46,134 nt of DNA from Oscillospiraceae bacterium. GTDB taxonomy: Bacteria > Bacillota > Clostridia > Oscillospirales > Oscillospiraceae. The notes beneath the pieces are model-generated. The model did not search any database. It saw nothing but the letters and a program-made list of their open reading frames with translations, and had not been told where the DNA came from. Both the position numbers and the translations under genes were made by a program. The stretch spans positions 1-46,134 of the forward strand of contig SVLK01000013.1 of the NCBI GenBank assembly GCA_015067975.1, given 5' to 3'. The stretch's first letter is position 1, and each line of letters opens with the position of its first letter. Positions 1 to 46,134 of this stretch are shown one piece after another.

Positions 1-418
1 TGCTGTGCGCCGCTTTCGTGATGATCACGAAAGCGGCGCACAGCACCAGCGTGAACAACAGCGCATAGGCAAGGTAACCCATGCCGCACACCAGTCCCGC
101 GCCCATGGCCAGAAACAGCATGGCGATCTCACGGGCTGTACCGGGTACGGAACGAAAGCGCACCAGCGAAAAAGCGCCTGCCACCGCCACACCGGCGCCC
201 ACATTGCCGTTGACCATCATGATCACCACGCACACCACCGCCGGCAGCAGCGCCAGCGTCACCACAAAGCTTTTGGTATAGCGGCTGCGGTACATGTAGC
301 TCAGGGCGATGATCAGCCCTACCAGCAGGGAAACACCTACGCATACAAGAAAATCCTGCGGCGAAATAACCACCGTCATATCGGTGTCGAACAGACCGCG
401 AAACAGCTGCTCAAACAT
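1..418 (-). CDS. DUF4956 family membrane protein (3' part cut by window edge)
   Basis: The reading frame runs from an ATG at 418 off the left edge; about 139 residues are visible. It starts with an amphipathic stretch, then has hydrophobic segments and the conserved core reading VNGNVGAGVAVAGAFSLVRF followed by RSVPGTA. This combination is typical of DUF4956 membrane proteins. These are commonly found beside VTC-domain proteins in Bacillota, and here the ATG overlaps the end of the VTC gene by 8 bp, so the two are translationally coupled. The function is not established; a role with the polyphosphate-polymerase-like partner at the membrane is an inference from gene pairing. The end of the protein lies outside the window. 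Confidence 0.85.
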   Translation of the reverse strand, partial: MFEQLFRGLFDTDMTVVISPQDFLVCVGVSLLVGLIIALSYMYRSRYTKSFVVTLALLPAVVCVVIMMVNGNVGAGVAVAGAFSLVRFRSVPGTAREIAMLFLAMGAGLVCGMGYLAYALLFTLVLCAAFVIITKAAHS

Positions 419-1130
419 GGAAAATTGCCTCCTTTACCTGTGGAAAAATCAGCGTTTGGTACGCTGTGCCGTACTTGGAAAATGATGTTTTATAAAGCCG
501 CTCCTGCGTAAGGATCTGCGTCATCCACAGCGGGATCGCGCCGGGACATTTCAGCTCCATCAGCACGTGATCCTCCGCCAGCAGCGGCGTGCCCCACGCC
601 TCCGTTTCCAGCGAGAGTTCGTTCGTGCGGCCGAGGACGTTTTCATCGAAGGTGACGCGGAAATCACCGCCGGCGCGGCAATAGTAGGCCTCCCGCTCAT
701 AGCTCAGATATACCGTGGGGTGCAGCGATGGATAGTAACTGAGGAAATAAGCGATCTCACGGGAGATCTGATGGTCATGCACAGGGCAGTTGCCGTCGTG
801 CAGCCACTCCAGCGCCGCTTTCTCCGTTAGGGCGATACGCCGTTTATAGACGGTGTGGTCAAACTTCTTCTTCACTTCCACGAACACTTCGCTGAGCGGT
901 GCAGCGCGTCCATAGCTGCGCAGGCGCAGCTTTTCCTTATACACCGGATGCTCCAGCGAGTGGCGGATCAGCCGGTAGTCGGCGGTATCGAAGTAGAGAT
1001 TGCAGATGGTGGTGCGTCCGTACCGGTCCCGCGCCATGTAGGGAGCGATGGCCTGTAGCACGCGCTGCTGCTGCGCGCGCGTCAGCAGATATTTCAGTTC
1101 CCGGCGCTCAAATACGCTCTGGTAAGCCAT
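411..1130 (-). CDS. VTC domain protein (polyphosphate polymerase-like)
   Basis: 239 residues, about the size of stand-alone bacterial VTC domains. The N-terminus FERRELKYLL, basic residues in KEKLRLRSYG, EVKKKFDHTVYKRR and a late ELKCPG segment match the triphosphate-tunnel-type VTC fold, in which basic strands line the tunnel and acidic residues hold metal. In yeast the family makes polyphosphate from ATP; in bacteria it is usually only predicted. The start at 1130 has the ribosome site AAGGAGG seven to eight bases upstream. It forms a two-gene operon with the DUF4956 gene. A TATACT -10-like box lies about 60 bp upstream on this strand (around 1164), but no good -35 was seen. Confidence 0.85.
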   Translation of the reverse strand: MAYQSVFERRELKYLLTRAQQQRVLQAIAPYMARDRYGRTTICNLYFDTADYRLIRHSLEHPVYKEKLRLRSYGRAAPLSEVFVEVKKKFDHTVYKRRIALTEKAALEWLHDGNCPVHDHQISREIAYFLSYYPSLHPTVYLSYEREAYYCRAGGDFRVTFDENVLGRTNELSLETEAWGTPLLAEDHVLMELKCPGAIPLWMTQILTQERLYKTSFSKYGTAYQTLIFPQVKEAIFHV

Positions 1131-1258
1131 GCACGCCCCTCCTTTTCCGGTATTTTAAGGTCAGTATAAAACCCGAATCTTAAATAAATCTAAAAATTCT
1201 TTACAAAAGGCAGGTGGTTATGGCATACTCATGGGTGCTATAACACGGAGGTCGCACA

Positions 1259-2452
1259 ATGAACAACACACGGCTGACAATCCAATATTGCCTGCATCAG
1301 CTGGCCTACTGGGCGGCTGCCGCCGGCGTGATGAGCTTTGCCACCACTTTCCTGCTGGCCAAGGGATTTCCCGCCTCGCAGGTGGGTACAGTGATGGCAG
1401 CGGGCAGTCTGCTCTCCTGCTTTACCCAGCCGTTTCTGGCAGCCAAAGCCGACCGCTCCGGAAAACGGACACTGTTTGGCATGGTCATGGGCCTGACGGC
1501 GCTGAGCGCGCTGTGCTTCGCTGCGCTGCTGCTGCGCGGCCTGCCGCCGCTGCTCTTTGCACTGCTGTATCTGGCGGGCGTATGGTCCTTTGACGCCATG
1601 ATGCCGCTGCTCAACTCGGTCTGCGTCCACTTTCAGGCTATGGGCTGCGCCATCAACTACGGCGTGGCGCGGGCGGTTGGCTCGGCCTCCTTTGCGGCGG
1701 CTGCACTGGGCATCGGCTATCTCATCGACAAAGCCGGTGTCAACAGCATGATTTTACTGTGCCTGCTGCTGTTGCTGCTGTGCCTGCTGGTCACCGCCGG
1801 CTATCCCCGCGGCGGCGATGCTTCTTCCCATACGGTCGTTTCCAAAAACGAGAGCTGCGGCGTGGCAGAGTTCTTCCGGCGCTATCGCTGGTACTGTCTG
1901 TCGTTGCTGGGCATTTTGCTGCTGGCTATGTTCCACGCCATGACGGAGAACTATCTCATCGCCATTTTTCAGCGTCTGGGCGGTGGCAGCGACAATGTGG
2001 GCGTGGCGCTCTTTGTGGCTACGGCAGCCGAGGCCGGCGTGCTGATCTTCTTCACCCAGATCCGGCAAAAGCTGGGCAACAGCCTGCTGCTGAAGCTGGG
2101 CGGCGTAAGCTTTCTTATCAAAGCTGTGCTCTTCCTCTTTGCCGACAGCATCGCTTTCGTATATCTGTGTCAGGTGCTGCAGATGACCTCCTATGCCTTT
2201 ATCTCCCCGGTGCAGCTCTACTACGCCGACGACAAAGTCAGCCGCACCGACATGGTGAAAGGACAGGCCTTCATTACCGCCTCCTATACACTGGGCTGTG
2301 CACTGGGCAACTTCGCCGGCGGCGTGCTGGTGGAGCATCTGGGCGTGACGGCTATGCTCTTTGCCGGCGTGGGAATGGCGGCAGCCGGCACACTGGTACT
2401 GGTGCTGACGGTAGATAAAACTGACCGCTATACGCTGCAGACAACGGAATAA
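1259..2452 (+). CDS. MFS transporter (MFS_1-like type)
   Basis: 397 residues with about twelve hydrophobic segments. The loop between segments two and three carries AAKADRSGKRT, the usual major-facilitator signature position, and the N-terminal pattern (early helix, FLLAKGFPASQVG) resembles the MFS_1_like / nucleoside-symporter branch. It acts in the cytoplasmic membrane; the substrate cannot be read from sequence. The start is supported by CGGAGG eight bases upstream. A weak promoter, TTTACA-18-CATACT, lies 50-70 bp upstream. The gene is monocistronic, diverges from the VTC operon and ends in a shared bidirectional terminator with degV. Confidence 0.85.
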   Translation: MNNTRLTIQYCLHQLAYWAAAAGVMSFATTFLLAKGFPASQVGTVMAAGSLLSCFTQPFLAAKADRSGKRTLFGMVMGLTALSALCFAALLLRGLPPLLFALLYLAGVWSFDAMMPLLNSVCVHFQAMGCAINYGVARAVGSASFAAAALGIGYLIDKAGVNSMILLCLLLLLLCLLVTAGYPRGGDASSHTVVSKNESCGVAEFFRRYRWYCLSLLGILLLAMFHAMTENYLIAIFQRLGGGSDNVGVALFVATAAEAGVLIFFTQIRQKLGNSLLLKLGGVSFLIKAVLFLFADSIAFVYLCQVLQMTSYAFISPVQLYYADDKVSRTDMVKGQAFITASYTLGCALGNFAGGVLVEHLGVTAMLFAGVGMAAAGTLVLVLTVDKTDRYTLQTTE

Positions 2453-2457
2453 GACGC

Positions 2458-2490
2458 AAAAAAAAGGACGGCCAAGCCGTCCTTTTTTCT
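2458..2490. terminator. Bidirectional intrinsic terminator between MFS gene and degV
   Basis: The inverted repeat AAGGACGG-CCAAG-CCGTCCTT is bordered by A-run and T-run, so it can end transcription from both convergent genes. Confidence 0.9.
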
Positions 2491-2501
2491 TTTTCGTTTT
2501 C

Positions 2502-3332
2502 TCAGCCCTCGTAGCCCACCAGCATACCGCCGCGCTCGGCATAGAAGCTGCACAGCGCCGTGCAGGTACCGATCTCCACAGCGGCATCGGGGAACTCTTT
2601 CACGATCAGTTCCTTCAGTTCCACCGCAGCGCCCAGATTCAAGGCGTGGTCGATGCGCACCTTACCGCCGCAGTAACCGTGCTCCTTCATCTCCTGCAGC
2701 ACAGTGGCGATGGCGCGCTTCTGGCCGCGGCATTTATGCAGCTGCTGCAGCGTACCCACATCGCTGGCCTTGCCCACGATGCGGATGCCCAGCACGCCCA
2801 CCACCTTGGCCACTGCCGGGTTGACGCGGCCGTTGCGGGCCAGATTCTCCAGTGATTCCAGCGAGAACAGCAGATGGGTGTGCTGCATGTATGTGCGGAT
2901 CTGTGCGTCGACCTCATCAAAAGGCAAGCCCTGTGCGATCAGCTCACGCAGCTTCTCGATGATCAAACGCGCCTCGGGGCCCACGGACAGCGTATCCAGT
3001 ACGCTGACGCGGCGGCCGGGATGCTCCTCTTCATAGTCCAGCTTTGCCTGATTGGCAGCGGCACAGGAGCCGGAGAGATTGCTGGTAATCGTAATGGCAA
3101 ACACGCCCTCTGCCTCGCCAAACGCCTCTTTCCATTCAAAAGCGTTGGGGCAGGAAGTGGTGCTGGGGAGGTTGGCCTCCTTCAGTTCCTGCAGCATTTC
3201 AAACACATCCTGCTGCGGCACATCATAATATTCCTTGTCACCGCAGATGATCTTCAGCGGCACATAACCGTAATCCACACCCTCTATCGCGAACAGGTTG
3301 GAGGACGAATCGGCAACAATTTTATAGTTCAT
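2502..3332 (-). CDS. DegV family fatty-acid-binding protein
   Basis: 276 residues, the usual DegV length. It opens MNYKIVADSSSN (DegV signature with the lipid-carboxylate-binding serines), and has TSCPNAFEW and SNLSGSCAAAN in the N-terminal domain, then a C-terminal domain with RIVGKASDVG. DegV proteins bind a fatty acid and, as FakB, can present it to the FakA kinase for phospholipid synthesis. No FakA-like gene is present here, so that role is only possible. I chose ATG 3332 because AGAGG lies eight bases before it and the family begins there; an in-frame upstream ATG at 3374 lacks these supports. A consensus promoter precedes it. Confidence 0.92.
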   Translation of the reverse strand: MNYKIVADSSSNLFAIEGVDYGYVPLKIICGDKEYYDVPQQDVFEMLQELKEANLPSTTSCPNAFEWKEAFGEAEGVFAITITSNLSGSCAAANQAKLDYEEEHPGRRVSVLDTLSVGPEARLIIEKLRELIAQGLPFDEVDAQIRTYMQHTHLLFSLESLENLARNGRVNPAVAKVVGVLGIRIVGKASDVGTLQQLHKCRGQKRAIATVLQEMKEHGYCGGKVRIDHALNLGAAVELKELIVKEFPDAAVEIGTCTALCSFYAERGGMLVGYEG

Positions 3333-3389
3333 AAGATACCTCTTTTCCGGCCCAAAAGCCATCGGCTTTAGCATAACCGATTACCTAAT

Positions 3390-3418
3390 ATTTTAATTGA
3401 CTCCCCGCTTTCTGTCAA
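3390..3418 (-). promoter_or_regulatory. Sigma-A promoter of degV gene
   Basis: On the minus strand TTGACA (3418-3413), 17 bp spacer and TAAAAT (3395-3390). Confidence 0.75.
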
Positions 3419-3450
3419 GCCGCACGGTCGCTGCAAAGCTCGGATTATTG

Positions 3451-3479
3451 TTGAACTTTTTGTAAACATACGCTATACT
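3451..3479 (+). promoter_or_regulatory. Sigma-A promoter of DUF1836-TSUP operon
   Basis: TTGAAC at 3451-3456, a 17 bp spacer and TATACT at 3474-3479, ending just upstream of the ribosome site of the DUF1836 gene. Confidence 0.8.
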
Positions 3480-3501
3480 GGTCGGGAATGGAGGGATTCG
3501 A

Positions 3502-4032
3502 TTGGATCAAACTTGGAAACAACGCGCATCGGAAATGATCGCCAATCTGCACCTGCCGGCTTACCACGCCATCCCCGACGTGGGGCTTTTTCTGGAGCAA
3601 GTGACGCAATACATCAACTCCTATCTCTCGCCCATTGACGGCGCAGCCATCACCGGCTCGATGATCAGCAACTATGTCAAGCGCGGGCTCATTGCCAGTC
3701 CCGTGAAAAAGCAATATAACCGCGAGCAGATCGCCCAGCTCTTCTTCATCTCCGCTGCCAAATCGGTACTGTCGCTGGAGGAGCTGCAGACCATTCTCCA
3801 AGTGCAGCAGCGCAGCTATTCCACCGGCGTTGCCTATGACTATTTCTGTCAGGAGCTGGAAAACGTGCTGCAGTATGTGTTCGGCATCAAGGACACGCTG
3901 GACACGGTGGGCGTGGAACATTCGGAGGAAAAAACGCTGCTGCGCAACACCATCATTGCCGCGGCACACCGCGCCTATCTGGCGGCGTGTCTTGCTTATC
4001 ACCACGCACAGGAGAAGAACGATGCAAGTTGA
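3502..4032 (+). CDS. DUF1836 domain protein, predicted MerR-like regulator
   Basis: 176 residues. The order (IPDVGLFLEQVTQYINSYL, then ITGSMISNYVKRGLIASPVKKQYNREQIAQLFFI) is the DUF1836 pattern, whose N-terminal part resembles a winged helix of the MerR type; this suggests DNA binding. The start is TTG at 3502: GGAGG lies seven bases upstream and no in-frame ATG fits. The promoter ends only about 20 bp before the start codon, so the leader is very short. The gene overlaps the next one by 11 bp, so it may regulate, or at least be co-expressed with, the TSUP transporter. A second DUF1836 protein is encoded at 19075-19674. Confidence 0.85.
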   Translation: MDQTWKQRASEMIANLHLPAYHAIPDVGLFLEQVTQYINSYLSPIDGAAITGSMISNYVKRGLIASPVKKQYNREQIAQLFFISAAKSVLSLEELQTILQVQQRSYSTGVAYDYFCQELENVLQYVFGIKDTLDTVGVEHSEEKTLLRNTIIAAAHRAYLAACLAYHHAQEKNDAS

Positions 4033-4780
4033 TTTTTACGTGTATTTACTGGTCTGCCCGCTGGTGTTTCTGGCCGGCGTAGTGGACGCTGTGGCCGGCG
4101 GCGGCGGACTGATCTCCCTGCCTGCCTATCTCATTGCAGGACTTCCGGCCCACAACGCCATTGCCACCAACAAGATGAGCTCCAGCATGGGCACCACCAT
4201 TGCCACGGTGCGCTACGGTATGGCCGGGTTTATCCCGTGGAAAGTAGCCTCGTTCTGCGTGGTTACTGCCATGATCGGCTCGCAGCTGGGTGCACGACTG
4301 GCGCTGATGCTCAGCGACCGGGCATTTACCGTCGTGATGCTGGTGATCTTGCCGGTAACGGCATGGTACGTGCTGCGCGGCAAGGCGCTGGAGACGGAAA
4401 AAGAGCCCTTTGGCGCCAAAAAGACCATTCTTTTGAGCATGGTCATCGCACTGGCCGTGGGCGTGTATGACGGCTTTTATGGGCCCGGCACCGGCACATT
4501 CCTGTTGCTGCTGCTCACCGCACTGGGCCATATGCCTTTGCAGATGGCCAACGGCACCACCAAGGCCATCAACCTGACCAGCAACATCACCGCGCTGGTG
4601 GTTTTCCTGCTTAATGGCAAAGTATTACTGCCGCTGGGCATCGTAGCGGGCGTATTCAACATCGCCGGCAACTATCTGGGCGCGCGGCTCTTTGAAAAGG
4701 GCGGCGCCAAGGCCGTCAAGCCGGTGATGATCGTGGTGCTGGTGATTTTCTTCATCCGCGTGATCACGGATCTGGTATAA
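4022..4780 (+). CDS. TSUP family transporter (TauE/SafE-like)
   Basis: 252 residues with about eight hydrophobic segments. The first half has AGVVDAVAGGGGLISLP and NAIATNKMSS, the second half the related YDGFYGPGTGTF and NGTTKAINLTSN; these two internally repeated motifs define the sulfite/organosulfonate exporter (TauE/SafE, TSUP) family of the cytoplasmic membrane. The substrate is unknown and often sulfur compounds in this family. The start ATG 4022 lies inside the end of the DUF1836 gene (11 bp overlap). Confidence 0.9.
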   Translation: MQVDFYVYLLVCPLVFLAGVVDAVAGGGGLISLPAYLIAGLPAHNAIATNKMSSSMGTTIATVRYGMAGFIPWKVASFCVVTAMIGSQLGARLALMLSDRAFTVVMLVILPVTAWYVLRGKALETEKEPFGAKKTILLSMVIALAVGVYDGFYGPGTGTFLLLLLTALGHMPLQMANGTTKAINLTSNITALVVFLLNGKVLLPLGIVAGVFNIAGNYLGARLFEKGGAKAVKPVMIVVLVIFFIRVITDLV

Positions 4781-4793
4781 GGAGTTTTTTCCT

Positions 4794-4898
4794 ATGATTC
4801 GTGTTTTATTCGTCTGCTTGGGCAACATCTGCCGCAGCGCCCCACAGCGCCACAGCGCTGCAGGGACCCCGGGATTTGACTCAAACCGCCGAAAGTGA
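4794..4898 (+). pseudogene. Orphan 5' end of a low-molecular-weight tyrosine phosphatase gene
   Basis: An ATG at 4794 with GGAG about nine bases upstream opens a frame beginning MIRVLFVCLGNICRS, i.e. the complete P-loop start of a low-molecular-weight phosphatase. It leaves homology after codon 15 and stops at 4898 after 34 codons. The intact gene starts 207 bp downstream with MIKILFVCLGNICRS. A 32-bp stretch (4806-4837 and 5013-5044) is identical in both, while the preceding codons and leader differ. It is most simply a broken gene start left by insertion or recombination; it could still be translated as a short peptide. Confidence 0.8.
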
Positions 4899-5012
4899 AT
4901 TCCGGCGGTTTCAAGGTTCTGCTGCGCAGAACGCTTGACGGCGCACCGACGCCGAAAGACTGCGGCTGTATGCGTGCTGCACAAATGAGGAGTTTTCGTA
5001 ATGATCAAAATC
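4838..5012. repeat. Family A intergenic insert, copy 1
   Basis: A 175 bp insert lies between the two 32-bp copies of the phosphatase gene start. It holds ATTTGACTC (4874-4882), directly followed by a hairpin with arms AAACCGCCG/CGGCGGTTT (4883-4891, 4903-4911), and a second hairpin GTTCTGC-tgc-GCAGAAC just after. The motif ATTTGACTC next to a GC-rich hairpin recurs in reverse orientation in the insert at 15353-15638. Its last part supplies the ribosome site and first codons of the intact phosphatase gene. Confidence 0.6.
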
Positions 5013-5465
5013 TTATTCGTCTGCTTGGGCAACATCTGCCGCAGTCCCATGGCAGAGTATGTGATGCGCGACATGGTGGAAAAAGCAGGGCTCAGCGAGC
5101 GCTTTACCATCGAGTCCGCTGCCACCAGCCCCTATGAGGTAGGCAGTCCCATCTATCCGCCGGCGCGGAAAAAGCTCTCCCGGAACGGCATCGACGCCTC
5201 ACCCCATCGCTCCCGGCAGATCCGGCAGGAGGACTACGACAACTACGACCTCATCATCGGCATGGATGCGTCCAACATGCGCCACATGCTGCGCGTGTTC
5301 GGCGGCGATGACGAGGGCAAGCTGTCGCTGCTGCTGCAGCACTGCGGACGCAGCGGCGATGTGGCAGACCCGTGGTACACCGGTGATTTTGACGCCACAT
5401 GGCGGGACGTCAACGACGGCTGCCGCGCCATCCTCCATGCGCTGCGCACACAATACGGCTGGTAA
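5001..5465 (+). CDS. Low-molecular-weight protein-tyrosine phosphatase
   Basis: 154 residues, full length for the family. The P-loop CLGNICRSPMAE holds the catalytic CX5R (Cys8 and Arg14 of VCLGNICRS), and DPWYTGDF near the C-terminus holds the general-acid Asp. The enzyme removes phosphate from tyrosine in cytosolic proteins and often acts with capsule or stress systems; no partner kinase is seen here. The start ATG 5001 has GAGGAG upstream. The same gene start occurs as an interrupted copy at 4794. A strong terminator follows. Confidence 0.93.
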   Translation: MIKILFVCLGNICRSPMAEYVMRDMVEKAGLSERFTIESAATSPYEVGSPIYPPARKKLSRNGIDASPHRSRQIRQEDYDNYDLIIGMDASNMRHMLRVFGGDDEGKLSLLLQHCGRSGDVADPWYTGDFDATWRDVNDGCRAILHALRTQYGW

Positions 5466-5487
5466 AGACGCCCATTCATAAAGAATC

Positions 5488-5527
5488 GACCCTCGCCTGT
5501 TTGAAAAAACAGGCGAGGGTCTTTTTT
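5488..5527 (+). terminator. Intrinsic terminator after phosphatase gene
   Basis: A perfect stem ACCCTCGCCTGTTT/AAACAGGCGAGGGT is followed by a run of T; it also faces the end of the convergent lipoprotein gene. Confidence 0.9.
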
Positions 5528-5543
5528 ATCAAATATCGCTTCA

Positions 5544-6701
5544 TCAGGAAAGCCAGCCATCGCCCTTGCATTTCGTGCACTTTCCGGTGCCGCTGCAGGA
5601 GGTGCACTTCACCCATTCATCCGGAACGCCGGTGCTGCGCAGCCAGCGGCCCTTTTTACCGTTACAGGTGCTGCATTTGCCCATGGAGCATCTGGGGCAG
5701 TCTTCGCGGCCGTTGGAAGAAGACGAGGCGGACGTGTCGAGCTCCTCTCCGTCCATGGTGATACCGGCGGAGAACTCTATATCCAGTTCCTGACTGTCCT
5801 TGTAGGTAGAACATTCCACGATGACATGGGCACCGTGTTCCCCAATGGTGCTTACATTCAATCCGCTGTGGGCCAGTTCCCACAGCCCGTAGACACCAAG
5901 GAAGTTGGAATCCGATTCCGTATAGACCACGGTATAGCCCATGTCCTTAAGCTTCTGCACGTAAACATCAGCCGCACTGGTATCCGTGTGGTCGGCAACG
6001 AATATCCGCCAGTGGGTAGTGGTGCTGTCGGATAAGCGATAGTCTTTTCCAATCTTCATAAAGTCGGGCAGCACCTTGGGGTCTGCCGTGGGGGTAGGTG
6101 TGGGAGTCGGGGTGGGCGTCGGTGCCGGGGAAAGCTCCTCCAGGGTCATGTCCAGGGTGCACTCTATGGAGACGAACGTCCCGCCGTCGTCCTCCGATAC
6201 GGCCAATACCATGGCATGCTCGTTGCCTGGGATGGGATCGGCAATGGTATGTCCCAGGAGATAGTGGTAGGCCAGACCGTCGGTGGCTTCAAATTCGTAC
6301 TGCTCCAGCACCGTAAAGCCCTCGCTGCCCAGCAGGTACTCGGTCACATAGTAGTCGATCAGATCCCGGCTCTTTTCATAGGGCAGAGACATGTCGTAGA
6401 ACTGAAAAAAAGATCCGTAACTGAAATCCAACCGCTTGCCGACTGTGATGATGCTCTCCCAGCCCAGCCGCAGGGCAGGACCCTGGAACTGCTTGTCCAC
6501 GGTAGTGTTCTGCTGATCCACCGTGGTGTTCTGCTGATCCACCGTGGTATTCTGCTGATCCGCTGCAGTGTTCTGCTGATTCGCAGATCCCTGTTCAGTT
6601 CCCGTTTCCCCCTCGTCCACCGGAGGAGTTGTGCTGTCCGCACCGCAGCCGCTCAGGAGCAGCAGCGCCGCCAGAAACAGCGCCAGCACTCTCTTCTTCA
6701 T
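5544..6701 (-). CDS. Lipoprotein with NTTVDQQ tandem repeats and DnaJ-like cysteine-rich tail
   Basis: 385 residues. A lipoprotein signal peptide ends LLSGC with Cys19 as the lipidation site, so the protein should sit on the outer face of the membrane. Residues about 40-70 are a low-complexity linker with a seven-residue unit QQNTTVD repeated three to four times (21-bp DNA repeats at 6494-6581), and residues about 195-207 form a PTPTPT linker between two similar alpha/beta-looking halves. The C-terminal about 50 residues carry CPRC, CSTC, CTSCSGTGKC and CTKCKGDG, resembling the zinc-binding CxxCxGxG repeats of DnaJ. I do not recognise the central domain. Such a zinc-finger tail on an exported lipoprotein is unusual. 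Confidence 0.8.
   Translation of the reverse strand: MKKRVLALFLAALLLLSGCGADSTTPPVDEGETGTEQGSANQQNTAADQQNTTVDQQNTTVDQQNTTVDKQFQGPALRLGWESIITVGKRLDFSYGSFFQFYDMSLPYEKSRDLIDYYVTEYLLGSEGFTVLEQYEFEATDGLAYHYLLGHTIADPIPGNEHAMVLAVSEDDGGTFVSIECTLDMTLEELSPAPTPTPTPTPTPTADPKVLPDFMKIGKDYRLSDSTTTHWRIFVADHTDTSAADVYVQKLKDMGYTVVYTESDSNFLGVYGLWELAHSGLNVSTIGEHGAHVIVECSTYKDSQELDIEFSAGITMDGEELDTSASSSSNGREDCPRCSMGKCSTCNGKKGRWLRSTGVPDEWVKCTSCSGTGKCTKCKGDGWLS
6494..6581 (-). repeat. 21-bp in-frame tandem repeats
   Basis: Units of the type GTTCTGCTGATCCACCGTG recur three to four times in frame and encode QQNTTVD/QQNTAAD. Copy number could vary by slippage, changing only linker length. Confidence 0.85.
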
Positions 6702-6750
6702 ATCCTTTTCTTCCCGATTTCACAGCCTTTGCTGCGATGATACGCCTTTT

Positions 6751-8040
6751 TTATGCCATTTGTTCGGTTTTTTTGCGCTCGGGGCGCTGCTTCTTCATTT
6801 GATACAGCTCCTCCGTGGCGATACGGGTCTTGGCCACCACATCGCCGCCCTTGGGGAAGCAGTAATAGAGCACATCGTTATTGCCGATGCAGATGATATC
6901 GCCCAGCTCGTACCAGTAGTAGTCGGCGTACAGGCTGTAACAGGCCCGCGGACCCTGCTCATAGTGCAGCTGTCCGTCGCAGCCGGTAAGGGTAAAGCCG
7001 TTTTCGTTGTGGGTCAGGCGCCCTGTGCCCACGCGGTAGATGGCACTGTAGTTCACCATCATGGCGATGTCCACGTCCACATCCAGCGAATATTCACCTG
7101 CCTGCAGCTCACGGCGCACCTGCTCGCGCTCCCACTGATACCAGTCGGGGATATGGGCGAACTCCGTTTCGCCCTCGGCGGCGCAGAGCTGACCCAGCTC
7201 GTCCATGTGCCAGACCTTACCGCAGTGGTGGCAGGTCAGCGTGGTGCCCTTACCCTCCATGTGCCCCTCGCTGCCGCAGGCGGCGCAGCGGTACAAAATG
7301 CGGTTCAAGCCGTCGGCACGCTTGGGAGAATCGATCTTCACGTTGTTGTCCCGCTGCCATGCAAAGCCGTCAAAGGAGAACTCCTCGTCCAGCATGGCGT
7401 CGATTTCCGCCACCGACTTCTCCTGAAGCTCTTCCGGCGTCAGCAAGCAGCGCACATGAGCCGTCACCGGCACGGGGCGCTTTTGCAGGCAGTTATAGAG
7501 GGGTTCGCGGGAAAATGCGCCGGAGGTGATCACGGTGACCACCGGCACGTTCAGTTTCTTCAGCAGCACGCCCAGCTTACGGGGCAGCGGCGTAGCGCGG
7601 CCATCGAAAGAATAGCTGGCCTCGGGGTACATCAGCACGTTGGATTGCTTCTCGTGCAGCGCGTACTTGATATCACCGATCAGGCGCACATCGCTGACGA
7701 ACTTATTGGTGGGGATACTGCCGATGAGGCGCATCAGCAGTCCCTTGCCCACAAAGCCGTCGGAAGTGCACACGATACTCAGCGGCTTGGGAAAAAAGAT
7801 CTTATAGGCGATCTTCAGATCGATGAAACTGGAGTGGTTCATCAAAATGAGGCACGGCCGGTCACCCACCAGCTCCATGCGCTCGGTGGTATAGGTGAAC
7901 TTGGCGCTCATCAGATCGGGAATGGCCAGTGCGCGGATGAGGGTGCGAAAGGCCATATGGGGGCGCAGCGGCTTACGGCGCTTGGGGCGCGGCATAGCCA
8001 TCACCTGTGCGTAGGGTCTGTTCTTCACTTTGATTTTCAT
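6751..8040 (-). CDS. PlsC-type lysophospholipid acyltransferase with internal zinc ribbon
   Basis: 429 residues, about twice the length of the minimal family. The N-terminal half has NHSSFID (the HX4D catalytic motif) and LMYPEASYSFDG (the PEGT-like block), so it likely transfers an acyl chain to a lysophospholipid at the membrane. About residues 270-300 form a zinc ribbon CAACG...CHHCG, followed by a C-terminal domain of unknown role. The start at 8040 was chosen over an upstream ATG because GGGAGG lies seven bases before it. The thioesterase gene upstream on the same strand is separated by a terminator. Substrate cannot be deduced. Confidence 0.85.
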   Translation of the reverse strand: MKIKVKNRPYAQVMAMPRPKRRKPLRPHMAFRTLIRALAIPDLMSAKFTYTTERMELVGDRPCLILMNHSSFIDLKIAYKIFFPKPLSIVCTSDGFVGKGLLMRLIGSIPTNKFVSDVRLIGDIKYALHEKQSNVLMYPEASYSFDGRATPLPRKLGVLLKKLNVPVVTVITSGAFSREPLYNCLQKRPVPVTAHVRCLLTPEELQEKSVAEIDAMLDEEFSFDGFAWQRDNNVKIDSPKRADGLNRILYRCAACGSEGHMEGKGTTLTCHHCGKVWHMDELGQLCAAEGETEFAHIPDWYQWEREQVRRELQAGEYSLDVDVDIAMMVNYSAIYRVGTGRLTHNENGFTLTGCDGQLHYEQGPRACYSLYADYYWYELGDIICIGNNDVLYYCFPKGGDVVAKTRIATEELYQMKKQRPERKKTEQMA

Positions 8041-8146
8041 GGAGAATCCTCCCGTATTTCGTCGATAGTTATGCACAGTATACACGCTGACACGACACAA
8101 AACAAGGTTTTATTCACAAAAAATTCACACTTTGCGCCACTGCATG

Positions 8147-8177
8147 AAAAAGACTGCCCGCAGGCAGTCTTTTCTTT
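8147..8177. terminator. Intrinsic terminator after acyl-ACP thioesterase gene
   Basis: The stem AAAAGACTGCC-cgca-GGCAGTCTTTT lies just beyond the stop codon of the thioesterase gene (minus strand), with T residues following. Confidence 0.85.
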
Positions 8178-8181
8178 CTCT

Positions 8182-8898
8182 TTATTGGAGCACCATGCGG
8201 CACGAGAACATATGCTCCCCCGTTTCGCTGAGGCCGCGGGCAAAAATGACGCCTCCCTCTTCCCTGCAGCAGATGCGAAGCGGCATATCCTGCAGCACCT
8301 CGCGGTGGTAGTCGATGGCAAACTCCGTCACCACTGCACCTTTCGCCGGAGGCAGCGCATTCACCACATAGTTGGCGTACTTGGCGTTATTCACGTGGCC
8401 GTTGATATCCAGATCGGTGAAGGCGGGGCGCACCACACAGCCGTCATCGCCGGAAATGCCGTCATTCACCTTGGCAAGGCGCCCCTCCCACTGCGTATCC
8501 AGCCGATACTCGTCGCTGGGATAGAGATCGGAGGCAGGCAGCACACAGCGCTTTTCACTATGCACCACCACCCACTCGCTGGTGCCGTAGAGCAGCACTT
8601 CGCCTGCGGGCGTTGCCATCTCATACTCGCGGCGGAAGCTGACACGGCCCGGGCGCAGCGGCCACGTGCGCACCACCACCTGCTCATAGCGGCGGGGCTG
8701 GCGCACCACACGATAGCGCACCTTGGTGAGCACCCAGATCGTCTGTTTCTCGATCAGCGCGTGATAGCCGATGCCCAGTTCGTTGGCATGGATGCCCGCC
8801 ACGTCCTGCAGCAGCTCCAGCACGCTGGCCGGATGCATGCGGTCAAAGGCATCGAAATCGGCGGCCCGCAGCTCGTATGCTTTCTCATATTGCATCAT
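8182..8898 (-). CDS. Acyl-ACP thioesterase (FatA/FatB-like, double hot-dog)
   Basis: 238 residues, the size of bacterial acyl-ACP thioesterases (two hot-dog folds). The N-terminus has YELRAADFDAFDRMHPASVL and GIGYHAL; the second hot-dog starts with FTDLDINGHVNNAKYANYV, the family signature. The enzyme releases free fatty acid from acyl carrier protein in the cytosol. The start is one of two adjacent ATG codons (8898 or 8895), with GAGG eight bases upstream. It precedes the PlsC-like gene on the same strand, so both act in lipid metabolism although a terminator separates them. Confidence 0.9.
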   Translation of the reverse strand: MMQYEKAYELRAADFDAFDRMHPASVLELLQDVAGIHANELGIGYHALIEKQTIWVLTKVRYRVVRQPRRYEQVVVRTWPLRPGRVSFRREYEMATPAGEVLLYGTSEWVVVHSEKRCVLPASDLYPSDEYRLDTQWEGRLAKVNDGISGDDGCVVRPAFTDLDINGHVNNAKYANYVVNALPPAKGAVVTEFAIDYHREVLQDMPLRICCREEGGVIFARGLSETGEHMFSCRMVLQ

Positions 8899-8978
8899 GA
8901 GGATTTCCTCGCTTTGGTTGGTTTTCCCCTATGATACCACATTTTTACCACGGCGCAAAGCAACAATCGTTGAAAAAC

Positions 8979-9007
8979 TTGACCGTTTTTACACTGCACC
9001 TTATAAT
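8979..9007 (+). promoter_or_regulatory. Sigma-A promoter of TIGR04076-like gene
   Basis: TTGACC at 8979-8984, a 17 bp spacer and a perfect TATAAT at 9002-9007, 28 bp before the start codon. Confidence 0.85.
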
Positions 9008-9034
9008 GAAAAAAAACGCAAGGAGGATACCGCC

Positions 9035-9337
9035 ATGTATCGGTGCCGCATCACGGTCATGCGACAGGTCTTTCATGCAGACCTGGCCGCTCAGTACGAA
9101 AATCCCATCCAACACGCCTGCGACATGGAGGTGGGGCAGGTGTTTTACGCCGAGAACGGCGAAAGACCGGAGGGCTTTTGCCAGAGCGCGTGGGAGAGCA
9201 TGCAATCCTTCGTGGAGGAACTGGCCCGCGGCGGCGGCAATTTCTACGACGGATGGATGAAAAATCCCCACAGCGCCATGATCTCCTGCAACGACGGCTT
9301 TCGCCCCGTCAGTTTCCTCATCGAAGTGGTGGAATAA
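9035..9337 (+). CDS. TIGR04076 family small protein
   Basis: 100 residues. The sequence YRCRITVMRQVFHADL, CDMEVGQVF, the central FCQSAWESMQ and the final MISCNDGFRPVSFLIE follow the pattern of the short TIGR04076 proteins of anaerobes, with conserved cysteines (Cys4, Cys32 area, Cys50 area, Cys88 area). The function is unknown. The start ATG 9035 follows AGGAGG at the correct distance, and a consensus promoter precedes it. It diverges from the thioesterase gene. Confidence 0.8.
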   Translation: MYRCRITVMRQVFHADLAAQYENPIQHACDMEVGQVFYAENGERPEGFCQSAWESMQSFVEELARGGGNFYDGWMKNPHSAMISCNDGFRPVSFLIEVVE

Positions 9338-9358
9338 GGGCGCGCAACGGACTGTTGC

Positions 9359-9388
9359 TTGACTTTTGCGCCCCTCGTCCCCTATGCT
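9359..9388 (+). promoter_or_regulatory. Sigma-A promoter of XRE-membrane gene
   Basis: TTGACT at 9359-9364, an 18 bp spacer and TATGCT at 9383-9388; the ribosome site AGGAGG follows at 9401. Confidence 0.65.
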
Positions 9389-9413
9389 GAGGACAGGAAA
9401 AGGAGGTGCGGTG

Positions 9414-10091
9414 ATGCACAACATCGGGGAAAACATCAAGGTTTTGCGCCTGAGCCGCGGCTGGACGCAGCAGCAGCTGGCCGAGCAATTACACATGACG
9501 CGGCAGGCCGTCAGCCACTACGAATCCGGCCGCACCCAGCCGGACATCGACACCTGCCGCCGCGTGGCAGAGATTTTCGAAGTGGAGCTGGACGTGGTGC
9601 TGGACGGACAGACGCCGACGGAGCAGCCCAAGCTGCCCCGCTGGCTGGTGTGGCTGGTCTTTGGCAGTATGGGGCTGTTCACCCTCGCCCACTCGGTGCT
9701 TTTCTGGGTGGCCAACAAGTTCTATTTTGTTCCTAACGGCAAAGTCACCGCGGAGATGAAGCCTGTTTTGCAGCAGCGCTTTGCGCTGACCGGCGCTGCC
9801 CAACGGGTGGAAAGTCTGGGCTATATCGCCTTTCTGGCGGTACTGCTGGCGTGGCTCATCTGGGAACTGCAGCAACCCAAGGGACTCACATGGAAGCAGC
9901 GGCTGATCACCGGCGTGCAGTTATTGCTCGTTGGTGCGCTGGCCTCGCTGCCGTGGGCATGGCTGGATCCGCATTTGGCGGCCATCAACTATTTCTTCGT
10001 AGTGCAGCACAATTTTGTGCGCTACTGCATCGCCATGGTGATTATATGGTTCGTTCGATTTCTGCTGAAACGAAAAGAAACCTGCCGGTAA
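9414..10091 (+). CDS. XRE-family regulator fused to a membrane domain
   Basis: 225 residues. Residues about 5-60 form a Cro/C1 helix-turn-helix (LRLSRGWTQQQLAEQLHMTRQAVSHYESG), followed by three to four hydrophobic segments (about 72-92, 128-148, 163-180, 196-215). Such membrane-anchored XRE proteins are common in Clostridia and are thought to link DNA binding with a membrane signal; the target is unknown. ATG 9414 is seven bases after AGGAGG. It ends inside a bidirectional terminator shared with the convergent ECF gene. Confidence 0.85.
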   Translation: MHNIGENIKVLRLSRGWTQQQLAEQLHMTRQAVSHYESGRTQPDIDTCRRVAEIFEVELDVVLDGQTPTEQPKLPRWLVWLVFGSMGLFTLAHSVLFWVANKFYFVPNGKVTAEMKPVLQQRFALTGAAQRVESLGYIAFLAVLLAWLIWELQQPKGLTWKQRLITGVQLLLVGALASLPWAWLDPHLAAINYFFVVQHNFVRYCIAMVIIWFVRFLLKRKETCR

Positions 10092-10110
10092 GGCAGGTTT
10101 CCTCTTTTTT
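10076..10110. terminator. Bidirectional terminator overlapping the XRE-membrane stop codon
   Basis: The stem AAACCTGCC-ggtaa-GGCAGGTTT includes the last codons of the XRE-membrane gene and is followed by a T-run. Confidence 0.85.
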
Positions 10111-10112
10111 CG

Positions 10113-10634
10113 TTATTTTTTCAGTGCTTTGCGGATGGTAGGCGCGATGGTCGCGGCCAGCACACCGCCGATGAGGGCAGTCACCAGCTGCGGCCAGGAG
10201 AAGGAAGCCGACAGCATGGCCACCTGCTTTTCCGCCAGCCCCAGCGTAGGCAGCACCAGCTTGACGATCAGCAGCCACAGCGCGGCAAACTTGGCCACAG
10301 CGGCTACCGCCACCGCCACATAGCTCATGACGCCCAGCTGTTTCTTGCCGCTGAACACATACAGCAGCACCACCAGCACGGCGTTGCCTACCGCCACCAT
10401 GGGCACGATGGGCAAAAAGGCGGGACCGATGCCCACGATAAAGGCGAAGAAGGGGCTCAGCAGCGCCACCGTCAGGCCGCACCACAAGCCGCCCACCAGC
10501 GCCGAGATGCCCAGCACCAGATTGACGCAAGAGCCGGTGACGAACTGGCCCATAGGCTTGGTGATGGCCTGCAGCGCCACCAGCACGGCGATCATCACGG
10601 CAGTTTCCGTGATCCAGAGAACTTTTTTATTCAT
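10113..10634 (-). CDS. ECF transporter S component
   Basis: 173 residues with five to six hydrophobic segments, typical of substrate-binding S components of energy-coupling-factor importers. The start KVLWITETAVMIAVLVALQ and the motif GSCVNLVLGISALVGGLW (loop and helix lining the substrate pocket in the family) are seen. It would capture a vitamin or similar cofactor and work with the AAT module encoded elsewhere; the substrate cannot be assigned. ATG 10634 was preferred over upstream starts because AGGAGA lies eight bases before it. It diverges from the Crp/Fnr gene. Confidence 0.85.
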   Translation of the reverse strand: MNKKVLWITETAVMIAVLVALQAITKPMGQFVTGSCVNLVLGISALVGGLWCGLTVALLSPFFAFIVGIGPAFLPIVPMVAVGNAVLVVLLYVFSGKKQLGVMSYVAVAVAAVAKFAALWLLIVKLVLPTLGLAEKQVAMLSASFSWPQLVTALIGGVLAATIAPTIRKALKK

Positions 10635-10695
10635 AACATCTTTCTCCTGTTGCATTTTTGCTGGACTTATCGTACCATAGAGCAAAGTTTTTTCC

Positions 10696-10709
10696 GTTGC
10701 TATGGCAAC
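10696..10709. promoter_or_regulatory. Candidate Crp/Fnr operator
   Basis: An inverted repeat GTTGC-tatg-GCAAC lies 15 bp upstream of the Crp/Fnr start codon in the divergent intergenic region, a position suited to autoregulation. No -10 box was identified with certainty. Confidence 0.45.
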
Positions 10710-10723
10710 ATAGGAGGGAGATC

Positions 10724-11380
10724 ATGGAAATTTCTGTCTCTTTGCTGCGCTCCACGCCCCTGTTTCACAACATGCAGGATGAGGAGATCCGGCAACTGCT
10801 CACCTGTTTGCGCGCGCCGGTACGCAGTTTCGGTAAGGGTGCCTTTTTATGGCACGAGGGCGAGACGGTGACCCACTGCGGCATCGTACTCCACGGTACG
10901 GTAGATGCGGTGCACTATCACGACGACGGCACGGAGGAGTTGATCGCACGGCAGCGCCAGGGCGATGTGTTCGGTGAACTGCTGATGGCCGCGCAGCAGC
11001 CCAGCCCCGTATCTTTACGCTGCGCACAGGCGGCAGAAGTGCTGTTTTTACCGCTGGAGGGAATTTTAGGCGGCTGCGAAAAGTGCTGTGCCTGCCACAC
11101 CGCACTGCGGCGCAATCTGCTGCAGGTGACGGGACAGAAGTTCTGGCAGCAAAAGCGGCGGCTTTCCTATCTGTGCGAGCCATCGCTGCGAGGACGCCTG
11201 CTCCTCTATCTCCACGATGTGCAGCGCGAGAGCGGCAGCGACACCTTCACCATTCCCTACAACCGCGAGGAGCTGGCCACTTTTCTGGGGGTGAACCGCA
11301 GCGCCATGAGCCGCGAACTGGGACGCATGCAGCGCGAGGGGCTTTTGGCGTTCTATCGCAGCAGTTTTCGCCTTATATGA
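10724..11380 (+). CDS. Crp/Fnr family transcription regulator
   Basis: 218 residues. An N-terminal cyclic-nucleotide-binding-like beta roll (FGKGAFLWHEGETVTHCGIVLHG, then GDVFGELL) is followed by a dimer helix and a winged helix (YNREELATFLGVNRSAMSRELGRMQREGLL). The segment CEKCCACHTALRRN has four cysteines near residues 122-128, which suggests metal, haem or redox sensing rather than cAMP. Such regulators in Clostridia often control nitric oxide or oxygen response genes. The start ATG 10724 has GGAGGGAG upstream. Confidence 0.88.
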   Translation: MEISVSLLRSTPLFHNMQDEEIRQLLTCLRAPVRSFGKGAFLWHEGETVTHCGIVLHGTVDAVHYHDDGTEELIARQRQGDVFGELLMAAQQPSPVSLRCAQAAEVLFLPLEGILGGCEKCCACHTALRRNLLQVTGQKFWQQKRRLSYLCEPSLRGRLLLYLHDVQRESGSDTFTIPYNREELATFLGVNRSAMSRELGRMQREGLLAFYRSSFRLI

Positions 11381-11383
11381 GAT

Positions 11384-11420
11384 GAAAAGGACTGTTTTCT
11401 GCAAAAACAGTCCTTTTCTT
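11384..11420. terminator. Bidirectional terminator between Crp/Fnr gene and XRE/membrane operon
   Basis: The stem AAAAGGACTGTTTT/AAAACAGTCCTTTT has a short loop and T-rich flanks on both strands. Confidence 0.9.
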
Positions 11421-11422
11421 TA

Positions 11423-11650
11423 TCATTTCTTCTTGTTTGCCTTGGCAGCCAGAGCGCGCAGCAGCCAGATGCCGCCGGCAATCACCACCACTTTTACCAG
11501 CGTGACCGCCACATTGACTGTTACCAGCGGAATCAGCTCCTCCCGGGGCAGGTCTGCGTACTGCGCGGCGATGTCCTTGGTGGACCATAGGTAAACAATG
11601 AAAGCGGCGCTCAGCAGACCCATGATCCAACGCAACGGTGCTTTTTTCAT
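11423..11650 (-). CDS. Small two-helix membrane protein
   Basis: 75 residues with two hydrophobic segments (about 8-24 and 44-66) and a basic tail AKANKKK. I do not recognise a family. The start overlaps the end of the XRE gene (ATGA), and it is the last gene of a three-gene operon membrane protein - XRE - small membrane protein. Similar trios in Bacillota are suspected sensor/anti-repressor sets, which is an inference. Confidence 0.7.
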   Translation of the reverse strand: MKKAPLRWIMGLLSAAFIVYLWSTKDIAAQYADLPREELIPLVTVNVAVTLVKVVVIAGGIWLLRALAAKANKKK

Positions 11651-11847
11651 ACCTCATCCTCCCAGAACAACTGGTCCAGTGTGCACTCCAGCGCACGGCA
11701 GATGGCAAGGCACAGCTTGATGGTAGGGTTATAGTCGCCTTTTTCAATGGCATTGATGGTCTGGCGGCTGACACCCACCGCATCGGCCAGCTGCTGCTGC
11801 GACCAGTCTTTGGCAGCGCGTGCGGCTTTCAGCTTGAGATTTTTCAT
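11647..11847 (-). CDS. Short XRE-family regulator
   Basis: 66 residues that are almost only a Cro/C1 helix-turn-helix: NLKLKAARAAKDWSQQQLADAVGVSRQTINAIEKG, ending DQLFWEDEV. This compact type (YgzD-like) usually regulates the adjacent membrane protein gene. It overlaps both neighbours by ATGA, so the three genes are translationally coupled. Confidence 0.88.
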   Translation of the reverse strand: MKNLKLKAARAAKDWSQQQLADAVGVSRQTINAIEKGDYNPTIKLCLAICRALECTLDQLFWEDEV

Positions 11848-12383
11848 TCCTCACACTCCTCTGCCTTGTCGCGGCGCAGCTTGATGAGCAGCGTGATGAG
11901 CACGATGCCGAAGAGAATCAGGCAGCAAGGGGGAAGAATATGGACGGTCAGCAGGCCATCCTCTACAAAACTGCCCTCCACTGCGTGCATCACCGTGGCC
12001 GGGATCTGGCAGGCCACTACCACACCGATGATCCACAGGTAACGGCGGGGCGCCTGGTTGACGGTGAAATAGGCATCGTGCATAATGCAGTTGACAATGA
12101 ACACACCAATCGAGATAAAAATGCACACGAAAGTGTCCACGCCGGGCTTCGCCCACTGCTGCTCCAGCACACCGCACACCACCGCATTGATCATCAGCGT
12201 AACAAGCAGCGTCATATACGCCCGCTGATTTGCCACGCCGCGATTGGCCTGCTGGCGCTCATCATACTCTCCCGGTGTTTCCCCGCGGCGGCGGGCCAGC
12301 CCCCTGATCAGCGCAATCACAACGATCACGATCAACATACCCACGGCGAAGCCGACATACCATTCCAAAGATTTTCCGTTCAT
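11844..12383 (-). CDS. Four-helix membrane protein of the XRE operon
   Basis: 179 residues: an N-terminal helix (about 8-26), a charged segment with EYDERQQANRGVANQRAY, then helices at about 55-75, 86-104, 118-135 and 148-168. The middle charged motif resembles DUF3796/DUF2178-type membrane proteins that are paired with short XRE regulators, but I cannot fix the family. First gene of the operon; its start at 12383 is preceded by GGAGG and a consensus promoter. Confidence 0.75.
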   Translation of the reverse strand: MNGKSLEWYVGFAVGMLIVIVVIALIRGLARRRGETPGEYDERQQANRGVANQRAYMTLLVTLMINAVVCGVLEQQWAKPGVDTFVCIFISIGVFIVNCIMHDAYFTVNQAPRRYLWIIGVVVACQIPATVMHAVEGSFVEDGLLTVHILPPCCLILFGIVLITLLIKLRRDKAEECEE

Positions 12384-12413
12384 CGAAGTTTCCTCCTTCT
12401 TTGTTCTGTGGCC

Positions 12414-12442
12414 ATCTTATCACCTACCCGTCATTTTGTCAA
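12414..12442 (-). promoter_or_regulatory. Sigma-A promoter of XRE/membrane operon
   Basis: On the minus strand TTGACA (12442-12437), a 17 bp spacer and TAAGAT (12419-12414). Confidence 0.8.
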
Positions 12443-12533
12443 GTATATTTTACTTTTTATCATCTAAATAAGACGTTTCTTTTTGCGCATTTCGACAAAT
12501 TTCGGAAATTATAAAAGAATTGGTATGTAATCG

Positions 12534-12561
12534 TTGCTTTTACAAAAATTTATGGTATACT
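12534..12561 (+). promoter_or_regulatory. Sigma-A promoter of murA
   Basis: TTGCTT at 12534-12539, 16 bp spacer, TATACT at 12556-12561. It predicts a leader of about 145 nt before the murA start. The rest of the 12384-12714 gap is AT-rich and holds no gene that I can see. Confidence 0.7.
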
Positions 12562-12604
12562 AATTTTGTATGAAATGATGTTATTTCTGTCATAGCGCCC
12601 ATTT

Positions 12605-12630
12605 CCCGTGCTTTGTGCGGGCTATTTTTA
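12605..12630 (+). promoter_or_regulatory. Candidate leader terminator/attenuator of murA
   Basis: In the murA leader CCCGTGC-ttt-GTGCGGG (with two G-U pairs as RNA) is followed by CTATTTTTA. A flanking AGCGC (12594-12598) can pair with GCGCT further down (12638-12642), which could compete with this hairpin. A regulatory role is not shown. Confidence 0.35.
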
Positions 12631-12714
12631 CGCGGAAGCGCTGTGGTATGAAGTTTCCTTTGCCCGGGCAGAATAAGGCCTGCGACATTTACGACCTAAG
12701 AGAGGGTGCCTATT

Positions 12715-14013
12715 TTGAATCAGTACATTGTAAACGGTAATCGTCCCCTGTTCGGCGAGGTGACCATCAGCGGTGCCAAGAACGCCGCCGTGGCCATCAT
12801 CCCCGCTGCACTGATGGTGGACGGTATTTGCCGCATTGAGAATATTCCCCAGATCAGCGACGTGACGCTGCTGTTCTCCATTCTGGATGAACTGGGCGCC
12901 AAGGTGCGCGTTTTGAACCAGCATGCCGTGGAGATCGACAGCCGTCACATCCACTCCACCAAGCCGTCTTTTGATCTGGTGCGTAAGATCCGCGCCAGCT
13001 ACTACCTGATCGGCGCGCTGCTGGGCCGTTTCGGTCAGGCCACCGTGGCCATGCCCGGCGGCTGCAACTTCGGTGTTCGTCCCATCGACCAGCACGTCAA
13101 GGGTTTCAAGGCTCTGGGCGCCGAGGTCACTGAGGGTAACTTCGTAGAAGCCGTGGCCAAGAGCGAGAACGGCCGTTTGGTGGGTGCTCCCGTCTACATG
13201 GATGTAGTGAGCGTGGGCGCTACCATGAACGTGATGATGGCCGCCGTTTTGGCAGAAGGCATCACCACCATTGAAAACGCAGCCAAAGAGCCCCATATCG
13301 TGGATCTGGCCAACTTCCTCAACTCCATGGGCGCCGATATCAAGGGCGCAGGCACCGACTCTATCAAGATCCGCGGCGTGGAACGTCTGAACGGCGGTAC
13401 CTACTGCATCATCCCCGACCAGATCGAGGCCGGCACGTATATGACAGCTGTGGCTGCCACCGGCGGTCAGCTGCTGATCAAGAACATCATCCCCAAGCAC
13501 ATGGAATGCATCAGCGCCAAGCTGATGGAAATGGGCGTATATGTGGAAGAAATCGACGACACGCTGCTGGTCCGCCGCAGCGGTCCGCTGCAGCGTGCCA
13601 AGGTAAAGACCCAGCCCTATCCCGGCTTCCCCACCGACATGCAGCCCCAGATCGCCACAGTGATGGCTCTGGCAGAGGGTACCAGCATGGTCACCGAAGC
13701 CGTCTGGAACAACCGTTTCCGCTACGTGGACGAGCTGCGCCGTCTGGGCGCCAATATTCAGGTGGACGGACGTGTAGCTGTTATCGAGGGCATCGACCAC
13801 TTTACCGGCGCTCCCATCGAAGCCTGTGACCTGCGCGCCGGCGCCGCCATGGTGGTAGCCGCCCTGGCCGCCCACGGCACCACCGAGATCAGCCATGTGC
13901 AATATATTGAGCGCGGCTACGAGGATCTGGTGGGCAAGCTGCGCGCCGTTGGCGCCGACATCCGCATCGTGGAAGTGCCCGATGAGGATCTGGGCATGGA
14001 AAATATCGGCTAA
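12715..14013 (+). CDS. murA: UDP-N-acetylglucosamine 1-carboxyvinyltransferase
   Basis: 432 residues, normal for MurA. The reaction adds enolpyruvate from PEP to UDP-GlcNAc, the first committed step of peptidoglycan synthesis in the cytosol. Signatures: ISGAKNAAVAIIPAAL near the N-terminus (Lys and Asn of the substrate site), MPGGCNFGVRPID with the active-site Cys that fosfomycin attacks (usual family text is GGCAIG; here N and F follow the Cys), RAGAAMVVAALAA near the C-terminus. I chose TTG 12715, since GAGGG is eight bases upstream and the protein then starts NQYIVNG as in the family; a GTG at 12706 overlaps the ribosome site. Confidence 0.95.
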   Translation: MNQYIVNGNRPLFGEVTISGAKNAAVAIIPAALMVDGICRIENIPQISDVTLLFSILDELGAKVRVLNQHAVEIDSRHIHSTKPSFDLVRKIRASYYLIGALLGRFGQATVAMPGGCNFGVRPIDQHVKGFKALGAEVTEGNFVEAVAKSENGRLVGAPVYMDVVSVGATMNVMMAAVLAEGITTIENAAKEPHIVDLANFLNSMGADIKGAGTDSIKIRGVERLNGGTYCIIPDQIEAGTYMTAVAATGGQLLIKNIIPKHMECISAKLMEMGVYVEEIDDTLLVRRSGPLQRAKVKTQPYPGFPTDMQPQIATVMALAEGTSMVTEAVWNNRFRYVDELRRLGANIQVDGRVAVIEGIDHFTGAPIEACDLRAGAAMVVAALAAHGTTEISHVQYIERGYEDLVGKLRAVGADIRIVEVPDEDLGMENIG

Positions 14014-14086
14014 ACACACTTTTTCTCAGCGTTCGCTATTCCCCGGCGAACGCTGATTCTCTATGACCAAGAGGTACGATCCATTG

Positions 14087-14881
14087 ATGACCCTACATAC
14101 CTTTGCCAGCGGCTCGGAAGGCAACTGCCTGCTGGTTTCCTGCGGCAGTACCCACCTTTTGGTGGATGCCGGCATCTCTGCCCGGCGCATCAAACATTCT
14201 CTCATGCAGCTGGGACTGGCGCCGGATGACATCAGCGCCATTTTCCTGACCCATGACCACACCGATCACGTCTGCGGCCTTGCCACGCTGTGCAAGCACC
14301 ACGCAACGCCCCTCTATGCCAGCGGCGGCACCGGTGCACAATTGCGTGACCGGTTGGACTTGCCGCCCCAGCGGCTGCATATGGTAACAACGGGGCAGAC
14401 GCTGGCCATCGGCGATTGCCGCATCAGCGTGTTCCCCACCTCCCACGACGGCCACGAGGGCGTTGATTACCGCATCGACAGCGATGGCGGCAGCATCGGC
14501 ATTCTCACCGACACCGGCATCGTCACCGACGAGGCCTTTGACACCCTTTGCGGCGTGGAGCTGCTGGTGCTGGAGAGCAACCACGACGTGGAGTGGCTAC
14601 GCTCGGGACCCTACCCCTACTACCTCAAGCAGCGCATTCTTGGATTGCGGGGACATCTTAGCAACGACGATGCCGCCCGTTTCGCCGCCGAGATGGTGCG
14701 CCGCGGCACGAAAGAAATCGTGCTGGCTCACCTGAGCCGGGAAAACAACACGCCGGTGCGGGCGCTGGAGACCATGCAGCGCATGCTGGACATCCACGGA
14801 CTTACCGCACGCATCAGCGTTGCGCCCCGCAGCGAAGTGAGCCAATGCTATGAGCCGGAGGGCGAAAGATGCAGAAAGTGA
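14087..14881 (+). CDS. YycJ/WalJ-like metallo-beta-lactamase-fold hydrolase
   Basis: 264 residues. It starts TLHTFASGSEGNC, the conserved beginning of the YycJ family, and has the metal motif THDHTDH (HxHxDH), later TSHDGHEG, TDTG, ESNHD and HLS. YycJ-type proteins are nuclease-like MBL enzymes linked in Bacillota with the WalKR cell-wall regulon and DNA mismatch repair. Start choice is uncertain: GAGG at 14071 is 9 bases before TTG 14084 and 12 before ATG 14087; an ATG at 14063 has no ribosome site. It overlaps rlmH by 13 bp, the usual arrangement near rlmH in Bacillota. Confidence 0.9.
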   Translation: MTLHTFASGSEGNCLLVSCGSTHLLVDAGISARRIKHSLMQLGLAPDDISAIFLTHDHTDHVCGLATLCKHHATPLYASGGTGAQLRDRLDLPPQRLHMVTTGQTLAIGDCRISVFPTSHDGHEGVDYRIDSDGGSIGILTDTGIVTDEAFDTLCGVELLVLESNHDVEWLRSGPYPYYLKQRILGLRGHLSNDDAARFAAEMVRRGTKEIVLAHLSRENNTPVRALETMQRMLDIHGLTARISVAPRSEVSQCYEPEGERCRK

Positions 14882-15351
14882 CTGTGCTTTGCGTAGGCAA
14901 GCTGAAAGAAAAGTTCTACACCGAAGCCGCCGCCGAATATGTCAAGCGGCTGGGACGGCACTGCAAGATTGAGATCATTGAACTGCCGGAGTACCGCCTT
15001 CCGGAGGATCCCTCTCCCGCCGAGATCCAAAAGGCACTGGAGACAGAGGCGGCCGCTATCCGTGAAAAGCTGCCAAAGGGCGGCGCGGTGATCGCTATGT
15101 GCATCGAGGGCAAGACCTGTTCCAGCGAAGAAATGGCGCGGCGGCTGAATGACTACGCCGTGCAGGGCAAAACGCAGCTGACGTTCCTCATCGGCGGCAG
15201 CGTGGGGCTGCACCAGTCCTTAAAAGCGCAGGCTGACTGGCGGCTGAGCATGTCGCCTATGACCTTCCCCCACCACATGGCACGCGTCATGCTCCTGGAG
15301 CAGATCTACCGCGCCTATCAGATCCAGCAGGGCACGCGGTATCACAAATAA
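14869..15351 (+). CDS. rlmH: 23S rRNA pseudouridine-1915 N3-methyltransferase
   Basis: 160 residues, normal length. SPOUT-fold methyltransferase that methylates pseudouridine 1915 in helix 69 of 23S rRNA using SAM. Seen: VGKLKEKFYTEAAAEYVKRL at the N-terminus, LIGGSVGLH (SAM-binding knot), SMSPMTFPHHMARVMLLEQ and the terminal YRAYQIQQGTRYHK, the highly conserved C-terminus whose Tyr-His contact the substrate. The last 27 bp of the gene are repeated with one mismatch at 15639-15665, beyond an insert. Confidence 0.96.
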   Translation: MQKVTVLCVGKLKEKFYTEAAAEYVKRLGRHCKIEIIELPEYRLPEDPSPAEIQKALETEAAAIREKLPKGGAVIAMCIEGKTCSSEEMARRLNDYAVQGKTQLTFLIGGSVGLHQSLKAQADWRLSMSPMTFPHHMARVMLLEQIYRAYQIQQGTRYHK

Positions 15352-15352
15352 G

Positions 15353-15638
15353 ACGTTTTCAGCCTCGCAGAGTTTCGCCGCTTGGCGGCGAAAACGAGTC
15401 AAATCTGTTTTTCGGAGCGGTCACCGTTGCGCCAGCCGATTCCCGTGCGCTATTCGCGCCCGCCAATCGGGGCGCTGCCTCGAAAGCACCTCGCTGTATC
15501 CGCCGCTGGCGGCGCTTCGGCGCTTTCCTTGTGCGTGACGAAAAACACATCTCAGAGCGCAAACGTGCGAGCGCAGCGAGTGCGCTGCAGCGCTCTGCAG
15601 AAATTGCCAAAAAAGCTGCTCGCTTTTTTGGCAGGAGA
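15353..15638. repeat. Family A intergenic insert, copy 2
   Basis: This 286 bp stretch separates rlmH from the phosphoglucomutase gene and contains no credible gene. It begins with a hairpin TTTCGCCGC-ttg-GCGGCGAAA (15373-15393), then GAGTCAAAT (15396-15404), the reverse complement of the motif in the insert at 4838. Near its end is a perfect stem TGCCAAAAAAGC/GCTTTTTTGGCA. It is bracketed by 27-bp direct repeats, one being the true rlmH 3' end (15326-15352), the other an orphan copy (15639-15665). Confidence 0.65.
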
Positions 15639-15665
15639 AGCAGGGCACGCGGTATCATAAATAAG
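15639..15665 (+). repeat. Orphan copy of the rlmH 3' end
   Basis: These 27 bases repeat 15326-15352 with one C-to-T difference, including the codons for QGTRYHK and the TAA stop. No reading frame leads into it from rlmH. Confidence 0.85.
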
Positions 15666-15693
15666 TACATTATTCTGAAAGGAGTTTTCCCAT

Positions 15694-17418
15694 ATGTCCT
15701 ACAAGAAAGAATACGAGAAATGGCTCAACAGCGGTGTGCTGACCGCCGAGGAGCTGGACGAGCTCAAGAGCATCGCCGGCGACGAGAAAGAGATCGAAAG
15801 CCGCTTCTACGGCCCGCTGGAGTTCGGCACTGCCGGTCTGCGCGGCACCATGAAGATGGGCCTGCACCAGATGAACATCTATGTGGTGCGCTGGGCCACC
15901 CAGGGCTTCGCCGAGGTCATCTGCGCCGAGGGTGAAGAGGCCAAGCAGCGCGGCGTGGCGATCTGCATGGACTGCCGCATCAACTCCGATATCTTTGCCC
16001 GTGCCGCCGCCCAGGTGTGCGCCGCCAACGGTATCCATGTGCGCCTGTTTGAGAGCCTGCGCCCCACCCCCGAGCTGAGCTTCGCCGTGCGCGAGTACAA
16101 CTGCCAGGCCGGTATCAACGTCACCGCCAGCCACAATCCCAAGGAATACAACGGCTACAAGGTCTACTGGGCCGACGGCGCACAGCTGCCTCCTCAGCAC
16201 GCCGATGCTGTGGCTGCACGTCTGAGCACCATCGATATCTTCACCGGCGTGAAGTCCATGGACTTTGACGAAGCCGTGGCACAGGGCCTCATTGAGATCC
16301 TGGGCGACGAGACCGACCGCCGCTTCATGGCCAACGTCACCGCCATGATCAATGACCGCGACTCCATGGCCCAGATCGCCGATAAGTTCGAAGTGGTCTA
16401 CACCCCCTTCCACGGCTGCGGCCACAAGCTGGTGCCCGAGGCTCTGCGCGAGCTGGGCGTGAAGCACCTGCACTGCGTGGAAGAGCAGATGGTCATCGAC
16501 GGTAATTTCCCCACCGTGGCCTCCCCCAACCCCGAGAATCCCGAGGGCTTCTATCTGGCAGAGGCGCTGGCCAATCAGCACGGCGCTGACTTCATCGTGG
16601 GCACTGACCCCGACAGCGACCGCGTGGGCATCATGGTCCGCGCCAAGGATGGCAGCTTCATCCCCGTCACCGGCAACCAGACCGGCGTGCTGCTGACCGA
16701 CTATATCATCGGCGCCATGAAGCGCGCCGGCACGCTGCCCGAAAAGCCCGTGCTGCTCAAGACCATCGTATCCACCGAGATGGCACGCAAGGTAGCTGAG
16801 CGCAACGGCGTTGCCTGCTTCGACACCTTCACCGGCTTCAAGTTCATGGCCGAGAAGAAGAATGCGCTGGAAGAGAGCGGCGAGGGCAAGGTCATCATGA
16901 GCTTCGAGGAGTCCTACGGCTACATGTTGGGCGACTTCGTCCGCGATAAGGACGCCGTCACCGCCTCCCTCATCATCACCGAGATGGCCGCATGGTACGC
17001 CACCCAGGGAATGACCCTGTACGACGCACTGCAGGCGCTGTACGCTAAGTACGGCTGGTACGGCGAGAAGACCCACAATCTGGTGATGCCGGGTCTGGAC
17101 GGTCTGGAGAAGATGGCCGCGCTGATGAAGTCTCTGCGGGAGAATCCTCCTGCCGAAATCGCCGGTGTGGCTGTTACCGTGCGCAAGGACTACAAGGACG
17201 GCTCCGTCATCTGCTGCGCCACCGGCGAGAAGAGCGAAATGGAGCTGCGCGGCTCCAATGTGCTGCGCTTTGAGCTCTCCGACGGTACCGTGATCCTGGT
17301 ACGCCCCTCCGGCACCGAGCCCAAGATCAAGGTCTATGTGCTGACCAAGGGCGCCGACGCTGCCGAGCGCGACGCCAACATCGAAAAGTACGGCCAGTGG
17401 GTCAAGACCCTCAGCTAA
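15694..17418 (+). CDS. Phosphoglucomutase / phosphomannomutase
   Basis: 574 residues, the size of PgcA-type alpha-D-phosphohexomutases. Domains in order: LEFGTAGLRGTM (substrate loop), TASHNPKEYNGYK with the phosphoserine (about residue 147), GTDPDSDRVGI metal-binding loop (about 305-315), FEESYGYM sugar-binding loop (about 404-411), RPSGTEPKIKVY phosphate-binding loop near the C-terminus. The enzyme interconverts hexose 1- and 6-phosphates in the cytosol. The start has AAAGGAG ten bases upstream. It follows the family A insert, and ends at a strong terminator. Confidence 0.95.
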   Translation: MSYKKEYEKWLNSGVLTAEELDELKSIAGDEKEIESRFYGPLEFGTAGLRGTMKMGLHQMNIYVVRWATQGFAEVICAEGEEAKQRGVAICMDCRINSDIFARAAAQVCAANGIHVRLFESLRPTPELSFAVREYNCQAGINVTASHNPKEYNGYKVYWADGAQLPPQHADAVAARLSTIDIFTGVKSMDFDEAVAQGLIEILGDETDRRFMANVTAMINDRDSMAQIADKFEVVYTPFHGCGHKLVPEALRELGVKHLHCVEEQMVIDGNFPTVASPNPENPEGFYLAEALANQHGADFIVGTDPDSDRVGIMVRAKDGSFIPVTGNQTGVLLTDYIIGAMKRAGTLPEKPVLLKTIVSTEMARKVAERNGVACFDTFTGFKFMAEKKNALEESGEGKVIMSFEESYGYMLGDFVRDKDAVTASLIITEMAAWYATQGMTLYDALQALYAKYGWYGEKTHNLVMPGLDGLEKMAALMKSLRENPPAEIAGVAVTVRKDYKDGSVICCATGEKSEMELRGSNVLRFELSDGTVILVRPSGTEPKIKVYVLTKGADAAERDANIEKYGQWVKTLS

Positions 17419-17433
17419 AACGGAACAAACACC

Positions 17434-17466
17434 AAAGAAGCCTGCCGGACCGGCAGGCTTCTTTTT
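17434..17466 (+). terminator. Intrinsic terminator after phosphoglucomutase gene
   Basis: Stem AAGAAGCCTGCCGG/CCGGCAGGCTTCTT then T-run. Its 3' arm CGGCAGGCTTCTTT recurs at 18239-18252 just before the SGNH hydrolase gene. Confidence 0.9.
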
Positions 17467-17620
17467 ATTCATTTTCTTCCTCGCCTTCAAGGAAAATTTC
17501 TTCACATTCCTGCTGTGCCTTCACTAAAATCCAACGAGCCTGTATCGTGTTGCTATTCGCCAACGCATTGATGGCGTCTGTTACCGCATTGAAAAGCTGG
17601 TAATACATTTTCTTATACAT
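17465..17620 (-). CDS. 51-aa acidic protein, divergent partner of XRE regulator (copy 1)
   Basis: The frame reads MYKKMYYQLFNAVTDAINAL and ends EIFLEGEEENE: an aromatic, basic N-terminus, a helical middle and an acidic tail. GGAGGG lies six bases before ATG 17620 and a consensus promoter precedes it. A second 51-aa protein at 39353-39508 aligns along its whole length (shared KMY, LFNAVTDA, AQ, CEE, FL and an acidic end), and it too is divergent from an XRE gene. Selection on both copies argues that it is a real gene. Function unknown; it may bind or antagonise the XRE partner. Confidence 0.8.
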   Translation of the reverse strand: MYKKMYYQLFNAVTDAINALANSNTIQARWILVKAQQECEEIFLEGEEENE

Positions 17621-17642
17621 TGTGTGCCCTCCAATTAGATTA

Positions 17643-17697
17643 ATAATATCTCAAATATTAGATAAAATTTATCTGAAAGTCAATAGTAGGGCGCGTC
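17643..17697. promoter_or_regulatory. Divergent promoter with XRE operator candidates
   Basis: For the 51-aa gene (minus strand) TTGACT-17-TAATAT is present around 17684-17656. Overlapping it are two inverted repeats, TAATAT-ctcaa-ATATTA and the 15-bp AGATAAA-A-TTTATCT, likely sites for the XRE protein encoded on the other side. Confidence 0.65.
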
Positions 17698-17745
17698 CTG
17701 GCATATAGTTATATACAAGAAAACTAATGCGAGGAGGCGTTATCG

Positions 17746-17976
17746 TTGAAAAACAGAATTAAGGATCTGCGAGAAGATAACGACCTTTCTCAGCGTGCCG
17801 TGGCCGAAGCCATTGGCATCACACAGAGAAAGTACAGCTATCTGGAAACCGGAACGCAGATGCTGACGGACGAACTGCTTTGTCGTTTGGCAGATTTTTA
17901 TAAGGTCAGCGTGGACTATCTGCTGTGCCGTACAGACGAAAAGAAACCCTATTCCCAAAAGAAGAAGAAAGTGTAA
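17746..17976 (+). CDS. Small XRE-family regulator (copy 1)
   Basis: 76 residues; Cro/C1 helix-turn-helix over residues 4-58 (IKDLREDNDLSQRAVAEAIG, then ITQRKYSYLETG), ending with a lysine-rich tail. The start is TTG 17746, with GGAGG eight bases upstream and no in-frame ATG nearby. It is divergent from the 51-aa gene with about 125 bp between. A terminator and then a family B repeat follow directly. Confidence 0.88.
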   Translation: MKNRIKDLREDNDLSQRAVAEAIGITQRKYSYLETGTQMLTDELLCRLADFYKVSVDYLLCRTDEKKPYSQKKKKV

Positions 17977-18005
17977 AAAGAGAGGCGAAAGCCTCTCTTT
18001 TTGTT
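17975..18005 (+). terminator. Terminator after XRE gene
   Basis: Stem AAAAAGAGAGGC-gaaa-GCCTCTCTTTTT with a stable GAAA loop and T-run. Confidence 0.9.
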
Positions 18006-18046
18006 TTTGCTGTGCTGCTTTAGGGTTCGAACGCTCCGCTGGGGTA

Positions 18047-18242
18047 ACTTTCTTTCACCAGCGAAAGAAAGTCACCAAAGAACGCCGCAAGGAACCGATG
18101 GTTCCTTGACCTCCTTTATCCTACTTCGGCAAGGCATAAGACAGGCAGAAATGTGGCATTGTCTGCGCGTTTAACCCGCTTGGCCGCTCACCTTTTCCTA
18201 AATGTAGAAGTATGGTGTTCTACATTTTTGAGTAAAAGCGGC
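18047..18242 (+). repeat. Family B hairpin repeat, copy 1 (truncated)
   Basis: From left to right: hairpin ACTTTCTTTC/GAAAGAAAGT (18047-18072), AACGCCG, hairpin CAAGGAACC-gat-GGTTCCTTG, the conserved GACCTCCTTTA, an AAATGTGGCATTGTC stretch, and a long stem GCCGCTCACC...AAATGTAGAA...TTCTACATTT...AAAGCGGC. Copies at 33559-34009 and 39595-40011 share this order but continue further. No protein gene is seen in it. It fills the 17977-18256 gap. Confidence 0.8.
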
Positions 18243-18256
18243 AGGCTTCTTTCTTT

Positions 18257-18931
18257 TTACAAATTCTTTTTCATCCACTGCGCCAACGTGTCATACAGCC
18301 GGTGGTAACCTTCCATAGTCAGGTGGATGCCGTCGGCGGCGATCATCTGCGCGCAGCTACGCTCACATAAAAACGATTGCCGTGCCGGGATCAGCGGCAC
18401 CCCCTCCGCCGCTGCCAGCTGCGCCACCGCACCGGAGTACATCTCCTGATAGCGGTAGATGGCCTGACTGTCCCCCAGCCAGTGCATAATCCGCTCGCAG
18501 CTCAAGCCGCCGCGGCAAATAAAGTGCAAATATCTTTGGGCATCAATGGGCGGCAGCGTCATCAGCACCGGCTGCACCCCTCTGGCACGCAATGCGTCCA
18601 GCGTTTCTTTCAGCAGACGCACAAACTCCGGCAGCTCCGTATGGGGACGGTGCTCCCCGTCGGGCTGCTCCGACACGGCGCACCAGTCAAAGTCGCTGTC
18701 GTTGCCGCCGTAGGCCACCAGCGCGCAGCCGCCGTCCAAGCCTCGCTGCAGATCATGCTGCACCAGCGACAGTCCCTTGCGGATGGTGGCGCCCATCTTG
18801 GCACGGTTCACCACCTCCACGCCGCCCAGCGCACGCCGCAGCTCGTCTGCATGAAAGTGATACCGAAACTCTTCGTCGGGAACGGTGGCCTTCAGCAGAG
18901 AGTCACCGTATACATACAGCTTGCCGTCCAT
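18257..18931 (-). CDS. SGNH/GDSL-family hydrolase
   Basis: 224 residues. Block I is YGDSLLK (nucleophile Ser11), block III is YGGNDSDFD, block V is ADGIHLTMEGYHRL with the Asp-x-x-His catalytic pair. No signal peptide is seen, so it probably acts in the cytosol as an esterase or acetylhydrolase. It starts at 18931 after AAGGAGAAGG. A consensus promoter lies upstream. It converges on the family B repeat. Confidence 0.88.
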   Translation of the reverse strand: MDGKLYVYGDSLLKATVPDEEFRYHFHADELRRALGGVEVVNRAKMGATIRKGLSLVQHDLQRGLDGGCALVAYGGNDSDFDWCAVSEQPDGEHRPHTELPEFVRLLKETLDALRARGVQPVLMTLPPIDAQRYLHFICRGGLSCERIMHWLGDSQAIYRYQEMYSGAVAQLAAAEGVPLIPARQSFLCERSCAQMIAADGIHLTMEGYHRLYDTLAQWMKKNL

Positions 18932-18964
18932 AGCCTTCTCCTTGTCTTTGTAATTATTGTATAT

Positions 18965-18993
18965 AATATAGCATATTATAAATAGAAAGTCAA
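18965..18993 (-). promoter_or_regulatory. Sigma-A promoter of SGNH hydrolase gene
   Basis: On the minus strand TTGACT (18993-18988), 17 bp spacer, TATATT (18970-18965). Confidence 0.8.
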
Positions 18994-19016
18994 CATCTGT
19001 TTCTCCTGTTTTTATG

Positions 19017-19045
19017 TTGCTTATTGTTCCTCCGTTTGGTATAAT
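19017..19045 (+). promoter_or_regulatory. Sigma-A promoter of second DUF1836 gene
   Basis: TTGCTT at 19017-19022, 17 bp spacer, perfect TATAAT at 19040-19045. Confidence 0.8.
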
Positions 19046-19074
19046 TCATACAAGAAAACAGCGGAGGTATCGAT

Positions 19075-19674
19075 ATGGCTTACGACAAGGAACTGATGGT
19101 ACACAAGTTGCAGCGCTGGGATGATTACGTCAGCGCGTATCACCTGCCGGAATGGGACACGATCCCCGACTTCGGCCTGTACATGGATCAGGTGATCGCG
19201 CTGCTGCAGTCGTATCTGGATTTTATCCCCACGTTGTCGGACGCCAAGGAGAGCTTTGTCACCGCCTCCACCATCAACAACTATGTGCGCTTGAAAATCA
19301 TGCCCGCACCGGAAAAGCGGAAGTATTACCGCATCCACCTCACCTATCTCATCATGATTTTGACGCTGAAGCTGTCGCTGAGCATCAGCGAGATCCAGAA
19401 GCTGCTGCCTCCCGATCTGGACGAGGATCGGATGGAGGCCATGTATCTGGCCTACAGCGAGAAGTTCCGCACCATCTCACTGCAGTTCTGCCAACAGATG
19501 GAGCGCGCGGCAGAGGAATTCCGCGCACCGCAGCACAGCGCCGACATGGCCGCCGGACGCATGGTCATTGAATGGGCGCTGCATGCCGGATTCAACAAGC
19601 TGCTGGCGGAAAAGGTGCTGCTGCTCAAGGATGCCGACACCGAAACCGTGCTGTCGGCCGAAAAAAACAACTAA
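19075..19674 (+). CDS. DUF1836 domain protein (second copy)
   Basis: 199 residues. The stretches IPDFGLYMDQVIALLQSYL and VTASTINNYVRLKIMPAP, then YYRIHLTYLIMI, match the DUF1836 protein at 3502 in order and spacing, with a predicted MerR-like winged helix. It is longer at both ends. Start ATG 19075 follows GCGGAGG. It stands alone between its own promoter and terminator, so its targets are probably elsewhere. Confidence 0.85.
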   Translation: MAYDKELMVHKLQRWDDYVSAYHLPEWDTIPDFGLYMDQVIALLQSYLDFIPTLSDAKESFVTASTINNYVRLKIMPAPEKRKYYRIHLTYLIMILTLKLSLSISEIQKLLPPDLDEDRMEAMYLAYSEKFRTISLQFCQQMERAAEEFRAPQHSADMAAGRMVIEWALHAGFNKLLAEKVLLLKDADTETVLSAEKNN

Positions 19675-19683
19675 AAAAACGCC

Positions 19684-19720
19684 GCAGGTACGCTCCCGCA
19701 GAGAGCGTACCTGCTTTGTT
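19684..19720 (+). terminator. Terminator after second DUF1836 gene
   Basis: Stem GCAGGTACGCTC/GAGCGTACCTGC with a seven-base loop, then TTTG and T-rich sequence. Confidence 0.85.
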
Positions 19721-19755
19721 TATCAAAACTTAAAAACTTTTTTTGCATCTATGCT

Positions 19756-19783
19756 TTGTTTGGCGCATGGTTTATGGTATACT
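19756..19783 (+). promoter_or_regulatory. Sigma-A promoter of DUF212 gene
   Basis: TTGTTT at 19756-19761, 16 bp spacer, TATACT at 19778-19783. Confidence 0.7.
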
Positions 19784-19815
19784 GACCATACTAAAGATAA
19801 AGAGAGGCTTCCTGT

Positions 19816-20280
19816 ATGAATTGGTTGAACGATCTTGTACACAACCCCTTCTTGATCACCAGCATTTCCTCCTGGTTTATTGCCCAGGTACTCAAAACAA
19901 TTATCAACGCCTGCGTGACCAAGAAACTGGATTGGGAACGCATGATCGGCGATGGCGGCATGCCCAGCTGCCACAGTGCCACGGTGTCCTCGCTGGCGCT
20001 GTTTGCGGCGCTGCGCTGCGGCTGCAGTTCGTTTGAATTTGCCGTGTGCACTATTTTGGCCATCATCGTCTGCCACGACGCCATGGGCGTGCGGCAGGAG
20101 GCCGGCAAACAGGCAGCCATCATCAACGAGATGGTGGAGCACTTCGAGCGGATCCTCAAGCAGGAGATCACCGATACCGATTTGAAAGAACTGGTGGGTC
20201 ACACACCGCTGCAGGTGTGCGCCGGTATTCTGGTGGGATTCGGCAATGCGCTGCTGATGCATTTCGTGTTCTTCTCGTAA
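19816..20280 (+). CDS. DUF212 / divergent PAP2 family membrane protein
   Basis: 154 residues, standard for DUF212 (YuiD-like). Conserved GGMPSCHSATVSSLA and HDAMGVRQEAGKQA correspond to the phosphatase-type PSxSH and later blocks of the PAP2 superfamily, here in divergent form; the HTPLQVCAGILVG end is also typical. It is predicted to be a membrane phosphatase-like protein, substrate unknown. AGAGAGG lies upstream of the start. Confidence 0.9.
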   Translation: MNWLNDLVHNPFLITSISSWFIAQVLKTIINACVTKKLDWERMIGDGGMPSCHSATVSSLALFAALRCGCSSFEFAVCTILAIIVCHDAMGVRQEAGKQAAIINEMVEHFERILKQEITDTDLKELVGHTPLQVCAGILVGFGNALLMHFVFFS

Positions 20281-20286
20281 ATGAGA

Positions 20287-20322
20287 TAAAAAAAGAGAAG
20301 CCTTGCGGCTTCTCTTTTTTTA
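20287..20322. terminator. Bidirectional terminator between DUF212 gene and putP
   Basis: A-run, stem GAGAAGCC-ttgc-GGCTTCTC and T-run serve both convergent genes. Confidence 0.9.
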
Positions 20323-20331
20323 TTGTCTTGC

Positions 20332-21783
20332 TCAGTCCTCGTAAGAGGCAGCCTTGTCGTACAGTGCTTCCACCTCGGCAGAGGGCTTGGCGCTGCACAG
20401 GGAGACCACCACAGCGGCGATACCGCCGACGATGAAGCCGGGGATGATCTCGTAGATGCCGGTGGAGGCCAGGAAAGCCAGCCATGCGATATCCACCACA
20501 GCACCCACCAGAATACCGGCCACAGCACCGGAGAAGGTAAAGCGCTTCCAGAACAGGCTCAGCAGAATGGCGGGGCCAAACGCGGCGCCGAACACGCCCC
20601 AAGCGTTGGACACCAGATCCATGATGGAACCGGCGTTGGGATTGGCAGCGATCAGCACGGCCACCACGGCGATACCCAGCACCACCAGACGGCCGGCCCA
20701 CAGCATTTCCTTCTCGGTGGCGTTGCCCTTGCGGATCACAGGCTTGTACACGTCGCTGGCAAAGGCGGAAGCAGCAGCCAGCAACTGGGAGTCAGCCGTG
20801 GACATGGCAGCGGCCAGCACGGCGGAGAGCAGGATACCGGAGATGATACCGGGGAAGATAGCGCGGACCATGGTGATGAACACCAGAGAGTTATCGGCGA
20901 TGGCCTGGTCAAAGCCCAGGAACATACGGCCGATGCAGCCGGCCAGCACGGAGAAGATAACGATCAACACCGTCCAGGAGATACCGATCTTGGCGGACTT
21001 CTTCAAAGACTTCTGGCTCTCCAGAGACATAAAGCGGATGATGATGTGGGGCATACCGAAGTAGCCGAGACCCCAGCCCAGACCGGAAACGATGTCTTTC
21101 CAGCTGGCGAATGCGTTCCAGTAGTTCTCGGGCATATCGCCGGCAGCGGACAGATCCAGCATGGAAGCGGCGAAAATGGGAGCGATCAGCAGCGCGCCCA
21201 GCATCAGCATGCCCTGGAAGAAGTCGGTCCAGCACACGGCGGAGAAGCCGCCCAGGAAGGTGTAGCCGATGATGATCAGCGCAGCGATGTACATAGCCAC
21301 AGTGGCATCAATACCGATGACGGTATTGAACAGCGTGCCGCAGGCCTTGATGGAAGAGGCGGCATAGACAGTGTAAGCCACCAGGAAGATGACAGCGCAC
21401 AGGATCTGCAGCGCCCTGGACTTGCTCAAAAAGCGATTGGTCAGATACTGGGGGATGGTGATGGAGTCGTTGGCCACGATGGAGAAGCTGCGCAGGCGGG
21501 GTGCCTGTACCAGCCAGCTGATGGTGTAGCCGATGGCCAGACCCACAGCGATCCACGCCTGACCGATGCCCAGAGAATAAATAGAAGCGGGCAGGCCCAT
21601 CAACACCCAGGCGCTCATATCGGAAGCGCCGGCGGACAGAGCCGTGACCCATGCGCCCATCTGGCGGCCGCCCAGGAAATAGGTCTTGTCTCCGCCGTCC
21701 TTATTACGGAAGAAGAAGTACACGCCGACTCCCAGCATGAACACAAGATAGACGATAAATACAACGATTTCTGCGATTTTCAT
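20332..21783 (-). CDS. putP: Sodium/proline symporter
   Basis: 483 residues with thirteen predicted helices, the sodium:solute symporter (SSS) family. Seen: TYFLGGRQMGAWVTALSAGASDMSAWVLMGLP (sodium and proline site region), GGFSAVCWTDFFQG, and AAMSTADSQLL of helix 8 with the second sodium-site serines. It would import proline with sodium. It starts at 21783 after a promoter with an adjacent large palindrome; the TetR gene lies upstream on the same strand and may control it. Confidence 0.93.
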   Translation of the reverse strand: MKIAEIVVFIVYLVFMLGVGVYFFFRNKDGGDKTYFLGGRQMGAWVTALSAGASDMSAWVLMGLPASIYSLGIGQAWIAVGLAIGYTISWLVQAPRLRSFSIVANDSITIPQYLTNRFLSKSRALQILCAVIFLVAYTVYAASSIKACGTLFNTVIGIDATVAMYIAALIIIGYTFLGGFSAVCWTDFFQGMLMLGALLIAPIFAASMLDLSAAGDMPENYWNAFASWKDIVSGLGWGLGYFGMPHIIIRFMSLESQKSLKKSAKIGISWTVLIVIFSVLAGCIGRMFLGFDQAIADNSLVFITMVRAIFPGIISGILLSAVLAAAMSTADSQLLAAASAFASDVYKPVIRKGNATEKEMLWAGRLVVLGIAVVAVLIAANPNAGSIMDLVSNAWGVFGAAFGPAILLSLFWKRFTFSGAVAGILVGAVVDIAWLAFLASTGIYEIIPGFIVGGIAAVVVSLCSAKPSAEVEALYDKAASYED

Positions 21784-21831
21784 GAATGGTTTTCTCCTCT
21801 CTTTGCGGCCTCGCCGCAGCTAACATGGGTT

Positions 21832-21860
21832 ACTATACCACAAAAAAAGCTAGACGTAAA
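21832..21860 (-). promoter_or_regulatory. Sigma-A promoter of putP
   Basis: On the minus strand TTTACG (21860-21855), 17 bp spacer, TATAGT (21837-21832). Confidence 0.75.
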
Positions 21861-21867
21861 TAGAGAA

Positions 21868-21895
21868 CGACGTACAGAACGAATTCTGTACGTCG
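21868..21895. promoter_or_regulatory. 28-bp palindrome upstream of putP promoter
   Basis: Perfect arms CGACGTACAGAA and TTCTGTACGTCG with a four-base centre sit seven bases upstream of the putP -35 box. No T-run follows, so a protein-binding site (TetR-type operator) is more likely than a terminator. AT-rich sequence flanks it. Confidence 0.6.
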
Positions 21896-21981
21896 CAAAC
21901 TAAAATATCCAATTTATCCAGTAATATCAAAGAAAATCAACTGTACGATTTTTGATAATAAAATTATCACGAAAAATATTT

Positions 21982-22569
21982 TTAAGTTTTCGCGCGATAG
22001 CCCTGCAAAAAGGTGGGCATCATGTCGGCGGCGTAGCGGTGCAGCGCGTATTCGCCGCCCACCAGACACCAGTCGTACATCAGCGCACGCTCGAACATGG
22101 CGTAGCCCTTCACGATCTCGTTGGACGTCAGGTCGGCGCGCAGCTGGCCGCTTTGCTGGCCGCGGCGGACGATGCGGTGGAGCAGCTTAAAATAGGTGCG
22201 CTCGCGGCTGAGCAGGTGCTTTTCGCCGTGGGTCACCAGCTGACTGCTGAGGAGGCGGGAGAGCAGCTCCAGCGGCACGCGGTCGTCGATCATGGTGAAC
22301 AGTTCCCGATTGAGGAAAATGAGGGCATCCACCGCATCCATAGACTCAGCCGTTTCCTCCAGTTCCTCGTATTTCTCGTCGAACAGCAGCGACAGTGTCT
22401 CCAACAGCGCATCCTTGCCGTCAAAATAGTGGTAGAAAGAGCCTTTGGACGTACCGGAGACGGCGATGATGTCCTCCACGGTGGTGTTCTCGTAGCCCTG
22501 CTCGTAAAAGAGCTCCCACGCAGCCGACACGATGCGGCCTTTGGTATTGCGGCTGTTTTTTCTGGCCAT
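21982..22569 (-). CDS. TetR/AcrR family regulator
   Basis: 195 residues. The N-terminal helix-turn-helix (GRIVSAAWELFYEQGYENTT, then VEDIIAVSGTSKGSFYHYF) is classic TetR; the C-terminal ligand domain is of a general type. Start ATG 22569 was preferred because GGAGGGG precedes it. It lies upstream of putP on the same strand with a large palindrome between, so putP is a candidate target, as is the divergent lipoprotein gene. Confidence 0.92.
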   Translation of the reverse strand: MARKNSRNTKGRIVSAAWELFYEQGYENTTVEDIIAVSGTSKGSFYHYFDGKDALLETLSLLFDEKYEELEETAESMDAVDALIFLNRELFTMIDDRVPLELLSRLLSSQLVTHGEKHLLSRERTYFKLLHRIVRRGQQSGQLRADLTSNEIVKGYAMFERALMYDWCLVGGEYALHRYAADMMPTFLQGYRAKT

Positions 22570-22653
22570 AGACTCCCCTCCCCTTGCGTTTTTCTTGATG
22601 ATAGCAGAAAAACGTAGCACTGTAAAGATACTTGGAGGTCACCACAGCCGCAG

Positions 22654-22683
22654 GGAACTTTTTTCTTGGCCGCCGCGTCTAAT
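22654..22683 (+). promoter_or_regulatory. ECF-sigma-type promoter of lipoprotein gene
   Basis: GGAACTTTTTT (22654-22664) and CGTCTAAT (22676-22683) have the sequence and spacing of promoters read by extracytoplasmic-function sigma factors in Bacillota (GGAAC...CGTCTAA). No ECF sigma gene is in the window. Confidence 0.7.
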
Positions 22684-22711
22684 CAAGTAACAACGCAAAG
22701 GAGGTCACACC

Positions 22712-23329
22712 ATGAAAAAGCTGTTTACCGTTCTTTTGACACTGCTGCTTCTCTCCCTCACCGCCTGCCGCCGGGACATTGTGACTGACGATAAGCCTGT
22801 CATCTACCTCTACCCTGAAACGGAGACACAGGTGACGGTGACGCTGGACTACGACGGCGTGCTGACCTCCGCCTACCCCGCCTACGAGGACGGCTGGACA
22901 GTGACCGCCCAACCGGACGGCACGCTGACCGACGCAGACGGACGCACCTACTACTGCCTGTTCTGGGAGGGGGAGAGTGGATGCGAATATGACTTCTCCC
23001 AAGGCTTCTGCGTGGCAGGTCGCGACACCGCCCCATTTTTGGAGGACGCTCTTGCGCAGCTGGGACTGACGGAAAAAGAGGCCAACGAATTCATCATCTA
23101 CTGGCTGCCCCGTATGGAGCACAATACTTACAACCTCATCTCGTTCCAGAGCGACTGCTACACCGACAGCGCCGCGCTGCACATTGACCCTGCACCGGAC
23201 AGTATGCTGCGCATATTCATGGCATGGCAGGCACTGGACAAGGCAGTAGATGTCCCCACCCAGCCCCTGCCCGCCTTCACCCGCAGCGGCTTCACCGTCG
23301 TTGAGTGGGGCGGCGCACAAGTCAAATAA
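22712..23329 (+). CDS. Lipoprotein of the KPVIYLYP type
   Basis: 205 residues with a lipoprotein signal (LLSLTAC, Cys19). The mature part begins DKPVIYLYPETETQVTVTLDY, a motif found in a family of Bacillota surface proteins of unknown role; later YWLPRMEHNTYNLISFQ is conserved-looking. A preceding ECF-sigma-type promoter suggests induction by envelope stress. GGAGG lies before ATG 22712. It converges on the end of the phage module. Confidence 0.8.
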   Translation: MKKLFTVLLTLLLLSLTACRRDIVTDDKPVIYLYPETETQVTVTLDYDGVLTSAYPAYEDGWTVTAQPDGTLTDADGRTYYCLFWEGESGCEYDFSQGFCVAGRDTAPFLEDALAQLGLTEKEANEFIIYWLPRMEHNTYNLISFQSDCYTDSAALHIDPAPDSMLRIFMAWQALDKAVDVPTQPLPAFTRSGFTVVEWGGAQVK

Positions 23330-23342
23330 ATACCGCATTTGT

Positions 23343-23374
23343 CCCCCTCCCATATCGGGAGGGGGCTTTTTCTT
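23343..23374. terminator. Terminator between lipoprotein gene and phage module
   Basis: Stem CCCCCTCCC/GGGAGGGGG followed by CTTTTTCTT; it ends the lipoprotein transcript and touches the last codon of the minus-strand phage module. Confidence 0.85.
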
Positions 23375-24470
23375 ACACGCTCACACCGTACCGCCCCAGC
23401 AGAGCATCGAATTTCTTCTTCTGGGCAGGGGTCATGCGCCCCGCGTACTGCTGATAGAGCGCCGCAGCAGACACCGCATCACCGCCCTTGCAGTAGTTGG
23501 TGATGGCGCGCTGCAAGCTTTCGGCGGCAGCGGAGCTGAGGCTCTGCTGCTTTTCCGACGGCAGTGCCGCACCGGTGTTGTTTTTCGCGCCGCCCGAAGC
23601 TTTCTGCTCCGCCTCTGCCTTGTCGGCATAGTATTTCAGCATGGTTTCATAGGCAGACTTGTCCTGCTTTTCCAGCGCGGCGGTCTTGTCCTCGGCGCGC
23701 TCCACGGCACGTTCCCATGCCTCCTGCGCCGCCTGCCACTGCTCATACTCCGCCTGCTGCGCCTCCTGCACCAGCGCATAACGCTGCGCCAACGTATCGG
23801 CGCTGTCGATGTAGCGCCCGTAGGCCTGCTGCTGCAGCTGCGGAATGACCTCATTCAGCGCCTGCAGATACTGCCCATATGCCTGCTGCGCCGCGCTTTG
23901 GGCATAGGTAGAGCCGTAGCCGCCGGTGAGAGCGGATGCCTTGCCCAGCGTGTCGGCCATGGCAGCCTTGCCCTGTCTTTCGTAGAGGGCGGCATAGCTG
24001 CGATAGGCCGCATCCTGCGCCGGGTCATAGGAGAATCCGGGACGGGCGGACAGCTCGTCGTACAGGGCGGACAGCTGCGCATCAAAGCCGGACACGTATT
24101 CCTTGGGCTGCAGCGCAGCAAGACTCTCCTGCTCAGCGCGGGCAGCATTCACCTCGTCCGAGGGTGTATAGCCCTGTTCCAGTTGGCTCAGGCGGTTTGC
24201 CGTTTCATCCGACACACCGGAGAGCACCTGCGTGGATGCGGTAGGTCGGGATGGTACAGCACTCTGCAGCAAATGCCCCCACGTTTCCTCACCCACGATG
24301 CCATCCACCTGCAGCGCGTTCTTTTTCTGGTAATCCACCACAGCGCCGCGGGTCAAATCGCCGAAGATACCGTCCACCTCCAGGCCGTAGCCCTTCTCGT
24401 TCAATTTCTGCTGCAGCGCGGAAACATCCGCTCCGCGGCTGCCGTAGCCTACACTTTTATATGCAGCCAT
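23373..24470 (-). CDS. Phage-module protein with peptidoglycan-binding domain and coiled coil
   Basis: 365 residues. Residues about 5-70 form a PG_binding_1 domain (YGSRGADVSALQQKLNEKGY, DGIFGDLTRGAVVDYQKKN, DGIVGEETW). The rest, about 100-365, is Ala/Gln/Glu-rich with heptad-like pattern and repeats such as AQQAYGQYLQAL. No catalytic domain is seen, so it is not an obvious lysin. As the last gene of the module it could be an internal or tail-tip protein that contacts the cell wall during DNA delivery. ATG 24470 was chosen since AAAGGAG lies eight bases before it. Confidence 0.8.
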   Translation of the reverse strand: MAAYKSVGYGSRGADVSALQQKLNEKGYGLEVDGIFGDLTRGAVVDYQKKNALQVDGIVGEETWGHLLQSAVPSRPTASTQVLSGVSDETANRLSQLEQGYTPSDEVNAARAEQESLAALQPKEYVSGFDAQLSALYDELSARPGFSYDPAQDAAYRSYAALYERQGKAAMADTLGKASALTGGYGSTYAQSAAQQAYGQYLQALNEVIPQLQQQAYGRYIDSADTLAQRYALVQEAQQAEYEQWQAAQEAWERAVERAEDKTAALEKQDKSAYETMLKYYADKAEAEQKASGGAKNNTGAALPSEKQQSLSSAAAESLQRAITNYCKGGDAVSAAALYQQYAGRMTPAQKKKFDALLGRYGVSV

Positions 24471-24504
24471 AGTCTGTTCTCCTTTCGTTATTCCACGCCG
24501 GTCT

Positions 24505-26496
24505 TTATTCCTTGGTGTATCTGCATGTGACATACACCTGCGTATAAGCCGACAGATCTGCGTTGGTATTGATGTACAGTGTGCCGCCGCGCAGCCACAT
24601 GGTCACATTCAACGGATTGTTGCCGTTATCGGGCAATCGGACGAACACATCGCCCACCGGATCATGGGCGATGACGGTGAAGTCCACCAGATGCTCCATC
24701 GCTCCCAGCGCAAGGCCCTGCGTGGCGTTGTTGGGCAGCGCGCCAAAGGCTTTGAGCTGCACATACACGGGCTTGCCCAAATAGCGCTGGGTGGTGCGGT
24801 ACTCCACCCCTTCGTGCAGGGGCGCTTTGTCCCACTCCGGCTCCGTCCACGTGGCACCACCGTCCTCACTGCGGCGCGTGATGACCCAGTCGAGATATTT
24901 CATGGTCTGAAAAATCGATGCTTCGCGCCGCTCCACCATCAAATGTCCGTAGCCTATTTCACCGGGCACACCGGGCGGTGTGGTGCAGGCAGCGCCGGCC
25001 AGTGCATACCAGCCATTTTCCAGCGCATTGTCCGGATTGGTGCAGTATCTGCCGTTCTGCGCGCCCAGACCGTAGCCGCCCACGCAGCTCCACGGTACGG
25101 CATCGCCGTCCTCTGCCGGCATCGGCAGGCCGTGGAGCCCCTTACCGTTCATGTGAAGCTCCCAGCCCATATCCAGCCCGTTCCGCTCGGGATATTTACC
25201 GAAGGCGGCGCCGCTGCCGCCATCGCGGAGCATGAAGGTGATTTCCTCGGTGGGTATGGTGTACACGACGCTGCGGCACTCTCCCAGTGCATCGGTGGCA
25301 GAGAGTTCGACTTCAAAGGAGGTGGCGGCAGAAAATCCGTAGATAACGCGCTCCACACCGTTTTCCAACAGCTCGTAATCGCTCCAATCCATGCCCGAGG
25401 GGCGGTTACGCACCTGCACACGCAGCGCATTGTGTCCGCCCACGGCGGCGCAGGCGGCAGCGCAGTATACGGCGATATAGATGCCGCTGCCGTTGGGTGT
25501 GCCGTCACTGTCGCAGCGTCGGGCATAGGATGCAGAGATGACCGGCACATGGTAATCGTACACCGTGATGTCCGGCACATATTTGACCGCCGTGTGTCTG
25601 CCGCGGCTGTCCACCGCCTGTATCTGCGGCGTGAATGTACCGGCCGCAGGCAGCACTGGCGTGGTGCCGGAAATACCGTCGGCGGTCAGGTTGGCACAGC
25701 TGAAGGTGCCGCCCACCACATCGGAGCCGTAGGCCTCCTGCGTCTGCGCCGAGTAAGCGATTCTGGATTTTCCTCGGACATAGATCTCCCACTCCGAAAG
25801 CACTGCATTGTCATTTACCGGCCGAAGCGTCAGTTCGGTCACGACCGGTACAACTTCCGCCGGCACATAGGCGGTGAAATCATAGCTGCTGCGGCCGATT
25901 TCGCTGCCATCGTGATAGGTGCACAGTGTCAGCGTACCGGTTCCGGAGGCACTGTGGGGCAGCTGCGCGCACAGGGAAATATCCGGTGTCCACACCACCG
26001 CACCGCCCGATGCACCGCTGCACACAGTACCGGAGGCGCTGCCCAGCGTATAGGTCAGCGTATGGGTAAAGACAGGCGAGGCGGCCTGTATGGTAAGGGG
26101 ATTGTCCGCACCCAGCGTGATGGCCGGTACGCTCAGGGAGGACGAGCGCGAAATCGCGGGCAGTTCCAGCAGCTGCGTTGCGTACACCCAGTCCACGTAG
26201 TCGGTGTTCATGTCTAATCCGGCCTCCACCGTCACGGTTTTGGTGCCATCCTGTGCATGCACCGCCGTATGTTCGCCGCTATAGAGGGCAGTGGTGGTGT
26301 TGATGTCCACCCACTTGCCGTTCAAATCTGCGATTTGCGCGCCGTCCAGCCGCAGATACCCCTCGGTGGTGCCGTCGTGGCTCCAGGTGCCGTCGGTAGT
26401 GGTGACGCTCAGTTCAATGCGTACACGGCTGGTGTTGGCCGATACATCGGTGCTGCCGGAGACCGGCGTGACTGTCAATGTCAGTTCTGCTGCCAT
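24505..26496 (-). CDS. Phage minor structural / fibre protein (DUF859-like)
   Basis: 663 residues, Ser/Thr/Gly-rich and beta-structured. The opening LTLTVTPVSGSTDVSANTSRVRIELSV style and the later beta repeats resemble DUF859-type minor virion proteins; the C-terminal part (GGYGLGAQNGRYCTNPDNALENGWYALAG) resembles receptor-binding or tail-fibre knobs. It probably forms the host-contact device of the particle. GGAGGG lies six bases upstream; it begins 4 bp after the preceding gene ends. Confidence 0.75.
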   Translation of the reverse strand: MAAELTLTVTPVSGSTDVSANTSRVRIELSVTTTDGTWSHDGTTEGYLRLDGAQIADLNGKWVDINTTTALYSGEHTAVHAQDGTKTVTVEAGLDMNTDYVDWVYATQLLELPAISRSSSLSVPAITLGADNPLTIQAASPVFTHTLTYTLGSASGTVCSGASGGAVVWTPDISLCAQLPHSASGTGTLTLCTYHDGSEIGRSSYDFTAYVPAEVVPVVTELTLRPVNDNAVLSEWEIYVRGKSRIAYSAQTQEAYGSDVVGGTFSCANLTADGISGTTPVLPAAGTFTPQIQAVDSRGRHTAVKYVPDITVYDYHVPVISASYARRCDSDGTPNGSGIYIAVYCAAACAAVGGHNALRVQVRNRPSGMDWSDYELLENGVERVIYGFSAATSFEVELSATDALGECRSVVYTIPTEEITFMLRDGGSGAAFGKYPERNGLDMGWELHMNGKGLHGLPMPAEDGDAVPWSCVGGYGLGAQNGRYCTNPDNALENGWYALAGAACTTPPGVPGEIGYGHLMVERREASIFQTMKYLDWVITRRSEDGGATWTEPEWDKAPLHEGVEYRTTQRYLGKPVYVQLKAFGALPNNATQGLALGAMEHLVDFTVIAHDPVGDVFVRLPDNGNNPLNVTMWLRGGTLYINTNADLSAYTQVYVTCRYTKE

Positions 26497-26499
26497 GGC

Positions 26500-27228
26500 T
26501 TACCCTCCTGTCCACTGGAATTTCAGTCCGCCGCCATCGCCGGAGATGTTCCATCTGCCGGCGGTGATGCTGCCCAGCACCGTGATATTGGTGATGTACA
26601 GGCGGTTATTGGACACATAGGCCACCTCTTCGGCATCCTGCCAGAAGCTGAGCTTGCTGGCGGTGTAGGTGGCGCGGAAGTTGTTCTGACTCACCACCTG
26701 CTCGCCGTCCACCTCCGTGGTGGTAAGGTTCTGCCCCACCGCCACGCCGTACACCGGCACAGCACCATCGTAATAGACGATGCCGGTGCGGATGTAGCCC
26801 TCGGTGCTGGCCTTGTAGTCGGCAAAGGCGGCAGAAATCGCATCGGTGTTGCTCTTCAAATCGGAGGCGAAGCTGTAGTACTGGGTCAGCGCAGCGGGAT
26901 TGGCCTCGATGTAGCTGCTCAGCTGCTCGATGTATGTGCCAAAGTCGGAGGAGGCCACATAGCTGCCTTTGAACTCCGCGGAGAGAACGTCCATCTCCCG
27001 CTGTACCTGTGTGGCGGTCTTGATGATAAGACTTTTGAGATTCCGATACTGCTGCTGTTCCTCCACCGCCGTCTGCTTGGCCGCGGTATGAGACTGCTGC
27101 AGCGCCGTGTCCGTCTGCTGCAGCGCCACGTTCAGCTGCTGGGCCATTTGGAAGAGGTAGGCGTACTGCCGCGCCACTTGCTGGGCAAGGGTCCCTGTGG
27201 GACGCTGGGGCAGCGTGATGTGGCTCAT
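26500..27228 (-). CDS. Phage tail-associated protein with coiled-coil N-terminus
   Basis: 242 residues. Residues about 12-75 are Gln/Ala-rich and heptad-like (QQTDTALQQSHTAAKQTAVEEQQQ begins this), and the C-terminal about 100 residues (VYGVAVGQNLTTTEVDGEQ, then RATYTASKLSFWQDAEEVAY, then GSITAGRWNI) resemble the shaft and tip repeats of phage tail spike or neck proteins. It overlaps the previous gene by 4 bp (ATGA). Function is inferred from position only. Confidence 0.75.
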   Translation of the reverse strand: MSHITLPQRPTGTLAQQVARQYAYLFQMAQQLNVALQQTDTALQQSHTAAKQTAVEEQQQYRNLKSLIIKTATQVQREMDVLSAEFKGSYVASSDFGTYIEQLSSYIEANPAALTQYYSFASDLKSNTDAISAAFADYKASTEGYIRTGIVYYDGAVPVYGVAVGQNLTTTEVDGEQVVSQNNFRATYTASKLSFWQDAEEVAYVSNNRLYITNITVLGSITAGRWNISGDGGGLKFQWTGG

Positions 27229-28931
27229 GTCACGTCACTCCCCTTCTCATACACCGCCGACAGGCTGTGGACAGTACACGCACCTACGCCCTGCAGCTTC
27301 AATCGCAGATGCGCGCAGCGGCGGGGCTGGATGTAGAGCAGCGCGCCCTCCATGAAGCCGCGGCCGAACAGTTCGCCCTGTCTTTGCCACGTCCGTCCCT
27401 GGTCGTAGCTGACGTAAGCGACCACATAGCCGCCGGCGGCCGGCTGGGCGTTGATGGCCATGCGATTAAGGTACTTGTGCTGCGGCACGTCTTGCCCCAG
27501 TTCCCCTGTCTCGGCGCACCATGTGAAGTTGTCCTCTTCCTCTGCCCCGCCGCGCAGTGAGAGCAATGCACCATCGCTGCACAAGCAGAAGATATCGCCG
27601 CCGCGGCAGGCAAAACCCACCGCCTGCGTACCGTCCTCCCGATGCCACAGGCGGCGGCGCGTGTCGTACACCAACAGATGCGCGGCGCCGCTGTCATCGC
27701 GCAGGCTGAGATAGTACCTGCCCTGCCACGCGCCGCCCACCGCGTCGGTGCACCCCTCATAGGGAAGCGCGGCAGAGATGTTCACCGGCAGACTGCCGTC
27801 GAAAGCGTATACACCGCCGATGCCGTGGTAGTAAAGCGTACCGTCTACCGTCTGCAGACTCCGGTGGCTGCCGCGCCGCACACCGGTGCACTCCAGCGTG
27901 ACGATTTGGTGGGCGCCGTTGGCCGCCGGATACACCTTTTCGATGCAGTGTTCCTTGAAGAACAGGGGGTATCCCAGATAACTGCATGCCGCGGTGAATG
28001 CGCCGTCGCTGCCGCGGGAAGCAGCGTAGCTGTCGGTGGAAAGTCCCTCGAAGCAGCGCCAATTCTTGAAATCGCCCAGTTTGCTGGCATAAATCTCGTT
28101 GACGGCGCGGCCATTCACCATGCCGTATTTGCAGCCCCAGATGCGGTTGCCGCACTCGGTGACATAGTCCATCTCCGGTACGGTGCGGCGCACTGTCACA
28201 GGCTCGCTCTGGCTGCCCTCACCGGAAAGGACACCGTCCATCACCAGCATATCGTCGCTCACCTGCCGCAGCACATGGCTGCCGTTGAGGTGCGCTTCGG
28301 TGCAGCCGGAGATGTCCACACCGTCACCGAGTGCAAAGCCGATGCCGATGCCGGCAGCGGAGAGCTTGATGCACGTATCCGTCACCGCCACCCATTCCCC
28401 ATCGCCGCTGCGTTTTAGTACAGGCGCGGCAGAGGTGTCCAGCCACAGCGCGCCGTTTTGTGCCTCAACCGGTGCGGTGTCGGAGATAAGATAGCTCTCG
28501 TAATCGGTACCGTCAGCACAGCACAGGGAAAAGCGTACCGTACCGGTGGTGACGGTCTCATTCTCCATGCTGCCGAACTCGCTCAAATCGGCGGTGTTGA
28601 GCCACTTCTTATCAGGGAAAATCAGCAGATACGCGCCCATGGAGATGAGCTGCTTGGGACTGTCGCTGAGCACCAGACCGGTGGCCTTGCCGCCCACGCA
28701 GAGGGTATTGCCGTCCACCCAGATAAGGGCGTCCTTGGCCGTCACACCGTTGGGACGGTCAAGCTGCGCCTCCATCGCGCGAAAAGGGCGTGTCTGCAGC
28801 GCAGGGTAGCCGTCGGCGCACAGGTTTTCCATGTGGACGAAGCTGCCGTCGCCGCCCTGTTTGTCCAAGCCGAAAAAGCGATGGACGGTGCGGCGGCTCT
28901 GGCTGAGCACGCGTAAAGCGTTGAAAAACAT
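27225..28931 (-). CDS. Phage tail stabilisation-like protein (gp10-type, beta-propeller-like)
   Basis: 568 residues with repeating beta-strand blocks such as VDGNTLCVGGKATGLVL, NRIWGCKYGMVNGRAVNEIYAS and GTLYYHGIGGVYAFDG, as in the P22 gp10-type stabilisation proteins of short-tailed phages, which close the portal and bind the needle. Assignment rests on size, repeats and place after the connector gene. ATG 28931 was preferred because GGGGGAGAGG precedes it and the upstream ATG lies in the preceding gene. Confidence 0.7.
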   Translation of the reverse strand: MFFNALRVLSQSRRTVHRFFGLDKQGGDGSFVHMENLCADGYPALQTRPFRAMEAQLDRPNGVTAKDALIWVDGNTLCVGGKATGLVLSDSPKQLISMGAYLLIFPDKKWLNTADLSEFGSMENETVTTGTVRFSLCCADGTDYESYLISDTAPVEAQNGALWLDTSAAPVLKRSGDGEWVAVTDTCIKLSAAGIGIGFALGDGVDISGCTEAHLNGSHVLRQVSDDMLVMDGVLSGEGSQSEPVTVRRTVPEMDYVTECGNRIWGCKYGMVNGRAVNEIYASKLGDFKNWRCFEGLSTDSYAASRGSDGAFTAACSYLGYPLFFKEHCIEKVYPAANGAHQIVTLECTGVRRGSHRSLQTVDGTLYYHGIGGVYAFDGSLPVNISAALPYEGCTDAVGGAWQGRYYLSLRDDSGAAHLLVYDTRRRLWHREDGTQAVGFACRGGDIFCLCSDGALLSLRGGAEEEDNFTWCAETGELGQDVPQHKYLNRMAINAQPAAGGYVVAYVSYDQGRTWQRQGELFGRGFMEGALLYIQPRRCAHLRLKLQGVGACTVHSLSAVYEKGSDVT

Positions 28932-28945
28932 TCCCTCTCCCCCTC

Positions 28946-29284
28946 TCAGCACAGTTTCAGCGCTGCGGCGGCGCCGCCCTCAGTGCGGGCGCGGTAGTCC
29001 CGCCACGAGAGCAGCATCGTGTTCCACAGCGCGATGGCGTTGTTGTAGCGCTCCAGCTCGCCGTTGCAGTAGTGGATCTGCGCCTCCACATAGTGGCGGT
29101 AGAGGTCGCTGTAGGGCGCGGCGATGGCGAGCACCGTGTCTTCTGTCATCTCCGCAGGCAGCGTTCCGCCGATAAAGGTGGCGGCAAACCCCTCGGCGCG
29201 GTGGAGCCAGTGGAGCTTCTGCTCCGCGGTGTATTGATTGGGCAGCAGTGTGTCCACCTGCTGCAGCACCTGAGATGCCGTCAT
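28946..29284 (-). CDS. Phage head-tail connector/adaptor protein
   Basis: 112 helical residues: SQVLQQVDTLLPNQYTAEQKLHWLHRAEGF followed by a helix-rich middle and NAIALWNTMLLSWRDYRART, features of small adaptor proteins (gp6/gp4-like) that attach below the portal. The gene comes after the capsid gene and a 68-aa gene, the usual place for adaptors. Its start has GAGGGGAGG upstream. Confidence 0.7.
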   Translation of the reverse strand: MTASQVLQQVDTLLPNQYTAEQKLHWLHRAEGFAATFIGGTLPAEMTEDTVLAIAAPYSDLYRHYVEAQIHYCNGELERYNNAIALWNTMLLSWRDYRARTEGGAAAALKLC

Positions 29285-29303
29285 ATTGTCCTGTCCTCCC
29301 CTC

Positions 29304-29510
29304 TTATTCAGCCATGCGGTCTACGTAGCGGCGGGCTTCCTCGGCCATTCTGCGGCCGTTTTCCAGCACCTCCGCCACATAGACGGGCACTTCCACTTCC
29401 ACGCCCTTCATGATCTTGAAGCTGCGGCCGTTGACCGACACGATCACAAAGTTCTCCTCGTTCTTTCTGCCGCGCGGCAGCAGAATCTTCGTCATCTTCG
29501 TCTTTTCCAT
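29304..29510 (-). CDS. Small phage virion-module protein
   Basis: 68 residues: ILLPRGRKNEENFVIVSVNG, RSFKIMKGVEVEVPVYVAEV and a helical end. This type of short protein following the capsid gene is frequent in Clostridia prophages, but no function is known. The start at 29510 has AGGAGG upstream; a second in-frame ATG follows five codons later. Confidence 0.7.
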   Translation of the reverse strand: MEKTKMTKILLPRGRKNEENFVIVSVNGRSFKIMKGVEVEVPVYVAEVLENGRRMAEEARRYVDRMAE

Positions 29511-29543
29511 AGTTCCTCCTTACGGTTGTGTGGTAGGTGCGCA

Positions 29544-29567
29544 GGAGGGGCGGTGAGCCGCCCCTCC
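29544..29567 (-). other. Strong hairpin after capsid gene
   Basis: Perfect stem GGAGGGGCGG-tgag-CCGCCCCTCC lies between the capsid stop codon and the next gene. With no T-run it may protect the capsid mRNA 3' end or act as a partial terminator giving more capsid than downstream proteins. Confidence 0.55.
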
Positions 29568-29574
29568 CTTACCC

Positions 29575-30570
29575 TCAGTTGGCCTTGTCGGTGTCGGAGT
29601 AGCTGGAGCCGCACTCCACGCGCACGATGTATTCATCGTACAAAATGGCGGCCGCGTGAACACCCTTCCAACCCACGCTGGAGCGCTGATCCAGAGGATC
29701 GGCGGTGCCGGAGGAGCCGCGGGGCTTGACGATGACCTCGGTGCCCTCACTCAGGTCTACCACGCCATAGGCGCCCTTGCCCAAAAACAGGCAGGCGTAC
29801 ACGGCGCAGTTGTCCTTACCCTCGTTGAAGATCTTGGCCTCGGTAGTCTCCACAAAGCGCACGCCGTGCAGCTCGCCGATCTCGCCGCTGAACAGCTCCG
29901 TGGCGGCGGCGTACTGGTGGGCAGCCAGCCAGCTCTCGTCCTGACGCAGGTCGAACGCCACGCTGGGGTGGATGATGCAGATGTACTTGCCATCGAACTT
30001 GGGGGCGTTCATCTTCTTCAGCTGCGTGGCGGCCTTGGCCACCAGTTCGCCGGTGATCTTGCACTCGCCGGTCAGCTGAGAGCGGCTGGTGACCTCGGTG
30101 CCATCGGCCATGGGGGCGTAGATCACCTGATTGCCCTGCACGATCTCGTTGCGGGTCACGGTGTCCAGCGTCAGGCCCATGTTGGCGCCGTGGCGGTCGG
30201 TGATCTCCAGCACCACATCGTCGATGGCGGTCAGGTCCAGCATGTCGGACACGGTGGTGTAGTCGCCGTACTGGGCCAGCTCCTTGGTGATGTAGCTGAC
30301 GGAGATACCGCTGCCGTCGGGAGTGACGCCCTCAGTCAGGGGAGTGAGCGCCTTGTCGAAGGCGCCGAACTTACGCCACTCCACCGTCTTGCCGCCGCCC
30401 ACAGGCAGCGCCTTGGTGGCAGCGAACTGGTTGTGCACCAGCTGGGGCTTGGCATTTTCCAGCAGCTCCATGCCGTAGTAGGTCTTCATCTCGGCGCTGA
30501 GGCCGGAAGTGGTCTGGGTGTTCATTTCGCCTGCAAACAGCTGCAGGTCATAGTGCTTCATCAGTTCCAT
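29575..30570 (-). CDS. Major capsid protein (N4-gp56 family-like)
   Basis: 331 residues. Hallmarks: the block TPLTEGVTPDGSGISVSYIT followed by KELAQYGDYTTVSDMLDLTAIDD, then NMGLTLDTVTRNEI, FDGKYICIIHPSVAFDLR and GVRFVETTEAKIF, which follow the N4-gp56 capsid family pattern. The N-terminus carries DLQLFA at residues 8-13, the kind of site cleaved by Prp proteases (compare LNLQFFA in ribosomal protein L27). A Prp homologue is encoded two genes upstream. The start at 30570 has AAGGAG seven bases before it; upstream in-frame ATG codons lack this. Confidence 0.85.
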   Translation of the reverse strand: MELMKHYDLQLFAGEMNTQTTSGLSAEMKTYYGMELLENAKPQLVHNQFAATKALPVGGGKTVEWRKFGAFDKALTPLTEGVTPDGSGISVSYITKELAQYGDYTTVSDMLDLTAIDDVVLEITDRHGANMGLTLDTVTRNEIVQGNQVIYAPMADGTEVTSRSQLTGECKITGELVAKAATQLKKMNAPKFDGKYICIIHPSVAFDLRQDESWLAAHQYAAATELFSGEIGELHGVRFVETTEAKIFNEGKDNCAVYACLFLGKGAYGVVDLSEGTEVIVKPRGSSGTADPLDQRSSVGWKGVHAAAILYDEYIVRVECGSSYSDTDKAN

Positions 30571-30646
30571 AAAAAATCTCCTTTTCCAATCAATCTTTTG
30601 GTTTTTTCCGTTTTTTCCCTGCCGCAGATGTGGTGTGGCGGTTGGC

Positions 30647-30664
30647 GGATGCCCTTTGGCATCC
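30647..30664. other. Hairpin in scaffold-capsid intergenic region
   Basis: Perfect stem GGATGCC-cttt-GGCATCC in the gap between the scaffold stop and the capsid start; no T-run. Confidence 0.5.
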
Positions 30665-30691
30665 CGACCCATCCCTGTGTGGCGGCAAATC

Positions 30692-31258
30692 TCAAAAGCG
30701 GATCTTCTCCCCGTCCATGACGCGGCGGCGGATATCGGCCAGCTGTGCGCTGCTGAGCGCCTTGGGGTCGCTGCGCGTCACGGCAGCGCTGCGTGTGCCC
30801 GCTTCGCTGACGCGGCGGCGGCTGCTCTGCACGGTGCGCGCGCTTTGCTGGGCACTGCGCTGCGCGGCATAGGTCATGGCGCGGCGCAGCAGTTCCTCCC
30901 GATGGGTCACCTCATAGGCGGTGCGCGCATCAATACCGGCGGCGATGAGGCGGGCAAACTCGCCCTTTTGCACCTCGCGCTGCCAGTCAAACTCGGGGTA
31001 GATCTGCTGCAGCGCTTCCTGCTGCCCCTCCAGTGCGGCAAAGGCGGCGTCCGAGCGCTGCCGGCGCGCCGTTTCCTGCGCACGTAGACGCTCATTCTCC
31101 CGGCGCAGTCCGCGCAATCGGCCGTCCAGAATTTTCTGCACCCGCTCCTCAAAATCCGCCTTGTACCGCCCGCGGATCAGCGTTTCAAAGGTCTCCTCCC
31201 CGGCGTCGGGAGCACTTTCGCCCGCGGTGTTCTCCACCAGTTCCCTGTTCTCGTCCAT
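30692..31258 (-). CDS. Phage scaffold protein
   Basis: 188 residues, highly charged and almost entirely helical: acidic N-terminus (ENTAGESAPDAGEETFE), central coiled coil with ERVQKILDGRLRGLRRENERL, basic C-terminal half (SSRRRVSEAGTRSAAVTRSD) ending with DIRRRVMDGEKIRF. This charge layout, size and position between protease and capsid genes fit an internal scaffold, whose basic C-terminus binds the coat. No other identity seems better. Confidence 0.75.
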   Translation of the reverse strand: MDENRELVENTAGESAPDAGEETFETLIRGRYKADFEERVQKILDGRLRGLRRENERLRAQETARRQRSDAAFAALEGQQEALQQIYPEFDWQREVQKGEFARLIAAGIDARTAYEVTHREELLRRAMTYAAQRSAQQSARTVQSSRRRVSEAGTRSAAVTRSDPKALSSAQLADIRRRVMDGEKIRF

Positions 31259-31321
31259 ACGATTCCTTTCCCGTGGTAAGCCACGACCTCTTGTTTCAAC
31301 CCGCCCTCCCTGCCAAAAATT

Positions 31322-31597
31322 TCACTCCACCTTGACGCACTGGGGATACTTCCCCGCCAGCTGTGCCAAGCCGCAGCGCAGCACCGACAGCTGCGCCTCG
31401 CACCCCTCCTGCGCCCATACCATGGCGTAACCGGGGCGCAGCACCAGCTCACGCAGCGCGCCGCTTTCCTCCAGCGCACCGGCAAGGGCAAAAACCAGTG
31501 CCGACACCGCCGCGCACACCGTATCTTCGCCCCGCGGTGCATTTTCCGCATGACCCTGCAGCGTCACCCGGTCACGGGTCCATACGACCTGAATCAT
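31322..31597 (-). CDS. Prp-family cysteine protease (candidate phage maturation protease)
   Basis: 91 residues. The conserved block GHAENAPRGEDTVCAAVSAL places His16 and Cys28 with the 12-residue spacing of the Prp catalytic pair. Host Prp trims the N-terminus of ribosomal protein L27 and in Staphylococcus also matures phage 80-alpha capsid and scaffold proteins. Here the gene sits between portal and scaffold, overlapping the portal gene by 4 bp, exactly where head-maturation proteases are found. The capsid protein carries LQLFA at its N-terminus. A cell-wall or ribosome role is unlikely given the position, but not excluded. Confidence 0.85.
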   Translation of the reverse strand: MIQVVWTRDRVTLQGHAENAPRGEDTVCAAVSALVFALAGALEESGALRELVLRPGYAMVWAQEGCEAQLSVLRCGLAQLAGKYPQCVKVE

Positions 31598-33402
31598 CTC
31601 GGATGCACCGCCAGCTGCGTTTTACGCCGCTGCTGCTCCATGGCATCGCGCTTGATTTCCCCGGCGCTGCCGCCACTCGCGCCAAATTCCTGCTGCAGCG
31701 ACTGCACCAGCGCCGTGCCTTTCTCCCGGTCCACCACCGCCGCGATGGCCAAGAGTTTTTCACGCAGCGACGCAATCTCCGCGCTCTGCTGTGCGCCGCT
31801 TTGGATGGCATTCACCACCGCGTCCTTGTTCTTGAAATCCATCAGCGACAGACAGCGCAGCGCCTGATCGGCCAGATCTGCCCGGAAGAATCCCATGCCG
31901 AACAGCTGCAGCGCCAACTGATTGTGCTCCATGGTCTGGTAGGGGTTTTCCTCCTGCGCGTCGATCTCCAGATCGAACTCCGGCACGCGGTAGTAGGGGT
32001 TGCCCAAGCCATCTCGCAGCGTCTGCATCTGCAGTCCTGCGCTGTGGTAGTCCACAAACTCTTCGCCGTTCTCCCCCAGCAGACGGAACTGGCGGGGCAG
32101 GGTGTAGAACTGGCGGATCAGCTCGATGCACAGCGTTACCACGTCGGCAAAAGCCTCGTAGCCGTCGTCGATCATGTTGCGGCTCAGCTTGCCGCCGGCC
32201 TCCTGCAGCGCAGCGATGGCGGTAGCTGCGGTGACGCCGCCGCTGGTGCCGCCGTTGGCCACGTCGCGGTTGCCCGCCGTTTCCTTCATCTCGGCGATCT
32301 TGCTCTGCAGCACCGCCACGTATACGCCGTCCAGTCCTGCGGTGTGGATGGGGGCGATGGAATCGGCACCCAGATTGCCGTTGGTGTGGACAAAGGGCTT
32401 CGTCCAGTCGGCGTACTCGGCCTCATTGATGGCACCGTCGGCACGGATGAAGAAACGGGGCGTGGCGGCGGCCAAAGCGTTCTTCAAGATGGCCTGATTC
32501 ATCAGGTCGATTTGCTTCTGGGGCGACTTGCAAAGGTCCACATAGCCGTAGCCGCAGGGGGTGCCCTCCTCGGGGAACAGCGGGTCAAACACGAAGGGAT
32601 ACTTGCCGTGGTCGTACCAGCCGCGGCGGGCGATGTCCGGCTCCTCGGTGTCGTTTTCCGTGGCGTAGAGCACCGTTTCGCCCACAAATTTGCAGTATTG
32701 CAGCACTTTTCTGCCTTTGTCCTCGGTGTGGTAGTACCAATCCACCACCAGCGACTTGTCGGAGGTATCCACCGCGTCGTCGTAGAGATAGCGGCTCACG
32801 TGGGCATCGCCGCGCAGCTTGCCCTCCAGCTGAGGGTAGCGTCCCAGCAGCTCGTCGTTGTTCACCAGTTCGGTGGCGAAGAAGTGGGGCGAGTCCTGAA
32901 TGTCGGTGACGCCCGGCTCCCAGTAGAGGTGCAGCAAATCCATGCTGCGGATGGTGATGTCGCCAAGGCCGCCCAGCTTGTCCCCGTCCCAGAACACGCC
33001 GTAGACAGCGCAGCCGGATTTCAGCTTGCGCCACCACGCATCGGAGTAGACGCGCTTGAAGCGGCCGCGCTTGAGGATGACGGGCAGGATACGGCTGAGC
33101 TGCTTGGCCTCCTCCCTGTCGCCGGCCTCACGGGGCAGCACGGTGGGCTCGGGATAGCAATCCATGGCGTCGGCGTGCTTGGAGAGGATGCAGTTCACCA
33201 GCCAGCCGCTGGTGGGCTGCGGGTCGTGGGGATTGCCGCCGCAGCCCTCCTTTTCCATCTGCTCCCAGTGGCGCAGTTTCCAGAACTGCTCGTTGTCGAT
33301 AAGGCGCTGCTCCAGATGCGCCTTGCCCTGCTTGTACTTTTTGAGAATCTCTGCCGCCTGACGCACCTGCTGTGCGCCGATGGGGGCTTGGTAGTTGTCC
33401 AT
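31594..33402 (-). CDS. Phage portal protein (P22-like)
   Basis: 602 residues, portal size for short-tailed phages. Seen: early KLRHWEQMEKEG, WLVNCILSKHADAMDCYPE, the middle YWEPGVTDIQDSPHFF and PCGYGYVDLCKSPQKQIDLMNQAIL (stem-wing region), GGVTAATAIAALQEAGGKLSRN (conserved portal helix), and a helical tail rich in Gln. It should form the twelve-subunit ring for DNA passage. Its start lies 28 bp below a family C element, and AAAGGAGG is upstream. A family B repeat separates it from the terminase gene. Confidence 0.85.
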   Translation of the reverse strand: MDNYQAPIGAQQVRQAAEILKKYKQGKAHLEQRLIDNEQFWKLRHWEQMEKEGCGGNPHDPQPTSGWLVNCILSKHADAMDCYPEPTVLPREAGDREEAKQLSRILPVILKRGRFKRVYSDAWWRKLKSGCAVYGVFWDGDKLGGLGDITIRSMDLLHLYWEPGVTDIQDSPHFFATELVNNDELLGRYPQLEGKLRGDAHVSRYLYDDAVDTSDKSLVVDWYYHTEDKGRKVLQYCKFVGETVLYATENDTEEPDIARRGWYDHGKYPFVFDPLFPEEGTPCGYGYVDLCKSPQKQIDLMNQAILKNALAAATPRFFIRADGAINEAEYADWTKPFVHTNGNLGADSIAPIHTAGLDGVYVAVLQSKIAEMKETAGNRDVANGGTSGGVTAATAIAALQEAGGKLSRNMIDDGYEAFADVVTLCIELIRQFYTLPRQFRLLGENGEEFVDYHSAGLQMQTLRDGLGNPYYRVPEFDLEIDAQEENPYQTMEHNQLALQLFGMGFFRADLADQALRCLSLMDFKNKDAVVNAIQSGAQQSAEIASLREKLLAIAAVVDREKGTALVQSLQQEFGASGGSAGEIKRDAMEQQRRKTQLAVHPR

Positions 33403-33430
33403 GATGTTCCTCCTTTGGTAAAAGTCCTTT

Positions 33431-33489
33431 CACCTATAGGCGCTACGGGGTGGTTTGTTGCATAAAAAAGGGCAACAAAAATGGATTTT
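33431..33489 (-). promoter_or_regulatory. Family C upstream element, copy 1 (portal gene)
   Basis: As read towards the portal gene: AT-rich quasi-palindrome, AAATCCATTTTTGTTGC, 10-base spacer, GCAACAAA, then CCACCCCGTAGCGCCTATAGG ahead of the ribosome site. Near-identical to 35994-36052 and conserved at 45597-45653. Confidence 0.75.
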
Positions 33490-33558
33490 ACAAAAATTTT
33501 TATATTTTGGGTGTTATATCCCCGCTTACGCTCCCGACAGTCCCCACGGATATGCTGC

Positions 33559-34009
33559 CTTGTCCTGTCTTCGACGACCTCTTTTCTTTCCAACAGCGGA
33601 AAGAAAAGAGGAAAAGAAACGCCGCAAGGAACCGATGGTTCCTTGACCTCCTTTACTCTCAAGAGTTGCTGACAAAGACAAGCCGAAATGTTGCATTGAT
33701 TCATCGTCTATCTCGCTTAGCCGCTCACCCTTGCGGAAATGTAGAAGTACAAGCTCCTATATTTTAGAGCGGTAAGCGGACGAGCGATAAGAAGCTGAAG
33801 ACAATGCTACATTTGCACTACGGAAAAAATTTCTTTTCAATTCGCGCGGCAAATAGTTACCCTGTTCCTCAGCGGTTTGCTCGCGCAAAGGATCCACGAC
33901 ACCCCAAAAACACGAGCGTAAGCGACGGATTTTCGGCTGGTGGAACGCATGCGACAGCGCGAAGCGCTTAGTGTCGCTCTTGACAAAAGTCACCCGCCGG
34001 AGGCAAAAC
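33559..34009 (+). repeat. Family B hairpin repeat, copy 2 (full length)
   Basis: It starts CTTGTCCTGTC, has hairpin CTCTTTTCTTTCC/GGAAAGAAAAGAG (33579-33610), AAACGCCG, hairpin CAAGGAACC-gat-GGTTCCTTG, GACCTCCTTTA, AAATGTTGCATTG and the complementary CAATGCTACATTT about 120 bp later around an inner stem AAATGTAG..., then CGCGCGGC and ends near CCGCCGGAGGCA. It fills the 640 bp gap between portal and large terminase genes; no gene is seen inside. Confidence 0.85.
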
Positions 34010-34042
34010 ACACCACCGACTTCACAGTGACCACCGCAAGCG

Positions 34043-35404
34043 TCAGCGCCGCGCCTGCTTCATCAAATCCAGCGGGTCGTCTGCCGGCAGTGCGCCGCCG
34101 CTGCGCCGCACCGGTGCGATGGGGCGTGACATACAGAAATAGCGGCACTCGTCGGCCACGTGGTCCTCCTGATGGGTGTCCAGATCCTCGGGGTCGGTGT
34201 TGGAGTAGAGCAGCAGCGGCACCGTACGCAAAAAGGCGCGGCAGGTGGAAAACACATACATCATGGGATAGCCCTCGTCATCGAAGCTGAGTCGGTAGTG
34301 CATCTGCATCCAGCCGCTGATGCGGCGGTTGTCGCCCTTTTGGAAGTAGATACGGTGGTGCAGCGCCGTTTCATAGATGCTCTCGCCGCGGCTGGTGTCC
34401 CAGATGGCGGGGTCGGCCACGCCCTGAATGTCCCGCCCCTTCAGCCACGGGTGGTTCTCCTCTATCTCGCGGATGCGGCGGAACTGCCGCTCCGGCGTCC
34501 AGCGCACGCCCTCGTCGGGATTTTCGGTGCAGCCGTAGAGCTCCAGGATGCGGTAGATGACGCCGTCGAAATCCACCGCCCACCACGCGCAGGAAAAAGG
34601 TTTGGCGTAGCCGAAGTCGTAGCTGCGGTAGATGCGCCACTCCCGCGGGATATCGAACGGCGGGATGACGTGGGTGAAGCGCCGGTCGGCGTAGTGGTCG
34701 GGGTCGTCGGTGAACTCAGAGAAAAACTGCCCTTGGAAGATGTCCCAGCGTCCCTCCAGCCACGCAAGGCGCAGCTGCTGCGGCAGCGCTTTGAGCTGGT
34801 CGAGATAGTCCGGCTGAGCCCGCAGCAGCGCCGTATTATCGGTGACTTTTGCGGGAATAAAGGCATAGTCGTCACGGTTCTCGCCGGGAAGATAGCGCTT
34901 GTCGATGAAGAGGCGCTTGATGTAGCCGTGGCCCGGTCCACCGGGGTTGCAGGTGTAGTAGATGCGCTTGGGGAAGGCATTGACACCGCGCAGACACGCC
35001 GCGAACTGCCGCAGCCATTCTGGCCGCAGCTGCGTGGCCTCGTCGATGAAGATGACATCGTACTCCGCGCCCTGATAGCGGTCCAAATCGCTGTCGCAGG
35101 CGCAGTAGCCGAAGTCCAGCACGCTGCCGTTCATGAAGCGAAACTGCCTTGCCGTGGCGTGGTATTCGGCGATGCCGCGAAGCTCTGCGCGCAGAAAGCG
35201 GAGGTGGTTGTTCTCCAGCTCCTGATAGGTGCGGCGGATGAGCAGCAGGCGGATGCCCGCATAGCGCAGCGCCAGCAGCTTTGCCTTGGTGCGCACCGCC
35301 CAGCTCTTGCCGCCGCCGCGGGCGCCGCCAAAGGCGATGTACTTTTTCTCGCAGCGCAAAAATTCCTCCTGCCGCGGATTGGGCCGCTGGATTCGGCAGT
35401 TCAT
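34043..35404 (-). CDS. Phage terminase large subunit
   Basis: 453 residues. The ATPase has Walker A AFGGARGGGKS (about residues 24-34) and Walker B DVIFIDEAT (about 116-124); the nuclease domain begins YRSYDFGYAKPFS with a metal Asp (about 268) and later VADPAIWD. It packages DNA into the head. ATG 35404 overlaps the TerS stop (ATGA) and has GGAGG about ten bases upstream; ATG 35413 is possible. Motifs are intact, so the packaging motor appears functional. Operon with TerS and the zinc protein. Confidence 0.9.
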   Translation of the reverse strand: MNCRIQRPNPRQEEFLRCEKKYIAFGGARGGGKSWAVRTKAKLLALRYAGIRLLLIRRTYQELENNHLRFLRAELRGIAEYHATARQFRFMNGSVLDFGYCACDSDLDRYQGAEYDVIFIDEATQLRPEWLRQFAACLRGVNAFPKRIYYTCNPGGPGHGYIKRLFIDKRYLPGENRDDYAFIPAKVTDNTALLRAQPDYLDQLKALPQQLRLAWLEGRWDIFQGQFFSEFTDDPDHYADRRFTHVIPPFDIPREWRIYRSYDFGYAKPFSCAWWAVDFDGVIYRILELYGCTENPDEGVRWTPERQFRRIREIEENHPWLKGRDIQGVADPAIWDTSRGESIYETALHHRIYFQKGDNRRISGWMQMHYRLSFDDEGYPMMYVFSTCRAFLRTVPLLLYSNTDPEDLDTHQEDHVADECRYFCMSRPIAPVRRSGGALPADDPLDLMKQARR

Positions 35405-35775
35405 CGGCTCCATGCCTCCGCCTCTCCCTCCAGCACCACCTGCACGGTGTCCGATTCCGCCCCGCTCTTGTCCTCACTTTGCAGCATCTGCTGCAGCTGC
35501 ATCAGCTCGCGCAGCACGCCCGTCATCTCCTTGAGTTCCTTGGGGCTCATGCCCTCTGCCTGCTGCGTTGCCTGCTGCGCCGCGGTGCGCAGCGCACCGA
35601 CCACCTGCGCCAGACACTCCTCCATGCCGTTCTTCCTGCCCCGCCGCCAGCCCTCGGCACGGGCGCGGCGTCCCACGCAGTCTTCCGACAGACCGTACGC
35701 TTCGCCCAGCGAGCGGTACGTTTCTCCGCCGTTTTCATAGCGTGAGCGCAGTTCGGCCCAGGGTATTCGTTTCAT
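35401..35775 (-). CDS. Phage terminase small subunit-like protein
   Basis: 124 residues. An N-terminal helix-turn-helix (WAELRSRYENGGETYRSLGEAYGLSEDCVGRRARAEGW) is followed by a helical oligomerisation part and an acidic end. It lies directly before the large subunit with a 4 bp overlap, as small terminases do, and should recognise the packaging site. It also overlaps the zinc-protein gene by 4 bp (ATGA). Confidence 0.82.
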   Translation of the reverse strand: MKRIPWAELRSRYENGGETYRSLGEAYGLSEDCVGRRARAEGWRRGRKNGMEECLAQVVGALRTAAQQATQQAEGMSPKELKEMTGVLRELMQLQQMLQSEDKSGAESDTVQVVLEGEAEAWSR

Positions 35776-35963
35776 TCCGGTTCACCTCCTACGCACAGAT
35801 ACGCAGCAAACACATGCCGCGCATAGTCCTCCAGACAGGCAGTGCAAAACGTTTCACCGTTGATGCGGTAATACTCCTCTCCCCGGTAGATGGCATCCCC
35901 GCACAACCGGCACTCCGCCGCCTGCACCGCGCCATCGTCCTCGCGGACGGCACAAAAGCGCAT
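35772..35963 (-). CDS. Small zinc-ribbon protein, first gene of terminase operon
   Basis: 63 residues with CRLCG at about 19-23 and CTACL at about 40-44, a four-cysteine zinc site around EEYYRINGETF. Such short zinc proteins are common in phage DNA-packaging neighbourhoods; function unknown. ATG 35963 is 9 bases after AAAGGAG; a GTG one codon upstream is also possible. A family C element ends about 30 bp upstream. Confidence 0.75.
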   Translation of the reverse strand: MRFCAVREDDGAVQAAECRLCGDAIYRGEEYYRINGETFCTACLEDYARHVFAAYLCVGGEPE

Positions 35964-35993
35964 CACATCACGCTCCTTTCGTAAAATGTCCTT

Positions 35994-36052
35994 CACCTAT
36001 AGGCGCTACGGGGTGGTTTGTTGCATAAAAAAGGGCAACAAATATGGATTTG
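35994..36052 (-). promoter_or_regulatory. Family C upstream element, copy 2 (terminase operon)
   Basis: Inverted arms TTTGTTGC-N10-GCAACAAA, then CCACCCCGTAGCGCCTATAGG (read on the minus strand). The distal side has the AT palindrome GAAAAATATTTTTC at 36053-36069. Differs from copy 1 at only one or two positions over the core. Confidence 0.75.
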
Positions 36053-36074
36053 ACGAAAAATATTTTTCTCCCCC

Positions 36075-36103
36075 TTGACAAATCGCCGCTTTCACGGTAT
36101 ATT
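36075..36103 (+). promoter_or_regulatory. Sigma-A promoter of sdpRI-like operon
   Basis: Consensus TTGACA at 36075-36080, 17 bp spacer, TATATT at 36098-36103. Confidence 0.9.
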
Positions 36104-36106
36104 TCA

Positions 36107-36131
36107 TTTAACAATTAACTTAAATGTTAAA
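36107..36131. promoter_or_regulatory. Candidate ArsR/SdpR operator
   Basis: Inverted repeat TTTAACA-N11-TGTTAAA lies between the -10 box and the ribosome site, ideally placed for autorepression. Confidence 0.65.
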
Positions 36132-36147
36132 CGAAAGGAGCACTGCC

Positions 36148-36432
36148 ATGAGTTTCCAGAACACCATGCGTGCGCTGGCCGACCCTACGCGGCGGGAGAT
36201 CCTCAATTTGCTCAAATCCGGGCCGCTGGCCGCCGGCGAGATCGGCGAGCATTTTGACATGACGGCCGCCGCTGTCTCCCGCCATTTGTCGGTGCTGAAA
36301 GAGGCGGAGCTGATCCGCGACCGACGGGAGGGAAAATTCATCATCTACGAGCTCAACGCCTCCGTGCTGGAGGAGATCCTGCTGTGGCTCACCGAACTGA
36401 AAGGAGAAACATCTCATGTGGAAGAATCATAA
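36148..36432 (+). CDS. ArsR-family autorepressor (SdpR-like)
   Basis: 94 residues, a compact winged helix: ALADPTRREILNLLKSGPLAAGEIGEHFDMTAAAVSRH starts it, then LIRDRREGKFIIYELN (wing). No metal-site cysteines, which fits SdpR rather than metal-sensing ArsR. It overlaps sdpI by 17 bp. In Bacillus, SdpR represses the sdpRI operon and SdpI sequesters it on sensing toxin; that mechanism is inferred here. Start ATG 36148 follows AAAGGAG. Confidence 0.9.
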   Translation: MSFQNTMRALADPTRREILNLLKSGPLAAGEIGEHFDMTAAAVSRHLSVLKEAELIRDRREGKFIIYELNASVLEEILLWLTELKGETSHVEES

Positions 36433-37048
36433 GAAACGCATTATCCTCACCACCGTTGTCTGTCTGCTGCCCATGGTGGTCGGTCTGCTGCTGTGGGACC
36501 GTCTGCCGTTGGAGATGGCCATCCATTTCAACGCTGCCAACGAGCCGGACAACTGGGCCTCCCGCGGCTTCACCGTGCTGGGCATGCCCGCCATCATCGC
36601 GGCGCTGCACCTCGTGTGCCTGTTCGCCACCGCACAGGACCCCAAGAACAAAAACCTCAACAGTAAAATGATGGTGCTGATGCTGTGGATCTGCCCCTTC
36701 ATCTCATGGCTGTGCGCCGGCATGACGCTGGGCTATGCACTGGGCCGCGTGAACAATATCGGGTCGGTGGTGAGCGTGTTTCTCGGCATCCTCTTTATGG
36801 TCATCGGCAACTACATGCCCAAATGCACCCCCAGCTACACCATCGGCATCAAGCTGCCCTGGACGCTCCATGACGAGGACAACTGGCGTTACACCCACCG
36901 TATCGGCGGCTTCTGCTTCACTGCCGCAGGTCTGATCGTGCTCGTCGCCAGTTTCTTCGGCACCATCTGGCTGATGGCAGCTGCACTGGCTGTGGCGGTC
37001 ATCATACCGGTGGCAGCCTCGTTCCTCTACTACAAAAAACACGCCTGA
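36416..37048 (+). CDS. SdpI/DUF1648 family membrane protein
   Basis: 210 residues with six helices. The first part DRLPLEMAIHFNAANEPDNWAS is the DUF1648 signature; GNYMPKCTPSYTIGIKLPWTL, followed by DNWRYTHRIGG, is the SdpI core. In Bacillus it gives immunity to the SdpC toxin and signals to SdpR. No SdpC-like toxin is visible nearby. Overlap with the regulator shows co-translation. Confidence 0.92.
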   Translation: MWKNHKKRIILTTVVCLLPMVVGLLLWDRLPLEMAIHFNAANEPDNWASRGFTVLGMPAIIAALHLVCLFATAQDPKNKNLNSKMMVLMLWICPFISWLCAGMTLGYALGRVNNIGSVVSVFLGILFMVIGNYMPKCTPSYTIGIKLPWTLHDEDNWRYTHRIGGFCFTAAGLIVLVASFFGTIWLMAAALAVAVIIPVAASFLYYKKHA

Positions 37049-37050
37049 GC

Positions 37051-37085
37051 AAAGGCGGACACCCCATGGGTGTCCGCCTTTTTTG
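37051..37085 (+). terminator. Terminator after sdpI-like gene
   Basis: Stem AGGCGGACACCC-cat-GGGTGTCCGCCT with a T-run. Confidence 0.9.
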
Positions 37086-37130
37086 TGCATCCCCACAAAA
37101 TCTCCTGTCGATTTTTGGAAGAGCCATTCC

Positions 37131-37160
37131 TTGACTTGTCCGTTAAGGGCGTGATAACAT
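37131..37160 (+). promoter_or_regulatory. Sigma-A promoter of PsiE-like gene
   Basis: TTGACT at 37131-37136, 18 bp spacer, TAACAT at 37155-37160. Confidence 0.65.
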
Positions 37161-37193
37161 GGTTAAAAATAGCAAAACACAGGAGAGATACCT

Positions 37194-37583
37194 ATGCACG
37201 CAAAAGTAGAACGCATCATTCATAAGATCCTCACCGTCGTGGAGATCGCGCTGGCGGTACTGACGCTGGTGGTACTGGTAGGCAATTTGGGCGTCGAGAT
37301 ATATAACATTGTCTTCTGCGGCCAGCTGCCCACCACCGAAGATTTTTTGCATAACATTCTGGCGGTGGCCGTGGGTCTGGAGTTTGTGCGCATGCTGGTG
37401 GACATGACGCCTGCCAACATCCTGGAAGTGCTGACGGTGGCTATCGCCCGCCACATCATCATCAGCCACGAAGACCCCCTCGGCCTGCTGGTCGGTATCG
37501 TGTGTCTGGCCGGTATCTTTGCCGTACGCCGTTTCCTCATCCGCCACAAGGATATGCAGGTGGAGCTGTCCAAAGCGGATTAA
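37194..37583 (+). CDS. PsiE-like membrane protein
   Basis: 129 residues with four hydrophobic segments. AVGLEFVRMLVDMTPANILEVLTVAIARHIII is close to the conserved core of PsiE (phosphate-starvation-inducible family). Its biochemical role is unknown; no Pho box was recognised. GGAGAG lies upstream of the start. Monocistronic with its own terminator. Confidence 0.78.
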   Translation: MHAKVERIIHKILTVVEIALAVLTLVVLVGNLGVEIYNIVFCGQLPTTEDFLHNILAVAVGLEFVRMLVDMTPANILEVLTVAIARHIIISHEDPLGLLVGIVCLAGIFAVRRFLIRHKDMQVELSKAD

Positions 37584-37596
37584 CTGCCAAAACGCA

Positions 37597-37627
37597 AAAG
37601 TCCCGTCTTTTTGGACGGGACTTTTTT
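37597..37627 (+). terminator. Terminator after PsiE-like gene
   Basis: Stem AAAAGTCCCGTC/GACGGGACTTTT with a short T-rich loop and T-run. Confidence 0.9.
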
Positions 37628-37637
37628 GTTTCTTTCC

Positions 37638-37665
37638 TTGCATTTCCGGCAAAAAGTGATATACT
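37638..37665 (+). promoter_or_regulatory. Sigma-A promoter of alliinase-type gene
   Basis: TTGCAT at 37638-37643, 16 bp spacer, TATACT at 37660-37665. Confidence 0.7.
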
Positions 37666-37699
37666 TTTCAAGGAAAATTCACCGTTTGAGGAGAAATCT

Positions 37700-38980
37700 A
37701 TGCAAACCAACGCGATTTACAACCAAATGGGCGTCAGCGACGCCGTGCTGCGCTTCGGCGAAGAAGTGCTGAGCGGCCTGCGTGAGCGCTTTGACGCCAT
37801 CGACACGGTGGCGGAGTACAATCAGGCCAAGGTCGTCTGCGCCATGCAGGAAAACCGTCTGGCCGCCAACCATTTCAATCTCTCCAGCGGCTACGGCTAT
37901 GACGACGATGGCCGCGACAATTTAGAGCGCATCTACGCCTCTGTGTTCCACACCGAGGCGGCGCTGGTGCGTCCCCAGATCACCTGCGGCACCCACGCCT
38001 TAGCGCTGGCACTGGGCGCCAACCTGCTGCCCGGCGACGAGCTGCTCAGCCCCGTAGGCGCGCCCTACGACACGCTGGAGGAGGTCATCGGCATCCGCCC
38101 CTCCGTGGGCTCGCTGCGGGAGTACGGCGTTTCTTACGCGCAGGTGGATCTGCTGGAGGACGGTTCCTTTGACTATGAGGGCATCCGCCGCACCATCAAC
38201 GAAAAGACCAAGCTCATCACCATCCAGCGCTCCAAGGGCTACGCCACCCGCCCCTCCTTCACCGTGGCGCAAATCGGTGAGCTCATCGCCTTTTGCAAGC
38301 AGTGCAAGCCGGACGTCATCTGCATGGTGGATAACTGCTACGGCGAGTTTGTGGACACCATCGAGCCCTCCGATGTGGGGGCAGATATGGTGGTGGGCAG
38401 TCTCATCAAGAATCCCGGCGGCGGTCTGGCCCCCACCGGCGGCTACATCTGCGGCCGGCAGGACCTCATCGAGCGCTGCGCCTACCGGCTCAACGCACCC
38501 GGCCTCGGCAAGGAAGTGGGCGCGAATCTGGGATTGCTGACCTCGTTCTATCAGGGTCTGTTCCTGGCCCCCACGGTGGTGTCCGGTGCGCTGAAAGGTG
38601 CGCTGTTCGCTTCCTGCTGCTACGAAAAGCTGGGCTATCGCGTGGTGCCCACCTCCAAGGAGGTGCGCAGCGACATCATTCAGGCGGTGGAGTTGGGCAG
38701 CCGCGAGGCCATGGTGGCCTTCTGCGGCGGCATTCAGGCGGCCGCACCGGTGGACAGCTACGTCACTCCCGAGCCGTGGCCCATGCCCGGCTATGACAGC
38801 GACGTCATCATGGCGGCCGGTGCTTTCGTGCAGGGCAGCTCCATCGAGCTGAGCGCCGACGGCCCCATCCGCGCCCCCTACGCCGTGTATTTTCAGGGCG
38901 GATTGACGTGGTATCACGCCAAGCTGGGTATTCTCATGAGCCTGCAAAAGCTGCTGGATGCAGGCTTGATTGAACTGTAA
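37700..38980 (+). CDS. Alliinase-type methionine gamma-lyase family protein (PLP enzyme)
   Basis: 426 residues, usual for this family, formerly called aluminium-resistance protein (YnbB). HFNLSSGYGYDDDGRDNLERIYA near residue 60 opens the PLP fold; QITCGTHALALALGANLLPGDE binds the cofactor phosphate; MVDNCYGEFVD has the PLP-ring Asp; GSLIKNPGGGLAPTGGYI holds the Schiff-base Lys. It is predicted to cleave sulfur amino acids in the cytosol. ATG 37700 has GAGGAG upstream. Confidence 0.92.
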   Translation: MQTNAIYNQMGVSDAVLRFGEEVLSGLRERFDAIDTVAEYNQAKVVCAMQENRLAANHFNLSSGYGYDDDGRDNLERIYASVFHTEAALVRPQITCGTHALALALGANLLPGDELLSPVGAPYDTLEEVIGIRPSVGSLREYGVSYAQVDLLEDGSFDYEGIRRTINEKTKLITIQRSKGYATRPSFTVAQIGELIAFCKQCKPDVICMVDNCYGEFVDTIEPSDVGADMVVGSLIKNPGGGLAPTGGYICGRQDLIERCAYRLNAPGLGKEVGANLGLLTSFYQGLFLAPTVVSGALKGALFASCCYEKLGYRVVPTSKEVRSDIIQAVELGSREAMVAFCGGIQAAAPVDSYVTPEPWPMPGYDSDVIMAAGAFVQGSSIELSADGPIRAPYAVYFQGGLTWYHAKLGILMSLQKLLDAGLIEL

Positions 38981-38982
38981 AG

Positions 38983-39026
38983 ACGCAAAACCCTCCCGTT
39001 CTTTCCGAACGGGAGGGTTTTGTTAT
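38983..39026. terminator. Terminator after alliinase gene (duplicate 1)
   Basis: Stem CCCTCCCGTTC-tttcc-GAACGGGAGGG with A/T flanks serves two convergent genes. A nearly identical 45-bp copy, including the GAATAA end of the facing gene, is at 40051-40097. Confidence 0.9.
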
Positions 39027-39262
39027 TCATCCAGTAGCGCCTCATAGGAGACTTGCAGCGCCGCAGCCAGTGCCTTTACCTCATAGTCCGGCACAAATCG
39101 GTCGCCGCTCTCGATTCGCAGAATCGTCAGGTCGGTCACATCATAACCGGCCAGCTGCATTTTCTCTGCCAAGGCCTTCTGCGTCAAGCCTTTTTCCTTA
39201 CGATAGGCACGCACTTTTTCGCCAATAATATTCTTTCGCTCACCCGACCAATAGATTTTCAT
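39023..39262 (-). CDS. XRE-family regulator (copy 2)
   Basis: 79 residues: helix-turn-helix over 15-65 (IGEKVRAYRKEKGLTQKALAEKMQ, then ILRIESG). ATG 39262 fits AAGGAG seven bases upstream better than ATG 39268. It is divergent from a 51-aa gene, like the XRE at 17746, though the two XRE proteins are not closely similar. Its last codons form part of the duplicated terminator block. Confidence 0.88.
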   Translation of the reverse strand: MKIYWSGERKNIIGEKVRAYRKEKGLTQKALAEKMQLAGYDVTDLTILRIESGDRFVPDYEVKALAAALQVSYEALLDE

Positions 39263-39272
39263 CTGCATTCTC

Positions 39273-39338
39273 CTTCTAAAGACGAAGTTACTATTGATTT
39301 TATGCCTAATCCGTGGTAACTTACTTCTAAAGATGAAG
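39273..39338. promoter_or_regulatory. Divergent control region with paired XRE operators
   Basis: Two near-identical inverted repeats, CTTCTAAAGACGAAG (39273-39287) and CTTCTAAAGATGAAG (39324-39338), flank a plus-strand promoter TTGATT-17-TAACTT (39294-39322). This is a classic arrangement for an autoregulating XRE dimer. Confidence 0.75.
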
Positions 39339-39352
39339 TTTCGGAGGGTGGC

Positions 39353-39508
39353 ATGCAGATTTATCAAAAAATGTATCTTTTGTTGTTCAACGCTGTGACC
39401 GATGCACTGTCCAGTATGGAGCAGCAGAATTTCGGCCAAGCGGCACAGTTGCTGAAAAACGCACAAGCTGACTGTGAAGAACTGTTTCTGGACGCGGAAG
39501 ATGAATGA
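39353..39508 (+). CDS. 51-aa acidic protein, divergent partner of XRE regulator (copy 2)
   Basis: The frame reads MQIYQKMYLLLFNAVTDALS and ends CEELFLDAEDE. It matches the protein at 17465-17620 in length (51 aa), N-terminal KMY-x3-LFNAVTDA, central AQ, CEE and acidic tail. GGAGGG lies four to five bases upstream and a promoter with operators precedes it. A terminator and a family B repeat follow. Function unknown. Confidence 0.82.
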   Translation: MQIYQKMYLLLFNAVTDALSSMEQQNFGQAAQLLKNAQADCEELFLDAEDE

Positions 39509-39512
39509 GCAC

Positions 39513-39543
39513 AAAGAAACCTGCCGTGTTGGCAGGTTTCTTT
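39513..39543 (+). terminator. Terminator after 51-aa gene
   Basis: Stem AAAGAAACCTGCC/GGCAGGTTTCTTT with a five-base loop. Confidence 0.88.
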
Positions 39544-39594
39544 GATGAGGAGTTCTTCTCGTCGCTGACGCTCACGGCAGCCCCTACTGGTTTG

Positions 39595-40011
39595 ACAGCT
39601 TGTCCTGTCTCCGACGGCCAACTTTTGTCACGAGCAACAAAAGTTCCCAAAAATGCCCGTTGAAACCAAGGTTTCAACACTTCCTTCCCGCGAGCGGAGC
39701 AAGCAAAAACACCGGCAAGTACCGCCGCGCGAATGAAAAGGAGAATCTTTCCGTAGTGTAAATGTAGCATTGTCTTTTGCTCCTCTTTGCGCTGCCGCTT
39801 TTGCTCAAAAATGTAGAAACGATTTCTCCTACATTTCCGAAAGAGTAAGCGGCCAAGCGGGTTAGACGAAAAGCCAATGCAACATTTAAGCTTGTCTTAC
39901 TCCGCGCATCTTGAGAATAAAGGAGGTCAAGGAACCATCGGTTCCTTGCGGCGTTTCTTTCCCATCTTTCTTTCCGCTGTTGGAAAGAAAGATGGCCGCC
40001 GGAGGCATAAC
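39595..40011 (-). repeat. Family B hairpin repeat, copy 3 (full length, inverted)
   Basis: Read on the minus strand it has hairpin ATCTTTCTTTCC/GGAAAGAAAGAT, AAACGCCG, CAAGGAACC-gat-GGTTCCTTG, GACCTCCTTTA, AAATGTTGCATTG paired with CAATGCTACATTT, an inner stem GCCGCTT...AAGCGGC, and CGCGCGGC. The far end (39598-39660) carries another CTTGTCCTGTC, a stem ACTTTTGT/ACAAAAGT and a stem GTTGAAACC/GGTTTCAAC: same layout, different stem sequences. It fills most of the 39509-40092 gap. Confidence 0.85.
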
Positions 40012-40050
40012 AAGTTCTCCCCCTCCGCAGAGGCCATCGAAAGCGCAAAC

Positions 40051-40097
40051 GACGCAAAAACCCTCCCGTTCTTTCCGAACGGGAGGGCTTTGTTATT
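40051..40097. terminator. Terminator, duplicate 2
   Basis: Almost exact copy of 38983-39026 (stem CCCTCCCGTTC/GAACGGGAGGG with same loop, same flanking GACGCAAAA and GTTATTC). Ends the 73-aa membrane gene on the minus strand. Confidence 0.9.
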
Positions 40098-40314
40098 CTT
40101 TTTCATCGTATTCGCCGTTGCGATAGCGTTTCAAGGTGGTGAAAAACACAACGATCCACGCCGGTATACAGATCGCCTTCAGCGCAAACATGACCATGTC
40201 TTCTTTGTAGGCCCCGTTCACCACATCCATCACCACGATGACAGTCCAGATCACGGCGCACACACCGTAGAGGAACAGCGCTTTTTTCGGCGTCATTTGT
40301 CTGAGTTTTTTCAT
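40093..40314 (-). CDS. Small two-helix membrane protein
   Basis: 73 residues: a basic start MKKLRQMTPKKAL, two hydrophobic segments (about 13-30 and 42-60) and a charged end RYRNGEYDEKE. Family not recognised. ATG 40314 is nine bases after AAGGAG; it follows the YesL-type gene by 4 bp, so the two form an operon. Confidence 0.72.
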   Translation of the reverse strand: MKKLRQMTPKKALFLYGVCAVIWTVIVVMDVVNGAYKEDMVMFALKAICIPAWIVVFFTTLKRYRNGEYDEKE

Positions 40315-40318
40315 GCGT

Positions 40319-40957
40319 TCATTCTCCTTCTTTCTGATTGCCCCCATCCAGCCGGTCAAACACCGGTTGGAGGATGCGCAGCGCTGCCAAGCTGAGGCCG
40401 CTGTAGCCCACCATGAGCCACAGCAAGATCATAAAGTGCAGCGTTTCGGCGGACCAGATCGTCAGCAGCACAGGGCCCGACCACACCAGCCACACCAGCA
40501 GCAGCCGCGGCAGATTCCCCACGCCCAACAGCAGCGCGTTGCGCAGATGGTTGCGCGCGGTGTTTTCATAGCGGGCCAGCAGTGCAAAGAGAAACGTGCA
40601 CATAAGTCCCACGATCTGGAAGCCTGCCACAGCCACCAGCTTCCACAGGAAGCTCTCCATCAGCGTGGCAAAGCGCCAGTCGAACAGGCACAGCGCGATG
40701 GCGGCCAGCAGCACCAGCCATGCGACGGTGGCGCGCTTCCAGTTCTCGCGAAAGGCGGCGAAAAAGCGGCGCACTATGCGCACCTCCTCGCCCCGCAGCA
40801 GCTCGAAGAGCACCGCGTGCAGCGCCGTGGAGGCAGCGCCCAGCGTGACGATGGGCAGCGAGCACACCAGCCACAGCACGTTGAGGATGATCAGCTGCCA
40901 CACCTTTTCCATGCCCCGCCCAAAGGGACTCTCGGGGTCGAACAATGCTTTGAACAC
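40319..40957 (-). CDS. YesL/DUF624 family membrane protein
   Basis: 212 residues with about five helices. LNVLWLVCSLPIVTLGAASTALHAVLF near the N-terminus is the DUF624 (YesL) signature. These proteins usually sit in sugar-uptake regulons with unknown role; here it lies directly after pfkA on the same strand, which may only be chance. Start at 40957 after GGAGG. Confidence 0.88.
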   Translation of the reverse strand: MFKALFDPESPFGRGMEKVWQLIILNVLWLVCSLPIVTLGAASTALHAVLFELLRGEEVRIVRRFFAAFRENWKRATVAWLVLLAAIALCLFDWRFATLMESFLWKLVAVAGFQIVGLMCTFLFALLARYENTARNHLRNALLLGVGNLPRLLLVWLVWSGPVLLTIWSAETLHFMILLWLMVGYSGLSLAALRILQPVFDRLDGGNQKEGE

Positions 40958-40980
40958 GGCTTACACCTCCTGCGCGGCCA

Positions 40981-41958
40981 TCAGGTGCCGCTCATGGCCT
41001 CCATGACCTCGTACTCCTCGGGATTAAGGGTCTTGTGCATGGCGAGGCCCTCTTCAATGTCCATGTCGAACACCTTGTCATCGTTGGAGCAGATGACGCG
41101 GTTGGTCTTGCCCTCGGCCAATACTTTCACCGCCTCGTAGCCCATGCGGGTGGCCATGACGCGGTCCTTGGCGGTGGGACAGCCGCCGCGCTGGATATGA
41201 CCGAGGATCGTGATGCGCGGGTCAAGGCCCAGCTCCTCGGTGATCTGGCGGCCCACATCCACGGCGCTGGCAGCGCCCTCGGCCACCACGATCTGGAAAT
41301 TGGTCTTGCCGCCCAGTCGTGCGCGGCGGATCTGCTCGGCCACGTCGCGCTTGAAGTCGTATTCCTCCTCCGGCACCAGCACCGCCGTCGCGCCCACAGA
41401 CATGCCCACATACAGGGCGAGGTAGCCGGCGTGACGGCCCATCACCTCCACCACGGAGCAGCGCTCGTGGCTCTGCATGGTGTCGCGCAGCCGGTCGATG
41501 CACTCCACGGCCGTGTTGGCGGCGGTATCAAAACCGATGGTATAGTCGGTACAGACGATGTCGTTATCGATGGTGCCGGGGATGCCCACCACGCTGATGC
41601 CGTACTTGCTCAGCGCCTGTGCGCCGCGGAACGTACCGTCACCGCCGATGGCCACGATGCCGTCCAGACCCAGCAGCTTGCAGGTGTTGGCAGCACGCTG
41701 CTGACCGGCCTCGGTGCGAAACTCCTCGCTGCGTGCGGTGTAGAGGATGGTGCCGCCGCGGTTGATGATGTGGCTGACGCTGGACGAATCCATGGGTTTA
41801 ATATCGCCGTTGATGAGACCGGCCCAGCCGCGGCGGATGCCCACCACTTCGATGCCCATCTTGATGGCGCTGCGCACCACGGAGCGGATGGCGGCGTTCA
41901 TACCGGGGGCGTCGCCGCCGCTGGTCAGTACGCCGATTCTTTTCACTGCAGTTTCCAT
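40981..41958 (-). CDS. pfkA: ATP-dependent 6-phosphofructokinase
   Basis: 325 residues, typical bacterial size. VLTSGGDAPGMNAAIRS is the nucleotide loop, AIGGDGTFRGA carries the Gly that marks ATP- rather than pyrophosphate-dependent enzymes, GIPGTIDNDI holds the catalytic Asp, EVMGRHAGYLA and GHIQRGGCPTAKDR bind fructose 6-phosphate and effectors. It phosphorylates fructose 6-phosphate in glycolysis. Start at 41958 with AAGGAAAGG upstream, slightly distant. Its promoter overlaps that of the divergent gene at 42108. Confidence 0.95.
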   Translation of the reverse strand: METAVKRIGVLTSGGDAPGMNAAIRSVVRSAIKMGIEVVGIRRGWAGLINGDIKPMDSSSVSHIINRGGTILYTARSEEFRTEAGQQRAANTCKLLGLDGIVAIGGDGTFRGAQALSKYGISVVGIPGTIDNDIVCTDYTIGFDTAANTAVECIDRLRDTMQSHERCSVVEVMGRHAGYLALYVGMSVGATAVLVPEEEYDFKRDVAEQIRRARLGGKTNFQIVVAEGAASAVDVGRQITEELGLDPRITILGHIQRGGCPTAKDRVMATRMGYEAVKVLAEGKTNRVICSNDDKVFDMDIEEGLAMHKTLNPEEYEVMEAMSGT

Positions 41959-42013
41959 ATCGTAAAAAACCTTTCCTTGGGGGCCTATGCCCCGCTTGTA
42001 TCATGCTGTGTTT

Positions 42014-42042
42014 AGTATACCACATTTTTGCCGCGGTGAAAA
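42014..42042 (-). promoter_or_regulatory. Sigma-A promoter of pfkA
   Basis: On the minus strand TTTTCA (42042-42037), 17 bp spacer, TATACT (42019-42014). Confidence 0.65.
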
Positions 42043-42047
42043 GACCC

Positions 42048-42076
42048 TTGTTTGGCGGCGCTGCCTGTGGTATGAT
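42048..42076 (+). promoter_or_regulatory. Sigma-A promoter of 94-aa gene
   Basis: TTGTTT at 42048-42053, 17 bp spacer, TATGAT at 42071-42076. Confidence 0.7.
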
Positions 42077-42107
42077 GGACAAAATCAATGAGAAGAGAGA
42101 GTGTGCC

Positions 42108-42392
42108 ATGCATCCCCAATTTGCCCAACTGACCCCCAACTGGTTCTACCGCGCCTTTGTCTACACCGGCAGCATCGGCGAATTCCGCTACCGCTTTTTC
42201 CACGAAAAGGGCGGCAATACCATCACCGCCAGCGTGTATTCGCGCATCTGCTTTGAGCTGGCCGGCGATGTGGTGAGCCGGGAGTTCCCTTGGGACGATG
42301 ACGGCGTCAAGGCGCTGCAGCAGTGGCTGCAAAGCGCGTGGGAGCACTACGAACAAACCGGCGCCGTGCCGCAAGCGGTGGAAAACGCATAA
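42108..42392 (+). CDS. Conserved hypothetical 94-aa protein
   Basis: 94 residues, aromatic-rich: FAQLTPNWFYRAFVYTGSIG, EFRYRFFHEKGGNTITASVYSR and a helical end. No signal peptide or helix-turn-helix. I do not recognise the family. ATG 42108 was chosen after AAGAGAG; a consensus-like promoter and a terminator frame the gene, so it is a genuine single-gene unit divergent from pfkA. Confidence 0.75.
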   Translation: MHPQFAQLTPNWFYRAFVYTGSIGEFRYRFFHEKGGNTITASVYSRICFELAGDVVSREFPWDDDGVKALQQWLQSAWEHYEQTGAVPQAVENA

Positions 42393-42394
42393 GC

Positions 42395-42428
42395 AAAAGA
42401 CGCACCGCAAGGGTGCGTCTTTTTTTAT
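42395..42428. terminator. Terminator between 94-aa gene and SipW cluster
   Basis: Stem AAAAGACGCACC-gcaa-GGGTGCGTCTTTT with T-run; serves both convergent units. Confidence 0.9.
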
Positions 42429-42434
42429 CGTTGA

Positions 42435-43145
42435 TCATGCCGGTGGATCGCCCTCCTGGAACGTATCCGGATCGAAAGAGGGGATCTGCGTGGCGTTGGC
42501 ATTGCTGCGGCTCTCCTCATACCATGCAGAGAGGGCATAGCCTGTCTTGGTTTCCACCGCCGTCCACTTACCATCCACCAGATCCACGGTGGTACGGTAG
42601 ATCACCGAGATTGGTTGTCCGATGGGCACGGTGGGGCTTCCGGGCGTCTTATTGTTGCCCCAGAAGTTGATCTCACCGCGAGCACCCAGATATTCACTGG
42701 TGGTAAAGAGATAGTAGCGGTTACTGCTGACAAACTGGATCAGGAACGTCAAGCTGGAAGCATCCAGACCGAAAATATCGCTCAGTTCGTCGCTTTGCGT
42801 TACCGCCATGCTGCCCAGCGTATCGCGTCCGTCCCTCCAGCCAATACCGCCGTCTTTACGGTCGTCGATCTGCTTGTTCAAATAGGAGTTTTTCGTGTTT
42901 AAGCCGTGCTCGGAATGGTTGATGATCTGATCGATCAGTGACAGATGGTTCTCGCCCACTTCGCTGTCGGTAGGCAGATCACCGGAGCCGGACCAGAAGA
43001 AGTCGCCCATTTTGATGGACACTTCGTGTTTCGTTCCCATGACCCACGGATTCGTGTACATCCACGCACCCCACACGCCGCCGGTACTCAGCAATATGAC
43101 CAGCGCCAGCAGCAGCGGCAAGCAGCGCAGCAGGTGCTTAGTCAT
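42435..43145 (-). CDS. SipW-dependent secreted protein (C-terminal gene of cluster)
   Basis: 236 residues. The signal LALVILLSTGGVWGAWMYTN has the GG-V-x-A-x-W-x-Y tail shared with the TasA-like protein and typical for substrates of SipW signal peptidases. The mature part is hydrophilic with FFWSGSGDLPTDSE and many Asn/Asp; no catalytic motif. It overlaps sipW by 8 bp. It could be a surface or matrix component. Confidence 0.78.
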   Translation of the reverse strand: MTKHLLRCLPLLLALVILLSTGGVWGAWMYTNPWVMGTKHEVSIKMGDFFWSGSGDLPTDSEVGENHLSLIDQIINHSEHGLNTKNSYLNKQIDDRKDGGIGWRDGRDTLGSMAVTQSDELSDIFGLDASSLTFLIQFVSSNRYYLFTTSEYLGARGEINFWGNNKTPGSPTVPIGQPISVIYRTTVDLVDGKWTAVETKTGYALSAWYEESRSNANATQIPSFDPDTFQEGDPPA

Positions 43146-43953
43146 GGCGCACCTCTTCTCCCGCCTGTGCCACCACAGCTTCCGCCTGTGCCACAGCGCG
43201 GATCTGCTGCAGACGCAGCTTGCGCTCTTTTTCCAGCTTTCGGTCCATCAGCGGTGCGGCCACCATGCCCACCAGCACCAGCAGCAGGCACAGCCAGCCG
43301 GCCGGCGAGCGCAGGAACATGATAAAGCTGCCCACAAAGGGGATCTTTTCGCCGCGGTAGATAGCGCGGATCTGGTCATAGGTCACAGCCTGATAGTCCG
43401 GCTTCGCCAGCGCGTCGCCTTGCGTGATGTATTTCACCGTTCCGTTCTGGAATATCTCCACAATACGGTGGCAGATCAGATCGCCCTCGTGCTCGTAAAC
43501 GATCACATCGTACAGCTGCAGCTCTTCCTGCGGCGGCACACGGTAAAAGGCGGCCAGATCGAACACCTGCAGCTGATCGGTCAAGCCGTTTTCGCGCAAA
43601 TAGGCATTGTCCTTATGGGCCTCGGCCATGGAGCCGGTAAGCACCACGCGGTAGGTAGGGATCTTCTCATGGAACTGCTCCTCGGTGCACCGGGTATAGA
43701 GGGCCAGCCCAAAGGCCGCCACAAATACAAGGCACACCAGTGTGCTGAACACGTTCTCAAGGATACCGAGCACTTTGGCGCGTTTCTTTTTCACTTTTTC
43801 TGTTTCCCGCACCAGTTGTTCATCCTCACCGCCCAACCGGATGGTCCGGAGGGTCAGGCGGGTGATCGCCGTCACGCACACCACCGACAGCGTGGTCAGC
43901 AGCACGAAGACAATCAGGCACAGAATCAAAATATAGGTTTCGTAACTGGTCAT
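43138..43953 (-). CDS. SipW-type signal peptidase I
   Basis: 271 residues. Two N-terminal membrane segments (about 7-30 and 70-87), then VVLTGSM with the nucleophile Ser108, LICHRIVE with His162 in place of the bacterial Lys, and ITQGDA with an acidic residue, which is the ER/SipW-type Ser-His arrangement; a C-terminal helix and a basic tail follow. SipW removes signals of TasA-like matrix proteins. It lies between two such substrates. The extra N-terminal helix and cytosolic charged loop (EDEQLVRETEKVKKKR) are unusual. Confidence 0.85.
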   Translation of the reverse strand: MTSYETYILILCLIVFVLLTTLSVVCVTAITRLTLRTIRLGGEDEQLVRETEKVKKKRAKVLGILENVFSTLVCLVFVAAFGLALYTRCTEEQFHEKIPTYRVVLTGSMAEAHKDNAYLRENGLTDQLQVFDLAAFYRVPPQEELQLYDVIVYEHEGDLICHRIVEIFQNGTVKYITQGDALAKPDYQAVTYDQIRAIYRGEKIPFVGSFIMFLRSPAGWLCLLLVLVGMVAAPLMDRKLEKERKLRLQQIRAVAQAEAVVAQAGEEVRHD

Positions 43954-43974
43954 ACGATTGCCCCGATTTCATAG

Positions 43975-44011
43975 CGAATACGGCAAGAACTTTCTATTCT
44001 TGCCGTATTCG
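43975..44011. other. Perfect 15-bp hairpin between tasA-like gene and sipW
   Basis: Arms CGAATACGGCAAGAA and TTCTTGCCGTATTCG with a 7-base loop. No T-run on the transcribed strand. Likely an mRNA stabiliser or partial terminator that gives more TasA-like protein than SipW. Confidence 0.7.
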
Positions 44012-44049
44012 TTGGTATTGCACTGATTATGTAGATAAAGGGATCGATA

Positions 44050-44784
44050 TCAGCCCTGACCGCCGGCGCCGTTCACCGTACCGTCGGTCACATGGAAGGC
44101 GATGTTGCCCGTGAGCACATTCTCGGAGAAGGTGGTGTAGTCTGCCTGCGTATCCAGAATGAAGGTAACAGGCTCACTCTGTGTATTAGTGATCGTCGTC
44201 AGCTGGATCATCTGGGCAAAATCGGTCTTGTCGTAGACAGCCTTGAACACAGTGCCTTCCTTCTGCCACACGACTGCCTTACCCGCATTCTCCGGGACCG
44301 AGGGGTCGCCCTCAAAGCTGTCGCTGGCAGTGTTGGACAGCGCAAAAACGGATCTTTCCAAAGCACCCGGTGCTCCGGCAGTTGTCAGGTGACCGTCGGC
44401 ATCGCTATAGTACTTCATCGTCGCAGTCTCGCTGAGGTACAACTCGGCCTGCACACCGTTGTTCTTAACATCCTGCGGGGCATTGATATTGGGTTCAAAG
44501 GTAACGGTCAGCGTGGGATCTTCGCCGCCGGTGGTGGTCAGGAATACCAGCTTGGCAGAGTGGTCACCCTCAACGGAGTTGTTCTGGTCGATTTTCACCA
44601 CCAGATCGCTGACGATGGTAAACGTACCGTGCTCGGTGGTCAGCTGCTTATCGGTCAGTGTAGCAACAGCTTCATACTTTCTGTCCTGAATGTCCACTTC
44701 ATCGTTGGTGTAGACCCAGTTAGCATACACGCCGCCTACGGTGACGCACAGCAGCAGTGCGATCAAAGCGCTTAACTTTTTCAT
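44050..44784 (-). CDS. TasA/camelysin-like secreted matrix protein
   Basis: 244 residues, close to TasA length. The signal KLSALIALLLCVTVGGVYANWVYTND has the GGV-A-x-W-x-Y end found in SipW substrates. The mature protein is beta-rich and Thr/Asn/Asp-rich (ATLTDKQLTTEHGTFTIVSD, LTVTFEPNINAPQDVK). In Bacillus such proteins build amyloid-like biofilm fibres; that is inferred here. ATG 44784 is eight bases after GGAGG. First gene of the sipW cluster; the 5' region is about 200 bp. Confidence 0.8.
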   Translation of the reverse strand: MKKLSALIALLLCVTVGGVYANWVYTNDEVDIQDRKYEAVATLTDKQLTTEHGTFTIVSDLVVKIDQNNSVEGDHSAKLVFLTTTGGEDPTLTVTFEPNINAPQDVKNNGVQAELYLSETATMKYYSDADGHLTTAGAPGALERSVFALSNTASDSFEGDPSVPENAGKAVVWQKEGTVFKAVYDKTDFAQMIQLTTITNTQSEPVTFILDTQADYTTFSENVLTGNIAFHVTDGTVNGAGGQG

Positions 44785-44952
44785 GTTCTTTTCCTCCACA
44801 CAAAAAACATTGAAGGCAGTCAAATCCGGCAAAAAAGCAGGGCGACCACCATACAAGTCTATGGTATGCCTTTCTTCTCCTTATATCAAGACAATTCGTC
44901 AAGAATCTGTAAATTACCCAAATTTCGGGAGCTTTTTTTGACATGCGCTGTC

Positions 44953-44987
44953 AAAAAACAGGAGCGTCCTGCAGGACGCCCCTGTTT
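44953..44987 (-). terminator. Terminator after Nudix gene
   Basis: Stem ACAGGGGCGTCC-tgca-GGACGCTCCTGT on the minus strand, followed by a T-run. Confidence 0.85.
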
Positions 44988-44990
44988 CTC

Positions 44991-45527
44991 TCACAGTCCC
45001 AGCAGCAGCTTCACCTTCAGCACCGCCGCCACCGTTTTGGCATCTTTGATCTCCCCTGCCATGCACCGCTGATAGAGCGCGTCAAAGGGTACATGCTCCA
45101 CCGTCAAAAACTCGTCCTCGTCGGGCTGTGCCTGCGAATAGGACAGCTCCTGCGCCAGGTAGAGATACAGCGTCTCGCCGTAGCAGCCCGGTGACGGGAT
45201 CAGCGCTCCCAAATCCGTCCACTTGGCGGCGGTGGCGCCCACCTCCTCCAGCAGCTCCCGCTGCGCGGTGAGGAAAGGCTCCTCCCCCACTTCCCGCTTG
45301 CCGGCGGGGATCTCCACCATGTTGCGCGAAAAGGCGTAGCGGTACTGCGTCACCAGCGGCACGCAGCCATTGTCGTCCAGCGCCACGATGCCCACGCCGC
45401 CGGGATGATCCACGATCTCGCGGTAAGACGTGCCGCCGTCGGGCAGCGACACCTTGTCCACGTGCAGCGACACGACCCGTCCTTTGAAAATATCCTGCCG
45501 TTCCAGCATCGTCTCTTTCAGTTCCAT
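44991..45527 (-). CDS. Nudix hydrolase, ADP-ribose pyrophosphatase type
   Basis: 178 residues. The Nudix box GKREVGEEPFLTAQRELLEEVG (GX5EX7REUXEEXGU) follows VEIPAG; upstream REIVDHPGGVGIVALDDNG is typical of ADP-ribose/NUDT5-type enzymes. It would hydrolyse ADP-ribose or similar nucleoside diphosphate compounds in the cytosol with Mg. Start at 45527 after GGAGGGG. Confidence 0.92.
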   Translation of the reverse strand: MELKETMLERQDIFKGRVVSLHVDKVSLPDGGTSYREIVDHPGGVGIVALDDNGCVPLVTQYRYAFSRNMVEIPAGKREVGEEPFLTAQRELLEEVGATAAKWTDLGALIPSPGCYGETLYLYLAQELSYSQAQPDEDEFLTVEHVPFDALYQRCMAGEIKDAKTVAAVLKVKLLLGL

Positions 45528-45596
45528 GCTCTGCCCCTCCCTTGTTTTTCCCCATCATACCACACCGCCGCGCCTTTGGGGAGAAAATTTTCTCCC

Positions 45597-45653
45597 AAAT
45601 CCATTTTTGTTGCCCATTTTCAGGCAACAAACCGCCCCGTAGCGCCTATATAT
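45597..45653 (+). promoter_or_regulatory. Family C upstream element, copy 3
   Basis: Same order as copies 1 and 2: palindrome GGGAGAAAATTTTCTCCC (45579-45596), AAATCCATTTTTGTTGC, a 10-base spacer of different sequence, GCAACAAA, CCGCCCCGTAGCGCCTATA. It ends about 13 bp before the start codon of the phage-type gene. Confidence 0.75.
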
Positions 45654-45665
45654 GAGGTGATATAC

Positions 45666-45944
45666 ATGGCCAAACCGGGCTTTCTCTTTTATTTCGACTG
45701 GAAACACATCTTCTCCACCCTCTCCCCCGCCGAACAGGGCGCGCTGGTGATGGCGCTGCTCACCTACGCTGAGACGCAGCAGCAGCCCCACTTCACCGAC
45801 CGCACCATGGTGATGGCGTGGAACGCACTGTGGCCGCGGCTGGACGAGGATGCGCGGCGCTACGAAGCAGTCGTGCAAAAGAAGCGCGACGCCGCCAACA
45901 AACGCTGGGCAAAACAGGACGACGGCATGGACAAATACCTGTAA
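45666..45944 (+). CDS. Phage-type small protein (DUF6291-like)
   Basis: 92 residues: FLFYFDWKHIFSTLSPAEQGALVMALLTYAE and MAWNALWPRLDEDARRYEAVVQKKRDAANKRW. This pattern resembles the N-terminal domain (DUF6291) of phage/plasmid proteins related to replication initiation. GAGGTG lies upstream of ATG 45666. It follows a family C element, linking it to the phage module 9.6 kb away. It could be a truncated member, since longer relatives carry further domains. Confidence 0.7.
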   Translation: MAKPGFLFYFDWKHIFSTLSPAEQGALVMALLTYAETQQQPHFTDRTMVMAWNALWPRLDEDARRYEAVVQKKRDAANKRWAKQDDGMDKYL

Positions 45945-45971
45945 CCGATGCATCTGCATGCACCTGATGCC

Positions 45972-46014
45972 AACTAAACTAAACTTAACTAAACTTAACT
46001 TATCTTATCTAATC
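45972..46014. repeat. Short AT-rich direct repeats
   Basis: Units of the type AACTAAACTT / AACTTATCTT recur about four times in tandem just after the phage-type gene. Iteron-like, meaning unknown. Confidence 0.5.
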
Positions 46015-46017
46015 AAA

Positions 46018-46085
46018 ACCACGCGTGAAACGCGTGGTATGGAAAGGCCCTAAAAGGGCCTGGTACCAGCGGCATCTTAAGATGC
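46018..46085. other. Cluster of three perfect hairpins at right edge
   Basis: Stems ACCACGCGT-gaa-ACGCGTGGT (46018-46038), AGGCCCT-aaa-AGGGCCT (46045-46061) and the palindrome GCATCTTAAGATGC (46072-46085), with TGGTACCA between. No T-run follows directly. The remaining 49 bases to the edge hold no gene that I can identify. Confidence 0.6.
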
Positions 46086-46134
46086 ATGAAAAGGTTCGCC
46101 AATCGCATAGTTTTTTACAGGCCGCCGCTAAAGC

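Follow-up and report, generated by a model that had tools for sequence, protein, structure and literature searches.

Dispersed, probably co-regulated genes for a podophage-like particle in a Vescimonas-type genus: a candidate gene transfer agent

Is a short-tailed phage packaging and virion module that stands alone in an Oscillospiraceae chromosome the remnant of a dying virus, or a particle kept by its host? In the window (the whole 46,134-nucleotide stretch of DNA that was analysed), 13 intact phage-type genes occupy about 12.6 kb, all on the minus strand from 35963 to 23373, and constitute a podophage-like packaging and virion module. The original prediction listed TerS, TerL, portal, Prp, scaffold, capsid, connector and tail-type genes running in one direction without frameshifts. 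The window ORFs and profile matches show every one of these to be present, open and in phage order; to that list we add a 68-aa ORF that had been missed and a 63-aa cysteine-rich ORF that had not been separated.

An intact packaging and virion module

The packaging operon comprises the zinc-type ORF, TerS and TerL, and the virion operon runs from the portal gene through to that for the peptidoglycan-binding protein (profile matches in brackets):

35772..35963, minus strand: cysteine-rich (zinc-type) protein, 63 aa, starting the packaging operon (phrog_10625, a family without assigned role)
35401..35775, minus strand: TerS, small terminase, with an HTH-like N-terminus (phrog_1206, 2e-7)
34043..35413, minus strand: TerL, large terminase (phrog_2, 7e-39)
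31594..33402, minus strand: portal protein, P22 type (PF16510, 1.5e-26)
31322..31597, minus strand: Prp-type cysteine protease (PF04327, 1.6e-13)
30692..31258, minus strand: probable scaffold, its role taken from position (phrog_13908, 2e-34, a family without assigned role)
29575..30570, minus strand: major capsid protein (phrog_1357, 1e-77)
29304..29510, minus strand: small protein, 68 aa, with low dN/dS (phrog_15239)
28946..29284, minus strand: probable head-tail connector, its role likewise taken from position (phrog_12105, 2e-21, a family without assigned role)
27225..28931, minus strand: virion protein, probably tail hub or nozzle (phrog_511, 1e-45; PHROGs label 'internal virion protein')
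26500..27228, minus strand: coiled-coil type virion protein (profile search)
24505..26496, minus strand: DUF859 tail protein, fast-evolving, probably the receptor-binding part (phrog_372, 1e-72)
23373..24470, minus strand: peptidoglycan-binding protein, ending the virion operon (PF01471, 1e-17)
44991..45527, minus strand: NUDIX hydrolase, a chromosomal neighbour of the module

Consistent with the original prediction, profile searches of the window turned up no gene for an integrase, a repressor, replication or catalytic lysis between TetR/putP and sdpRI. These genes do flank the cluster as described, except that a 205-aa ORF on the plus strand (22712-23329), which has no Pfam match, sits between the cluster and TetR. 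In the last virion gene (23373..24470) the searches matched a peptidoglycan-binding domain but not a catalytic domain. Rfam and tRNA scans of the whole window returned no matches. The 640-bp gap between the terminase and portal genes also carries a dispersed repeat that is present elsewhere in the genome; apart from the leader that it contains (see below), this gap lies outside the present finding.

Inheritance and selection across the genus

Conservation and dN/dS, the two computable checks proposed with the original prediction, were assessed in a genus sample of 32 genomes that includes the cultured Vescimonas coprocola and V. fastidiosa. Core genes closely related to those of the window's module (type A) are present in 21 of the 32 genomes, 20 of which were identified via TerL and one (G016) via portal and capsid. 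The type A TerL sequences (20 rows) form a single clade with SH-aLRT support of 99 and, in the 17 genomes compared, the TerL and RpoB trees have 7 of 14 splits in common; shuffling gave a mean of 0.15 and a maximum of 4, with 0 of 2000 trials reaching 7. Presence of the module requires four changes on a 27-genome RpoB tree. Its chromosomal neighbours recur across species, the NUDIX gene being found at 12 of 20 related loci with the window included. At 5 of the 20 loci the module is split (TerL, then at least 4.6 kb without a portal gene) and at 5 of the 20 the packaging genes are inverted, with the genes still open. No autonomous replication or integration genes accompany the cluster in the window's flanks or in the fetched type A loci. 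On these sequence comparisons the core genes are, in the main, vertically inherited and are not mobile at the loci examined. Counting against retention by the host, the module is absent from five genomes within the module-bearing RpoB clade, and distances between capsids do not follow those between RpoB sequences (Mantel r 0.10, a value matched or exceeded in 301 of 999 permutations).

Purifying selection acts on TerL, portal and capsid, whose median dN/dS values are 0.22, 0.25 and 0.22 respectively (0.21-0.25 when the 68-aa protein is included), compared with 0.42 for the host NUDIX gene beside the module. The Walker A, Walker B and nuclease motifs of TerL, described in the original prediction as intact, are kept in relatives, and Walker A is identical in 20 of 20 sequences. 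The DUF859 protein evolves much faster (median dN/dS 0.77). TerS is also weakly constrained (median dN/dS 0.82), which again counts against retention by the host; its phrog_1206 match falls on the HTH-like N-terminus, a region recognisable in 12 type A TerS rows. Taken together, the conservation in relatives, the recurring neighbours, the host-following tree and the purifying selection support the predicted reading of a host-kept particle. We consider it likely that most of the Vescimonas-type genus descends from an ancestor that acquired a podophage module in a single capture, and that the host has since maintained this module for making particles; the evidence suggests host-run DNA packaging rather than a dying virus.

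A palindrome shared with unlinked operons

An exact palindrome, TGTTGC-N10-GCAACA, lies upstream of the virion operons and of unlinked lysis, fibre-like and DUF6291 operons. The relevant features of the window are:

36019..36040, minus strand: palindrome copy within the packaging-operon leader (35973-36065), with TATAGG 17 nt past the right half-site
33456..33477, minus strand: palindrome copy within the virion-operon leader (33410-33501), with TATAGG 17 nt past the right half-site
45608..45629, plus strand: third palindrome copy, in the leader 45584-45650, 37 nt ahead of the DUF6291 gene
45666..45944, plus strand: DUF6291 protein, a candidate regulon member

In the window's genome this leader is common to the packaging operon, the virion operon, the DUF6291 gene and an unlinked cassette for a Hol44 holin and an endolysin, which is direct sequence support for the earlier suggestion that co-regulated genes lie elsewhere in the chromosome. 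An extended version of this leader, searched for with up to 4 mismatches, did not occur at the locus of any other species; only the palindrome, often with a TATA box, carries over between species. There are 49 exact sites in the 32 genomes versus 5 for a reversed control, and at least one site occurs in 19 of the 21 genomes that carry the module versus none of the 11 that do not. The TATA box that follows the palindrome appears promoter-like and was scored at 13 of 41 sites having a target versus 1 of 41 on the opposite side, although the low share counts against this picture. Likewise counting against it, allowing one mismatch gave no excess over control in the three genomes searched (G001, G009 and G030; 9 versus 7, 5 versus 6 and 3 versus 10). 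V. coprocola also has an unlinked holin/amidase locus, where one of its nine one-mismatch matches precedes a set consisting of a small membrane protein, a holin and an amidase. The palindrome is a putative shared operator and the parts that carry it are probably co-regulated; what appears to be new here, as the sequences suggest, is the joining of the virion operons with unlinked lysis, fibre-like and DUF6291 operons by this one element.

Among the 28 unlinked sites, 16 lie upstream of phage-type genes; the other 12, with no recognised phage-type gene downstream, count against this picture. The lysis operons under the palindrome use three holin families, with holin and endolysin loci at G000:C45, G003:C41, G018:C14, G020:C157 and G024:C37, and the fibre-like operons are replaceable. 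An unlinked RepA_N protein carrying the palindrome is present in G023. A PF05105 holin was discarded as a general lysis gene, being found in 10 of 32 genomes but missing from that of the window and from V. coprocola and V. fastidiosa; there, according to the operator search, holins of other families take its place. Several exact sites were not accepted as members: three (G002, G020 and G025) occupy one orthologous, terminator-like place between convergent genes, two (G010 and G019) are inside genes, two in G020 precede dnaG-like and dnaA-like genes (named by eye), and five more are ambiguous.

One regulator acting at the palindrome would switch on all of the parts together in some cells. The portal, scaffold, Prp protease and capsid would then assemble a small head, TerS and TerL would fill it with DNA, a short tail would be added, and the unlinked holin and amidase would burst the cell. 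With neither a replication gene nor an integrase present, no phage genome offers itself as the obvious cargo, which would therefore most likely be host DNA; packaging and delivery of that DNA would make the particle a gene transfer agent (GTA) in the strict sense. We conclude that this is a dispersed, probably co-regulated and vertically inherited particle system, most likely a GTA. On balance we lean towards a modular arrangement in which packaging, virion, fibre and lysis cassettes, separate on the chromosome, were recruited under one operator, with the lysis cassette swapped across species for unrelated holin-amidase sets. On that view, lysis cassettes are replaced while the operator is kept, so that the unit of inheritance would be the regulon rather than a phage-like locus.

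Alternative explanations and known systems

The original prediction named a decaying prophage as its main alternative, in which a phage has lost its integrase, repressor, replication and lysis genes. Whole related phage-like contigs do exist, but the seven IMG/VR contigs of 37-43 kb reach only 41-63% TerL identity, whereas the four with TerL identity of at least 77% are fragments of 4.3-12.4 kb matching these same clusters. The dependence on lysis genes from elsewhere would also fit a remnant, as would a tyrosine integrase near the locus in one relative (G021), except that this gene lies on the far side, beyond the tmRNA gene, and did not turn up at the other loci. Several observations stand against decay: intact genes are conserved across the genus, dN/dS for TerL, portal and capsid is far below 1, the tree follows the host, and unlinked lysis and fibre operons carry operator sites. 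For the window's cluster we found neither a contiguous element with integrase, repressor and replication genes, as in a temperate prophage, nor a decaying module confined to one strain, and we regard this explanation as improbable. Still less probable is a mobile satellite or small phage (a capsid-forming phage-inducible island or minimal podophage) that would fill particles with its own DNA and re-infect. In its favour, 13.3 kb of the cluster of V. coprocola are covered, at about 98%, by two phage-labelled records from human faecal samples. These 'Bacteriophage sp.' records appear to stem from a virus-like-particle study, which describes reads from which bacterial matches had been removed (PMC8361208). 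The genes of MT835878, from the same record set, look chromosomal, so that the module's presence in the set is weak evidence; given also the presumed study link and the filtered reads, we did not accept these records as proof of packaging. Furthermore, no integrase or replication gene lies beside the module, the tree is host-congruent, and the modules are split and inverted.

A domesticated particle used for killing or signalling, PBSX-like or bacteriocin-like, would account for the fast evolution of the DUF859 protein and the replaceable fibre-like operons, both of which suit a weapon. It would also fit the lack here of a large protein (1165-2685 aa) that adjoins the module in several phage-like relatives, an absence that counts against the favoured reading, and the same option is raised by the authors of the Faecalibacterium study (PMC12946183). 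Since conservation is strongest in the packaging motor, as the invariant Walker A and low dN/dS of TerL attest, and a complete head module is retained, we consider such a particle unlikely, and favour a host-kept GTA.

GTAs are, to our knowledge, known from few lineages. Candidate genes are now in hand for another Oscillospiraceae genus, one with two cultured species; a 2026 gut study describes GTA-like packaging within the family (Onthomonas) where, as far as its account goes, the genes were not found. With the short, exact putative operator, further components, unlinked lysis and fibre genes among them, can be listed for every genome of the group, and questions of host control and part replacement in such systems become directly testable.

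Complete phages related to the module include the Bacillus megaterium podophages Page, Pony, Pascal and Palmer (about 40 kb), whose major capsid protein shares about 33% identity across about 95% of its length; the module is about one third of their genome length. PBSX of Bacillus subtilis is myovirus-like and forms one linked, phage-repressed block, whereas the lysis and fibre genes here are unlinked and have a common operator. RcGTA, one of the alphaproteobacterial GTAs, is reportedly siphovirus-like with a gene content unrelated to the present module, which is podovirus-like and resides in a Gram-positive anaerobe. As they are described in PMC12946183, PBSX resembles the present system as a defective phage that a Gram-positive host maintains with its packaging apparatus intact, and RcGTA in its vertically inherited virion cluster, dispersed genes (co-regulated in RcGTA, probably so here) and lack of autonomous replication. 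The same paper describes FpGTA of Faecalibacterium as podovirus-like, near-universal in its genus and devoid of genes for replication or integration; one operon of about 10 kb carries its TerS, TerL, portal, scaffold and capsid, and a second operon, unlinked to the first, carries its holin, endolysin and fibre genes (Borodovich et al., 2026). The podovirus-like character, the unlinked holin/endolysin locus and the lack of replication and integration genes are thus alike by description, FpGTA being a reported system and that of Vescimonas, a different genus, known here from its genes alone. The TerS of our module keeps an HTH-like domain whereas that of FpGTA is described as having no obvious DNA-binding domain, which counts against the likeness. 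The account of FpGTA in PMC12946183 describes no shared operator, whereas here a single palindrome is common to the unlinked parts, which form several individual cassettes belonging to different families.

Composition and distribution of the module

The window is an entire contig (C13) of a 1.87 Mb source genome that is 84% complete, and the 13 phage-type genes found on its minus strand from 35963 to 23373, all of them open, bear out the virion cluster described in the original prediction.

Genes from 35963 to 23373, minus strand, in order
First part: 63-aa zinc-type protein, TerS, TerL, P22-type portal, Prp protease
Middle part: protein in scaffold position, major capsid, 68-aa protein, protein in connector position
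Last part: phrog_511 virion protein, 242-aa coiled-coil type protein, DUF859 tail protein, peptidoglycan-binding protein

By capsid, the nearest annotated phages are the Bacillus megaterium podophages (~40 kb), at 33% identity. A host gene block separates the module from a NUDIX gene in the window. A dispersed repeat of up to ~290 bp occupies intergenic gaps at 33550-33850, 39724-40014 and 18049-18212 and recurs elsewhere in the genome, on contigs C31 and C33.

Our 32-genome sample of the Vescimonas-type genus includes V. coprocola (G001, with a small contig identical to plasmid NZ_AP023419.1) and V. fastidiosa MM35 (G002, with contigs matching NZ_AP023417.1 and NZ_AP023416.1). TerL is present in 26 of these genomes, and in 13 of the 14 with a completeness of 90% or more. 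Type A, the kind of module seen in the window, was defined by a TerL at least 74% identical to the window's, and the more distant type B by 60-68% identity. Type A occurs in 21 genomes (20 by TerL, and G016 by portal and capsid) and type B in eight, two of which carry type A too; among the 14 genomes at least 90% complete, nine have type A, four type B only and one (G030) neither. The V. fastidiosa module is annotated at 759119-772553 of the 861-kb replicon NZ_AP023416.1 (L319), which is deposited as plasmid pMM35_01. TerL matches, many of them weak, were found in 110 of 250 genomes of the family sample, and capsid matches in 63 of 395 of the order sample.

No complete phage of the type A kind was found among IMG/VR contigs. 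The four contigs with TerL at least 77% identical are 4.3-12.4 kb long and match the clusters of the window's genome (G000), G007 and G009, and in the seven contigs of 37-43 kb TerL identity is just 41-63%. Two GenBank records of human faecal origin, both labelled 'Bacteriophage sp.', align with the V. coprocola cluster over 13.3 kb at ~98%, but we do not take this as proof of packaging because the same set includes a record with that label (MT835878.1, L320) whose genes, judged by eye, resemble an ordinary bacterial chromosome.

Inheritance, selection and chromosomal setting

The 20 type A TerL sequences all fall in a single clade (SH-aLRT 99). The TerL tree has 7 of 14 splits in common with the RpoB tree across the 17 genomes having both genes, against a mean of 0.15 and a maximum of 4 in 2000 label shuffles, and the presence of type A on the 27-genome RpoB tree needs four changes. 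Distances correlate with those of RpoB for the phrog_511 protein (r 0.57) and portal (r 0.47), with 0/999 permutations as high for each, for TerS (r 0.53) and TerL (r 0.38), with 1/999 each, and for the peptidoglycan-binding protein (r 0.33, 26/999); no correlation was found for the capsid (r 0.10, 301/999). Type A is missing from five genomes inside the type A-bearing RpoB clade (G008, G014, G026, G029 and G030), four of which are 76-80% complete.

Median dN/dS, from called starts and pairs restricted to dS 0.05-1.2, is 0.217 for TerL (141/190 pairs), 0.254 for the portal (73/91), 0.221 for the capsid (66/66) and 0.21 for the 68-aa protein (49/66), with higher values for the phrog_511 and peptidoglycan-binding proteins (0.48-0.50), DUF859 (0.77) and TerS (0.82); a nearby host NUDIX gene gives 0.42 and, in a separate run, rpoB 0.04-0.11. 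The Walker A motif of TerL has the same sequence in 20/20 cases, and the nuclease motifs show little variation. Both the TerL, portal and capsid values and the occurrence of type A core genes in 21 of the 32 genomes accord with the original prediction of a particle kept by its host.

Of the 20 type A TerL loci, 11, among them the window, have the whole series of genes from TerL through to the peptidoglycan-binding protein, and others are truncated at contig borders. A NUDIX gene is found near the module in 12/20 loci; in six the neighbours include genes named by eye as smpB-like and ppiB-like, with a tmRNA gene near in four. In five loci (L063, L064, L065, L069, L071) the zinc-TerS-NUDIX segment has the opposite orientation to TerL, and in five (L062, L066, L068, L070, L071) TerL is followed by at least 4.6 kb lacking a portal match. 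A separate contig holds the portal in G020 and G027 and the capsid in G010; neither gene was found in G004 (73% complete) or G013 (66% complete). Host genes on the far side of the virion operon are the same within clades, being metQ/N-like in G009, G017, G018 and G023 and ECF-transporter-like in G010, G016 and G027 (all named by eye). The sole integrase near the fetched type A loci is a tyrosine integrase in G021 (L063 2-922); it adjoins the tmRNA, which lies between it and the module, and marks a mobile element of its own at a commonly used attachment site.

A shared leader and its unlinked genes

Matching the sequence between terminase and portal against the window and its own genome showed that the ~90 bp directly before the portal have further copies in contig C45 and ahead of both the zinc-type gene and a DUF6291 gene at 45666. 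The C45 copy precedes a Hol44 holin (PF16079, 3e-21) and then an amidase/peptidoglycan-binding-domain protein (amidase PF01520 below cut-off; PHROGs label, endolysin). In this genome the leader contains a palindrome, TGTTGC-N10-GCAACA, which is a candidate operator, with TATAGG or TATATA 17 nt past its right half. Zinc and portal leaders are alike within one genome in other species, and across species it is mainly the palindrome, often with the TATA box, that is retained.

The exact palindrome has 49 sites genus-wide versus 5 for the backwards-read control. All 19 site-bearing genomes carry type A (of its 21 genomes, G009 and G012 lack sites), and no site occurs in the 11 genomes that lack type A (Fisher 6e-7, kinship ignored). 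A TATA[A/G] box stands at the expected distance on the gene side of 13/41 sites versus 1/41 on the opposite side. Core genes account for 21 sites; the 28 unlinked sites, C45 included, still separate 14/21 type A genomes from 0/11 others (4e-4, kinship ignored). Sixteen of the 28 lie upstream of phage-type genes, nine recognised by profile match and seven by blastp to these.

Phage-type genes downstream of unlinked sites
Hol44 holin and amidase: G000, G018, G024
PF05105 holin and Amidase_2: G003
Dp-1-type holin and amidase: G020
Amidase: G019
phrog_4105 membrane protein: G000, G004, G016, G024 (then Dp-1-type holin in G004, G016)
Fibre-like proteins: G004, G016 (DUF6273), G027 (collagen-type tail fibre)
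DUF6291: G024, G027
RepA_N/DnaD-like protein: G023

Of the other 12, three share an orthologous position between convergent genes, two fall within genes, two precede dnaG-like and dnaA-like genes, and five are of no recognised class. The three convergent sites (L349, L368, L373) come from three species, lie between an XRE-type and an SDR-type gene and are probably terminators. The exact palindromes directly before the dnaG-like and dnaA-like genes, both in G020 (L365 site 5007, L366 site 5042), may be chance or a link between regulon and replication. V. coprocola has a one-mismatch site before a phrog_4105-like protein, holin and amidase; since such sites show no overall excess over control in that genome (9 vs 7), the case for this lysis set rests on its genes.

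Interpretation and related systems

A conserved packaging motor and complete head genes, with no phage replication or integration genes alongside and with lysis and fibre genes under one candidate operator, argue that the module and its dispersed candidate regulon are probably a gene transfer agent. The main rival, that the same particle serves for killing instead of gene transfer, we consider unlikely.

Type B forms a ~12 kb element at one common place in four related species (L075 in G022, L076 in G015, L077 in G028, L078 in G011), carrying genes from TerS to the tail together with a PF05105 holin, an amidase-like gene and genes resembling a repressor and ImmA; integrase and replication genes were not seen at these loci. 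It may represent a second particle system resident in these hosts, with control genes linked to it.

Literature listings on gene transfer agents (Oscillospiraceae, Firmicutes/podovirus, rumen, regulon/lysis) and on Vescimonas prophages showed no report of the module. One study (PMC12946183) describes FpGTA of Faecalibacterium as a GTA-like element, the first that is podovirus-like; it has a 10.5-kb operon, an unlinked operon of holin, endolysin and fibre genes, and purified particles of 40 nm holding ~9 kb DNA. The study also gives three cases of GTA-like packaging in Onthomonas (Oscillospiraceae), and of the four genomes searched only one, a Faecalibacterium, yielded a strong candidate operon. 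Other families of the order have compact TerL-portal-capsid modules of ~10-12 kb too (L299-L303 in genus g144, L304-L307 in g189, L317-L318 in g199), several of them preceded by a repressor-like gene and followed by a holin-like gene. Their capsids are related to that of the module, and FpGTA and the Vescimonas-type system may therefore share a common origin.
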